64,000 bases of DNA from assembly GCA_002104985.1 (NCBI GenBank), contig MCGO01000005.1, positions 496,001 through 560,000 of the forward strand, read 5' to 3'. The notes beneath the pieces are model-generated. The model searched no databases. It was given only the letters and a program-made list of their open reading frames with translations, and had not been told where the DNA came from. Of the stretch, positions 1 through 64,000 are shown in pieces (positions within the stretch are counted from its first letter, which is position 1; each line of letters opens with the position of its first letter). The position numbers were made by a program, and so were the translations under genes. The DNA is from Rhizoclosmatium globosum (lineage: Eukaryota > Chytridiomycota > Chytridiomycetes > Chytridiales > Chytriomycetaceae).

Positions 1-1726
1 TAAAGGCAGAGCGCCCATGCAGCACTCTCCAATTGTCAACAATAACGGCCAATCCAGGCTCTAACTGAATCCAAGTCTCATACTTCGGATCGCGCAAAAT
101 AGACACCCACGCTTTGAGCGCCGCATAGAAGTCTTTGACGGAGACTGGTTCATCGGAACCAAGGCGTTTCAATGTTTTTGAATTCAAGACCGATCTGTCA
201 TCATTGTTCCATCGAACTTGATACAGTTGTTTCGTCAATGGATCAATGTTCAGAATAGGGTAAGCGCGTGGACTTGGTGCAATCACGACTTTTGGATCAC
301 CGGCTGAATGAGTTGGAACAGGAACTTCAGTCAATAGCTTATAATATTCAGGGTAGGTTCGCTTGAGTTCAGCTGCAGCATTGAATCCATCAACGTAAAC
401 AGATTTCCCTCCAACTCCAGTAAATTCGGTGATGTGGAAAAGTTGAAGTCTGGAATCAAGTGAGTTAACAAATACGAGACTAAAATGAAAACCATACCCA
501 ATAGGATCAGTGAAGTAGGTTGTATCCGTATGAGATTGAAGTGCGAGTCCAGTGTAAGCTGTATCAGCGTGAGCATTATTCGCTGTAAAGTCCCAGAATT
601 TGCCATAATGAGTTTCTCGAATGAAGGAAATTCGGCAACCAAGAGCCTCGGTTGCTTCTGGAGTTGGAGGAACACCTTGAACGAAAGCAATCCCAAACTT
701 GTCCTAAATTTAATGTTGTTAATCAAACGAAATCAAGACTGCAAAGAACTTACAATCAAGTTCAACCATTCAGCCAAACCTTCATCTCCTGCCATGACTT
801 TATCGAAGTCAACCACTGGAATACTCTTTGTAATCTCAGAACCCCACAACTTAAAAGTCCTTTGACAACAAATCAAAATCCAACTCATGGAAGAAGCTCA
901 TGGCCATATTACAAACCTTCCGACATCTTCCGACTTTGTAGCAACACGGGGGTTATAACTATTTGATCGAAGCCAGTCTAAATCAAAGACGGATTTGTGG
1001 TTGTCATTTTGGACTTGATTATATCGATTAGTTGTTGCTTTGATCTGCTCGGATGCTTACAGGTTATTTCAATTGACTTTCCGTTTTGACTGAGAGTGGC
1101 AGAGGATATCTGAATGTCAAGAGGAATCTGTAGAGATAAGGGAGTTAGTTCTGAGTTTGATATCAAATGTGATGCACACCTCGAAGGTATCAACCAGTCT
1201 CTGTTTTGTTTCAGTGTGGAAGCAAACCGGACATCTGCAGTGGTCGCGCAGCCATACTGAGTCACTGTGAGGTGGCCGAGTCAGTGAACAGGATCAGGAG
1301 GGCACCAACCAAAACAAACAAACACACGCACAAGGATGACGCCTTTCCGCCAAAGTCCAGAGTAAGAACCGAGTTTCTTTCAGAGAGAACCGCGGATTCC
1401 GGGACAGACTGGGCCAGTGGACGATGCTTTTGCGCACGGGTCGGCGAGACAGGCCTCGTCAAACGCGAAACGAGGCGCACGTCGACTTGGCCCGCGCTTG
1501 GACCCGTCGGCTGACTCGGCTGACTCAGCGACGCAAATCCCTTTTTCGGTGGCGACGACTCGCTCGGTGAAGCTGTCGAAGTGGCTGCGAGACGGCTGTT
1601 GCTTGTTCCGGAAAGCGTCGAGCTCAGGCGCTGGCTGCCTCGAAAGAATCCTTGTCCTGTTGTTGCTGTTACTGATGCTGCTGATGTTGCTGTGGCGGTC
1701 ACAGCCCGACGAAGAACTGGATTCAT
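1..1726 (-). CDS. TMLHE: Trimethyllysine dioxygenase, mitochondrial (3' end outside window)
   Basis: Fe(II)/2-oxoglutarate dioxygenase that hydroxylates N6-trimethyllysine, the first step of carnitine synthesis. Joined exons give an Arg/Ser/Thr-rich, acid-poor presequence (start ATG in a GCCACCATG context at 1726), then the N-terminal zinc-type domain with VWLRDHCRCPVCFH. An intron at 1265-1331 joins the presequence exon in frame to this domain. The catalytic part reads HTDTTYF (iron-binding His and Asp), GGKSVYVDGF and, near the window edge, DNWRVLHGRSAF with the second His region. HTDTTYF and NWRVLHGR favour trimethyllysine dioxygenase over gamma-butyrobetaine dioxygenase, which usually has HADLP and NWRLLHGR. 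The last residues lie beyond position 1. The gene is divergent from the VTT protein gene at 1903. The family call is firm; the mitochondrial location is inferred from the presequence. Confidence 0.9.
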
Positions 1727-1902
1727 GGTGGCGGCCACAACAGAAAGGTTCTTTTTTTGATAACGCCTCCCTTCGGATTTGGACCTCGTGGGCTGGAAGC
1801 TGACAAATACTATAAAATGACAATGGAACTAATAAAATAACAACTGACTTAATTTCTTTTCGTTTTGGCACTTTATGAAGAAGGAAAGAAAGAAGGGCGA
1901 AA

Positions 1903-3169
1903 ATGATCTCCATCCCAGTCTTCAATGCGCGAAAAAACCGTGTCCTTCCTGCTATAGCTGTAATAGCTTCGATCTTTCTATTGATTGGTCTCTGGAAAAG
2001 CGGCGCTGTACAGGTCAGATCAACTTGCCCTGATGTGAACTTCATATGATCATAAGGCTGAACAACCTCTATCCATACGAAAGGCCATCAAACACAGCCT
2101 TCTATCAACTTTAGAATATATCGAAGACCACAAGACATTCGGCGCACTGCTATACGTCATCTTGTTTGCGATTTCATGCAATTTGCTCCTCCCCGCCTCC
2201 CTTCTCACTCTCGCCGCTGGCGTCATTTTTAAACCTGTTGTATGGGGCATATTGCTTGTTCTCATTGGTTCACAGGTGTGCATCATCCTTCTTTTCCTTG
2301 CTGGTGGTTTTTGATTGATCACTGCTTCCATACACAGCTTGCGTTAATTCTCGCAATTGTCTTGGGGCGTACTGTGTTGAAACCTTTTGTCGAAAGTTAC
2401 AAGAAAAAGAGTCCGTTTATGAAGGCGCTGGATAAAGCGTTGGCAAGGGAAGGTTTCAAGATTGTGCTTCTTGTTCGCTTCTCCCCCGTGGCCCCTTTTG
2501 GAATCGCCAACTACATGTTCTCTGTTACATCTATTCCACTTCCAATGCTTCAATTTGCTACCTTTCTTGGTAACATTCCTGGAGTGCGTTACCACTGTTT
2601 TGTTTAGCCGTTTGTTTGCTTATCTCAGTTCACAGGCAGCAACGTACACGATCTTAGGCTCATATATTGGCTCGTTGTCGGGAATTTCTGATGGTGGATC
2701 AGGTGGAGGGAATAAGGATACTGAATTTGGACCGCGAACGAAAATGCTTGGAGCCCTTGTTTCTGGTGTTATCATGGTGTGGACTGTTGTTTATATCGGT
2801 GTGGTTGCGCGCGGAGCATTAAGACTGGCGACGGCGCGAAACGGACCAGAGGAGGACGAAGTTGTCTCTGAATTAGAATCGGGCAACTCTGCAAATGTGC
2901 ATATCGAAAGGGCTCCACTTATGCCAGAGGAAGAGGAACCATCTACATCGTGGAGAAGACAGTCGTTGGGCGGAAGATCGTCTGACTTATCATCCATCAC
3001 GTCGCCAATGTCAATATCCGACGCATCTTCAGAGCTCGAAGGACCAATTGATGTGAATGGATATACCGCGGAAGATCGAATGCTAATCAAGAGGACAGCT
3101 TGGACACTGGGAGGAGTGCTCTGCTTTGGAATTGTTGTGATTTTGACATTCATTCCATCAGAAGTATAA
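1903..3169 (+). CDS. TVP38/TMEM64 family VTT-domain membrane protein
   Basis: Multi-pass membrane protein of the VTT (SNARE-associated Golgi, DedA-like) superfamily. Relatives are yeast Tvp38 and vertebrate TMEM64/TMEM41B/VMP1, which act in Golgi/ER lipid handling. Four exons join in frame across introns 2014-2056, 2276-2337 and 2584-2635. The protein has an N-terminal membrane segment, hydrophobic helices around LLYVILFAISCNLLLPASLL, and the conserved VTT core LVRFSPVAPFGIANYMFSV, then FLGNIPG and YTILGSYIGSLSG. After another membrane helix comes an acidic, serine-rich cytosolic stretch (EEDEVVSELE, then a run of serines) and a final hydrophobic segment. The start ATG gives a short basic N-terminus before the first helix. 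It converges on the yippee gene with 79 bp between stops. The exact orthologue (Tvp38 or TMEM64) is not settled. Confidence 0.88.
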
Positions 3170-3248
3170 AAGTTGGCACTGCAATGTTGTTATTTGAAAG
3201 AATAGAGAAGAATGTATGCAAGGTGAGGAAGCAAGGACCGTGTTATGA

Positions 3249-3859
3249 TCACACGTTTTTGAACGCAGCCACTTCAAGAATATACCGCCCCTCTTTGTAT
3301 CGTTGCGCCTCTTCGTACGCTTTATCCTGAAGAGAAGAACTGTCAAATCCAACACAAGTTATATCACAATACTCACATATTTCCAGCCCAAGATCGAGTT
3401 GCAGCACGTGCAAGAGATATCACGTACTATATGCAATCCAGTTGTCATCTGTTTGTGCTCGGGAGAGCCTTCCGTAATGTTGATCCTTGTCATTTATGAG
3501 TTTGTGATGATTACAGCGCTGAACACTACTTACACACGGTTGAATAAGTATGCCTTGCCACGGGAACCTTGGAATTGCTGTTCGGTGTTAGATGACGTCA
3601 GTTCCAGTTCATTGACACCTCCAAACATTTGACTACAGTCACCGTGCCCTTCCCTCAGAGGCTCAAGAGAAGAACAAGGAATACATACCTTTGAAAGAAG
3701 GTCGTTGGTCGTCGTTAGATGCGTCTTGCATTTCACACACACACACAATCTCCCGGTGTCTGCTGGCTCACTCCCAACGAGCCCGCCTGCTCCATATCCA
3801 ACTGTTGGCTTTTCCCAATCATCCGCATCGTCAAGATAAACTTTGTGGAGGACTCCCAT
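3249..3859 (-). CDS. Yippee-like zinc-binding protein
   Basis: Small protein of the yippee/Mis18 fold, which binds one zinc ion through two CxxC pairs. Exons joined on the minus strand give MGVLHKVYLDD, a Gly-rich stretch, VCVKCKTHL (first CxxC), QFQGSRGKAYLFNRV, NITEGSPEH, TTGLHIARDISCTCCN (second CxxC), ILGWKY and a C-terminal YKEGRYILE. These are the family landmarks in order. Introns have GTATGT and GTAAGT donors, and the join at V-INITEGSPEH is split within a codon. Yippee proteins have been linked to cell division, cytoskeleton and ubiquitin-ligase complexes, but their molecular role is poorly defined. The gene is divergent from CHS7, with about 133 bp between start codons, which may share a promoter. 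Confidence 0.93.
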
Positions 3860-3992
3860 ATTGATTGATTCTGGATTCTTTTTTCGACGGTGGCTCAGCA
3901 CAGAACACGTTCCGACAATCCCAATATCCAACGGCGCCTTTCATCCAGCATTTATTAATTATTATATTAATTCATCAACATCACAAGTTTTG
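3860..3992. promoter_or_regulatory. Shared divergent promoter region, yippee / CHS7
   Basis: About 133 bp separate the start codons of the yippee gene (minus) and CHS7 (plus), so both promoters and 5' leaders must lie here or in the flanking coding sequence. The stretch is AT-rich near 3955-3975. No specific factor site is claimed. Confidence 0.5.
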
Positions 3993-5151
3993 ATGTCTCG
4001 TGGAATACTCCAAATGAGCCAAGCATTTGGAAAGAAACATCCCACCAAATCCAAAATGCCGCCTCAACCTGTTCTTGTCTTTGGCTCCTTCGACTACGTT
4101 TGCTCCCAAACTGCATTACCACTTTGCCCTCTCGTAGGCACCTCGCTTGTGACTCCGAGCTGCTATGCTCGCAACATTGAAATTTCAACAGGGACTCTTC
4201 TGTTCGAACCAGGTTTCACCCGTCGGGTTTGTTGGTCTTACGAAGGCAGCTAACGTTTTATTACACAGCTACTATATTTATTGAGGTTATTGCGCTGATA
4301 ATGACCGCCGTGATGGTGTATAATATCAAGTCAAAGATAACGCTTGGTACTGTCCCGTTTTTTATTAAGGCAGTCTACTGAATATAAGTCTAGGGTGCAA
4401 AGAGATCGCTTTACTCCTCTATTTATACGCAGCAACTCTCGTCAATGAATTCTTTCTCGTTTCGGGGATTATTCCAATGGCTTCTCCAGCATATAAAGTG
4501 AGCTATTCTACAGAACAACGTACCATTAATCTGTTTTATTAGTATTTTGTTGCGACTCATATTGGTCTTATTGTTGCCGGATTCTGGGCACTTGCATTTA
4601 ATGGAGTTGTTGGATTTCAATGGTTTGAGGACGGAACTCCTCTTTCTCTTTGGGTAACTTGCTTTCGATGCAACAAATATCGACTCATCATACTTTAGAC
4701 TCTTCGAGGATCATCATTTGCTGTTTTCTTTGTGTCATTTTTGGTTTCCATTCTGACTTTCACAAGCAGCGGTGGTCTTAACTCGGCCTATCCAACATTA
4801 CTCTACATTATTTACTTCATCTTGCCGCTCGTATTTTTAATCGTCTATGGTGTATTGCAAACCATTCTCATTGTGAATACGCTTGACGACCGATGGCCAC
4901 TCTGTGACTTATTTTTCGCATATTTATTCTTCGTCGTTGGATTATGCCTGCAGTTTGGTCTGAGCACGGGACTGTGTAATATCGCCAACCATTATATTGA
5001 TGGTATTTTCTTTGGATGTGTTTTTACGCTGCTTGGAGTAATGATGGTGTACAAGTATTGGGACTCAGTTACACGAGACGATGTTGAGTTTGCAGTTGGA
5101 GGCAAACCAGACGATAACATGTATTTATTGGACAATCATATTATTAGTTAA
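3993..5151 (+). CDS. CHS7: Chitin synthase export chaperone
   Basis: Multi-pass ER membrane protein needed in yeast for folding and ER exit of chitin synthase III (Chs3). The N-terminus matches the family closely: FGSFDYVCSQTALPLCPLVG followed by CYARNIE. Later exons give TIFIEVIALIMTAVMVYNIK, a segment with NEFFLVSG, AFNGVVGFQWFEDGTPLS and SFLVSILTF, and a last long exon with several hydrophobic helices. The C-terminal tail is acidic (RDDVEFAVGGKPDDNMYLLD). Six to seven membrane helices are expected and visible. A start at the ATG at 3993 adds about 25 residues before the conserved FGSFD, longer than in yeast; a later ATG (MPPQPVLVFG) is the alternative. The stop lies only 33 bp before the VPS18 start. 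This is the strongest single sign that the organism is a fungus. Confidence 0.94.
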
Positions 5152-5184
5152 TTCTTCTTTCTTTGTTTCATTCCACAAACAACG

Positions 5185-8100
5185 ATGGATCTATTTGACG
5201 AATTCCATGCACCGCGAACAACTGGTCCCGCAGTCGGCAGTGGTATGCATTCAATACATGTTTCGAATGTCCTCTGACAGCCATGACTAGCGGGTGGAAC
5301 GATGGTTGCCCGTTCCAAGGCCGGCGGCATCAGCAACAACAACAACATGTTTGCGCTCGACCGCGTCCAATTTTCGTTTCCCGGAACACTCGTCGCCGTC
5401 GCCGTCGCAAACAACTTTATGGTCGTTGCCCTTGCCGCGCAGCAACAGTGGCTCTTTTGGATTGACTTGGGACAGACGCAATCCATCGAAGGTGCGCTAA
5501 CTCGAGACACTCAGAAACACTCAGAAACAGGATTGCTGACGTGGCTTTAGAAATCGAGGTGCCTGTCAGGGTGAAGACCGATGCGATTCGGAAGCTGTTC
5601 CTTGATCCCCTGGCGCGTCACCTCATCATATCAACAGAACTCGGCGATAATTACTATCTCTATCGTGGTTGGAAGAAGCCCAAGATCCTTTCCAAATTTA
5701 AGGTGGATGTGGTTTTAACGCTCCTTTCCTTCTGATGTTGTAAAAACCTAGGGCATCCTCATTGAATCAATTGCATGGGCAAACCCAATTCGCAATCAAC
5801 CTGATTCCAACACCGGACTCATTCTGATTGGGTCACGCCAGGGCCATATTTATGAAGCAGAGTTACAGGCAACGGACGACTATTTCAGGAAGGAAGAACG
5901 CCACTTTCAACAGGTATATACTTCATTTCAGTAATTTTATACCAACAATTAGATTTAGATCTTTACAATGCCGGAAGACCTTCCCGTTCTTGGAATTCGA
6001 AGACTCAAACTCTCGAACTATACCAACAGATTTGCTGTGGTGCTTAACACCCCCAATCGCTTGTACCAATTTATCGGAACAGCCTTTGAGAGTGCTGAAG
6101 CGGGAGGGTTTGCGAACATATTTAGTCTGGCTGACACTTCGTCAAGTTAGTTTCTCGCTTGAAGATTTGCTTTCCTCAAACTCCTTCAGATTTCCAAGAG
6201 CTACCAACAATCCGCGATGATTCTATTCATGTTTGGTCTGTACCTCTTGAAGATGGACAAGGTTTGATCCATAAAAAGTTTGTTTGGTTGACAGGTACAC
6301 ATTGAATTCAATTTCGCACTTGTTTATTTATTGATTTAGAGCCTGGAATCTACTCTGGTCACTTTCAATCGTTACACACTCAATCAGATTCAATTATCGC
6401 TAATGCTGAGATACATCCGTTCGTGTACCCCTTGATTAGACCCATTCCTAACTATAGATTTCAGGTTACCATCCATGGACGCAGGCAGTCCCCTCTCGGT
6501 CACCGTCACTGCATTTCACTACATTATTTTGTACTCAGATCGAGTTCAAGCTGTTTCTTCTCTCACGAATGATTTGGTGTTTGAGGAACGATTTGAATTG
6601 GTATGTTTAAATCTATGAGCTCTCCAATCATCTAATCGGATATAATAGGACGAAAATGAATTCATTTTGGCAATGGTAAACAAAGAAAATCTTGTCCAAG
6701 CACGTAATTCATATTTGTTTTCCAGGCTGTAGACGAATTGAAGGAAACGTATTGGCTGCATACCAATCTTGCCGTCTATGAAATTATTATCACAGATGAA
6801 GATCGAGACGTTTGGAGGTTTTATCTTTCTCGGAAAAACTTTGACACTGCCCTCACTTTCACCAAAACTGAATCTGAGCGCGACCGTGTGATAACAGCGC
6901 AAGCAGAATATTACTTTTCTGAAAAACGATACCGTCTTGCTGCTACTTACTTTGCTCAGTCACAGTGTCTCTCATTTGAAGAAATTGCACTTCGGTTCAT
7001 CAGTTTGAATGAAAACGGAGCACTCAAGCAATTTCTGCTGAAAAAACTGGAGAACCTGAACTCTGAAGTAAGTGAAGTAATGAGGGTACTTCGATTTGTA
7101 ACAAATCTTACAGAAACAAACGCAAAGAACGATTTTATCCATGTGGTAATGAATATTGTAGGCTTTGCATTTGTTTTTAACCAAATTTTCAGGTTATTGG
7201 AGTTGTTGGTTCATGAGTTGGATTCTTCAGAAACAAAGTTGACCGCAGCCAATGCTTCTCTGTATAACGAACAAAATGAGCTGTCAGCTTCAGTTGTTGA
7301 TAGTGATACAAAAGCTCTGCGAGAAGAACTGCAGCAGTTTGTGTCCGCCAATAAGGTAATAAGAGTTTATTTTGCGATTACTTACGTTGCAATGCAGACA
7401 GTCATTGACATAGAAGGGGCGTTTATACTTTTTTCCAGTCATGGGAGAACACAGGAAATGCTTTTTCTTGCGGGTGAGTGAGATCCGCTTGTGATTACTG
7501 CTTCTTATTTGTTTAAGGCGAAATTGGTGATTATGAGCGGGTTCTAAATCACTGGATCTCGAAGAAAGAATGGATGAAAGCTCTTGATATTCTAAAGAGA
7601 CAGGTTTTTAATTTACAAAACTGGTTTTCCAAACTGATTTCTTCTGATTAGAACTTGGATGCCCTTTTTTACAAATATTCCGCCATTCTTATTGAAGCAA
7701 TTCCAGTCGACTTGATTAATAGCTGGATTCAGCGTCCTGGACTGGACCCGAAAAACCTCCTCCCTGCACTTCTTAAGTACGAAACTATACAGTTAAAGAA
7801 AGGGGATGAATATGTGAGCTCATCGAAACGACTTACACGCGATTAATAAGTATGTTTTTAGAATCAGGCTGTTAGATACTTGAATTATGTCATTGAACGC
7901 CTGGGAAATACCGATGCTTCTATTCATAACTATTTACTGTCTCTTTACGTCTCATCTGCCATTGCTGAAGAGGAGCGCGGTTTGCTTGGATTTTTAACGT
8001 CTCAGGTTTTTCATTTCATTTCGTTGTCAATAGCAGACTAATCATTCTTCAGGATGAAGAATCTCATTATGATGTCCAATATGCGTTGCGACTCTGCATG

Positions 8101-9075
8101 AAAGAAGGACTGGTGAAATCCAGTATTTTTATATACTCAAAGTTGGGTTTGTTTGAACAAGCAGTCGACCTGGCTTTAAAGGTGATTTAAGTTTTAACGC
8201 GCTGGAAGATACTTATTCGTGCATCATAGAACCAGGATTTACAACTGGCGCAAATCAACGCTGATAAACCAATCGATGATGAAATTCTACGTAAGAAACT
8301 GTGGCTGAAAATTGCGAGACACGTTGTCGACGAAAAGAAAGACATCAAGCAGTTAGTGCTGACCAATTGACACCCCTGTCTGACGTGAATATGAATTAGG
8401 GCCATCGATTTTTTGAAGCAATGTGATCTGCTGCGTATTGAAGACATATTGCCCTTCTTTCCTGATTTCGTCATCATCGATGAATTCAAGGCAGATCTTT
8501 GTGCTGCGCTGGAGGAATACAACGATCATATTGAACAGTTGAAAGAAGATATGGATGAAGCAACTGTCAGTGCGGAAAATATTCGCAAAGATATTCAAAA
8601 TCTGAAGAATCGAAACATTGTGATACATATGACCGAACAGTGCTCATTGTGTCAGTTGTCTCTCTTAACAAGACAATTTTTAGTGTTTCCTTGCAAACAT
8701 GTTTTTCATTCTGACTGTTTAACGAATATGGTATAGTAGCTTGTAACATGACGTACTGTAACTAAATCTATTGTAGCTTCTGGAGAATGCCAACAGCTCA
8801 CGGAGAGCACATTTGGTCCAGCTGAAAAATCGATTGGATCAGTCTGCTTCAAGGCGCACAGATACTTCTGGAGTAAAGGTTTGAAAACACCCTTATGTAT
8901 GCTTTCACTAAATGGTTTGAAGGACGAGTTTGAAACCGAACTTTCGAGCGAATGTCCTCTTTGTAACGATATTATGGTGAAGGCGGTAACACTCCCGTTT
9001 GAAGGTACGTTAATATAAACTGAATTTCGACTATTAACCTCCCGATCAGATGATTTTGCTCTTTCTGTTTTGTGA
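5185..9075 (+). CDS. VPS18: Vacuolar protein sorting protein Vps18 (HOPS/CORVET core)
   Basis: Core subunit of the HOPS and CORVET tethering complexes, acting in endosome and vacuole fusion (yeast Pep3). Exon 1 (MDLFDEFHAPRTTGPAVGS) joins after an intron ending at 5290 to a segment with a short Asn run and FALDRVQFSFPG. The N-terminal beta-propeller part includes RKLFLDPLARHLIISTE, GLILIGSRQGHIYEAEL and NTPNRLYQFIG. An alpha-solenoid of many short exons follows (KETYWLHTNLAVYEIII, YFSEKRYRLAATYFAQ, NLDALFYKYSAILIEAIP). Near the C-terminus is a coiled coil (about 8500-8610), then a RING-like motif CSLCQLSLL, FPCKHVFHSDCL and, after two introns, CPLCND. The last exon ends with DDFALSVL at 9075. 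At least a dozen introns are needed. The order of propeller, solenoid, coiled coil and RING identifies Vps18 rather than Vps11. Confidence 0.93.
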
Positions 9076-9131
9076 TAATTGAAAGAGATAATGTACTTTT
9101 CCTTTCTTTTGTTTACTATAACTGCGAAAAA

Positions 9132-10572
9132 ATGGGGACAGTGGCAGACCGGCTACGAGCCACATCATGTTATTCGATGATCCCTGGTAATGATGATGGT
9201 CTTGCGACGAATCAGTGGCAGCTGCCTTACTATATCCCCTGCCTCCGAATGTAAAGTGGCTTACCATTCAATCATATTCAGTGTCGTCCAAGCTTGTTGT
9301 CTTCGAAACAAGAATGAAAGTTAGGCATGCGTTGACGGTACTTGTACAGCATGGTATGTGGAAATGTCCTCTGTGTTTGGACTGGGTGTCTTGACCCGTA
9401 TTGTGCATATTAGGAGTACAGTCGGCTCCTCTTTGGGACGCAACAACTCAACAATTTGTGGGAATGTTTACAGGTGTGTTCTTGAGTTGTCTGAGATTCG
9501 ACTAACCTTTTTCACTAGTGACCGACTTCATCAATTTACTCCTGTATGTTGGCCTTTGTCGCATCATATTCTCTGCGCTGATACATTCCGTAGACACTAT
9601 TTCTATAATTCATCTTTAGAGGAAGCGATGCAGGATCTGGAGGGACTTACTATTCGAAGTTTGAAAGGTACGTTTCTAATCGAATGACAGGATCTTAACT
9701 CCTATTCGAAGCTTTACAGTCGAAGAGTGGAGTGGATGTTCCAACTATCTCTCTGCACCCTCTCCAATCGCTCCATGAAGGTGGTTCCTATTTCCATCAC
9801 GAAACCATACTCAATGTTGTGTCACAGCGAGTCGTATTTTGCTCGAAAATCATCTATATCGTCTACCACTAGTAGATGATACGCAAAATGTGGAAGTAAT
9901 CGTGTCGGTCGTCACAGAATTCAAGATTCTTCGCTACATAGCCGAAAATGTAAGGCAACAGATGAGAAGGAACGAGGTCCTGACAACAATATAGTGCCAA
10001 GACATACCTTTGGCGAAGAAAACTCTTCGTGAACTTGGGTTGGGAACTTACAAGAACCTTAAAACGGCTGGACCAGATACCCCTCTTATCACGGTCCTCA
10101 ATATGTTTGTAAACGACAAGATATCCGCAGTTCCAATTCAAGACGAAAATGGTCTGTACATCGTCACTTGCAAGTAATTCAGACTTTTTACCATGAACAA
10201 CAGGTCTTTTTATTGATATTTACGAAAAGTATGATATACTTTTGCTTACGAAGGAGGGAAGTTCAACAGATTTAAGCATTCCGCTTAGTCAGGCTCTCGC
10301 TGGGCGATCGACGGTTTGTTGAGTTTGATTGTAGATATGACACTCATTTCGTTTGTACAGGAATTCGCTGGAATTCACACTTGTTCACTCGATGAAAACA
10401 TTGGAAATATTCTCGACACAATTCGCAGGATGACTGTCCATCGCTTCATTGTCCTTGAGGATGATAGGTGCAAAGGAATTTTATCATTGTAAGTCCGTGC
10501 TGCCTGTCTTTTTCTTATTGTCGATTAACATATGGCAGATCCGATATTCTACGATGCTTGCTAAAAAGCTGA
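9132..10572 (+). CDS. SNF4: AMP-activated/SNF1 kinase gamma subunit (four CBS domains)
   Basis: Adenine-nucleotide-sensing gamma subunit of the SNF1/AMPK complex, which controls the response to low energy or glucose. Exon 1 (MGTVADRLRATSCYSMIP) joins across an intron to VSSKLVVFETRMKVRHALTV, matching the Snf4 landmark DVLPVSYRLIVLDTSLLVKK. Later exons give APLWD, FVGMFTVTDFINLL, EEAMQDLEGLTIRSL, LHPLQSLHEGGSYF, HRLPLVDD, TEFKILRYIAENV, GTYKNLKTAGPDTPLITVL, ISAVPIQDENG, FIDIYEKYDILLL, MTVHRFIVLEDD and finally CKGILSLSDILRCLLKS. The four CBS motifs are in the expected order. The gene starts 56 bp after the VPS18 stop, so its promoter is either tiny or inside VPS18. It converges on the PUB1-like gene. 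Confidence 0.93.
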
Positions 10573-10681
10573 CAGAAATAAAGCCCGGAATTGATTTATT
10601 TGCTGCCGTCATCATTTCCCTTTCCCAACATAATTTAGACCAACAACAGCTACCAGTCTATAGTCCTGAATCACATCGTCT

Positions 10682-12458
10682 TTAATAGTAGCCGTTTGCC
10701 AATTGGTTTTGCTGGCTGGTTTCCCAATATTGTTGCTGATTTGGTGAAGCTCCTGCGGCATAAACAGCCCCAGCCGGATCATAGGTCGGAGGACCAGTAG
10801 CAACAAGTGGCATCATTCCTTGAGCTCCATTTTGGTCTGAAGAATAGTCAGAACGACAGACACCCATGTAACAAAGATTACCTCCTTGAGGAAAGTACCA
10901 TTGCACTGGAGGCTGAGGATAAACAAAGTTTTGCATGTTCATAGGGTGGAAGCCATTTATGTCCGGCATACGTTCCTTGCCCCACGAACACTGGTAAAAC
11001 ATTTTGAGTGTCCGCTGTTAAGATTCCATCAACTCACCTTGATCTGACGCCCATGCAAAGCATAACCGTTTAACGAAAATATGGCCATGGCAGCATTTTC
11101 GTGTGTATCAAGCCTGTGCGAAAGTCTCAATAAATTATTGATAAGCACTTGATCTTACTTCACAAATCCAAATCCTTTTTCAGACTGAAGGCGGAGTTCA
11201 CGGATGAATCCAAATTGAGAAAACAGAGGGGCAATGTCAATCTCTTTCAAAGGTAAAGTTGAATTAGAGCAACACAGAGCTCACAAGGTCTTACGCGAGG
11301 TGTGAGGAGTAATATTGCCAATGTATACAGTTGTGTTATAAATATGAGATTGTGCCATAACGGCTTCGAGGGATGTGGCCTCTTTTGGGATGCCTATTAA
11401 ATTGAAACTTAGATGCTGAACAAAACTTTAAGTACTCACCATTACGAGCGTGATTCTCATGCTTGATGCTATTGAAGTTGTTACTAATGTGATGGTGGCT
11501 GAGCCCTTGGGATTTCTGATTCGCCCAGTTGACACGCACAGCACGACTGCCCAACCATTCGTTATTCATAGCATTTATGGCGCGCTCGGCATCCTGCATC
11601 ATTTCAGCTGCCGGTTAAGCTTTCAATTTAACCCATACCGCACGATCTTTAAATGCAACGAAGCCGTATCCACGCGATTTGCCAGATGCTGGGTCCCACA
11701 TGACTCGAGCGTCGCTTTGTGAATTCAAAGTCAAACCGATGTAAATGTATGGCAGAACTTACGACAATGCTCCAAACGCACTGAAGGCTTTCGCCAATAA
11801 TTGGTCGGTAATTTCAGACCCCAAATCACCAACAAAAATGTGAGCATGAGTCGCCAGTTCTTCTCTGCTAGTACTGCCTGTAAAGGCCCAGTTCACGCGA
11901 ATATCCTATAAAAGCCATGAGAATCAAAGGTTCGATAATCAGTGCTCACGTTATTGAATACTCTCTTCCCGTTTAAGAGTTGGATAGCGTTCTCTGCATG
12001 CTGCGCGTCTCTAAATTCAACGAACCCATAATATACTCCAGTGGGTTGCGGCTGATAAAGAATCAGTTAATGTAAATCTCCACACGCAGGAAATGTCATA
12101 GAAGTCTCAGTTTGACATAGTCAGAACATTCGATTTGGCCCTTGCGACAAGAATCCAAAAGTGATTGACTGAGACCAGGGTTGTAGACACTTCAACTCAC
12201 AATTATCTTCACAGACTCTATCAAGTCGGCGGTGGCATCAAGATTGAAAAGTTGATGAAGATAGGGCTCATCGACACGCGGATCCAAATTGCCAACATAC
12301 TGGATAGTGATATATTACAATTTGATTGAGAGGTGGCAAAAGATGCCCATCTAACAACACATTGCACGAACCAGCTTGCACGTAGATTGCTGATGAAGTT
12401 GAGGTTCCTGACTCTGAATCAGAGTCTCGGTTGAGGCTGTGTCTGTTGCTGAGGTCAT
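10682..12458 (-). CDS. PUB1: TIA1/Pub1-like RNA-binding protein with three RRMs
   Basis: Poly(U)/AU-rich RNA-binding protein related to yeast Pub1 and animal TIA-1, which affect mRNA stability, splicing and stress granules. Minus-strand exons give a Gln/Ser/Thr-rich leader, then RRM1 starting KLYVGNLDPRVDEPYLHQLF, a link with IRVNWAFTG, RRM2 with HIFVGDLGSEITDQLLAKAF and RNP1-like KSRGYGFVAF, then VRVNWANQK, and RRM3 with TVYIGNI, LFSQFGFIRELRLQ and KGFGFVRL, closing with RQIKCSWGKE. The C-terminus is rich in Gln, Pro, Asn and Tyr (QQQYWETSQQNQLANGYY), typical of prion-like tails. The start is taken at MTSATDT; an in-frame ATG lies upstream at about 12,545. The symbol follows the yeast gene; orthology to Pub1 rather than Ngr1/Nam8 is probable, not proven. 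Confidence 0.88.
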
Positions 12459-12666
12459 TGGAATAAAAATATTCTGTTGTATGCAGTTTAGTGTCTGTGA
12501 AATAGTGCAAGAAGTGGCTGGAGCCAGCTTCAAGCAGTAATACATGACTGCCTTGGAGGTACATGTTAGGTCGACATACCAGCTGCGTTCCAGAGTGGGG
12601 ATGCAAATGCAGTGAGGGATAGGATTTTTCGCTTTTGCTCTGAAAACGTCAACAGAAAGAAGAGAA

Positions 12667-13142
12667 ATGGAGGACCCAAAACCACAGATCGAAGAAGGTA
12701 TATTGTCAGCCTATCCTTGTACAGGGCAGTGCAAGAAAGACCGGCGACCAGCGTCGTTCGTGAGCTTTTACTGTCCCACCCAGCTCTTTTCAGTCAATGA
12801 TCAACTAAAAAATGAAAACCACTGCAACAGCTTGCGCCGAATCCCACCACTGTCACTCTTTCCAGGAGAAGTTGGCTGCTTGTGGCGAAAGAGTCGAGGC
12901 GGGCGAGGAGCAGAACTGCGTGGAAGAATTCTTCGAGTTGATGGTCTGTTCGATTGTAAACTTGCTCTGATTCAATCGCTGATATAATTCCTCCATTACA
13001 TTACCTCCTACTTCAAAATTTCGCATATCAGGAGTGTGTTGACCATTGCGTAAGTACTCCGTTGAGCATTCAGGAAGTGAAACATTACACTCACACCTTC
13101 TATGATAGGCTGCCCCCCAGCTTTTCAAGCAACTCAAGTAAT
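12667..13142 (+). CDS. QCR6: Cytochrome bc1 complex hinge protein
   Basis: Small acidic subunit of respiratory complex III (UQCRH in animals) that sits beside cytochrome c1 at the intermembrane face. Four short exons join in frame: MEDPKPQIEE, then ACAESHHCHSFQEKLAACGE with RVEAGEEQNCVEEFFELM, then ECVDHC, then AAPQLFKQLK and a stop. The cysteines C...C...C...C form the two twin-cysteine helices of this family. Introns have GTATAT, GTCTGT and GTAAGT donors. The protein is about 74 residues, close to the animal mature form and shorter than yeast Qcr6, which has a long acidic N-terminus. It was missed by simple open-frame search because of the short exons. Divergent from the PUB1-like gene and convergent with DCN1. 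Confidence 0.93.
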
Positions 13143-13243
13143 TCAATTACATATTCCCGCCGAAGTTCAGACATTGATTGAAACCAAATCCAATATATGA
13201 TGCCTGACTCTTTACACCATTTATTCAGTTTCCCCTTCTTTCC

Positions 13244-14387
13244 TTATTCATTCTCTTGAACGAATTCCACAAATTCGTCGATGAGGACTGGCCAAGCTCC
13301 ATCGTCTTCATATCCTTCCAAATTGGTGGAATACTTCTGGGTGAAATCCAAGAACTGAGTACAGGAGCTTTTTAATACCAACGCGATGTAAACGAAACGG
13401 AACTCACCTGGATCCACGTGTCTCTTGAAATGGCGTTCTTGTGGTCTTCAAGGAATTCGAGCCACAGATCAATATACTTGTACTTGTTTGAAAACAGGAG
13501 CTGCCAAAACGCGATAGCTGTGTCCTTGTCTTTACGGGCAAGTCAGTCACATAACTTTCCTAGACAGAACATACCCAGACTCTTTTGGTTTTCTGCCTTA
13601 GCAAAGTTGAAAGTGTAGATGTACAATTCCCTGAATCTGGTAGGATCATCGAGCTCCGATCTCATATCCACTACTGCTTTCTTCATATCTTCGACTGTTT
13701 CACATCTGAAGATTGTAAGGTTGTTTGCCAGAACACAAACGAAGAAAACCATGAACAACTTACCCCAGCTTAGACCATCCGTCAACCCATCCATTTCTTT
13801 TGAATTCGCACATGTTCTCACATTTTAAGTGGTTCGCAAGCACCAGCGTAACCGCTTCCGTTGGATCGACTTCAAGATCCTGACACAGTTTCTGATACCC
13901 CAAGAATTAAGGGATGAAAACACAATTTACAGTATAGAAACACACACCTCAGTTCCCTCTACCCCAATGATATCTTCGTCCATCTCTTCGAAATGAGTAA
14001 GAAGGAGGTAAAGCACAGTCTTAAGTTCCATACCTTTGTAAATATCGAATAGCTTGCCTATTTTGGCTTTATCGCCAGATTTTGAGGTTGTAGAGGTAGA
14101 CGCTTTACTCTTGCTTGGATTGGCACTCTGGTCTTGGAAATACTGGTCACAGGCTTGTTCAAGTTTCCATCCTGAATCAAGTACAGGAAGATTGGTTGCA
14201 TGATCGTTATTGATGGTGAGATGTGGCCTTACCAGCGGCTGTGAGGTACTTAGCGGCTGTCTTTTCACTAATCCAGTACGTGTTAGGCATGAGTAACATT
14301 CAAGATGCCAGTCAAATATCAAATATCATACTCGGCGCCAGTGAATGAAGCAAATTGTTTTGCCTTCTCCTTCTGTGGACCGTTCAT
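13244..14387 (-). CDS. DCN1: Defective-in-cullin-neddylation protein (DCN1-like)
   Basis: Scaffold-type E3 that promotes transfer of NEDD8/Rub1 to cullins, activating SCF-type ubiquitin ligases. The first exon MNGPQKEKAKQFASFTGA joins across an intron to DEKTAAKYLTAAGWKLEQAC, the N-terminal UBA-like domain. Then come a Ser/Thr/Lys linker, IGKLFDIYKG, EDIIGVEGTE, and the PONY domain: KLCQDLEVDP, CEFKRNGWVDGWSKLG, RFRELYIYTFNFAKAENQKS, AFWQLLFSNKYKYIDLWLEF, RDTWIQ and the hallmark GAWPVLIDEFVEFV near the C-terminus. Introns are short. The start at 14,387 was chosen because it gives the UBA landmark in frame. The gene is divergent from MGM1, with only 71 bp between starts. Confidence 0.92.
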
Positions 14388-14458
14388 GACTCAAGGGGAG
14401 TTGATGCTCGTGCGTCTGGTGTCTTTTTTCTCACACAAATCATTCAAATCAACGTGGC
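14388..14458. promoter_or_regulatory. 71-bp shared promoter between DCN1 and MGM1
   Basis: The start codons of DCN1 (minus) and MGM1 (plus) are 71 bp apart, so the two genes must share a bidirectional promoter or have transcription starts inside each other's 5' region. No TATA-like element or named factor site is obvious. Confidence 0.5.
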
Positions 14459-17099
14459 ATGCTCGTCACTCGATTTGCACGGCGCCCCCTCCTGCGCTCT
14501 CCGCAGATGCGGCTCGATCAACGCCGCGGGATCTTGTTTATTCCGCGGGCCGGCTTTGCGGCGGTCCGCTGGACTTTTGGATTATTGGGCATTGGGGCTG
14601 GTGCTGCTGGATACACGGCGTACAAAGTCGATGGTTTGCGCCACTCCCTTTCCTTCCCTTCCAATTAACGGTGTGTGCTAGAAAACGTTCAGAAGGCTGT
14701 TCCTGACTGGCTGCGTGACTCCCTGGGCCAGGCAAAGGATTGGATGGCCTCAATTGATCTCTCTGGTGTGAAAATACCCGAACTGCCATCAATCGAGCTG
14801 CCAACTATTGATGTCACTGCTTTGCCTGGTTGGAAGGACTCTCCTGCCCTCGCTGGTCCTGATGCTGATGGGGTTAGAAACTTCCAAGCTATGCAAGACC
14901 CTACTCCTGTCGTCAACAAGGCGTCGTCTGCCGGAAAGGGCGTTCCTGGAAACTCAATGAGTCCTCCTGACCAAGACCTAATGGTTTTGACCAAGAAGTT
15001 GATCGAAGTGCGCAACCTCCTCAAAACTGTCAACAATAACTCCAACCTCCAACTCCCCAGTATCGTTGTGGTTGGCTCTCAAAGCTCTGGAAAAAGTTCA
15101 GTTCTTGAAGCCATTGTCGGTCATGAGTTTCTTCCAAAGTAAGAAACCATTTTGTGTCTCAAGTTGGTTTTAACTATTAACAGAGGATCTAATATGGTCA
15201 CCCGTCGACCTATAGAGTTGACTCTTATTCACTCTGAAAACTCAAAAGAAGAGTATGGTGAATTTCCTCAGCTCGGACTTGGAAAGATTAGCGACTTCAG
15301 AAAGATTCAAAAAACTTTGACTGATCTCAATTTAGGTTTGTAGCCACGAAGAGACAATTGAAATTATCTAACTGTGTAATAGCTGTCCCTGAATCTGAAT
15401 GCGTTTCATCTAGTCCAATTGAACTCAGAATTTACTCTCCCAATGTTCCTGATTTGACTCTGGTTGACTTGCCTGGTTATATCCAGATTCACAGCCGTCA
15501 TCAACCACCAACTCTCAAGCAAAAAATCGCCGACCTTTGTGATTTGTATATCAAAGAAAACAACATTATTTTGGCTGTTTGTGCAGCTGACGTCGATCTT
15601 GCTAACTCTGAGGCATTACGTGCCAGTCGCAAAGTCGATCCTTATGGAAATCGCACAATTGGTGTCCTCACCAAAATGGATCTCGTCGACCCAAATGATG
15701 CTGTCGCAAAGCTCAAGAACCCTGATTTTCCTCTCCAACTTGGGTATATCGGTGTTGTCTGTAAAGGTTCCTCAAGTGGTCCAGGACAGGCTTTAATTCG
15801 TGCAGAAGAATCGTATTTCAAGAGTCATCCAGAGTTTAAGAATGCAAATGCCTCTGTCGGAACTCCAGTTTTACGCAACCGATTGATGAAAGTCCTCGAG
15901 GAACATATGGGAAAAGGACTCTATCGTATCGTGGATCAAGTTGAGAAAGAACTGGATGATGCTCGCTACCAGTTCAAGGTTCACTACAATGACCAAAAGA
16001 TATCACCAGAGTCTTACGTCGCAGAGGCCATGGACAGTTTGAAAACTCGTTTTAAAGCGTTCACAAAAGAGTTTGGCAAGCCTCAAGTTCGTGATGCTGT
16101 GCGTACTATGTTGGAGGATCGCATTCGTGATATTTGTGATGAAGTGTACTGGAACGATCCTCGTATTCAAATGCTGCCAAAAATTTGCGCAGATCCTGTT
16201 TGGGCTACTCGCCTTGATTTGACTTTTGCGTCTTTGACAAAAAGTGGTGTTGGGCGCTCCAGTGTTCAGCTCGTTATCGACACATTACTTCAAAAAATGG
16301 AGGATATTCTCTCAACTGACCAGTTTGCTCATCACCCAGAAGCCAGGGCTCAAATTCTCCAGTTCAGCAATGACATTTTGAGATCAAAGTTCCATGTGAC
16401 TGGTGAACCTTTTGTTTGTCCCCATTTTATGTTGTGCTAACTTGTGATCAAACAGTGGACCAAGTCGAAAATACGATTAAGCCGTACAAGTTTGAAGTTG
16501 AGTGCTCCGAGCAAGAGTGGCAAGAAGGAGTGAAGCGTGCAACAGCTTTGCTTGATTCTACTCTTGCATCTGATGAAAGCGAGCTTAAGTCCATCAAGTC
16601 AACTTTTGGACGTCGCAGACTGCGTAACGCCATCAATCAAATTCGCAAGTACGAAAAGGATCCTGAAGCAGGGCCCGCCACTGCAGCTGAGCTTGGAATC
16701 GAGTCTGAACGAGATGCCAAGTTGTTCGCAAGTGCTCGTGAAGCCTTGAGGCTGCAGAAACACATCTCCACACTGCAAGGACGTCTTGGAGCTCTTCGTT
16801 CAAGACAATGCGCCGTGTCGACAAACAAGTCTTGTTGTCCCGAAGCGTTGATGGAAGTTCTTGCAGACAAACTGACTTATACTGCTGTGATGTTCATATA
16901 TGTGGAGTTGCTGAATGAATTCTTCTTCCAACTACCAAGGGAAGTCGATAATAAGCTCTATTATGACCTAAACCGGCAGCAAATTCTTAAGTTTGCAAAT
17001 GAGAATCCATCAGTTCGTAAGCATTTGGAGATCCAAGAGAGGAAAGCGACTCTGGAGTTGGTAATGGAGAAGCTTCGCTCTTTGAACAGAAAGCACTGA
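14459..17099 (+). CDS. MGM1: Mitochondrial dynamin-like GTPase Mgm1/OPA1
   Basis: Inner-membrane dynamin family GTPase that drives inner-membrane fusion and cristae shape. The N-terminus is a basic presequence ([19 protein letters not shown]) followed by a glycine-rich hydrophobic anchor ([19 protein letters not shown]). An intron at 14,634-14,681 joins it to [20 protein letters not shown]. The GTPase domain has G1 [19 protein letters not shown]2 region [16 protein letters not shown]3 [10 protein letters not shown] and G4 VLTKMDLVD. The middle and GED parts follow, ending with [19 protein letters not shown] and [19 protein letters not shown]. Yeast Mgm1 is processed by rhomboid protease within the membrane region; a similar Ala/Gly-rich segment is visible, but processing is only inferred. 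Four short introns are evident and all joins keep frame. Confidence 0.95.
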
Positions 17100-17199
17100 T
17101 CGCTAAGATGTTTTTCGTTTGTAGTCATGATATAAAGTTTCATTGAAATATCCATATAGTATGTATTTCGTATGACAATTCTTCGAAAATCAGTGAACA

Positions 17200-20100
17200 A
17201 TGTCTCTAGCTGCTCTTATAGAATTCGAGGAGCCTAAAAGTCGAGAGCACAGCGCTAGATCAAGAAGGACCAGTTTTGTTCCGTTGAAGCTGGGCCGACT
17301 GTCGTCGAAAGACTTGGGCGACAGTGAACCCGTTGACAACACCATCACACCATCGAAGCGACAGAGACCAAGCCTCACCATAGCCATAAAGCTAAAGAAC
17401 GAGTTTAACAAAAACACAAATGATTTGGAATGGGAGATATCAAATAATGATATTGACCCTGCAGGAACAAGCCAACCTTCAATTTCAGTGATACACAAAG
17501 CCCCAAATCCAGCCCCAAATCCAGCCTCAAAGGGAAAAGGCGTCTTCTTAAAGGACGGCCCAAAGAAGGCTCCACGAGAAACAGGTTCAAAGACTGAACA
17601 ATTTGATGTGGAAAAGGCCTTGGAAATCATTAAAGCAGGTGCAACAATATTCTACAAGAATGGGAAGGAAATGATTTCACGTGAAGTTCAAACAAACAAT
17701 CAAATGAATCTTAAAGAGGCTGAGCTTATGTCTAAAATCATCAAAAAGGACATCAATTTGACTAAATCTATAATTCGCCTCAATTGGGACATCAAATTAA
17801 AGGAAGCAGAGGTTATTTTGTTTGCAGCAGTGTCGAAAAAGTTAAAATTACTTGAGACTCAATACAAAAGCAAAATCAAGGAGATGAAGAAACAATTGAG
17901 TATGAAATTGAGAGAGGAAGTGAGGTTTGTACTTGAATCATGGAGGGTCGGTTTCCCCCAATTTAAACCTCGTCGCTATATTGACTTTATGTGTCAGGCT
18001 AAAACGGAGTCAACTGTTCGCCAACTTCAGTCAAAGCAAACAGAAGAGTTCCAAATCAAAAGCTGCGTGTTAACAACAGCATTACAATCTTTTCAATCGC
18101 AAAACGAAGAATATCAACGACTACGGTATCTATCAGCTAGGCTATACCTAAAATTAAAAGATCGAGGAATCCCTGGACTGCCTTTGGTAAGTTTAAGTTG
18201 CCTTGCAATTGTTAAGTTGAGCTACAGAGTTCGGCACAAGCCGACACAGACCGAACCCAACTTGTGAATGATGTGAACAAATTGCGCTCTTTAATAGCTG
18301 AATGCGACGAAGAAATCCGAGTTTTAAATCAAAAACTATTTAAAATGGAGGAAGAGGTGGATGTCTCTGGCGAAGGGCGCCAACGTTCCATCATTGGAAT
18401 AGTTACGGATTCGGAAGACAAAACAAAAACCAAGTACGTCAAATTTACTGCAGAAGATTTGGAGAGTGAACCATCATTTATTGCTGACCATGTGGATCGA
18501 GAATATGTCCGAGAAAAACTGGTAGAACAGTATGAAGCATATTTCAAGCAGGAAACATCAGGCCTTGAAGATGATTTGGAGTACACTAAGAAGCAGAAAT
18601 CTCGTATAACAAAGGAGTGGGACGCTAAATTCAAATCCGCTGAAGCCCTACATGATCCACATAAACGAAGTCGTGTCATAAAGCGACAGGCCCGACTATT
18701 GACCTTTGTCAACAACATGATCACATTTCAAATGAAGCAAAATGCTGTTCATAAGGATGCTTTTTGTCGTCTCTGTGGAGAGTCAATAATTGATATTATA
18801 ATCCGTGAACGGGAAGAACATAAGGCAAAGCTAAAGCCAGTATTATCCCAATTATTTGAATTTTTTCGCCAAAAACGAAAGGCAAAGCGATTGGAGGCTC
18901 AGGAACAAGCGAGACGTGAAAAAGTTATGCTGCTAGAGATGGAAGCAGCAGCTGCGCAAGAAAAAGCAGAAATGGAACGCATAGAAATTCAAAGCATGGA
19001 GGTTAGGAAAAAGGGAACTCTAGGAAGCGGGGTAAGCTAAACCATAATTTGTGTTGTATTGATTGATGTTCGAAAGTTTAGCTTCATTCGCTTGGTGATC
19101 CAGCCGCTCCAAAACCATACTCAATTTTGACTCCGGTTGCGGTATGTTAAGAATGGAATTCATTGTCAGAGAACTAACTTTGAATGAAGAATTTACTCAT
19201 TCCAAATATTATTACAACTGTAACGAAGAGTCGAACACGATTAGCGCCCACTCCTTCTGCTGCGAAAAGTAGATTAAACATTTTTATACCTGCTGAACCA
19301 ATAATTGATGACGCTGGAGTTTTGAACAGGTCAAAAACGTTGTCAACCCAATCAGATAAACAAGCTCATTTGGCTGGAATAATTTTGGGACAAAATTATC
19401 TTTCGTTTGAAAGCTCAATAGTTGTAGATAATAGGGATTCGAATATACTGCAACAGAGCCCAAAACTTCCCTCACTAACCAATGGAAGCTATTCTCACCT
19501 CCCATTAAACATTGAAAATACTTTCCAAGCTACTCTCACTCAAACGGAAAGTGGACTAGGTTCTGATAGCGTTGCTCAGATTATAGTTAACAATGTAGAA
19601 ACAGCCTTTGAATCTGCGGAAAAACCAAATTTGGAACCTGTAAAGCCACAGCCTCGATCCCGCCAAAGATCCTTTCAAAACATTTTGTCTGTGGCAAACA
19701 CAGCTTCAACCAATATGCTCTCTTCTCGACAACTATCTATGAATGAAGCACCCATGAATGATTATCCAAATTCAAGAAATATATCTGTTAATTCGAGTGC
19801 AATGTCAACCAACTTTTTAAGCTTTGGGATCCCACCATTAAAATCTCAATCAAATATTTTCAGTGGTCAACATTCACGATCTACGTCTATAGTAATGCCA
19901 GAAGACATTATTAACCTTGGATGGAAAACTAAAGAGTCTCCCAGACTTGATGTGTATCAAAATCCAAGCGTTTCAAGACGATGTTCATTTCAAACAATGA
20001 TGGAGACACAACATGAAGAAGGACATGTCCAATTACTTCCAATGCTAAGTGAAAACGCTCCAAATATTGAATTTCCTGACTTTGATCCCAACTCATTCTT

Positions 20101-20755
20101 CTCATTTGAGTCAACAAACTTCAATGATGTAAATCCATATAATGACCCTGCTTTATACTATCAACTTCTCCAAAGGAGTCGGTACAAAAAATCCGTTGTC
20201 AAAGGCTTGGCAGGAGTTGATATTAAGAAGCCAGTAAGTTGTTTACCTAGGTTGCATTGCAAACTTAATTCATTACAGCAACATCTTCCCGCTTTGGACT
20301 TATCTGTTAAAGGAAGAGTTAAGACATTTGAGGAACACCCAATATACATACGTACTTCCTATCTCAAGGTTGACAGTGATTATGATTTTTCTACAGAAGA
20401 CCTTCCACAGCCACAGTCTCCAAATGTTGCAAATCAATTAAACACTGAAAAAAATGAAGTTGAGTCTGATAGAAGTGGTGCTGATATGAAACAATTTTCA
20501 ACAAATGTCAGACCTTGGAGTGTTAATTCATCAACACAAATTAAAGACCCTTTGAGTCCTCCAGAGGTTCATGGTTTTTCTGTGTTTCCTTTCAATAAGC
20601 TTGGTAGTGGCATGATGCACAAATTTACTCCTAAAGCAAAGGAGTCGGTGAAATGGGAGGGACCATTGAAAGCAAGGCAACATTCCCCCAAAAGTAGCCC
20701 ACCACAATGCGTCACGGGGCGGCAAATGTATGTCAAGGAAATGATTAATAAATAA
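17200..20755 (+). CDS. Large coiled-coil protein of unknown function
   Basis: I do not recognise this gene. Four exons join in phase: 17,200 to a GTAAGT donor near 18,187, then to about 19,030, a small exon (LHSLGDPAAPKPYSILTPVA), and a last long exon to 20,755, about 1,130 residues in all. The N-terminal third is basic and low in complexity. The middle is strongly charged and heptad-like (LFAAVSKKLKLLETQYKSKI, then RLRYLSARLYLKLKDRGIPG, VNDVNKLRSLIAECDEEIR, and long Glu/Lys runs). A CRLCGES motif could bind metal. The last 500 residues are Ser/Asn/Pro-rich and look disordered, with SRQRSFQN- and SVSRRCSF-like basic serine motifs that kinases could use. The block around LYLKLKDRGIPGLPL looks conserved in style. 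A cytoskeletal or ciliary role is possible but is a guess. Confidence 0.75.
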
Positions 20756-22098
20756 GGCTAGTGTTACTACCTCCTTGATTTGTCACTATTTTTTCACTGG
20801 ATGGCCACCAAAAACAGTTTAAACACGTTTGCACCTGGATTTATATTATTAGAATGTGTTCTCCTTGCTGAAAAAGACAAGTCCTCTTGGTGCTTAAGGC
20901 GTTCTCCTATGCTATTGAAGCTCAAACATACATACAAATTTTGTGCATACCTCCATCCACTTTGTATTGAAGGACGACAAATGAAGCCATTTGTACACTC
21001 CCAATGCATCTTCACTTGCAATTAATTGTATATGTTGGCCAGAAAGAAGACAAAATGTGATGTCAACAAAAAGCTGGAGATATATTTCTTTTAAAAAGTT
21101 ATGAGTTAAGTTAATTGATTGACATAGAAAGTGAGCAATGATGAATGAAATTGAAATTGTGTCCTAACTTTTTCCCCTCTTCCTTTACTTAATTTGAAAA
21201 ATTTGTTGATAGGTGAAGCATATAGCAGGAACTTGGGTTCTCCCATGAAAAAAATCAAAATCAAACCTTCATTTTTCTAGACTGCGATATTCAATGAAAT
21301 AAATGAGATATCACTAAGAAAGAGAATTTCACATCTAGTGATTGATATTCTGCCATGGTTTCAAGGCCACATGCTTCAAAATAGACACCGGTGCATTGTG
21401 CGACGTCAAAAAGTGACTTCTTTTTGCTTTTGGTGGGAGTTTCATTTAGCACCACCATTTTTCTTTGAATCTACAACAGCGGCTCGGATTTGACAAGGGT
21501 GTGGTAGATTTAGCTACTGAGGACTGTCACGTTCCTTTGCTGCAGCATCCAGGAGTTTTTGTCATATGGTTGGTTGAATCACGAGAGAAGTACTTTTTCA
21601 ATAGAAGAGGTTTGGCTGCAAGAAGAATTTTGTCTGCAACATGAGATTCTCCATGTCCCAATTTCGCTTTTTATCTGTAAGAAGAGTTTCTGCAAGCTTC
21701 TGGCGGAACGGTGTTGTTGGAACCTTTGACACACCAAAGAGTGACACCCCTGAGTCTGGCTAAGGAACAATCTGAGTATACATCACTTTGCCGCGTTTGA
21801 ATAGAAAATTAATCCCGCTAGCATGTCCTTAAAGTCTTTTGATAGAATCTCTGCCCCACCCACCCGAGAGGAATTCAGACCTTGATGGGTTGTTTTGGTG
21901 GTCCAAGAATCTACATTCAACGAATTTGTAGCAATTTTGACTTTGCTCAGGGAAATACACTATTTTTTGTATGCAGAGTTCTTGGTCCATGCAACTACTT
22001 GATCAGCAGCCATATGCAGATGAGCAGAATCAAATAAATAAAGACAACTTTCTTGTAGAATCCAAGTGAAGTCAGCAACACCATACGTTTTGTGAGAG

Positions 22099-22140
22099 TG
22101 AGTGAGTCGGCGATTCGAGCCCAAAGTCGGCAATCCCGGC
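22099..22140 (+). repeat. Dispersed 40-bp repeat, copy A
   Basis: This copy contains TGAGTGAGTCGGCGATTCG and then GAGCCCAAAGTCGGCAATC. Nearly the same sequence occurs inverted at 23,104-23,140 and in degenerate form at 27,478-27,518. On the minus strand it can be read as IADFGLESPTHS, but no surrounding kinase domain exists. GATTCGAGCCC also resembles a tRNA B box (GGTTCGANTCC). Confidence 0.7.
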
Positions 22141-23103
22141 CCACTCCAAAACTGATAAAACAATGAATAACTCCATTTCCGTTTTATTTCGTATCACAAA
22201 ACTTTGTGAATATTAAAGATAATATAAAATACTATGAAATGGCAGAAGAATGTGGGGTTTGGAAAGAATGGTGAGGAGTAGTGCCAGGGTTATATTGAAT
22301 GCAACATCTTGACTTATAGCTCCTCTCACAGCTATCATAAGTACCTAGAAACGCAGAAAGTAAAAGAAAATAAATAGTTTATGCTTTTAAAATATATAAG
22401 AGGGAGCTCAGAGCCTTCCTCCTTCTTTGCCGCTCTCTTGAAAATGATACAGAAAATCTAAACAAGTCCAGTTCATCTGACTGTCCGATAAATCATATAA
22501 ATTTTATTAAGATTTTAATATACTGCTCTTCTCAATAGGAGAAGGTCCCCAGAACAAGATACCATCCTCAGCTTCCACAGATTTATTAATAAGTACTTGT
22601 TTATATCATTCGCAGCATGGGACGCTTTCAAATAAACAGGCTCAGAAGTAAAGCCGAATAGAATGTAACAATGTCATAACCCAAATAATTACAGTTCCCA
22701 GATAGCTTTAAGCATAAAACTCTCGACTAATCAAATAAACTAGTTAACATAACAACGATCATCTTATCAGAAGAGGCGCCAATTCCAAAATAGTTGGTGG
22801 TAGTTTCAAACAACAGAGTATTATTCGAAAGAGGCAATGATAATTGCATTAAATACAATAAAATCCAATAAATAAATGGTTGATATCTGATGTGCGTGAA
22901 TGAGATTAGTGGAGAAAGCTGCTTCAGTGCGTTGTTGAAGATGAAGTGTTGAGTTGGAAACCTGGACCTAACTAATTAAAACGAACAGACTGGCCTAAGC
23001 CTGCTTAATCATAATATCATTGCGTAATTTATAATATATGTACTTTATTTGAGGAACCAATCTTGACGGGTTCTGCGGTAAATGCAGCTGGAAGATTTTT
23101 GGA

Positions 23104-23140
23104 GATTGCCGACTACGGGCTCGAATCGCCGACTCACTCA
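23104..23140 (-). repeat. Dispersed 40-bp repeat, copy B (inverted)
   Basis: Reverse complement of copy A at 22,099, with only a few differences (CGTAGTCGG in place of CAAAGTCGG). Copies A and B face each other about 1 kb apart, as terminal inverted repeats or two inverted insertions would. Confidence 0.7.
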
Positions 23141-23664
23141 GTATTGCTCTTGTTTTGACCAACGCAGTTATCATGAATCACTACCAAAATCTCGTAACCC
23201 TGATGCAATTTCTTGAGGTGGTAGGTAGACCAGGCGGAAACTACATACTCTCACTGTCTTGGTAATGTATCAATCTGTTAACCTCCTTTTAGAGACAGTA
23301 TTCCCTTCTTGAACTGCATTAAGAAGGAAGATTCCAATCAACCTTGGGTGAGCCTTGTGGTAATGCAATCTTTGCTTATTCTATTGTCACCTTTCCATCA
23401 ATGTTGGATGGCTGCAACTTCCATTCATTTGTGCTTGTTGGCATGAATCCAGACAAACAATCCTAAGCACAGCATTGGAGATTGACTCAGAAGCAAATCT
23501 AAGAATTCTCAGTTTTCACTTAAACCCATACAGCCCACCTGTCGTAGTTCTTTGTTCATACTAAAATGTGTTTTGCTGAGGGGTTTAATCTCTTCAGGTT
23601 CGTCTACTGTCGAAGGAACAGAATGCTTATGGGCAACGTCACTTGAACGCTGATTGTGTAAAAT

Positions 23665-24031
23665 CTGGAATGAAAACAAGGTGAGTTGGGTTTGTTGCTT
23701 CACACGTGTAGCACAGCTCACCCTTCACACAGATCCAGTACCACCCGTGTTCGGAACAAGCGGCTTTGACACAATAAGGAGGGAACGGATGTGAATTCTG
23801 GAGAGAAAATATGGTGGGTTGGGTTGGTAAAGTGTAGGCTGCCAAGCATTTCACTCTTCCACCGATACAATACGGAGGTAATGTATCTGACTCTGGAGAG
23901 AAAACAAAGTGAGTAGGGTGCTAACATGTAGCACTGTCGTGACCATTACACAGTTCCCATGCAGCCTTTGTCTGGTGCAAGCAGCTTCAATCAGATATGG
24001 AGAGAACCGTTTTGTATTCTGGAATGAAAAA
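23665..24031 (-). repeat. Degenerate tandem repeat, units of about 95-133 bp
   Basis: The plus strand carries CTGGARWGAAAAY four times, at 23,665, 23,798, 23,893 and 24,019. Read on the minus strand, each unit starts just after a pyrimidine tract ending in CCAG, like a splice acceptor. Two units contain equal 76-nt segments (23,722-23,797 and 23,943-24,018) that translate as NSHPFPPYCVKAAC and NTKRFSPYLIEAAC, both ending in C-V-x-G. A third, shorter unit reads SDTLPPYCIGG. The units could be repeated exons of a Cys-containing protein gene or a decayed non-coding repeat. No complete gene could be built around them. Confidence 0.55.
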
Positions 24032-25229
24032 AAGGATGTGGTTTGATCACTAAATTTGAAACACTTCATAAGATAGAGAAGCAGAGCTTTAATAGCTTGC
24101 CCATACAGGTATTCCAACCGTTGGTTCGAATAGTTCTTTTCAGGAAAGCACAAAGCAAAACATAAAGCCTTTAATTTCATTCTTCCCCATCTTCAAACTC
24201 AATATAAAAGCATTCATAACCAAATTGCTTGTAACTGAAATGTTCCCCCATCGTCACCCAGATCGTCACCTCCTTGAAACTTCAACCAAATCTTTGAACC
24301 AAAACCAAGTTCTGTCACTCTCAAACAACAAAAATCGAAAATGTACTCCAGTCTCTTCTTCCTTGCACTGAGTTCCACCTGTGATACCAAACAATGGAGT
24401 CAACAGAACACAAATCAAACACGTCTAGACCTGGTTGCTCCGTCTATTTATTGCGAATTGAAACGCCAAACAGTCAACAAATGTGTGTGTTTTCAATGGA
24501 CTCTCTTTTGTATCTGAATAGCTTTTACGCAAAATGGACATACTCAACACTTACCAAGAACCTTGTTCAAAAGCTTTAATTGATGCGCATTGTGGGATTG
24601 AAAGCACTATCTTGTCTTTCTTGCAGATGCGAGATGCCGGCGTTGATGTTTGGGTGGCATTTTAATGAGAAATGGATTTATTTGGGATGAAAACGAATAG
24701 AAGTCAGGAATGAGATATACCTCCGCCACCAAAACCACTTTTTTGCCATCGCAAAATACGCCGCTTCAACTTAATAGAGCCCTTTTTTTGATTTTAACTT
24801 TCATGGAGGAGCTGGAAAATGCATCAATGAAATAAACTCTTTTATTAAATGACTCACAACAATTTCGTGCTCTACAGCTTTCCAACAAGCCATTACACGC
24901 TGTTCTAATGCAATGGTGGAGAAGGTGCCATGGGATTAAAGTTTCAAATGCTGACGGAGAAAAAATTTGAGTTTTGCCCACTACAGCCAACAGCCACCAC
25001 CAAGTCAACACACTCACCCAAAATCACTAAAAGCTCGCGCCAGCGGGCTCCAACTCGTACCTCATCGAAGCCCGCCTCTGCTCGCTATCAACTCTCTTAA
25101 ACATACATCAGTACATTTGGATGAAATCTATTAATTTTATTCACTATGGAACATTACCCAGAAGGTCTGTTTGATGTTTTGAGCAATAGTATGTAGTATG
25201 TTTAGTGGGCCATTTTCCTGAGCAAATCT

Positions 25230-25870
25230 AACACATTTGCCTAACCCTTTGGTCCAGGATTTGACTGAGTTGCAAGTTCCATGGAAATCACCTCTTCCTC
25301 AATTTCAACAGCATCCTCAACTTCATCCACATCTTCCTCATTCACATCTAAGACACATAATTGAACAATGGCTTTTATTCTTGACTTGATAGCAGCATTG
25401 TATTTGGCTCTGGAACTTAAGAATGACGTTTATGGTTCTAACTCATCAATCAACGTATTCACCATATCACTTTCAAAATCAAGAAAAATCTTCATGGAAA
25501 TGTACTTCAATTCTTGGGTTGTGCAATTCTTCAATCCAAGAGCTGTAAGTTTGTCACTGGTAGTTTGGTAGCCTGAAAAAAACACACATTACGCCAATCT
25601 AATTTAACGTTGTACCAATGATAACACAAACTTGAATGACCAAAGAACAATGAGTAGTTTGGAAATGTCATGGGACATATGGGCTAAAAGATGTTCCTTA
25701 ATGGGATAACAATCCTTTCTTCTTGTTGTACATGTTTTTGTTAGGATGGACAATTTGTGTAACAGCCACTTGAAGTGTTTGAAACTATGCTCCAAATCGA
25801 ACTCCGGTTCAGAAACTCCTAGAACCGGCTCAATCTCCAAAAAGCCTGAACCAACACCAATTCCCACCCG
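25230..25870 (-). pseudogene. Possible decayed coding segment, unidentified
   Basis: Minus-strand frames here have a coding look: FKHFKWLLHKLSILTKTC, KEHLLAHMSHDISKLLIVLW, then ALGLKNCTTQELKYISMKIF and a strongly acidic DVNEEDVDEVEDAVEIEEEV near the end. The pieces are separated by stops, and I could not join them with in-phase introns. No known domain is recognised. It may be a relic, or a gene whose introns I have not solved. Confidence 0.3.
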
Positions 25871-26301
25871 TCTGACACAGATCAGCCCATCTCAATCCTT
25901 CCAAGTGCTTTTAACATCATTAATACACTTTTGGAGGTGAGTTTGAGCTCATTGAGACGTTTTGGTTGGGCCCTTAATTTGCACAGCAGTATGTCCATGT
26001 CTCAAACTAGTCTTCTTCAACTCACCTTCCAGCCAAAATTCAAGGAATTTGGCAGTCAAATAAGCGTGCCTCAAGTGTCAAACTTCACTATTGAGATTAA
26101 TGAGATCAAAGAGTTTCCAATCAAGCTATTTGAGAAGGTGTCTAGCAGACTTAAAAGGCAGGCAGTGATCATTGACGCAGAATCAACTCCAGTAAAGTAC
26201 GACTGGCATACAACAGTCACACCAACTGTTAACGACTTAAACGAGTTCCTTTATTCAAGGCCATAAACGGTCACAGAAAGAAATGCCTCAATGAAATAAC
26301 G

Positions 26302-26946
26302 ATGAACGACTTTGCGTCTTGGGCCTAATTGGCTCAACCAATCGCGACTGTTGATAATCCCGTGGAACTTCAGATAGCAATATATTCTAATGCTATCAAA
26401 ACCCACGCTTTTAAGGAATTAAAAAAGCAACTTCTCACTGCGCCCTCAACAAACCGAGCTGGGGCTGATAATGAAGATGCAGTGCTTGATATAAGTAATC
26501 AATTACGCCAAGAATATGGCCAAATTTACGTCTCAGAAGCAATTAACTGGCGCATTTGGGCCAATTACGTGCTATCCGGTCCTAGACATAATCAAGAAAC
26601 GCGATTTCGAGAAGGTCCGCTGCAGCACTTGATTAGTTTGTTTGCTGCCGCCAATGTCAACAAAGGAATGCTGAGACGACAAATCATCCAATCAAATACA
26701 GTTGCTATTGGAGAAAATCAACGCTTGCAGCAATGGATGAATCAGCTGCAGCAACTAATGAATGCTTTAATTGGGAACTGTCAAGCATTACAGCAAGAAA
26801 TTTTGGCCATTCAACAGGAGCTCGTAATAGCAAACCTTGCAATGTCTGAAGCACTGGCTTGCATTGCACGACGCTCCAGCACCTTCCAACTGAGTCCTGC
26901 TTTGGCTAGAATGGTACATACAAGGGAACGGCTAATGCTTGTGTGA
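26302..26946 (+). pseudogene. Orphan Gln-rich coiled-coil open frame, 3' end in transposon
   Basis: An open frame of about 200 codons encodes a mostly helical protein with EYGQIYVSEAINWRIWANYV and a Gln-rich coiled coil (QRLQQWMNQLQQLMNALIG). I do not recognise the family. An ATG at 26,302 is in frame but followed after eight codons by TAA; the open stretch then has no early ATG. Its last 30 or so codons are simply the antisense of the transposase fragment at 26,830-27,258. The likely history is an older gene cut by a transposon insertion, or an exon whose donor site I cannot place. Function unknown. Confidence 0.4.
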
Positions 26947-27258
26947 AAGTGAGCTTCAAATTTGGATTTTGCCTCTGCTAGAAATAACGTAGGATTCTCA
27001 ATGTAAAGATTGACAAGCCATTGGCGTCTTTTGTCCCCAAACTTTTTGCGAGAGCATTCCGATTGCCAACGGGAGACACTACCTTCAGTTTCAAATCGAT
27101 TGATCCATCCTCCAACAACAGACTTTGATTTGCCAAAGTACCGAGCCAGCTCCGTTTTGCTGATATTGTGGAAGTAGTGCATGTAAAAACAATTTCAGCG
27201 TTACATCCTCCGTGGCATGCTTGTTCTTGACAACAGACTGGATAAGGTCGACACTCAT
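26830..27258 (-). mobile_element. Truncated Tc1/mariner-type transposase fragment
   Basis: The minus strand starts with ATG at 27,258 (MSVDLIQSVVKNKHATEDVT), then after an apparent one-base frameshift continues with a helix-turn-helix pair typical of Tc1/mariner and IS630-like transposases: NISKTELARYFGKSKSVVGG, WINRFETEGSVSRW. A second helix-turn-helix follows (ISRSLVCTILAKAGLSWKVL) and then the linker ERRAMQASASDIARF, the residues normally just before the catalytic DDE domain. There the similarity stops, so the catalytic domain is missing. The element is dead. No terminal inverted repeats were found beside it. Confidence 0.75.
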
Positions 27259-27477
27259 TGGGAGTGCAAGGATAAAAAATGGAGATGAGGATCAAACCAA
27301 AATTCGATTTTGGCCTGAATGCACAATAAAACCTAAGATCACTTGCGCAGTCCACAAACAGATGCGAGCTTGAAGAATTGAACTTCATAATGTTATTTAA
27401 TAGTACTTGAAACTCCTACTCAGGATGCGTATCAGATTCACAAAATATCTCTTGTACAAAACTTGAATCAGTAGCAG

Positions 27478-27518
27478 TGAGTGAGTCTGCAATTTGAGCC
27501 CAAAGTTGACAATCCTGG
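27478..27518 (+). repeat. Dispersed 40-bp repeat, copy C (degenerate)
   Basis: Same orientation as copy A, with TGAGTGAGTCTGCAATTTG then AGCCCAAAGTTGACAATCC. Several C-to-T type differences suggest an older copy. It lies just outside the transposase fragment at 26,830-27,258. Confidence 0.6.
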
Positions 27519-29856
27519 TTTTACCGCTGAACCCGTTGAATCTGATTCCTCATATTAAGTACAAACATCGGAACATACGCAATAATACTTTAGATAAGAA
27601 GGCTTATGCCAGTCTATTTGTTTCAATAAGTTATGTCCAGGTTTCTAATTCATAACTTCATCTTCAACAACACATTCTTTGCTCCTCTCATTCTCACATC
27701 AGAAATCAAACATGAATTAATCGGATTTAATTGTATTTGATGCAATTATCATTATATCCTTTTAAGAAAAGTCAGTTGTTGAAACTAGCTATTTCGGAAT
27801 CGGAGACTCATCTGATAAGGTATTATCTATGCTCGCCATTGAGTTCATTATTTTATTTGATTAATTGAAAGTTTCAAGCTTTAAACTATCTGGGAAATAT
27901 ATATTTGGCTTTACTTTTGAGCCTTTTCATTTGAAAGTGTGCCATGCTGCGGCTGATATAAACAAGCACTAATTAATAACAAACACCAGTACAGCAAGCT
28001 CATATATAGCTCAATAACTAGCCTCCTAAGTACCATGAATAGCAGATAAGGTGCAATAACAAACAAAGAATAAATGGAAAGGAAGATAAACCAGCCACAC
28101 CATAGAGGAGAAGAGAAGAGAATTTTATTATGTTTAACAAGAATGTAAATCAAAGCCCCAACAATTAAATTCACATTTGAAAATGATACTTTTACAAATT
28201 CTTTGGCTTTCTGGCAAGAGAAGCCATGCTGTGGGCAGGAAAGACAGTAAATGGGACTGTCCTATGTGCACAAACATTATTGAGTAACTTCTGATTACCC
28301 TAGAGGTATCTGCTATGTCATAACACAACCTTGTCAAAGGGAATCAGTAAGAAACAAAGAGGATGTTTTGGTGGAGGTCCTCCATGGACCGATTCTTGCT
28401 TTACTGACGGGGCTCTGTTTCATTTAATGGTTTCTGTTGCATTGAAATATCTTGTGAGTGAGTGAGATTTGGAGGTGACGCTGATAGTGGATTACAATAA
28501 AGATTTGGTTGGTTAGGAACCCTGAATCATCTCCTGATCTCTTCATATTTATTAAAGCATATTTGTATCCTTATGTGCAGTTGTATCGACTTCTTGTCTT
28601 TTTTTCCCTTTTTTCTTTTTCTAGAATATCTCTTCTACTACCTTCTGGTGTTTGCTATTGACTATTTCTCTCCCTTTTGTATTAGTGAGTTTTTCTCTCA
28701 CTTCTTGAAGCCTTTCTGGGAGTCTTTGTTTTCTGCCTCTTTGTTAATTTTTTCTTCCAGCTTTTTAAGGCATCGGTTTTACAAGGAAAAAACGCACAAT
28801 TTTTGATGCTAGAAAAGTGTCGGGATTGCCAACCCTCTACACTCCCCCGTCTCATTTCACCACTTGTATGTGCAGCAGCGCCTTGAGCTTTGGAGAACGT
28901 ACGTCATCTAATGCAGTGTGGCTATGTAGTCTGGGTGATAGATTGAGTACAACAATTTTATTTATTATTTGTTTCCTACAGTCAAAGCGACACAACTGCC
29001 AATCCACTCTTATCCACATCAAACTCAGTATATATTAAGTTACGAATAGCCCGAACTGTCATTGCAATCTAGTTGTTTTGATCAGTCAAGACAAGCTGGC
29101 CCAATGCAATCACCTACACCAAGCTGGTCAGCCTCTTCAGGTTCGCGATTCTGATCAATTCGAGGTGCAAGATGATAAGTGGACATTGGCAGCATTAGCT
29201 TTCTTCGCTTCCTTTGCCTTCTTTGGTGTGTGTCCGGATTTCGATGTCAAAAAACAAAACTACAGAAATGAAATCCGAAAAAATGTTCTTTAGAAGTTGT
29301 AGATGCACTATAAAACTTCGATTTGGGACCATGGATGTGTTGATACAATGTGTGTGGCTGCCGTTCTATTTGTTTGCGTGTAAAATTGACTCAAACTCCA
29401 TTTTACTCATAAAATCTTACTGCTAGAAACTAAATCAATACTTTCGCTCTACACAAATTTAAAAAAAAGCATGTTTTACTGACGTTTTGATCTACTTTAG
29501 ACTGTGTTGCGAGTATCTACCATCGAGTTCTATTCCGTTGAAGTTTTCAAAATCATCTGATTTCAACACTGTCCTCCAACAGAATGACACATGCTAGCCA
29601 GATATCTCTTATATATACATATTCACAGTTTACCCATTTCTGTGAGTCTTTTGTTCCTTTACTTCTTCCTTTTATTGGGATCTCACAAATCGTATTTGAG
29701 AGAGGCAAACAAAATTGAAAATTTTCTGGCTTCATTTTGTCTTTGACTCTGGACCGATGCCTTAACCTATGCTCTTTCTTGATGCTTTTGTTGTCATGAT
29801 TGTCTTTGCCTTGTGGGTTGTTTCTTCCACTGCTTCTGCTAGCCCTTTAGTCCTGA

Positions 29857-29874
29857 TTTAGGGTTAGGGTTTGG
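29857..29874 (+). repeat. Short telomere-like tract
   Basis: The sequence TTTAGGGTTAGGGTTTGG holds two TTAGGG units plus a degenerate third. It is too short to be a telomere end, and may be an interstitial remnant or chance. Confidence 0.35.
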
Positions 29875-30682
29875 ATCTGAATTCCTCTGTTAGTATTTTA
29901 CACTTGACTGGATTTTAACCTGGTCAAACCTGGTACTTGAGCATTCTTAAACCACTCTTCTTGGAACCATCCAACCCCCTTTCCTAACTTACCAGAGGTA
30001 TCAATTCTTTGTATGAATAACAGACTTCTGTGTTCTACCACAAAAATGATGATTGGATTGATGTTAGAATTGCCATGATGCGAATCTAATAACCTGGGAC
30101 GCACAACAAATAGATAACTTCTGGAATGCGGCTTTAAGTTTCAAGAATATGTGTATCATTCCATTTGGAGGCAAGGTAGACTTGTATTTTTGGAAGGCAA
30201 GAGAGTATGGGATGGTCATCAAAGATCTACATTCTTGTATGTTTGAAAACGCCTTATGTTGTCTACAGGGATACCAGAACTAAGTGGAAGCAAAAGTGAA
30301 ACGGGTTTTCCTGTCAACTTGTTCATATAAAGGCACATTTCTTGTTTGCTATGTTCCAAAGATGGAGACTCAAGTAGTTTTGGCAATTGAAAGAAAGAGT
30401 CCTTATGCAAGGACATGGTATTTCTGGGTTTTACCAATGATTGTTTCTCTCGATAATACATTTACTCCAATATATAGTTCTTTACTTTTGCATGGATATA
30501 ACTGTTGAGTTTTTGACAATGCTTTGGTGAAACCCAAGAGGACAAGTTGAGCAAGAAGTAGAGAAGAATGAACAAACTTAAATTGTTCAAAAAAGGAGAA
30601 AGTTAGTGAAATTGTGACAAAGTAAATCTCTACTCACAGTTAAACATTGTTGCCACTGGTAACCCTGCCCCGACAACAGACA

Positions 30683-31380
30683 TTAATTTGGGTATACACT
30701 TTGGGTGTCACAGCCCCCACGAGCAAGTGTACTACACAGTGCAATAGCTCCCTCCCAAAACAGATTGACAGGATGAGTCTCCATCACTTCCATGCACACA
30801 CAATAACCATCCTTTGGAGACTCCAAATCAAAACAAATGTTGGAGACACATAGCTTTGGTCTCTGTTTACTTTCCTCAGAATACAGAAGTATTGTTGACT
30901 GAGAAGAACCTAATACCCTCATGAATGTGAGACAGATTCAAATCAGGATGGATGGCATTGCCATGATAGGCATAGAGCATATTTCCAGCAGGAAAGTGCA
31001 AAGGTTGAGCCGCAAGTGTTTGATAACCATTTAGTACCAGATACGCCTTATTGAAAGAATTCACAAGCTTGATAATATGAGGGAGGATCTGTCAATTTAA
31101 GATTTTACAAAGGCATACATAGAAGAAAGTGCTCACGTTTTCCCTCTTTCAGCATGTTATAGATCTTGGTTTGCAAAGCTTCACCTTCTCCTTGAACACC
31201 TTGTAACGCAGCTTGGAAGCAATGTGAGTTTCCACAGATGAAGCCTTCTGTCAACACAGGAGACAGAGTATTTTGGGCACTGAAGAGATTATTGTGGACA
31301 AAGCTGAAATGAACAAAGTCTGACAACATTGCCCAAGGAAAATTGATCTGAAGGCAACGAGATAAATGAGACAGAGCCTA
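30683..31380 (-). pseudogene. Unidentified minus-strand coding-like segment
   Basis: Two adjacent minus-strand pieces look coding. One reads INFPWAMLSDFVHFSFVHNN, then VLTEGFICGNSHCFQAALQG and KIYNMLKEGK. The other, after a GTGAGC donor-like site and a CAG acceptor near 31,090, reads LPHIIKLVNSFNKAYLVLNG and PLHFPAGNMLYAYHGNAIHP. The join shifts frame, and the next frame soon meets a stop. I do not recognise the protein. It may be a decayed gene or one with unsolved introns. It lies downstream of the ABC transporter gene and in the same orientation. Confidence 0.35.
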
Positions 31381-31939
31381 AATTCAGCCAATGAAAACCT
31401 GAATAAGTGGAGGCACAGAGAACAGAAATTTAAATTACGGGAGAACTTGCTAAAAAGGATTGTGGATGCGAGTACTTTGGCAGCAATGCTTTAATGCTCT
31501 GTGTAATTGGTAGTGTCAGGAAATAACGTCTTCTATTTGTCCCTACTGTTGAGAATTGATAAGACCAGAATTTGGGCTTAAACCCATTGGAGGAGGCAGA
31601 ATTCTTATATTGTAAGTAATTGCTGAAATGACTGGAAAGAAACTCTTTGACTTGTGCAGGGAGTTGGCTTCAAGAAATGACATAAAGTTGGATTTCTTAG
31701 CATACAGACACTAACAAAGTTTGGGGCTACTACAGACATTGCGTGGTTGCTCCTAAGATCCTTCTCTCTGCTATCTACTCCCTTTAAATAGTAGTTATCA
31801 CCGCAATGCTCAAGCTCAAACGTTGTTAAAGCATCAAGAAAAATGTCTTACTTCTAGAAAGAAATAGGAGTATTTTATGTAAAGTTGCAATTAATTAGCA
31901 AATAAAAGGAAAGACGAGAAAGTGAAAAAAATGTATCAT

Positions 31940-34900
31940 TTAACGTGCAACCTTGAATCGCTGAATAAAGATAGCTGTCAAAACGCGGTTAAAGATCCAG
32001 AAGGCAATCAAAAGCCCAAAGTTTCTCCATCGGTTATCATAACTCCAGCCCAATGAATGGAAAATATTGTCTCCAGTCTGCATTGGGCAGTATGTGCACG
32101 TTCCTACAGCATTGGGGTCAACAAGCTTTCCGGGCGCAACGTGAAGATAAGGTGCAAAGTATTTTCCGCAGGTAGTATTCGCTGGAATCGGGACGTTGAC
32201 AAATGATTTTTCGTCACAATGAATGCTGAGACCTCCAAGATCGTTCACCATCATTCCTTCAATCAGGTAGTGGTAAGGGTCAATCCAATACAACCAATTC
32301 TTGTAGAATCCAGGCATCTCGTCGTAAGAAATAGTGACTCCACAGAACCTAAATTGGCAAAGAGTTCAAAACTATGCCTTCAAGAAATAAATAAGAACAC
32401 GCACAAAGAGAGAATTGATGTCAAGATTGGAAGAATTGCTGCGGCAACACCATAATTTGGAACAGCAGCGGCGATCAACTGACCAAATGATACAGACCAC
32501 AACGTAAAAGCAGTAAGGCTGTAAGAACGTAATAAATCTCCTTTGTTGATTAAATTAATGTCACTTACATGGCATAAAAATAACCAGTGTTGTCCGTTGT
32601 TGCATTCAAACCAACAGTCCAGTAGAACAACAAGAAGAAGGCTGTCGAAGCGACAATTGCAAAAGGAATTTCAGCAGTTGTGATGGCAAGACCAAAGGCT
32701 CTGGGACCATAAGCACCCTGAGATTGTTCACGAAGTGCAACAGAACGTTGGTCCAACAGGGTTGGAATAACAAGCTTAATAACAACGACACCAAGAGTAC
32801 TTGTCTGAAATAAGGCAAAGATTCTGTTTTGTGCGCCAGCAGGTGTAGGTTCACACTGAAAGAATGTCAAACCAAGCAAAAGAGCAATCGCAATTTGAAA
32901 TGTTACTCGACCGACGTTGTAGTTGGGATCACGCCAGAACGAACGGAACATTCGTTTCATAACCATTCCATACACATAGCCTCCACTTGGTACATCTGCA
33001 TTCAATCTGTGTTTCAACTTATCCAAATCACCAGTGTGGTGGGAAGCAAAGTCGATGGCTCGTTGTTTGATAGCATCCAGAATTTGCGATTCCCTGGCAC
33101 ATTCTGGTGACGCTTTCCATGCTTCGAACCAATCAATCGTGTTTGTAGTATGTCCAACTCCAGCACCAATACTGTCGAGAATATATTCGGCTGGGTTCGC
33201 GGTAGGGTCGCACTTAGCAGCACCAGTTTTTTCAAAGTAGTTGAGCATAGTTTGACAGTCTGGTCCGAGTTCTCCAAAGTAGATTGTCTTTCCACCACGG
33301 CCAAGCAACAAAAGTCTGTCGAACTCTTTAAAGAGCATAGCAGATGGCTGGTGAATTGTGACGACGAGAGCATAGCCTTGTAAAGTCAGGTTTCTCAAAA
33401 GACGGATAATGTTAGTAGCGGCCTGTGCGTCCAATCCAGAAGTGGGTTCATCGAGGAAAATAATCTTGGGCTTCGCAACCAACTCAATGCCGATTGTAAG
33501 ACGTTTACGTTCTTCCATCGAGAGACCAACTCCACTGTCCAAGTCACCGACGAGTGCGTTTTCCAAATCTTCCATTTCCAGTAGTTTGATAACCTCGTTC
33601 ACATATTCTCGTTTGTCCTGGATCGAGACAGAGGCTGGTTGACGGAGGAATGCGGCAAATTCAAGAGCCTCTCTAACAGTTGCTTCCTTTGTGTGAACAT
33701 CCATTTGTTCGCAGTAACCACTGATCTTGAGGTATTCAGGTCCAGGAGAAGAAGGGCCAACCCAAATTTCTCCTTCGATTGTTCCAATAGTCTTTCTTCT
33801 TGCGACTACGTCAAGCAGTGTGGTTTTACCGGCACCAGAAGATCCCATCAATGCAGTCATTGTGCCTGGAACCGCGTATCCGTTCACTCCGTTCAAGAGT
33901 TGCAACGTTTTTCCTTTCTCTTTCGGGTGTGGAACGTAATACTTGATGTCAGACCAAGTAAGAGTATTTAATGCGTCAATGTCTTCCTTACTACCATCAA
34001 TTTTGATAGACTCATAGTCATGTTGCTTTTGCTTCTCCTTTCTGGTAGGCGTCGAAATATCCTTGGCGTTTGCGGGTTTAAACAGTTTTACGCTTAGACC
34101 AGCTTTACCATGCTGTACAGTTTCCAAAACAATGCAATCCAGGATCATGAATATTACAATGAAGCCAAGGTTGATGAGAAGGTTCCACCACTTCATATCA
34201 GTATTAATAGATAACGCAGAGGAGAGATAATCGAGGCCATGGACAACTGGAGAGCCAGGAACAGATCCTTGCAGGGTACATGTTTGGTAAGCAGGGTTCG
34301 TATAATACGGTGGTATATACGCTGGGACGAGGGAAGTACCCGCACACGCCAAATCGAGACCTTCAAATTCGTTGATCATGATAGTGAGAAATCCGTATCC
34401 AACTGGATTAATGTAGAGAATCTTAAATATTTTTGATGTTAATTCATTTGTAAGCCCTTCCTTGTTTGACACTCACCCATCCAAACCAAGGCTTCATATC
34501 ATGAATTGGGATCATATATCCAGCATACATAGTACACAAAATGAGCACAATAGCGGCGTGGTTAATGGCTTCATGCTTTTCTGCAGCCAGGAAACCGAAA
34601 ATTTTGAGCATAAATCCAAAAGCTTGTTGAGTGAGAATAATAGAGAGGTAGAAAATAAAGAACTGTTGTAGACCAAGTCAGTATCAGCCAAGAACAAAAA
34701 GAGGTGTTTACCTTTTCGGCGTTTGGTTGCAATCCCACCATGAAGTAAAGAATCAACGAGAAGAACAAAATTCTAACAGCGGAAACTAGGAACTCAAATA
34801 CGCTTTGAGCCAGAAAGTGTGTCGAAGGACGGTATAGAGCCATGTCGAGGTGCTTATAAAGAATAGTTCTGCCGTCGATAACTTTGGGAATTTCTGCAAA

Positions 34901-36780
34901 GGCACTAACAGCATTAAATAAAAGACCAAAATAAATGGCCCCTCCACGAGTAAATGCTCCTGCAGACGTTGCTGGAATCTGGTAGAAGACAGATCCGACA
35001 ATAACGGCCATCAATAAGTTGAAAATGGTGCTTAAATGCCCATGCGTTATTTATAGGGCGCATCTAGATATGAACTTACCTCATTATGATGGCTCCAGAG
35101 TTTCCACGAATAATCTGAACTTCACGACGTAAAAGCATAAGTGCCTGTGTAGACAATGGAACAGCATACAAGCTATCAAGTTGCTTTCCTTTGCTTCCTT
35201 GAAGCTTTCGTCTTGCAACAATTCGTTCAAAGAACAAAGAACGAGCCTTTTCATTATGGTCTGGTGCGAGGTAACGTTCCGCCTCGGCTTCATTGACTTT
35301 ACCATACCTGCTGGACTTGTACTTGTCAAAGAGATCTTTGGGGCTGATTTTTCCACTGCTGACACATGTTGTAAGGTATTCTGCGGAAGTGTCACGAGGG
35401 TGTTTAGGAAAGCCAAGGTCTTCAAAGTATTTCACAGCATCTTGGGTTGGGCCTATTCAATTTCATGTGTTATCGAACTTAAATTGATGCACAGAAGCAA
35501 AAATACGTACCAAAAAAACAGCAATGGCCTTCCGCCAAGACAATAACCTTGTCGAATAAGTTGTACATGGCGTCGGAGGCTTGATAACAAGAGGCAACGA
35601 CAGTTCGGTTTTGGTAGTCAGCAAAAGCACGAAGAGCCTTCACGAAGTCGAGGGATGACGCCGCATCTAAACCTTTGGTACATCCATCGAATATACCAGC
35701 AGAACCTCCAATCACAGTTGCCTCTGTATGGTGGTTAGAAACTAATCATTTGAATATATATGATTTCAAAACGAACCTGCAAGCGATACACGCTTTTTCT
35801 CACCACCTGAAACACCTCGAAGTGTTGAGTCACCGACGACGGTGTTTTGGCAATTCACCAAACCGTACATCTTGAGGGTAACTTCGATAATTTTGGCACG
35901 AATGGTTGGAGATATGACTTTGCAGTTAAGAGCAAAGTCGAGAGTTTGCCTCACTGTCAAGGACGGGTAGTGTGGGTCACCTTCTTCGGAATAGACAACT
36001 TCGCCACGGAACTTTTCGTGGATTTCTTTGCTTGAAAAACCAGAGTACATGATTTCACCTCGAATCTATGTATTAAGAAATCTTCATTAATTCAAAATAT
36101 ACAACGAAACTAATGTATACCTCTTTGAAACTTCGAGTCTGGTTGGAGAATGTTCGAAGAAGTGACGAACAACCAGAACCAGGACGACCAATAACAAGCA
36201 CACATTCACCAGGTTTGAGAACACCTGTTATACTACGTATGATATCTTTTTCGACATGCTTTGCAGGGAAGAGAGTGTCACTTGTTTTCTTGATGTAGTT
36301 GGCAATTTGGATTAAAGGCTGGATAGCACCAACGACAGTTGTCCCAACAGTCTGGATACTTGCATCTTGTAATGAGTTACCGACGACATTCTATTGGTGG
36401 TGGTCGGGGTGGGGGGAGGAATTGAAATGTTAAGAACAATGGACAAAATCCAGACAATGGAGCGATGCAAGGCGACTTACCAAATTGCGGAAGGCGATAG
36501 GCATTTCAGAAAACTCCAATCCTTTGCCATTCACATATTGTCTCACAGCGCGCTGGAAGAAGGCAGTGTCAAAGTCTTTGGACTTGGGATCAGCACGAGG
36601 ATCTTGCATCATATCTGCGATACTCTTGAATGATTCGGCGTCTGCCATGTCGTATCGCGAGTTTCTCTGTGCATCAGCTTTCATCTCATCGAAAATAGCT
36701 TGCTTGTCAGGTTGTTGGACAGACTCAACAGGTGAGATCACTGCACGAACATCTTCGTTCGTCTCCTCCCGAATATCCAT
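31940..36780 (-). CDS. Full-length PDR-type ABC transporter (ABCG subfamily)
   Basis: Plasma-membrane-type pleiotropic drug resistance pump with the reverse layout NBD1-TMD1-NBD2-TMD2. The ATG at 36,780 begins MDIREETNEDVRAVISP. NBD1 has the degenerate P-loop GRPGSGCSSLLR, signature VSGGEKKRVSLA and an altered Walker B/D-loop (GIFDGCTKGLDA, where the usual Glu is missing). TMD1 spans about 34,470-35,090. NBD2 has a canonical P-loop GSSGAGKTTLLD, an unusual signature GVGLSMEERKRLTIGIEL, Walker B IIFLDEPTSGLDAQ and H-loop VVTIHQPS. TMD2 follows (RDPNYNVGRVTFQIAIALLL), and a Cys-containing external loop precedes the end FIQRFKVAR. This asymmetry, with one canonical and one degenerate ATP site, is known in fungal PDR pumps. 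About ten short introns, all in frame. Substrate cannot be predicted. Confidence 0.93.
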
Positions 36781-37520
36781 TAGTACGAACTGACTACGAA
36801 CTGGAAGAGCTTTGCGATTGTTTTTTAGGAGAGGTGGGAATAATGGAATGACTTCTTATACCAAGAAGCACAATGGACACAATGAAGTCTTTGTAGCCTT
36901 TGTTTCCCATTGTGACCCTAAATCTGTAATATCAGCCTATTGGTGACAAAAGGGTTTCATTTCCTATTATATACCACCCTTTAACCAATCGTCAGTGTTG
37001 TATTGGACAAGGAACCAGGGAATTCGGGACACTCTTTATAGTTAAGACACGGCTTAGCGCCGTTGATTATTCTATTATTTATTGCTTAGTTTATGCCATA
37101 CTTGGCAGTAACCTTTTTATCAAATAAATGGCCGTTCCAGAGGACTTGACGAGCCCGCCTACCTTGATCCCGGATCCAAGGCAACCGTAATCTCGCCTAA
37201 GTCTTCAGTCAGTAAAAAGTGAGTTTGTGCGCAGTTAGCGGCAACGTGATTCATAACTCCCTCATCTCATACAGTTTGAGGTGGCAGATGTGAAATGGAA
37301 TCTGATCTATTATCAATTCCTCTACATAACTTTTTAACTAGAATATTCGATGTTCAGCCAAAATGGTTCGTTGTTTGAGGCGGGAAAAAAAGCCCGCCCA
37401 CTCGCATCAAATTCAGCTTAAAACACGAACCAGGTCACTTTCTCATTTCACGTCCCTCTTGGTGAGTCTCTTTCCCCTCGTTCTAAATTTCTGCGATAAT
37501 AAGAAGATTGAAGCTAGAAA
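36781..37520. other. Intergenic region, PDR transporter / hydrolase array
   Basis: A 740-bp divergent intergenic region holding both promoters. No conserved open frame was recognised. No drug-response element can be named with confidence. Confidence 0.5.
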
Positions 37521-39208
37521 ATGCCAATTGGACACTCACGCCTCAAACTGACGCTACTGAGTTTTGCAACAACAGTTCTTGATGCAATACCCATATTTGC
37601 CACTGTGTTTTCGGTCCTTCAGTTTATGAAAATGTTTCCCCCGAATACGGCTATTGGAATCCCTTCCAATCTCGAACATAACTTGTCCATCTACCTTCAT
37701 ATGGAAACTGCATTTCTGGTCTACTTCTACCTGCAGTACCAACGTCTTCAAAAACATATTCCACCACCACCGCTGTCTGAACTAGAGCGCGGGAAGACGT
37801 TTTTCCGTATTTTGGATCATTCCTCAAATGAATTTCGTGATTATTTTGCTGGCTGGTTCTACTGGAAGGCCAACAAAAAGCAAGTTTTGGCCGCGGAGTT
37901 TCATCTTATTCGCCGCGATAATTTCAGAGACTGGTATTAATACTATATATTTATCCATGTCTGATGTGATTTCAGGTTTTCCTGGATGCTTTATGGTGCT
38001 CGCTCATACGATCAACTTCTTCAAGATCCCAACAAGCAACCCTTGGTAGCAGAACTCAATGCATTCATACAAGACTTTGAACTTGCCAAAAATATTGTCA
38101 TTCAGCCTGGAAGAAATGGAGATATGGAGCCTCTCATCCTGAACTACAACACCGTTGAGGCATATCCAAAACCGCTCATATTTTATAGCATCATAGCTCT
38201 CGTGGAATCAATTGCATTTGTGTTCTTACATTGCATGGGCTTCCAGAGGTTCAATCATAAAACCAGGGAATTATACGAGGCTACAACTGGAATCAACTAC
38301 TGGAAACTGAGCCGCGAAACAGAGTCAAAACATCTTCCCATAGTGTACTATTGATATTTCTTTCATTGTCCAATCTAATTTTTTGAATAGCTTCTTTCAT
38401 GGTATTGGGTGCGGTCTGTTTCCTTACGTTGAGTTGTTGATGAAAGTTGTCAAGTCCAACGCAACGAGCACAATATTTTTGGTCGAGTTGCCGCACGTTG
38501 CCATGAGACTCACAGACAATGTGCCCTCGATGCAGCAAACAATTTTTGAAGTCGAAACTATGTTGGATAGTCACGGTTTTCCTAGCTGTATTGTTGTAGG
38601 ACATTCGTTAGGCACAGCTGTGTAAGCTATTATCGATGGTGGAAAAAAAAGTAATGACTTCTATTTTAGGGCTTCTTGGATGATCAAATATTCTAAATAT
38701 GCAACGGCGAGCGTACTTCTAGATCCCATCGTCTTCTTGACATTTCATCCTTCACTCGCCTGGAATTTTGTTCATCGCCATCCCGGCCGCAATACATCTA
38801 CTATTAAAACAAATGAATTGATGATGCACTGGCTGTGTTCCAGAGAGCTTCACATTTCGTACACCATATCGCGACGTGAGTTTCCAATCCAACAACACCA
38901 ACGCTGATGGAATCCACAGACTTTATTTGGCACCAAGCTATGGTTTGGCCGGAGAATCTTCCAAAAAATCACCATGTCGTCCTAAGCAGAAGGGATTTAC
39001 TACTGGACATAGGAAACGTGGAGAAATGTAACGTTGATTTTCCTTCGGTTGAATACTAATCGAACATCTTCCAAAAGACTTGGCAAGAGAGGGTGTGAAC
39101 CACACAGCATTTGATATTGACCACGGCGAGTTCCTTTTTTTACCCGAGATCCAAGACCAAATTGTCCGAATTATCTGCCAAACTGTTCAAGAAATATCAG
39201 ATAAGTGA
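37521..39208 (+). CDS. Membrane-anchored alpha/beta hydrolase, array copy 1 (intact)
   Basis: First of four tandem paralogues. The N-terminus (MPIGHSRLKLTLLSF) leads into two hydrophobic helices (YLHMETAFLVYFYLQYQRLQ), then a conserved cytosolic block with FAGWFYWKANKKQVL and RRDNFRDW, then another membrane segment after AYPKPLIFYSIIALVES. The hydrolase part has the oxyanion motif FFHGIGCGLFPY, nucleophile GHSLGTAV (Ser at about 38,605), SVLLDPIVF, the acid VLSRRDLLLD and the catalytic His in FDIDHGEFLFLP. Five introns join in frame, including one after TISR (GTGAGT to CACAG) joined to HFIWHQ. The fold and triad are clear. The substrate is unknown; lipid or ester hydrolysis at a membrane is the natural guess. 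Confidence 0.85.
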
Positions 39209-39311
39209 AAGGAGAAATGGCGGAGAAATGGAGAATTGTGGAAAATCATACGTCATCATCACCCCATGAGTGCAAAATAAAACCTGTTCATCAAAATATT
39301 ATTCCCACAAA

Positions 39312-40834
39312 ATGCCCCTTGGCCACACCCCCTTGCGTCTGCGATTGATGCAACTTGGATCAACCGTGATCCACGCGATTCCATCTATCGCTGTGATAGG
39401 ATCAGTGCTACTTGTTGGCGTTCATCTTGGGAGTGATCTTGACACCAACACTGGTGCCCAATTCGCATGGACGTCGATCTTAACGGCATATACTTACGCA
39501 GAAGCTGCTTTCTTGATCCATTTCTACGCTCAACGCACCATGTTGCAACGTCCCCAACTCGCACCTGTTTTGGGATTTGAAGCGCGGAAGGTTGTTTGGA
39601 AGCGGATCTTGGAGTACCCGGATCTCAAAATGTTTATCGTGGGTTGGTTCTATTGGAAACTTTCTCAGCACCAGCTCTCAATCAATGAATTTGGTGAGAT
39701 TCATGCCGAAAACTTCAAAGATTGGTAAGAGAGTTCCTTTAACTCCTAGATACAAACAGTTTTTACAGGCTCGCTTGGGTTATGTTTTCAGAGTCCTGTT
39801 TCGAAGATGCACGGAGAGATGAGAGCAAAATCCAAGAAATGGATGCGTTGATAAAGAACTTGAAGCATACAAGAAACATTGAATTCCCAGTAGGCCGAAA
39901 CAAGAATATAACGAACGTGAAGCTTAACCATAACACGGTGGAAGCCTATCCTAAACCGTTTATTTTCTACCTGGTGATGAAGTTGTTGGAGCTTGTTGAG
40001 TCACTATTTCTAATGTTCCTGGGTTTCGATCACTTCGTATCAAATGGAAATGGATTGAACTATTGGGCTCACCATCCTGTAAGATGCGATGATTCGGCCG
40101 TGCCATTGGTGTTTATACATGGGATCGGTGTTGGATTATTCCAGTATCAACTGTTCATCTACAACTTATGGAAGACTCAAAATCGCCCCATCTTTTTAGT
40201 GGAGCTTCCATATGTTAGTATGCGCCTTTCTGCGAGGGTACCAACTGTCGAAGAAACAGTTACTGAAATTGAAGGAATGCTGGAAGCTCATGGCTTCTCC
40301 TCGGCACATATTGTGGGGCACAGTTGGGGAACGGCTGTAGCAGCATGGATGATTAAACTTAGTAAGTTCACGGTTTCAAGTGTTTTATTGGATCCCATCG
40401 TCTTCTTTGCCATACTTCCGGACTTGGCTTTCAATTTTGTGCACCGAAACCCAGGGCACAACACAAAGCACGCACGCGCGAATGAATATATGTTGCACTG
40501 GATTTGTGCTCGTGAATTGCATATCTCTATACAATCAGTCGCCATTTCAGTTGGCACCATAATCTTTTGTGGCCCGATGAGCTTCCTGTAAATCATCACA
40601 TATTTGCAGCTCGCGATGATATGTTATTTGATGGGCGTGCCATGGAGAAATGTAAGATATTTCTTCCCACTTTTCTTTCCTACTTTGCTAAATATCTGTT
40701 TTGCAGACCTTGAATCCAATGAAGTCAATCACACTATGTTTGATTTGGATCACGGCACGTTTTTGTTCATGCCCTCCAAGCAAGCTCAAATTATGGCACG
40801 AATTGCAAAAGTTTGCTCAGATGCCGAAAATTGA
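39312..40834 (+). pseudogene. Alpha/beta hydrolase array copy 2 (one frameshift)
   Basis: Second paralogue, starting MPLGHTPLRLRLMQLGSTVI. It keeps FIVGWFYWKLSQHQLS, AYPKPFIFYLVMKLLELVES, FIHGIGVGLFQYQ, a nucleophile motif GHSWGTAVAAW (Trp in place of Leu) and SVLLDPIVFFAILPDLAF. At about 40,525 the family sequence changes frame: the read continues to a stop at 40,591, while the expected SRHFSWHHNLLWPDELPVNH and the catalytic His region FDLDHGTFLFMP lie in the next frame. A single-base deletion explains it; no intron fits. The protein as read would lose the acid and His of the triad. It is either a young pseudogene or an assembly error. The final exon ends at 40,834. Confidence 0.75.
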
Positions 40835-40929
40835 TTTTTTTGAATCCTTATTCTACATAATAAATAGTTCTTTATCTGCATTTGTCATATTTCGCTGCAC
40901 ATGGCTTCTCTTCCAAGATTTTTCCGAAA

Positions 40930-42624
40930 ATGCCGGTTCCCAACACTCTGGCCATGCTCATTGCCGTGCGAGCAGCAGCACTTACCCTGGATGCGATACC
41001 AGTCTTGGCCATAGCATTTACCCTTCAGCAAACGTACCAGCTTCTTGTTGGAGATGTTGTGGCTACCCAATATGACAGCACAACCACATTAGGAACAATC
41101 AAGAGCATCCTCCCCTACTACTTCTCGATCGAGACCGCATTCCTAGTATACTTCTATTTGCAGAGTAAGCGACTACAGGCTCCTGTACCGCCTGCTCCTA
41201 TGTCAGTTGGGGAACGAGGGAAAATCTTCTACAAGGTTCTTGATTCGACAGGCACAAAGTTTGAAGAGTTCTTCAGCGGATGGTTTTATTGGAACAGCAC
41301 CAAGAGACAACTCACTCCCAGTGAACTCCATGTGATTCGTAGGGATAACATAAGGGACTGGTGAGTCTTTGGGTGGCTCTCACCTGTCCAATTAAGTGTC
41401 ATCAGCTGATCACCAAATCTCTCTTTGACAGGTTGGCATGGTCCTTCTTCTCCGTCAGCTCATATGCAGAACTTGAATCTGATCCAGAAAGAGTATCTGA
41501 ATTGAACGGTTTCATTGCAGATATGGAAATGATGAAGGGGACTCGATTCCATCCAGGAAAGAACCTCGACATATCACCAGTCATACTTAACTACAACCCG
41601 ATTGCTGCGAAACCGAAGCCACTGATTCTGTATGCATTCATCTGGAGCCTAGAAGCTTTTGGGCTCTTGTTAATGACACTCCTCGGCTTCAAACGAGTTA
41701 CTCCCATCGACAGACCATACCACCACGATTCTGAAGCCACCCTCAACTATTGGGTATATATGCCGAAATCCTATTCCGACAAATCAACCCAATCTCGCCA
41801 AGATGACAAGTTACCCATTGTGTTTTTGCATGGAATTGGATGTGGCCTGTTTCCCTATGTGCACTTCATTTATAGCATTATGAGCCACATGCGATTTTCC
41901 CGTCCGGTATTTGTCATTGAGTTTCCTCATGTCTCCATGAAGCTACACGACCACGTACCATCAACTGATCAAATCATTGGCGAATTCGAAACAATGTTGA
42001 TGTGCATGGCTTTTCCAAGGCGCACGTTATTGGACATTCACTGGGGACAACAATTGCGTGCTGGCTGGTCAAGTATTCCAAGTATGCTGCTTCTTGTGTC
42101 TTGTTGGATCCAGTTACATTTATGTACTTGCTTCCATCCTTGGCATTCAGTTTTGTGCATAGAAAACCAGGATATAACACTGATGTTACCAAGGCGGATG
42201 AATACCTGCTGTATTGGCTTTGTTCTCGAGAATTGTACACTGCAAACGCAATTACCCGTCACTTTCGTTGGCACCATTCTTTGATTTGGCCTGAAAACCT
42301 CCCAAAGAACCATCACGTTGTAGTTGGAAAACGAGATTTTTTATTTGACGGCACATCAGTGGCTGACTGTGAGTGTTTCCTCACAACGTTTTTATTGGAT
42401 ATTGCTTACTGTATCTTTCAGATCTCGCCGAGCACGATGTTGACTACAAGCTTTATGATACAGCTCATGCGGAATTTATGCTGAGACCCAGGATTACCAC
42501 AGAAATTGTTGCCAAGATTGCCCAAGTTTGCAACAGTGCCGATTTAGAATTTGCTTTAAGTAATGTGGCTGCGAAGTCAGTGCGCGGGAATGTGCGTAAA
42601 TCTGTGCGCAGACGCCGTGCTTGA
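40930..42624 (+). pseudogene. Alpha/beta hydrolase array copy 3 (one frameshift)
   Basis: Third paralogue, starting MPVPNTLAMLIAVRAAALTL. It keeps FFSGWFYWNSTKRQLTPSEL, RRDNIRDW, KPKPLILYAFIWSLEAFG and FLHGIGCGLFPYVHF. Near 42,000 the frame changes: ETML is followed by one base fewer than in copy 1, and the family sequence (MHGFSKAHVIGHSLGTTIAC, VLLDPVTFMYLLPSLAF, RHFRWHHSLIWPENLPKNHH) continues in another frame. The catalytic His segment LYDTAHAEFMLRPR differs from copies 1 and 2 (AHAEF in place of DHGEF). The C-terminal tail is Arg-rich. As read, translation would lose the nucleophile. Its 3' end faces RRN3 with about 130 bp between stops. Confidence 0.75.
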
Positions 42625-42753
42625 AAATGCCAGCAGAGATGGATGATGGAAGACCGTACTATTACCATTTTTTCAGTAATTCGTTGCCAAGTATACCAAA
42701 TAAAGACTTTTAATCCACAAAATTCAAAAATGGTCAAATTTAAACCAATTAAT

Positions 42754-45189
42754 CTAACATGACATACTCATTTGATTCTCGAAGGAACTACTTATATAGT
42801 CAATATCGCTGTCTCCACCGCCACCCGCGGTATCTTCATCTTCAATCCACTCGTTGTACATAGGCTCGACGACTTTCTTTGACATAACCAAGTGACATGG
42901 GTCGAATGGAAAGAAGGCTTCTAAACAGGCACTTCCAAGGGTATCTTGAGGCTGGGCTTGAGTTGGATACTGCTGTTGTGGAGTGTTTCCCATTCGCTGA
43001 TTCAAAGTGGATTCTTGAACATACGACATGTTCATTGATGCATCCGGAGAGATAGAACCAGGAACTTCAGGCGAATAGGATGAAGAAGTAAACGAAGCAT
43101 AATTTGTTTGTGATTGGTTGGTGTGATTGTTGTTTATCCGAACAGCGCGCATGGGTTGTGATTGGGGAGGTCGAGGAGGCAGCAGTCCAGCTTGGGTTTG
43201 CTGAGCAGTAACAACAGGTTTTTGAATATGCGTGTAGCAATACAGCATATCAAGCTTGTGTGTAATCCTGGCGAACTCCGCAACGACGCTCTTGGTACAA
43301 ACCTATAGAATAAATGTTTTCAACGAATACCCGCCAGCCAAATTGGAAAAACGAACCTTCAATGGCTGAAACCGTGATTGAACAAGTTTTTGAAAGCCGT
43401 TCATTTCAGCAGGTAATCGCCCGTATTCAACGTTACGGCCTTCTTCACCACCACTCACAACCCCAGCAGCATTGACGATTTCTTTCCAGCGAAAGCAAAA
43501 TACATACAACAAAGCCTGAATTACAGAGTAAAAACAGGCATGCGCCTTTCCTCCATCAAGCACAGCACCAACTTTAACGTTGGGTTCGTTCGCTTCCACA
43601 TAATTCAGTGCCCACCCGTTCATCATTTTTAGACAATATAGTACAGCTTCAATCTCGACAAACTTGGCTCGGGCCACGAAACTAGAGAGATACGCTGAAG
43701 CAGCGCATCGAATAATGGCCGGTGAAGATGTGTCAAACGTCTTCTGTGCAAGGAGGACTAAAAAAGCTTCTGTACAACGAGCCGACATACTACAAGCATG
43801 GAAGTAGAGAAATTGAACGTATTTGCACTGATGTGTAGGGAGAACCGTACGTTCAAAGATTTGAAGTAGGATTGTGAAGAATTCAAAGACTTCGTCACTG
43901 GTTTCCCCATAGTTTGCTGTTGATACGTTCCTTCGATTTGAAGAACCAGGACCAATTGGAGTCGTGGGAGAGTAAATATGAGTTAATTGTGTCAGGAGGA
44001 AGTGAAGCAGCGAATCTAATTTTCCTGAACTTATTCGAAAGTCCGAAACAACTGGAGGAGGGGCAGCATCATCTTCTTCTTCATCTGAATCGTCTTCAGA
44101 TTCAGATTCTTGATCAGAATCATCGTCATCCGGAGCTGTAGGACCACGAGGAGTATTTTGTGATGGTTCGTCATCTTCTTCGTCAAGACGTAACTCATCT
44201 GGCATGGCGGCGCCTACCCTCCCAGCAGAAGCAAATGTTTTTGGAGACATGAATGTGATGGATTCCCGATCATGTCCACTGGCATCAATGTCAAAGCAAT
44301 GTGCTAAAACTTGGTTGTAGTCTTCTTCACTCAAATCATCGAGAGCAGACTGAATTTCAACCTGAGTTCAGAATGTTTAGTGGCTCGTATCATACGTGTG
44401 AATGCTTACGTCTACTTGGGCAACCCTATCTATCGCCAAAGCCCACACTGAATTCCGCAAGACTGGAGCATATTCAACAATTCGAAATAAGTTTTTCAGG
44501 TACCAAAGATTATCCAGAACATCTTCCGATTTGTGAGGAAAGTTTTCGCTGAGAATGGACTGCATAAACGAAGGACCAGATGGAATAAGGCGAATGACAG
44601 CGTTTAGGACGGAATGAATTCGATCAAATTTTGTAGAGAGAGCAGCAGGAGATTCTTTTCCAGTTCGTGCTGTTGGTTCGGAGTGTGTGTTGAGTGATTG
44701 TCACTCCACAACAACAAAGCAACACACCATTTCGCAGGGCAGATACAAGAGACGCAACAACAGGCTGTACAAGTGAGGCATGTGCGCTGACTAAGTTTTC
44801 CACGAGGTGAGAATATTCCTTCACGATTCGCGTGTCAGTGAGGACGACAAACCAGCGATCCATTTTGAGGATTGCATCGACAAGCGGAGCACACGCGCCG
44901 ATCAAGGACACCTGCAACGTAAGGGCCGCAAGCCATTCACAGAGAGCATTCGGCGATAAACGCGGAGTGGGCGAGTCGCGTCCTTTATCTGCAGCAAAGA
45001 GCGATGCGAGCTATTATTGAAAGTCGAATCAGAGGATGATGCCTTCAAAGAACAAGCAGCAAAACAAACAGAAGCGAAAAGAGAGGCACGCACCCAAGCC
45101 ACGGCCGCCGTCTGATTCGCCACTTTTGTTGTTGCACTCGACTGGGCACACACCAGCCCAACAACTCGCGCCGCCGCCTCCGCCGTCAT
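42754..45189 (-). CDS. RRN3: RNA polymerase I transcription initiation factor Rrn3
   Basis: Rrn3/TIF-IA binds RNA polymerase I and makes it competent to start rRNA transcription; TOR and stress kinases control it in other eukaryotes. Minus-strand exons give ALCEWLAALTLQVSLIGACA, a HEAT-like helical region (HSVLNAVIRLIPSGPSFMQS, DVLDNLWYLKNLFRIVEYAP), an acidic loop with DDDDSDQESESEDDSDEEED that matches the regulatory loop of this family, then FTILLQIFERTVLPTHQCKY, VQFLYFHACSMSARCTEAFL, CAASAYLSSFVARAKFVE, and near the end LEAFFPFDPCHLVMSKKVVE. The last two are diagnostic. The 5' end is uncertain: the open frame extends upstream of the ATG at 45,189 through a Ser/Asp-rich stretch (NSDSESESESTD) to about 45,500, where no in-frame ATG is visible. 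It sits antisense between hydrolase copies 3 and 4. Confidence 0.9.
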
Positions 45190-45731
45190 CGTCTCGGCCT
45201 CAATTGTTTGGACCGTGTCCGTGGATTCGGATTCGGATTCGGAATCGGAATTGGCGGATTGCCCAAGAAGCCGCAGTTCAAACACAGGCCCCGACGCCGC
45301 TTTGCCCGCGAATCCAGAACTTGTTCCTGCCGCCGCTGTCGAAGTTGACGTTGAAGTTGAAGTTGCCGCGAGAAAGGACAGACTCTTCTTGAGCGGCGTG
45401 CGCTGTCCAAGGCTCTCCAGTGCACCAGTCAGCGAGTGTGTCGACGACCGTGTCGATCCCCGCCTCCTGCTCCTCCTCCTCCTCCACTCAGTTTGTGCAG
45501 CGACACGGACGACAGTGCAGGCGATGGCATCACCTTTTTTTTGGTGGTGTGGAGTGATGACATCCTGTTCCTTGGGGCAAAAACAAAAGGGCCCGAAAAA
45601 GGCCCGAGACTAATTTACTCTTATTTTATGTCTTAGTTGGTTGTACTACTTTCTTTGAACACGGGTGGGTTCATTTCTCCCATTGCCCGCCACAAGTCAA
45701 AGAATCTCTCCCTTAAAAAAATATCAAGAAC
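45190..45731. other. GC-rich 5' region of RRN3 / promoter of hydrolase copy 4
   Basis: Much of this stretch is open on several frames because of its GC-rich, repetitive composition: GGATTC repeats near 45,220, GAAGTTGA-type repeats near 45,345 and CTCCTC repeats near 45,470. The minus strand probably holds the true 5' exon of RRN3. An ATG in another frame (MSSLHTTKKKVMPSPALSS) lies at about 45,565, and a splice could connect it, but I cannot place one. No other gene is supported. Confidence 0.4.
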
Positions 45732-47470
45732 ATGCCCATTGGTCATTCAATAATCAAGCTGGGACTACTGCGTATTGCTACAGGAACGATTGATTTGATT
45801 CCTGTTGCTGCCCTTGCCTTCTCTCTACTCCAACTCCATGGTCTCATAACGAATGAAGAATCTGCTCCAACCGCAAATCCACATACAGTGACTCTCACGG
45901 AGCTCTTTCAGATATATCTTCATCTTGAGGCCTTCTTCCTCATCTACTTTGTACTGCAGCGAATTCGTCTCCAACCCGCCATCCCGCCACCGCAAATCAG
46001 TGACCAAGACCGTGGAAAAATCTTTTATAGAGCATTGGATACGTCCGACACGCGGTTCAGGGAATTCTATGCTCCTTGGTTCATTTGGAAAAGTTCCCAT
46101 CGCCAACTTTCAGTTGACGAATTCGGTCTCATTCACAAAGACAACTTTTTGGATTGGTAGCTACTTATTTTAAGACCAACTCTCATTCAATTAACTATTA
46201 TTATGGACCAGGTTCTCTTGGCTCCTCTATGGTGCACCAAACTTTTCGGCACTCTCACCCAAGGACTCTGAGGAGCTCACAAACTTCCTTGCAGACTTTG
46301 AATTAGCAAAGGGGGTCAGAATACCCCCCGGGAAAAATCTGTCTATCGAGCCAGTGATTCTTTCGTTCAATCCAATTCGAGCTTATCCCAAACCGCTCTT
46401 GTTTTATGCTGGTGTCTCTTGTGTCGAATCACTGGGTCATCTATACTTGACATATCTCGGTTTCAAGCGGATTGTCTCTGCAGAAAGAAGATATTCTTTT
46501 GACCAGGAAACAGGCATTCATTATTGGGTCAGGCAACCATCAATTAAAGCTAAAATACAAAAGGGTCTAAACCATTGTGTAAGTCTTACTACGGCCATTC
46601 GAAAGTCTGACTTCCTGCAACCAGCTTTTTCCACGGAATCGGATGTGGATTGACTCCATATGCAAACTTTATATCAGAAATCATTCAGCACACCCGGACT
46701 CTCCTGTATTTCTGATTGAAATGCCGCATGTTGCAATGCGATTCGTTGATAGAGTTCCATCAATGTCACAAACCATTGCTGAAGTCGAATCCATGTTGGA
46801 CACTTATGGCTACTCCAAAGCCATGGTAATTGGGCATTCTCTAGGATCTGCTTCGTAAGAACAAGGCTGTTTTGATTCTATTAAAAAATTGTTGTTCAGG
46901 GCGCATGGATGGTCAAAAACTCCAAATATGTTGAATCCAGTGTATTGCTAGATCCTATCGTTTTTATGACACTGCATCCATCGTTATGTTACAGTTGAGG
47001 GACTTTGTTTTGGTCAATCAGTACTAATCGCGAAATAGACTTTGTTCATCGTCATCCCGGCCGCAATACAGCCACTATGAAAGCAAATGAATTTATGATG
47101 CATTGGCTTTGTTCCAGAGAACTTCATATTTCTTATACCATATCGCGACGTGAGTTTTCAACCAAAACACCAACGCTGACGGAATCCGCAGACTTTATTT
47201 GGCATCAGTCGTTGCTATGGGCGGACGATCTTCCTCAAAACCACCACGTCGTCGTCAGTAAACAAGATTTGTTGGTTGATGCCGGAGTAATTGAAACATG
47301 TAAGTTTAACTCTTAACATCGGATGAATATTTATCGAACATCTTCCAAAAGACTTGGTAAGGGAAGGTGTGAACCACACGGTTTGATATTGACCACGGCG
47401 AGTTCCTTTCACACCCAAAATTCAGAGTCAGATTTGCAAAACAATTGCGAAGTGTGCATACAGACAATAA
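45732..47470 (+). pseudogene. Alpha/beta hydrolase array copy 4 (frameshifted)
   Basis: Fourth paralogue, starting MPIGHSIIKLGLLRIATGTI. The N-terminal membrane block, SVDEFGLIHKDNFLDW and AYPKPLLFYAGVSCVESLG are intact. At about 46,690 FFHGIGCGLTPYANFISEII breaks frame before PVFLIEMPHVAMRFVDRVPS; GHSLGSAS then follows. Near 47,380 two bases found in copy 1 are missing (AACCACACGG then TTTGATATTGACC), so the catalytic His segment DIDHGEF is out of frame. Around 46,990 an intron with a TACTAAT branch-point-like site is needed to reach FVHRHPGRNTATMKANEF. The 3' part is very similar to copy 1 even in an intron. Two separate shifts make a pseudogene likely, though assembly error is not excluded. 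Confidence 0.75.
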
Positions 47471-47510
47471 ATTTATTATCCTCGTTTCTCTTTTCGAATG
47501 AATTCTCTTC

Positions 47511-48283
47511 CTAAATGATCGGCAAAGCGTATGGTTCAGGTTGTCGATGGCTTGAAACAGCCAAGGTCAATGAAACAGCCATTTCCAATGAAACACGATG
47601 TCCACCAGAAACAAACACAGGATTCTTTGAGCCTTCGCTTGACCTAACCCCAGCTCCATACACTGTTCCAGAGGTCCTACAATATTAACTGATCCAATTG
47701 AAGTCAAAGTCTCAGCGCACAACTTCTTTACATCGCCCATCAGCACTCCATCTCGCGTATTTCGAGCAAGTTTTTGCAATACCAATCGTCGGTATGTCTG
47801 CTAACACGCCAACCTGACAAGCAACTCCAAACTGTCTTGGGTGAAAAACTCCATTTCCATCAATGAATAGAACTTGGGGTCATGGATGGAGCCTGACTTT
47901 TCAAGTCTCCAAGACTTCCAAAATGCAAGGACATTCACGCATGGCAAGAAACCCTGGGATATAGGGAAGTGGTAGCTCAACGGACTTCACAATTGAGTGG
48001 ACAAGTTGAAGAGAGGGAAAGGCAAGAACTGCCAGACATACGATAGCTGTTTCGCTTGTTGATACGTTGGCATCAGACAGATTGGCCTCGTCTGGTTTGT
48101 CATAGAAGGAGACATCACACCAGCAATGAAGTTTAAACCTTCGAATGTTTCGGGATTGAAGGAGAGGTTGTGATTTACAGTAATCAGCTGTTTCCTGAGC
48201 TCAGTTTGAGTATTGCTCCATTCGGGCGAAGGGCTTCTTCGTTGGGTATAGAAACTTTGGTCATACTTGTGATTTCGAGTCAC
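47511..48283 (-). pseudogene. Endonuclease V relic
   Basis: Minus-strand sequence matches endonuclease V, the deoxyinosine/inosine-cleaving repair nuclease: NFIAGV with DVSFYDK in the next frame (first catalytic Asp), AIVCLAVLAFPSLQLVHS, LPYIPGFLAMRECPCILEVL, VLFIDGNGVFHPRQFGVACQ, GVLADIPTIGIAK, YGAGVRSSEGSKNPVFVSGG and HRVSLEMAV. These are all the family landmarks in the right order. About five single- or two-base deletions are needed to keep one frame (after GV near 48,110, near 47,905, near 47,880, near 47,785 and near 47,665), and no in-frame ATG starts it. The gene as given cannot make a full protein. LSM7, immediately upstream on the same strand, shows no such defects. Confidence 0.8.
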
Positions 48284-48378
48284 TGTTGTGGCAGAGTTTC
48301 ATGAACAGTCCGCCACAAATGCTCTAAACATGATCAAAAAGAAAAGAAGAAAGAGAAATGTCATCCATGGCATAGTAT

Positions 48379-49330
48379 TTAAATGAAAGGATTGGCGATT
48401 TCTTCCGTTCCATCCACAGGAGCAATCAGGATAACACTTGTTCCGCGTGTAACAACAAGGCCCAGTTGACGCGTAGAGAGGGTACCGGGAGCTTGCCCAT
48501 CTTGCCCATCTATATATAAGAATATTAATTACTGGAAAGCTGAAATTCCCATGGACACTCAACTTGAGTACATTTGCTCCTCAGTTTCGTCCAACACAAG
48601 ATTGAGCAAGGGATCAAATCCTTTCAGGATTCCAGTCACTGGTGCAAAACGAAGGTCAACACTTCATGCATTGAAATACTCAGATGACACACCTTCACGC
48701 CCAGCCGCGAATTTAACTTGAACCCTTTTGTCCATATATTTGGCCATATCCAAAATAGCTTCCTGTCAGTGTGAATAGTTCGTTGGTTCAATCATCCAGA
48801 CATTCGTCTCAACAGCGCGCAGCTTCTCCAGCCCATAAATTAGCCAAAGACTGCCTTTCATCCAATGAACTATGTCCTTCACGATACTCCTAATGTAACT
48901 TATGACCCGTTCTCCCGATTGCCATCGAAGCTCCGCAGTCTCGTTCTTCCGCACCACCAGGGTTCTTCCAAGACGAGTCTGCTGTCTGGTACTATTGGGC
49001 ACAGAGAAATGCACGCACCTTCTTCGGTGTTGACGGGCCGCCTGGGAACGCCGGTCCTTGTTTTCCGCCGCGACCACCACCGCCAGCTTTGTTTCCGCCG
49101 CGCGCACCGCCACCGTGGCCCCGGTTTCCGCCGCGGTTTCCTCCGTTTCCGCCGCCGCCGCCTTGTCGCTTTTGCTGAGGCTGTTGCTGGTGCTGTGGCC
49201 GAGAAAGTTAGAACCGCTTTAAAACGCCACCATCGAATGACGTCAGATTGAATGAGTGAATAGCATTTCATCTGTAGATGCGTAATTGATTATGAAGAGT
49301 AGGTTGGGGGCTCACCTCTGCGTCTGCCAT
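48379..49330 (-). CDS. LSM7: U6 snRNP/mRNA-decay Sm-like protein Lsm7 with RGG extension
   Basis: Member of the heteroheptameric Lsm2-8 ring (U6 snRNA, splicing) and Lsm1-7 ring (mRNA decapping). Exons on the minus strand: MADAE; then a Gln-rich start QQQPQQKRQGGGGGNGGN and Gly/Arg/Asn-rich RGGNRGHGGGARGG repeats up to PSTPKK; then EAILDMAKYMDKRVQVKFAA, the Sm1 motif; VTGILKGFDPLLNLVLDETE; and Sm2 TRQLGLVVTRGTSVILIAPV ending EEIANPFI. All introns join in frame. The Sm core is typical of Lsm7. The RGG-rich segment of about 45 residues before it is absent from yeast and human Lsm7 as I know them, and could add RNA binding or arginine methylation. Divergent from array gene 1 at 49,602. Confidence 0.92.
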
Positions 49331-49601
49331 CTTGCTGTTCTTTTTTGTGAACACTTCCAACAGAAAGCACTTGAGAAAGCACCACCTTCACAATCAGAGA
49401 AATTCCCTGAGAGAGACGGAAAAGAGCTTACGTTATTAGTCCGCTCCAGTCCACGGTATCTATTAATATCGACCCGTTAATTCGGTACACTCCAATCAGA
49501 AACTTCCATTGGCAAACCCACCAAACTCAAAACCTTCCAAGAATCCAGAACGCGAACAGAACAGAACACTGAGAACAGAAAGAAGCTTCCGAATCATCAC
49601 T

Positions 49602-50978
49602 ATGAGCAAGGATATTCCCGGACGAATGGATGACAAGGCTAAACCATTAATGTCACCACAACAAGCACAATTCCTTTCGCATCAGCAAGAACAACAAACT
49701 GAAGCTTATATGGCTGAATATTATCAACCAACGGAAGCTGAAATGCAGCGCTACTACCAGCAACAGCAGCAATACCAACAAACCAAACCAATACTCAACC
49801 ACATTCCAGGATCGCGACCGATCCCCCCTGCAATAGAAATTCCAAGTAGAGACCAATATATTGCTACTAAGGAATCAGAAAATCCTGAGGAGATTCTTAC
49901 CCCAAAATCAAGGCCTTGGGTTCAACGTTATCTTTGCTGCTGCTGTCCGAAGAAAAGAAAGCACAGAATACTTTGTTGCGCAGCTACAGTATCGATTTTG
50001 ATTGCTATCGGCGTCCTTTTGTACTTCTATGTACCACGGTTTGGAATATTCTGTCAATAATTGGTTCCAATCTAATCAACTAATTCAAAGCTTTCCTGAC
50101 ATCAAAGTTTACAATATCAACCTCGAAAATATTGCGTCCATGTAACAAGTCAAAGACCAGTATTATTTCTAAATACACTTAATAGGAACACGCCATACTA
50201 TTTTTCGTACAAAGATCCCAATAACGAAGATTTAAATCAGCTTATTCTTAGAATGGTATGTCCGGGGCTCTCAATTGCATACATAACCTTGAATTTGTGC
50301 TCTGATAGAACCTCACAATGTATCTTGGCACATATAACCCCAATCTCTATGATCTTAAGGTGGATGAAATCAACTTGGTCGCCAATTTAGTGGTGAATCA
50401 GACGTTTGTGTACAATGCCCTCAAAACAAGTCCTTTGGTCACATTCTCCTCTCTCGTTCAAGCAATTGGGATACCAAAATCCCCGCTACCTGTAGGTTAT
50501 GTCCCGAGTAACAACTCTCAAATAGGGACTGCCAAAACAGGAAATATTCTGTTCCCATCCAAGACTTGGATCAATTGTAGGTAAACGCTTTTGTACTATT
50601 ATCTCACCAATCTGCATATTAGATACCATGATGTTTGAATTTGAATATTCCCCTGGTCCAGAAGGTCTTCTGAAGGATCCCACAATATTAGAACTTGCAG
50701 ACGCATGCGGAATTACGTCCAGGTATAAGCCAGCTGGAAGAAATATGAGAATTCATTACGATGCGCTCTCTACCATTGGTGTGTTGAAACCTTTGAACTA
50801 TGCACCTGGTGTATCAAACGAGTTACAAATTGTGTGTCCATTTTCGCAAGACCAAATCCAAGCTGTAATTCGAGAGGTTCAAGATAACGGAAAATCGCCG
50901 CAAGAGGCTATCGCCATTGTCTTCAAGGGCTCTCCTAAAAATGTGAACAAACGAGTTAAACTTGGCTTCACGTTCTAA
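49602..50978 (+). CDS. LEA_2-like type II membrane protein, array copy 1
   Basis: First member of the large tandem family. The cytosolic N-terminus is Gln/Tyr-rich (AEMQRYYQQQQQYQQTKP). The juxtamembrane RYLCCCCPKKRKHRILC precedes one hydrophobic helix (ATVSILIAIGVLLYFYVP). After a codon-splitting intron comes the external domain: FPDIKVYNINLENIAS, TMYLGTYNPNLYDLKVDEIN, LVVNQTFVYNALKTSPLVTF, SKTWIN-YTMMFEFEYSP, GLLKDPTILELADACGITSR, NMRIHYDALSTIGVLKPLNY and VCPFSQDQIQAVIREVQDNG. TYNPN-VD is the LEA_2/WHy-type landmark. All introns keep frame. The basic residues after CCCC suggest N-in topology, and N-x-T sites lie in the external part. Function unknown. Confidence 0.82.
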
Positions 50979-51167
50979 CGCTTAGCGCACCTTTCCTCAT
51001 CATCTTCTTTTATATCTGCGAGATTACGGGTACCCATCTTATTATATTGTCATCTATTTTGGTTTGTTGTTGTTATTCAGTGAGGCCAATCAGAAACACT
51101 CTTCCTTCCTCTTCCACTTGCAGAAGAAATCAAAACGAACCAGCCAGAAAATATCAACAGAAAAAGA

Positions 51168-52619
51168 ATGAGCAGTCATTCAGTCACAGCGGATACGCAC
51201 CAAAACGATACGGAAAAACAACAGTACCATTATCAGCAGGAGTATTATTACCCACAGCTGCAGCCCCAGCCTCAACCAACAACCAGTATCTTCAACAACA
51301 AATGTACAATCCTCAATACCAGCACTATACTTCACAACCACAAGGTTATTATTAAACCAACACACCAACCAACGGATGCAGCATCGGTTGCAGCAAGTGT
51401 CTCTCAAGTTCTTCAAACTGACTCAGATCCATCCAAAAGTGCTCTACCTGCAAACGAGTCAAGTACGGCCCTCGCGCCAGGAGGAATTCCAAGAACAAAT
51501 GCAATCCGAACACTTCCAGAGTTATACCGTGAGGAATCCATTATACCCATCGCATGGCGCAAGTATATTTCTCCAAACAAGAGAGCTATATGGAAAAATT
51601 TCTATGCTGCTGCTGTCCCAAAAAGAAAAAGTATCGTTTGATTTGTTGCGTTGGCGTGCTTGTTGTTTCATCGGATTGTCGTTGCTCTTGCGTTGCTGTT
51701 CCCTCAATTTCCAGACATCCAAATTTATAACGTAAATTGAGTAATGTGGCCAACTTGAGCACTCCATATCTCTTTACATATAAGAGTTGAGTATTTCACC
51801 TTTTCTTCATTAAATTTACCATGACCGGATTTTAGACCCAGATACGCCAGACTTGAATGAACTTATTTTAAAATGAATCTAACGATGGATCTTGGTACAT
51901 ACAATCCAAATCGATACGGACTCAATGTTGATGCCATTGATTTGGTGGTAAACTTGAGACTGCAATTCCTAATGCCCCTGACTTTTTTCACTTAGGCCAA
52001 GCTGTTCGTGAACCAAACAAATATTTATAGTACATTGAGAACAAATCAGCTTACTTCGTTCGCTTCATTGGTTGATGTGGTTGGTCAACCAAAGACATCA
52101 GTCCCACCAGGTTATTACCCCAGCAATAGTTCTCAAATTGGAACTGCTACGTACGGAAGTATTTACTTCCCGGCCAAAAGTTGGGTTAACTATACTATGA
52201 TATTCCAATTTTCATACACACCCGACCCAGTTGGATTATTGAAAGACCCAACGATTTTGGAGCTTGCTGATTCTTGCGGAGTTACAACACGGTACAAACC
52301 TGTTGGGCGTGCAATGAGGGTTCACTACGGTAAGGAGTGGCTATAATTATTTGATCGTTATTACTGACACTATTCATCAAGACGCGGCCTCAACATCGCA
52401 ATTCTGAAACCCCTCGGATACGCCCCAACTGTATCGGGAAACATTTACATCAACTGCCCGTTTTCACAAGTTAGTTTTAAGTGCTATGAAGGCATGCTGA
52501 CAAATAATGTTATAGGATCAGATACATGCTGTCATTGAAAAGGTTCAAAGTGGTATGAGTGCATTCCAAGCATCCAGACTGTGTTTGGTGGATCAACTAT
52601 CAATGGAAGTAGAACTTAA
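51168..52619 (+). pseudogene. LEA_2-like array copy 2 (many frameshifts)
   Basis: Second paralogue, starting MSSHSVTADTHQNDTEKQQY. The family parts are all present but spread over three frames: the Gln/Tyr-rich N-terminus, then NNQYLQQQMYNPQYQHYTSQ in another frame, then ASVAASVSQVLQTDSDPSKS back in the first, EKFLCCCCPKKKKYRLICCV in the second, and IVVALALLFPQFPDIQIYNV in the third. The external domain (TMDLGTYNPNRYGLNVDAID, SFASLVDVVGQPKTSVPPGY, YFPAKSWVNYTMIFQFSY, GLLKDPTILELADSCGVTTR) is open, but two further one-base losses occur near 52,393 and 52,572. This is the most damaged copy. A pseudogene is most likely; assembly errors would have to be unusually dense here. Confidence 0.72.
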
Positions 52620-52760
52620 TTACTCTGAGCAAAAGACAGATAAAATGTGTCTCATTTAATTAACATATTAAAATATCCATTTGGGAGTGAAACGGAAGGG
52701 GTGAGCGTGTGTTGGAGATTGCAACCAATTTGGCCAAGACACTTGTTGATCACCCAAAAC

Positions 52761-54665
52761 ATGTCGTCTCCTCCTCGCCAGCGCACACCTTCGCGCAGCA
52801 GAGGCCAGCCAACTCGACAGGCGTCGTCTCCTCGCAGTGGTAACGCATTCGACGATGATGTCGAAAACGTGGGCCTGAGCACACAAGCTTACGGTGGTCC
52901 CTCGCCAACCCGTCGTCCGTCTGAACGCAACGCCAATGTCAGCAACATCAATAAAACAGTACCAACAGCAGTGGCGGTTACTATCAGCCTCAATCACAGC
53001 CAGCGGAGAGACAGATGCGCAATCAAGTGCAACCTGTCCCTCCAGTTGCCACCAGCAGCCTTACCAAGCTCAGCAGCCTTACTATGCTCAGCAACAGTAC
53101 CAACAGCAACCGTACCAACAACAGTCATACCAGCAACAGCAGCAATACCAGCAACAGCAGCAATACCAGCAGCCACAGCAGTATCAGCAGCAATACAATC
53201 AACAACCTCAACAACACTACCCACAACCCCAACAAGGTGCTGCTCCGTATGCGGCCCCCTATGTGGGACAAGCTCGTGGAACCACTCCTCTCAATAACAA
53301 TGGGTATGGTGCAAAGAATGACTACGAAATGAACAATCTTAAAGCCATTGACGAACGTACTGGCATTTGGAAGTATCTTCCTGTCATTTCCCCAGCCGTC
53401 CAGCAAAAGATTGAAAAGTACCTCTGTTGCTGTTGCCCAAAGAGTAAGAAAGGTCGACTGATTTGTGGAGGTGTTACTTTGGTTGTTCTGATTGTTATCA
53501 TTGTAATTCTGTACATCTTCATTCCAAGGTTTGTTCCAAACTCTAAATGATTTGCATAACTAACATGAACGACAGATATCCAGAGATTCGTGTCTATGGA
53601 ATTGATTTGTCACAGATTGGAAAATCAGGATCTGCATACTCATTTACCTTCAAGGATCCCAATGTGAAAGACTTGAATACCATGAACTTCAAAATGAATA
53701 TGTCGATGTCGCTTGGAACCTACAATCCAAACCCTTACGATTTGTCGGTCGATGAGATCAATCTCTCTGCTTTCATGAATGTCAACCAGAGTGTTGTGTA
53801 TGACCCCCAGAAGACTTACCCCCTCACCTTCTTTGCTTCCCTTGTCGAAAAGGTCCCGGTACCAAAGAACATTCCCGTCGGTTACTATGGAAATAACAAT
53901 TCGCAAGTGGGATCTGCAAGTTACGGCAAAATTGTCTTCCCCTCCAAGGGAGTGGTCAACTTCACTATGACATTCCTACTGGATTATACTCCTGATCAGA
54001 CTCTTGGTTTGCTCAATGATCCAACCATCAGAGAAATTGCGTCGGTTTGTCGTATTACAGACCGTACCGGCCAGACCCGTCCAATGCGAATCGGATACAA
54101 TGCCCAATCTGTCATTGGTGCCCTCAAGCCTATCGGTTTCATTCCCACGCTCTCGGCTACGATCGGTATCAACTGTCCTTTCTCACCTGCTCAGATTGAT
54201 GCTGTCATCAAGAACGTTCAAAACGGACAAGATGTCATGACTGCACTTCAAACTGTATTCGGAGGAGGTGCTGGATCTGTTCCTCCACCAGTCGTGCAAG
54301 CGATTCCAGATACTCCCACGTCCAACTCTGGATCTAACTCTGGTTCATCTGGTTCTGGTTCCGGTGGTTCTTCTTCAGCTGGTACTGGAGGTAACACCGG
54401 GGATGTAAGCACGAATCCAGGATCATCCGGCAACAGTGGAGTAGGTACCGCTGTTGCAGGCACTGACGTTGCAGTAGGTACTGGAGCTGCAGTTGTGGCC
54501 ACTGCTACAGCTGGATCTGGTGCTGTCAATACTGCTGCAGGTGGAGGTGTGGTCACTGCTACGGCTGGTGGAGCTGATGGAGGTGGCGGAGGTGGTGGAG
54601 ATGTCACAACAACCACTGCAATTCCTCGAGCAGCGGTCGAGCCAACACTGGCTGCTCCAGCTTGA
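52761..54665 (+). CDS. LEA_2-like array copy 3 with long Gly/Ser/Ala tail
   Basis: Third paralogue. The N-terminus MSSPPRQRTPSRSRGQPTRQ is Ser/Arg/Pro-rich and then becomes Gln/Tyr-rich (YQQQPYQQQSYQQQQQYQQQ). Between about 52,945 and 53,060 the coding frame changes twice; either two small deletions or a poor intron (GTACCA to ACCAG, which would keep frame) explains it. KIEKYLCCCCPKSKKGRLIC and a long hydrophobic helix follow. The external domain is open: YPEIRVYGIDLSQIGKSGSA, MSLGTYNPNPYDLSVDEINL, GVVNFTMTFLLDYTPD, GLLNDPTIREIASVCRIT, NCPFSPAQIDAVIKNVQNG. The C-terminal tail of about 130 residues is rich in Gly, Ser, Ala, Val and Thr (SGSNSGSSGSGSGGSSSAGT), like a flexible or O-glycosylated stalk. 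Confidence 0.78.
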
Positions 54666-54788
54666 TAGTGGGCTTCATCTTTTTCTTTTCATTTAGACAC
54701 ATTGTTGATATATGATGCAGCTGAATAAATGTCAGTTCCTTCTTTCTTCTTGCTCTCGTTTTCAATCAAAACGAAAAATTTTGAACCA

Positions 54789-56547
54789 ATGAAGGCAAAG
54801 GATGATGACTTGCCGCCAGTGCCTCCCACAGACGAGATCCATGCCATTCCTGTAAACCACCAACAGCATCCTCAGTATCAATATGTTGACCAGCAGCCAG
54901 TTTACTTACAGCCTGGACAGCAACCTGTATACCCACCGGGCCAACCAGCCCCAAATGTGTATTACGCTCCAACTCCGACTCAGGGAGGGAACGATCAGTC
55001 CATTCAATACAATCCTTACATGGTTCAACAGCCATATGTCCAGTACGGCTTGTCCCCTGAGCAACAGCAGCAGGTCTACTACAATACCAATTTGGCTCAA
55101 CAACAATACGTTCAAGAATTGACCCCGGAACAACAACAACAAGAAGCATATTACGGTGCTTATGTAGCTCAGCAGCCATACGTACAATATGGATTGACTC
55201 CAGAACAGCAACATCAAACCGCGGACCAAGCTCCTTATCAAGGATACGCCCAGCAACATCAATACATCAACGAATCTGCTGGAGTCCCTATTGTGAGCCG
55301 CCTATCAGAGAAAGAGGTCGAGGAATTGACTGGCCGCAAGAAGAACTTATTCGGCATCCCTCCGCATATCGAAGACAAAATTGAAAAGTATCTTTGCTGC
55401 TGTTGTCCAAAGAGTAGAAAGGGTCGATTTATCTGTGGTGGTGTTACGCTGGTGGTTTTGATTATTGTTGGTGTTCTGCTTGGAATCTACTTCCCAAGGT
55501 GAGCCAAATTCTTGATACCCCTTTGTGCTTACAATACTATAATTTAGAATGCCACAAATCAAGGTCTATGATATTGACTTGTCTAATATCTTCGGTTCCG
55601 ATTCGCCATACCAGTTCACGGTTGACGATCCAGCAAACCCTAACTACAACCAGATGAATTTCAAAATGAACTTGACAATGCACGTCGGAACATACAATCC
55701 CAATCCCTACGATATGTATATTGACAAGATTTCGTTGAAGGCGTACATGGTTGTCAATACCTCCGTTGTCTACAGTCCTTATCTGACAACACCGTTGATC
55801 AGTTACGGCTCTCTTGTGAAAGTCATTGGCTACGCTCCCACCAAAACTGATCCAAACTGGTATGGAAACAATAACTCTTTGGTTGGAACTTCTAGCTATG
55901 GGTCAATTGTGTTCCCAGCAAAGTCAACCGTCAATTTTACGATGCTCTTCTTGCTCGATTACACTCCAGACAAGCAACTTGGTCTGTTGTCTGACCCTAC
56001 TGTGTTGGAAATTGCTTCGGCTTGTGTATGTTGCGATATTTAGTTATTTTTTGTAAACTCACTTTCGGTCATACAGGGTGTAACATCCAAATCAAACACT
56101 CGCAGGAAAATGACGATCCATTACGATGCAGAGAGTGTGATTCCCGCTCTTCAACCGATTGGTTTCAAACCAGTGCTTTCTAATGACCTTGGGATTCTCT
56201 GTCCTTTCTCCCAAATACAGATTGATACAGTTATTCGCAATGTCCAGAGCGGAATGTCTGTTATCGATGCTTTACACTCTGTATTTGGAGGAGGTGGACT
56301 TTCCCCTGCGTTGCCACCTCCTGCAGTTCAAGTTCCAGACGCAACCAGCGCTGTGGCTCCAACAGCGACCGCTGATCCTCTGAAAACAACTGTCGTTGCT
56401 GTGGAGACAACAGCTAACGGCGATGTCACCACTACGGGAGGAATTGCTGTCCCAACCACTGCTGACCAAGTTCGCACAACAAAAACTGCTGCAAAGGTCG
56501 GCAAAGAGACAACTACAAGACTGATGACGACTACCGTCGGCAAGTAG
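54789..56547 (+). CDS. LEA_2-like array copy 4 with Gln/Tyr repeats
   Basis: Fourth paralogue, intact. The N-terminal about 190 residues hold imperfect repeats of the type YMVQQPYVQYGLSPEQQQQ and YVAQQPYVQYGLTPEQQHQ, a Gln/Tyr/Pro-rich disordered region. KIEKYLCCCCPKSRKGRFIC and the membrane helix VTLVVLIIVGVLLGIYFP follow. After an intron: MPQIKVYDIDLSNIFGSDSP, LTMHVGTYNPNPYDMYIDKI, STVNFTMLFLLDYTPDKQLG, LSDPTVLEIASACGVTS, then KMTIHYDAESVIPALQPIGF and LCPFSQIQIDTVIRNVQSG. The tail is Thr/Ala/Val-rich. An alternative start at 54,729 would add MSVPSFFLLSFSIKTKNFEP; I chose the later ATG because other copies begin near an acidic or polar sequence. Confidence 0.82.
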
Positions 56548-56655
56548 AATGTTGCTTCCGAACTTCCACTATATTCTTAGACTCTTGCTTAATGCAATGT
56601 AGAATTAAATAAACGTTTTGTTCAGTTTCTTTGCACTGCCACAAATCAAAACCAA

Positions 56656-58018
56656 ATGGCGTCTGGTCCACCACAAACGGCTGGCCACCCTCAACTGACA
56701 GACCAAGGATTTCAGCAGTCTTATGTCCAAATACAGCAGCCGATCTATGTTCATGAGGGCCAGGTAGTGCAGGAACACAACCTGGGTTCATTCATGGCCT
56801 GCTTCACTGCATCCGCCGCCATCGGAAGCGGAGCTCCCCAAAGCAACATCTACCACCGAATTGAGGAGCATGCCGCTGTTGTTGGCAAGGACTTGCCGGT
56901 CGCACCAGAGCAAGTGTACACTCCAAGTCCTGAACCAATCAAAAAGAAGTCCAATGTCGAGCGATTCCTCTGCTGCTGTTGCCCCAAGAAGAGAAAGCAC
57001 AGATTCATCTGTGCCGGCGTCATTCTTGTGTTCCTGATTGTTATTGGTACTCTCATTGGGATCTACTTCCCAAGGTGATACAGTCACTTTTGGCTTTCGG
57101 CTGTTGACCAATTTCACAGATATCCTCAAATCAAAGTCTATGCGATTGACATTTCGAACATTGGAACTACTAATACACAGTACTCTTTCACTTATCCTGG
57201 TGTGTTGTACCTTGTTTCACATTCACCAACTCATCTTGCTTTTAGACCCAGAACACCCAAACTTGAACCAAGTTCGATTCCAAATGAACCTCACGATGTA
57301 CGTTGGAACTTTCAATCCAAACAGATACGATCTTCCGGTGGACCATATTGATATGACAGCGCAAATGTTGGCCAATCAAACCGTGTTGAACAGCAGTCTG
57401 ATGACACGACCGCTAAATGGTTACGGAAAACTTGTCGAAATTGTTGGACAATGGCCTCCGAGCAACGTGACTGTTCCAAAGGATTATAGCCCCTCATACA
57501 CTGCTCAAGTTGGTACTTCAAAGTATGGGTCCATCGTCTTCCCAGCGAATTCTTGGGTCAACTACACCATGACTTTCAATCTCGATTACACTCCAGACCA
57601 AAATGTTGGACTCCTTCTCGATCCAACGATTATGGAGATGGCCTCAGCTTGCGGTATCACCGACCGTACTGGTAAACAACGACCAATGGTGATTGGTTAC
57701 AACGCCGCTTCTACGATCAACTCATTGAAGGCGATTTTCACTCCTACCATCTCTGGGTCCCTTAAAATCACCTGTCCGTTCTCCCAGGATCAAATCAACT
57801 CTGTGATTGAAAAGGTGCAGGCTGGAGAAGACGCTTTCCAGGCGATCCAGGAGACGTTTGGTTCTGGTGGTGTAGCTGGACCAAAGAATCCAAACCCCAT
57901 TCAGGACTGGGAAACTTGTGCCGCTACAACTGACATTTGTGCGTCTAATGGTTTCCGTTGTTGTGTGGCGCCTGCTGACGCTGGTGCTGGAAAACTAACT
58001 TGTCGTGATGTTTGCTAA
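56656..58018 (+). CDS. LEA_2-like array copy 5 with six-cysteine C-terminus
   Basis: Fifth paralogue, intact across two introns. The N-terminus is shorter and less Gln-rich (GHPQLTDQGFQQSYVQIQQP). The anchor reads RFLCCCCPKKRKHRFICAGV then a hydrophobic helix ending GIYFPR. External domain: YPQIKVYAIDISNIGTTNTQ, MYVGTFNPNRYDLPVDHIDM (Phe in place of Tyr in the NPN motif), LANQTVLNSSLMTRPLNGYG, SWVNYTMTFNLDYTPDQNVG, LDPTIMEMASACGITDRTG, ITCPFSQDQINSVIEKVQAG. After a Gly/Pro link comes a module with six cysteines, WETCAATTDICASNGFRCC and KLTCRDVC at the end. No other copy in the window has it. Confidence 0.82.
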
Positions 58019-58186
58019 ACCTCACCATTTAATTGTTTACGTCCTCATCATTTCTTTTTTTCAATTACCTGCCCAATGGCCTCATTCAAATTATCTACTT
58101 TTATTATTTCTTCCTTTTTGATTGATTGAATTCATTCGGTCGCACCTTGTTTTGTTTTTTGCCAGCCCCTTGCACTTGCCACAAAC

Positions 58187-59437
58187 ATGAACAAGGGTGT
58201 TCGAGGGCAGCCCAGAAAACATCCGCGAATGTCTTCTACCAGCTCAGAAATGCGTTTGCTGGACGATACCAGTGTCAGGCATTACTCTGTCCATCCGTAC
58301 GAAGCCGCTCCAGTTGAATCCGATCAGTCGTCGGAGCCATCGATGCGATCGGACCATCACGAAGGATACTTAATTGTGACGCATGAAGATTTCCTTCCTC
58401 CAATTCAGAAAGAGTTTCTTCCCCCACCAATTGAATTTGATCATCAACTTGGGTTGGGGAAACGGCTCAAGTTTTCTGAACCGCCGCGACGATGCGCTTC
58501 CTGCTGCTGTTGTCCTAAATCAAAGAAAGGAAAGATTGTCTGTTGGTCAATAGTTTTGACAGTGCTGGTAACTGTTGGGGTGTGCTTGGCCTCTTCTTTC
58601 CAAGGTACACTCTTGACTGAATGACAGTCAACTTGTATTCTAACAGACAAATCAAGATACCCAGATACCAAAGTCTATGACATTGTTCTCACAAATCTTT
58701 TTGGAAGTTCTTCTGCCTTTAGCTTCAGCTTCAAAAATGGATCTGATTTAAACACTCTTGTTTTCAAAATGAACCTCACTCTAAATTGTGGTACTTATAA
58801 TCCAAATATGTACGGAATCACTGTTGACCAAATCGACCTTGTTGTAAGTATTTTCGCTGTCTTCGCGATTTCTAATAACAAAAAGGCACAAATGATGGTC
58901 AACACCTCCTACGTCTTCAGCAACTACTTGACTAAGCCTCTTACATCATTTGGTGCTCTGACTCAACTTGTCGGACCGCCACCAGTGAATCCGTTCCCCG
59001 ACACTTATTTTGGAAGGAATGACTCTGTGATTGGAACGGCACAGTCTTTGTCCCCTATATTCTTCCCAAGTAAGCAGTGGGTCAATTACTCGCTCAACTT
59101 TGAGCTTTCGTACACTCCCGACCCTTACTTGGGAATCTTGCGAGACCCCACTATTTTGGAAATTGCTGACGCATGTGGAATTACGAGTCGTTATAAACCA
59201 CCAGGCCGTGGAATGCGAATTCATTACACTGCCGTATCCACGATTGCAGCTTTCAAATGGCTGAATTTTGCGCCATCGCTACAGAATGATGTAAACATAA
59301 TTTGTCCTTTCTGGCCGGATCAAATCGAAAAAGTTATCTCATACGTTGAGAATGATGGACTGCCGGTGCTTGAGGCATTGAAGATTGTTTTTGAAAACGC
59401 AAAACCTCCTCCAACCAATACCACGTCCTCCTCGTAA
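58187..59437 (+). CDS. LEA_2-like array copy 6
   Basis: Sixth paralogue, intact. The N-terminus is polar with acidic and Pro segments (EDFLPPIQKEFLPPPIEF) and lacks Gln repeats. The anchor is RRCASCCCCPKSKKGKIVCW followed by a hydrophobic helix. The intron from 58,603 (GTACAC) to CTAACAG joins in frame to DKSRYPDTKVYDIVLTNLFG. External domain: LNCGTYNPNMYGITVDQIDL, MMVNTSYVFSNYLTKPLTSF, SKQWVNYSLNFELSYTPDPY, LRDPTILEIADACGITSRYK, IICPFWPDQIEKVISYVEN. The last residues are Pro/Thr/Ser (KPPPTNTTSSS). It groups with copies 7 and 8 by the shared PPPVNPFPDTYFG-like loop. Confidence 0.82.
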
Positions 59438-59597
59438 TATACCCCTTTGATGTATTTATTTTTTCGTTTTTATTGCATGCCTTTTCTGCATTTCCTTAAA
59501 ATTATCTTTCTTAATTCTGTGGGGTTCAACTTGTACAGTTGAAATTGCATGTTTTCTCGTTAATTTACTTTCGACTTCTTACCCCAAACAAGAGAAC

Positions 59598-60732
59598 ATG
59601 AGTTACGCCAATGTTGCTGTAAAGGTCGAGCATAAGGAATCCAAGCAGAATCACATGCCTGAAGCTGTCAAGGTTGCTGACGAATTCACCTCAAAAGTCT
59701 TTGTTAAACCAAACCAATATCAATACAACCGTGAAAGCCATTCTTCTAATCTCTCAAGCACTGGTCTGTCCTTCTCTGGATTAACGGACCAGAACCCCGC
59801 ATTGTTGATTCCCAATTGGCAACTTTCTCCCGCCGAGGCTTCAAAACCATCTTCAAAATGGCAACGATGTCTCAACTGCTGTATACCCAGAAAGAAGTCT
59901 AATCGTATCATCTGCGGGGTTGTAGTACTCACCCTCATTGTCTCTGTCGCGACGCTTCTTGGAATCTACTTCCCCCGCTTTCCGGAAATCAAAGTCTACT
60001 CCATAGACTTGTCAAACATTGCAGGAAGAAACTCTGCGTTCCATTTTAGCTTTCCGAATGGAACTGACGATCTCAACTCAATCGAAATCCGAATGAACCT
60101 AACAATGCAGTTGGGAACGTATAACCCGAATCTGTATGGACTTAATGTGGATAAGATTGATTTAAATGTGAGTTTTGAAAAACGGGAGACGATTTGATTC
60201 TAACCTGATTATTTTGTGATAAGGCACAACTTATGGTTAACACATCATACGTGTTCAACTCTCTTAAGACCAATCCATTAATGTTATTTGGCTCGCTTAT
60301 TTCAGCCATTGGTCTTCCACCAGTGAATCCAAATCCAAACTTTTCGGAAAGAATGATTCGACAATCGGAACGGCAGAAACAAACTCATCGCTATATTTTC
60401 CTGCTCGGAGTTGGCTAAATTATACCATGCTGTTCCAGTTTTACTACACACCAGACAAATATTTGGGGTTGCTGAAGGATCCAACCGTCCTCGAGCTTGC
60501 CGACGCATGTGGAATTACGTCCAGATATAAGCCACCTGGCCGTCCAATGAAGATTCAGTATACTGCCAAATCTACGATACCTGAGTTGAAGATTTTCAAT
60601 TACGCGCCAATTCTTTCTGGAGATTTGCATATCGTGTGTCCGTTCTCTCAGGAGCAAATTCAGGCTGTGATTGACAGTGTTCAAAAAGAAGGAAATACTG
60701 TGGCAGAAGCTTTGAAGGTGGTATTTGGCTAA
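59598..60732 (+). pseudogene. LEA_2-like array copy 7 (one frameshift, altered Cys motif)
   Basis: Seventh paralogue. It starts MSYANVAVKVEHKESKQNHM and has a modified anchor RCLNCCIPRKKSNRIICGVV, with the CCCC run reduced to CC. The usual intron after the membrane helix is absent: YFPRFPEIKVYSIDLSNIAG is continuous. The external domain includes LTMQLGTYNPNLYGLNVDKI and LMVNTSYVFNSLKTNPLMLF. At about 60,343 one base is missing compared with copy 8, so FFGKNDSTIG is read in a wrong frame to a stop at 60,418, while LFQFYYTPDKYLGLLKDPTV and VCPFSQEQIQAVIDSVQKEG continue in another frame to 60,732. It may be a young pseudogene or an assembly error. Confidence 0.75.
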
Positions 60733-60886
60733 TGAGTTGCAAGTAGTTTATAATTGAAGGGCTGACGACGAAGAAGTTCTGATGGCTAATTAATAAATTT
60801 GATTGATAGTTAAAAGCGGAATTGAGAAATTCAAGTTCGACAAGGGCGGCGGCCAAGCAGAGTTGTTTTTTTGTTCACCAGATTGG

Positions 60887-62191
60887 ATGTCTCCCCATCT
60901 CACCCACGTCGACTCGCAGGCGTCCTTACAGCCACTTGTATCGGCAAACAATGACAAGATGGAGACTCCAGTCGTTCGAAATGATCAGGCACATCTGAAT
61001 CAGCCGTCCACCTTCCTTGTTAGCCAAGAAACGTCAGGAACAGCGTCACACTTGCCCAACGAAGGTGCATCGACATCAGAAAGCACTGGAATTGCAATTC
61101 CCAAAACACTTGCAAAGCATTTAGAGCCTTCTGGCGTTGAATCAGCTCTCCCTGAGAAGACCAAACCAAAGCCCAAATGGGAGAGATACCTCTGCTGTTT
61201 TTGTCCAAAAAGAAGATTCACCGAATCATTTGCGGATCAGTTACGTTTGCAGTGTTGGTGACGATTGCGGTGTTGGCCTGGTTCTACTTCCCAAGGTGAT
61301 TTACTTACTCATGTCCTGTTTTGAATCTAACTGTCTCTTACCAAGGTTCCCGGAAATCAAAGTGTACTCGTTGGATCTTACAAACTTGGCAAACAGCAGC
61401 TCTGCGTATCGTTTTACGTACTTGAATGGTAGCAACAACTTGAACCAAATCGAGATCCGTATGAACCTTACCATGAACCTTGGAACATATAATCCGAATC
61501 CATATGGATTGTTGGTAGATCGCATTGACGTCTCCGCACAAATGATGGTCAATACGTCATATGTGTTCAGCGACTACTTGACAAAGCAATTGACGTCCTT
61601 TGGGTCAGTTGTAGAGAAAGTAGGACCCGCACCTGTAAACCCTTTCCCAGATACGTATTTTGGAAAGAATGATTCAGTTGTTGGATCGGCGCAGTCGACC
61701 TCTGCTATTTACTTTCCACCTAAGGAGTGGCTAAATTACACTCTAAATTTCGAGTTGTATTATACACCCGACAAGTATTTGGGGCTCTTGAAAGACCCAA
61801 CTGTTCTGGAGCTTGCTGACGGGTGTGGAATTACGTCAAGGTACAAGCCTCCTGGACGCCCCATGCAGATTCATTACACGGCCACGTCACAAATTGGGGC
61901 CTTGAAGTGGTTGAACTATGCACCATCTCTTTCAAACGGGCTCAAAATTCGATGTCCTTTCAGGTTCGTTTTATCATGATATTTGGTGTTGTACTCTTAC
62001 TAATCACATTTGTTATCGGTGATAGTCAAGACCAGATTGATGGAGTTATCAATTACACTGAACAAGGATATTCTGTTGAAGATGCCATCAAGATTGTATT
62101 TGAAGGTGCGCAAATTCCACCACCTAACTCAAGCCAGAGCCAAAGCAGCGATGCATCAAATTCCACTTCTTCATCTACTTCTTCATTTTAA
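60887..62191 (+). pseudogene. LEA_2-like array copy 8 (frameshift in the membrane anchor)
   Basis: Eighth paralogue. The start is taken at MSPHLTHVDSQASLQPLVSA; METPVVRNDQ at about 60,959 is the alternative. The N-terminus is Ser/Thr/Pro-rich. The anchor WERYLCCFCPKR breaks frame at about 61,213, where one A is missing; the expected IHRIICGSVTFAVLVTIAVL and WFYFPR follow in the next frame. After an intron the external domain is open: FPEIKVYSLDLTNLANSSSA, MNLGTYNPNPYGLLVDRIDV, MMVNTSYVFSDYLTKQLTSF, PPKEWLNYTLNFELYYTPDK, LKDPTVLELADGCGITSRYK, RCPFSQDQIDGVINYTEQG. A Ser/Asn tail ends the protein. The break would remove the external domain from the translated product. Confidence 0.75.
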
Positions 62192-62346
62192 GAACTCTCC
62201 TTTTGAATCAAATTGATTATTATTGCATTTTGGGTCAAGGGAGAATGTCAACATTTTTTCATTTGGGAGGCACGCCCTGTTCGAAACCCCCAATTTTTTG
62301 CACGCCTCCCTTCACACCAAAACCAATTAGCAACCTTTCCTAAGGA

Positions 62347-64000
62347 ATGTCGCAACGCACACCCTCGCGCAACCGCAGCCGCAACAACAACAACAACTAC
62401 GCCGGTGGCAGTGGCAACGACTACGAAAGCGAATCGCCGGTGCCGCGCTCGGCCTCGCACACAGCTAGATCGCAACGCAACGACACCAGCGACAGAGACA
62501 GAGACCGGTCGCAGCGGACTTACGACTACGATGCCGATGCGCCAGAGTGAGTGTTTGAGTGCCAGAGTGTGTCAGATGTGTCAGATGACGGTGGTGCTGA
62601 TATGGAGTGGAGGTGTCTCAAAGAGTTGTGCATTCACTTGGCTGCTCTTCGTGATAGACTGGAGCTAGCTTGAGAATGCGATTTGAACTTAGACGTAGAC
62701 AGTATGGAGAGCTGGAGGGGAGCTGCGATACAGTATCACACTTTACTGACCCTCCCTTCAACTTCGCACCAGACCCCGCCAAAAGTCTTCCCGCAGCAAG
62801 AACCAAACCAACTACGACGAAGATGCTGGGGACGACTACGTTTCTCGCAAAGACTCCTCAAAGAACAGAGACAGAGGTGATCGCAAAGCCGCTGCCTCTC
62901 CTCGTGACAAAGACGATTACTCTTCTTCTCGTCGAGGAGGCCAAGAAATGGCAATGACCACCGGAGCAGTTGCTGGTGCGAGCGTTGGAAGTGCAAGCAG
63001 AAAGAAGTATAACAACTCGGAATACGACGATTACAATCAGGATGATGCAACCCAATACGATAATCCTTATGGCAACAATAACAGCAGAAACAATGATAAA
63101 TGGGGCGAGAAAGAAGAGTACGATATCAAGACCAACAACTCTGATCCTTATGGACAATATCCCGACGAGTATGATCAATACGGATACGAGTACCCTGCGT
63201 CTAACGAGCCAAGATGGAAAGTCTTTATGGAAAAATACCTCTGTCGCTGCTGCCCCAAGAGCAAGAAGCACAGGATCATTTGCGGAGTCGTTGTTGGCAT
63301 TGTTCTTCTCGCCATCATCATTCCCCTTGCCATCTTTTTCCCTCAGATGCCAGACATTCGTGTCGTTTCCATCAGTTTGACCAACGTTGACAAGGGTGCT
63401 TACACTTTCACGACCCCTGACAACAATGGCAACTTGAATCAAATGACTCTTGGTTTTTCTTTGGAGATGCAACTTGCCACCTACAACCCCAACATGTATG
63501 GACTCAATGTTGACTCCATCAACGTTTATGTAAGTTTTTGAATTCTTTATAGCAGGAAGATTCTAAATTATATTTCTTCTTTCAGGCTCAAATGATGGTC
63601 AATACTTCTTACGTTCTCAATGCCAACAAAGTGTCTCCGCTCACTTCATTTGCTTCTCTCGCTCAAATCGTTAACGAGAAGGGACCTATTCCTCTTGCAA
63701 CCAAGAAGCCTGCAGATTATAAAGCGTCATTGACCCCCCAAATCGGAACTGCAAACACTACTGGCATCTTCTTCCCTTCGAAACAGTGGGTCAACTACAC
63801 CATGACCTTTTACTTGAGTTACACTCCAGATCCATACGTCGGGTTGCTCAACGATCCTGCCATTATGGAAGTGGCTGATTCTTGTGGTATTACATCTCGT
63901 TATACTCCACGTGGAAGACCCATGAGAATCCATTATGAGGGAAAGAGTGTGATTGCTGCGTTGAAGCCTCTGGGTTATGCTGTGAGTGCGCTTATTTGTG
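62347..64000 (+). CDS. LEA_2-like array copy 9 (runs off the window)
   Basis: Ninth paralogue, partial at the right edge. It starts MSQRTPSRNRSRNNNNNYAG, with an N-terminus rich in Arg, Ser, Asn, Asp and Tyr in place of Gln. A longer intron (62,548 to about 62,771) joins in phase to PRQKSSRSKNQTNYDEDAGD, then DYNQDDATQYDNPYGNNN. The anchor is MEKYLCRCCPKSKKHRIICG with a hydrophobic helix (VVVGIVLLAIIIPLAIFFP). External domain: MPDIRVVSISLTNVDKGAYT, EMQLATYNPNMYGLNVDSIN, AQMMVNTSYVLNANKVSPLT, KQWVNYTMTFYLSYTPDPYV, LNDPAIMEVADSCGITSRYT. The frame is open to the end of the window, where another intron appears to begin (GTGAGT near 63,981). Confidence 0.82.

What the first reader, a model, noticed from the sequence alone, without database searches (positions are those of the whole stretch)
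49602..64000. Tandem array of at least nine LEA_2-like type II membrane proteins with a CCCCPK anchor
Nine same-strand paralogues share one unusual architecture: disordered N-terminus, CCCCPK(S/K)(K/R)K juxtamembrane motif, one membrane helix, then a beta-type external domain marked by (F/Y)P(E/Q/D)IKVYxIDLxN, GTYNPNxYxLxVDxI, DPTxxExAxxCGIT and CPFSxxQI. Known: LEA_2/WHy domains carry NPN-type motifs, and plant NDR1/HIN1-like proteins pair a basic Cys-rich segment and one helix with an external LEA_2 domain. Inference: this is a fungal family of the same layout, expanded in tandem and perhaps used at the cell surface in stress, recognition or wall contact. I cannot match it to a named fungal family.
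Basis: partly seen in the sequence, partly recalled or inferred. Interest (0 to 1): 0.87.

Follow-up and report, generated by a model that had tools for sequence, protein, structure and literature searches.

The report
Chytrid array of TMEM106B-fold membrane proteins
A water-dwelling fungus carries nine neighbouring genes for single-pass membrane proteins whose outer part is predicted to have the same shape as the outer part of the human lysosomal protein TMEM106B, and one of them carries an extra cysteine-rich piece also found on proteins that the fungus probably secretes, which suggests that at least some of them work at the cell surface.

Summary
In Rhizoclosmatium globosum, window 49602-64000 holds nine same-strand paralogues c1-c9; c10 lies 7.5 kb beyond c9 and c11 about 76 kb further. 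Corrections: exact CCCCPK is in 6 of 9; the assembled c2 has at least five frame breaks, c7 and c8 one each.

Modelled copies have a disordered N-tail, a Cys cluster with basic residues, one helix, then an external domain with conserved sequons and two near-invariant cysteines. Pfam LEA_2, TMEM106 and DUF3712 all fail. Models of c1 and c9 both find TMEM106B's luminal domain first in the PDB by Foldseek, with matching helix-strand-strand-cysteine order. So a LEA_2-type layout is supported by predicted structure, with TMEM106B nearest; profile similarity is only suggestive.

All 35 named homologues are Chytriomycetaceae; subtypes are shared between genera. c5 ends in a cysteine module with 92 further matches in this genome, some in secreted-looking, PAN-domain and mannanase-like ORFs; c3 and c4 end in long low-complexity tails. 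I favour an S-acylated type II surface glycoprotein family for wall or substrate contact; vacuolar lipid handling is the rival. Location and function are untested.

The parts
49602..50978 (+). c1, intact, 5 exons (49602-50038, 50091-50141, 50186-50255, 50309-50576, 50623-50978), 393 aa, = P0002
51169..52618 (+). c2, approximate limits; at least five frame breaks besides introns in the assembly
52936..54665 (+). c3, 2 exons (52936-53528, 53576-54665), 560 aa; N-terminal start uncertain; C-terminal Gly/Ser/Ala/Thr-rich tail
54789..56547 (+). c4, 3 exons, 552 aa; Thr-rich C-terminal tail
56656..58018 (+). c5, 3 exons, 423 aa; C-terminal cysteine-rich module
57881..58015 (+). c5 cysteine module (probe region); 92 further matches in the genome at E<=10, haplotigs and several modules per ORF included
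58187..59437 (+). c6, 3 exons, 388 aa
59598..60732 (+). c7; one frame break between 60337 and 60343; Cys motif reads CCIPRK
60887..62191 (+). c8; one frame break just after the Cys motif (CCFCPK)
62347..64000 (+). c9; continues to 64175 beyond the window; CRCCPK; 496 aa (deposited model P0003 starts later, 371 aa)
49932..49958 (+). LCCCCPKKR motif of c1 (others begin at 51602, 53422, 55392, 56968, 58499; variants at 59874, 61193, 63239)

Best explanation
The genes encode a family, so far seen in Chytriomycetaceae, of type II membrane glycoproteins. Shown by sequence or prediction: disordered cytosolic-side tail, Cys cluster plus basic patch beside one membrane helix, and an eight-stranded external sandwich with two conserved cysteines and N-glycosylation sequons, nearest in fold to the TMEM106B luminal domain (LEA_2 superfamily). 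Inferred: the Cys cluster is S-acylated and holds the protein in ordered membrane, at the plasma membrane; the external domain is a rigid platform facing the wall or the substrate; copies have diverged at their outer ends (c3 and c4 low-complexity stalks, c5 a cysteine module shared with secreted-looking proteins) so that the array gives a set of surface anchors with different outer contacts, while the cytosolic tails couple them to the cortex.
Confidence: 0.45

Rival explanations
1. Vacuolar or endolysosomal proteins that sense or carry lipid with the luminal LEA_2-type domain, as proposed for TMEM106B, Vac7 and Tag1; the array serves a vacuole-rich thallus and the handling of zoospore lipid stores.
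For: Nearest fold by Foldseek is TMEM106B. Two papers report the prediction that TMEM106B, Vac7 and Tag1 are lipid transfer proteins, Vac7 and Tag1 being vacuolar (passages). Immature R. globosum thalli have larger vacuole fractions than germlings (PMC8887899 passages).
Against: [quoted passage not shown] Long low-complexity tails and a cysteine module shared with secreted-looking proteins fit the cell exterior better. DUF3712 genes, the Pfam family I associate with Tag1 from memory, exist separately in this genome.
Confidence: 0.3
2. Membrane-anchored LEA_2 proteins for desiccation, osmotic or cold stress, like many plant NHL proteins.
For: Shared layout and similar NPN and helix-exit motifs with NHL proteins (PMC12223711 passages); LEA14 (1yyc) is seventh among the Foldseek matches of c1, E 1.2e-4. 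One homologue (P0009) is named 'Late embryogenesis abundant prot...' by a source.
Against: The LEA_2 profile gave no match at E<=1 for the four copies scanned and one match, E 0.34, among 33 members. Nothing that I saw links the genes to stress; no expression data were seen.
Confidence: 0.12
3. Fast-diversifying self or partner recognition proteins.
For: Tandem array, diverged loops and tails, and low-complexity N-tails.
Against: Subtypes are shared between genera and c10 alleles differ mainly at silent sites; both speak for conserved, not hypervariable, roles. The c9 alleles (4 silent, 3 replacement) are too few to judge.
Confidence: 0.08

Closest known systems
TMEM106B (TMEM106 family, Pfam PF07092), luminal domain 8b7d
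   Same: Type II single-pass layout, PR at the helix exit, Fn3/LEA_2-type sandwich, helix-strand-strand-Cys order with a Cys pair, several N-glycosylation sites; best Foldseek PDB match of both models
   Different: 14 and 12% identity in the VIA alignments; PF07092 not matched; no CCCC motif, a CxxC before the helix instead; lysosomal (passages); one strand fewer
Plant NDR1/HIN1-like (NHL) proteins
   Same: Disordered N-part, helix, external LEA2-type domain, NPN motif, P-rich helix exit; NDR1 is reported to act in plasma membrane-wall adhesion (PMC12223711 passages)
   Different: No significant LEA_2 profile match; FYQG motif not seen by eye; other kingdom
Fungal DUF3712 proteins (PF12505), which I associate with Tag1 from memory
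   Same: Membrane helix near the N-terminus, then LEA_2-like domains (partly recalled; ORFs)
   Different: Separate genes in the same genome with matches over the DUF3712 cut-off; the array does not match
Surfactant protein C propeptide (PF08999)
   Same: Cys-Pro-basic segment before a Val-rich helix (recalled for SP-C); 6 of 33 members match at E<=1, best E 0.00074
   Different: Judged local composition; SP-C has no such external domain (recalled)

Membership tests
LEA_2 (PF03168) | Profile score above the curated cut-off | tested here: not met
   Own genome 0 matches at E<=0.001, 2 candidates scored; four copies none at E<=1; of 33 members one at E 0.34
LEA_2 superfamily (fold) | LEA14/TMEM106B-type beta sandwich | tested here: met
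TMEM106 (PF07092) | Profile score above cut-off | tested here: not met
   Not among the 15 families that any of 33 members match at E<=1; own genome best 15.4 bits, on other contigs, cut-off 24
TMEM106 | Sequence profile similarity | tested here: inconclusive
   hhalign with 12 vertebrate TMEM106B (12 of 120 listed, 1277 found): local score 24.2, E 0.006, probability 6%, 34 columns; 0 of 150 column shuffles reach it, maximum 23.6; reversed 15.2; global mode 11.75 against a shuffle maximum of 10.7 but in another register. Single-sequence comparisons E 0.083 (same region) and 0.042 (another register)
TMEM106 | Cys pair joining the helix two strands before the C-end to the Cys after the last strand | tested here: inconclusive
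   Both Cys conserved and same element order (PMC10409496 passages); bond not measured
DUF3712 (PF12505) | Profile score above cut-off | tested here: not met
   Own-genome matches lie on C13, C23, C410, none on C366; none
Plant NHL | Motifs RPxxP, NPN and FYQG plus LEA2 domain | tested here: inconclusive
   NPN present; helix exit similar; FYQG not seen by eye; LEA2 profile fails
S-acylated type II proteins | Acylated juxtamembrane Cys | not testable with these tools
   Motif only

The most novel reading that the evidence does not exclude
Chytrids have a TMEM106B-type family that left the endolysosome for the cell surface and became a clustered set of wall or substrate anchors, each fitted with a different outer end. 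This would make an early fungal lineage a place to study what a LEA_2/TMEM106B domain does outside the lysosome.
Probability: 0.25. Interest if true: 0.72.

Novelty: new variant of a known kind. Interest (0 to 1): 0.5.

Why it matters
TMEM106B matters for brain ageing, yet its lipid-transfer prediction still awaits experiment (passages). A fungal family of the same predicted fold and layout, with natural variation of tails and anchors, gives material for asking what the domain does. It also gives a structural name to 35 Chytriomycetaceae proteins that NCBI calls 'hypothetical protein' (one is called late embryogenesis abundant by another source). No paper on it was found in searches of the open-licence library for LEA_2 with chytrid, for pairs among DUF3712/LEA_2/Chytridiomycota/TMEM106, or for CCCCPK (0, 0 and 1 unrelated).

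Full report
Source. The window is bases 496001-560000 of contig C366 (896,209 bases) of a 56.9-Mb genome. Deposited proteins on a contig of the same length, one identical to c1 and others matching parts of c9, c8, c6/c7 and c2, name it Rhizoclosmatium globosum, family Chytriomycetaceae.

What is there. Nine head-to-tail copies, all on the + strand, fill 49602-64175 (c9 ends beyond the window). Seven copies could be read in frame with GT-AG introns (c1, c3, c4, c5, c6, c9, c10); c1 equals the deposited protein exactly. Six exact CCCCP codon matches lie in the window, none in 100 shuffles; c7, c8 and c9 carry variants. c10 follows 7.5 kb after c9, past other open frames, and c11 lies about 76 kb further on the other strand. 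Probes from c3 and c11 found no other locus except contigs C232 and C313, whose compared parts are alternative copies of C366. The six-frame search scores only the best candidates, so still more diverged copies may be missed.

State of the copies. c2 shows at least five frame breaks beyond introns, c7 and c8 one each. The c2 reading is identical to a JEL0117 protein over 155 residues in three blocks, and contig C232 has single-base indels of its own in c8 and c9. Sequencing error and recent decay both fit. The C366 and C232 alleles of c10 differ at 30 silent and 11 replacement sites (pS 0.095, pN 0.011; 6 codons skipped); those of c9 at 4 and 3, too few to judge.

Architecture. N-tails of 104-222 residues are rich in disorder-promoting residues; each of the seven modelled copies has one hydrophobic segment, with 4-6 K/R in the 15 residues before it and 1-3 in the 15 after. 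The N-terminus is therefore predicted cytosolic. In alignment A3 (33 proteins) the sequons at c1 positions 216 and 275 are kept in 32 and 30 of 33 rows, Cys304 in 33 of 33 and Cys347 in 31 of 32. Outer ends differ: c3 has a Gly/Ser/Ala/Thr-rich tail, c4 a Thr-rich tail, c5 a cysteine module; some homologues have similar Ser/Thr tails.

The c5 module. A 45-residue probe of the c5 end gave 93 matches at E<=10 (the first is c5 itself; haplotigs and several modules per ORF are included), the weakest at E 0.049. Translations show it repeated, with Gly/Asn or Ser-rich linkers, in an ORF with a signal-like N-terminus (L029) and in L035; beside PAN domains (L042, L045) and beside a region matching an endo-beta-mannanase (4qp0, E 7.2e-8). 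The two ORFs scanned gave no Pfam match over a cut-off. By analogy with binding modules it may attach to polysaccharide or wall; that is inference.

Kinship. Profile search of a 5.8-billion-protein set found 36 proteins and a second round 8, of which 5 were new, 41 in all: 35 bear names, all from genera of which I looked up one species each, in Chytriomycetaceae; 6 are unnamed. The word-based search reaches only moderate distance, so wider relatives may exist. A tree of 36 rows (35 different) puts c1 and the c2 orthologue with Obelidium and Siphonaria proteins (97/93), c6 and c8 with Obelidium, Siphonaria and Podochytrium (99/97), and, less firmly, c9 with Podochytrium and Obelidium (88/77) and c3-c5 with four other genera (95/78). 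Four Obelidium proteins share a contig length of 383,306 bases and three Podochytrium proteins one of 122,827 bases with consecutive tags, so clustering is probably older than these genera. Many deeper forks are weak: 9 of 32 inner branches were starred, 13 open.

Mechanism. Shown or predicted: topology, single helix, sandwich fold, conserved Cys and sequons. Inferred: S-acylation of the Cys cluster, plasma-membrane residence, wall or substrate contact through the outer ends. For the surface: the c5 module and the c3/c4 tails, and the NHL precedent NDR1 (PMC12223711 passages). Against: TMEM106B, Vac7 and Tag1 are lysosomal or vacuolar (passages). I give the surface model 0.45 and the vacuolar model 0.3.

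Literature. R. globosum papers were seen as listings, one abstract and outline, and passages only; none of the passages shown mentions these genes. Supplements could not be read.

Verdict. Interest 0.5: a new family in a known fold class with an attractive, testable surface hypothesis, but no functional data.

Noticed in passing
L029, L031, L032, L035, L036, L042, L044, L045 (same genome): A roughly 38-residue cysteine module, 93 matches at E<=10 in this genome (c5, haplotigs and several modules per ORF included), in tandem in secreted-looking ORFs and beside PAN and mannanase-like regions; no Pfam match over a cut-off in the two tandem ORFs scanned. Possibly an undescribed chytrid carbohydrate- or wall-binding module; worth its own study.
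   Followed up: partly
L002, window coordinates about 73165-77271: About 4.1 kb present in contig C366 and absent from contig C232; its open frames look like a retroelement with a tyrosine recombinase (recalled, not searched). Present in one of two copies in this assembly.
   Followed up: partly
window 39743-40591, 41349-42484, 46999-47316: Neighbouring ORFs similar by eye, the first with an alpha/beta-hydrolase match (E 2.8e-6); the part 41349-42281 of the second gave none at E<=0.001. Perhaps another small tandem family before the array.
   Followed up: no
L015:3851-5157 minus strand (C366) and L016 (C313): c11, a diverged single copy with LCCCVPRNRK, 35% identical to c3 over the domain.
   Followed up: partly
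L001:2598-3215 minus strand: Small Ala/Thr-rich ORF between c9 and c10 that resembles a secreted cupredoxin (recalled; not searched).
   Followed up: no
window 2-703 (-), 15325-16437 (+), 32568-34472 (-), 43306-44367 (-): TauD dioxygenase, dynamin, PDR-type ABC transporter and RRN3 exons; ordinary neighbours.
   Followed up: no
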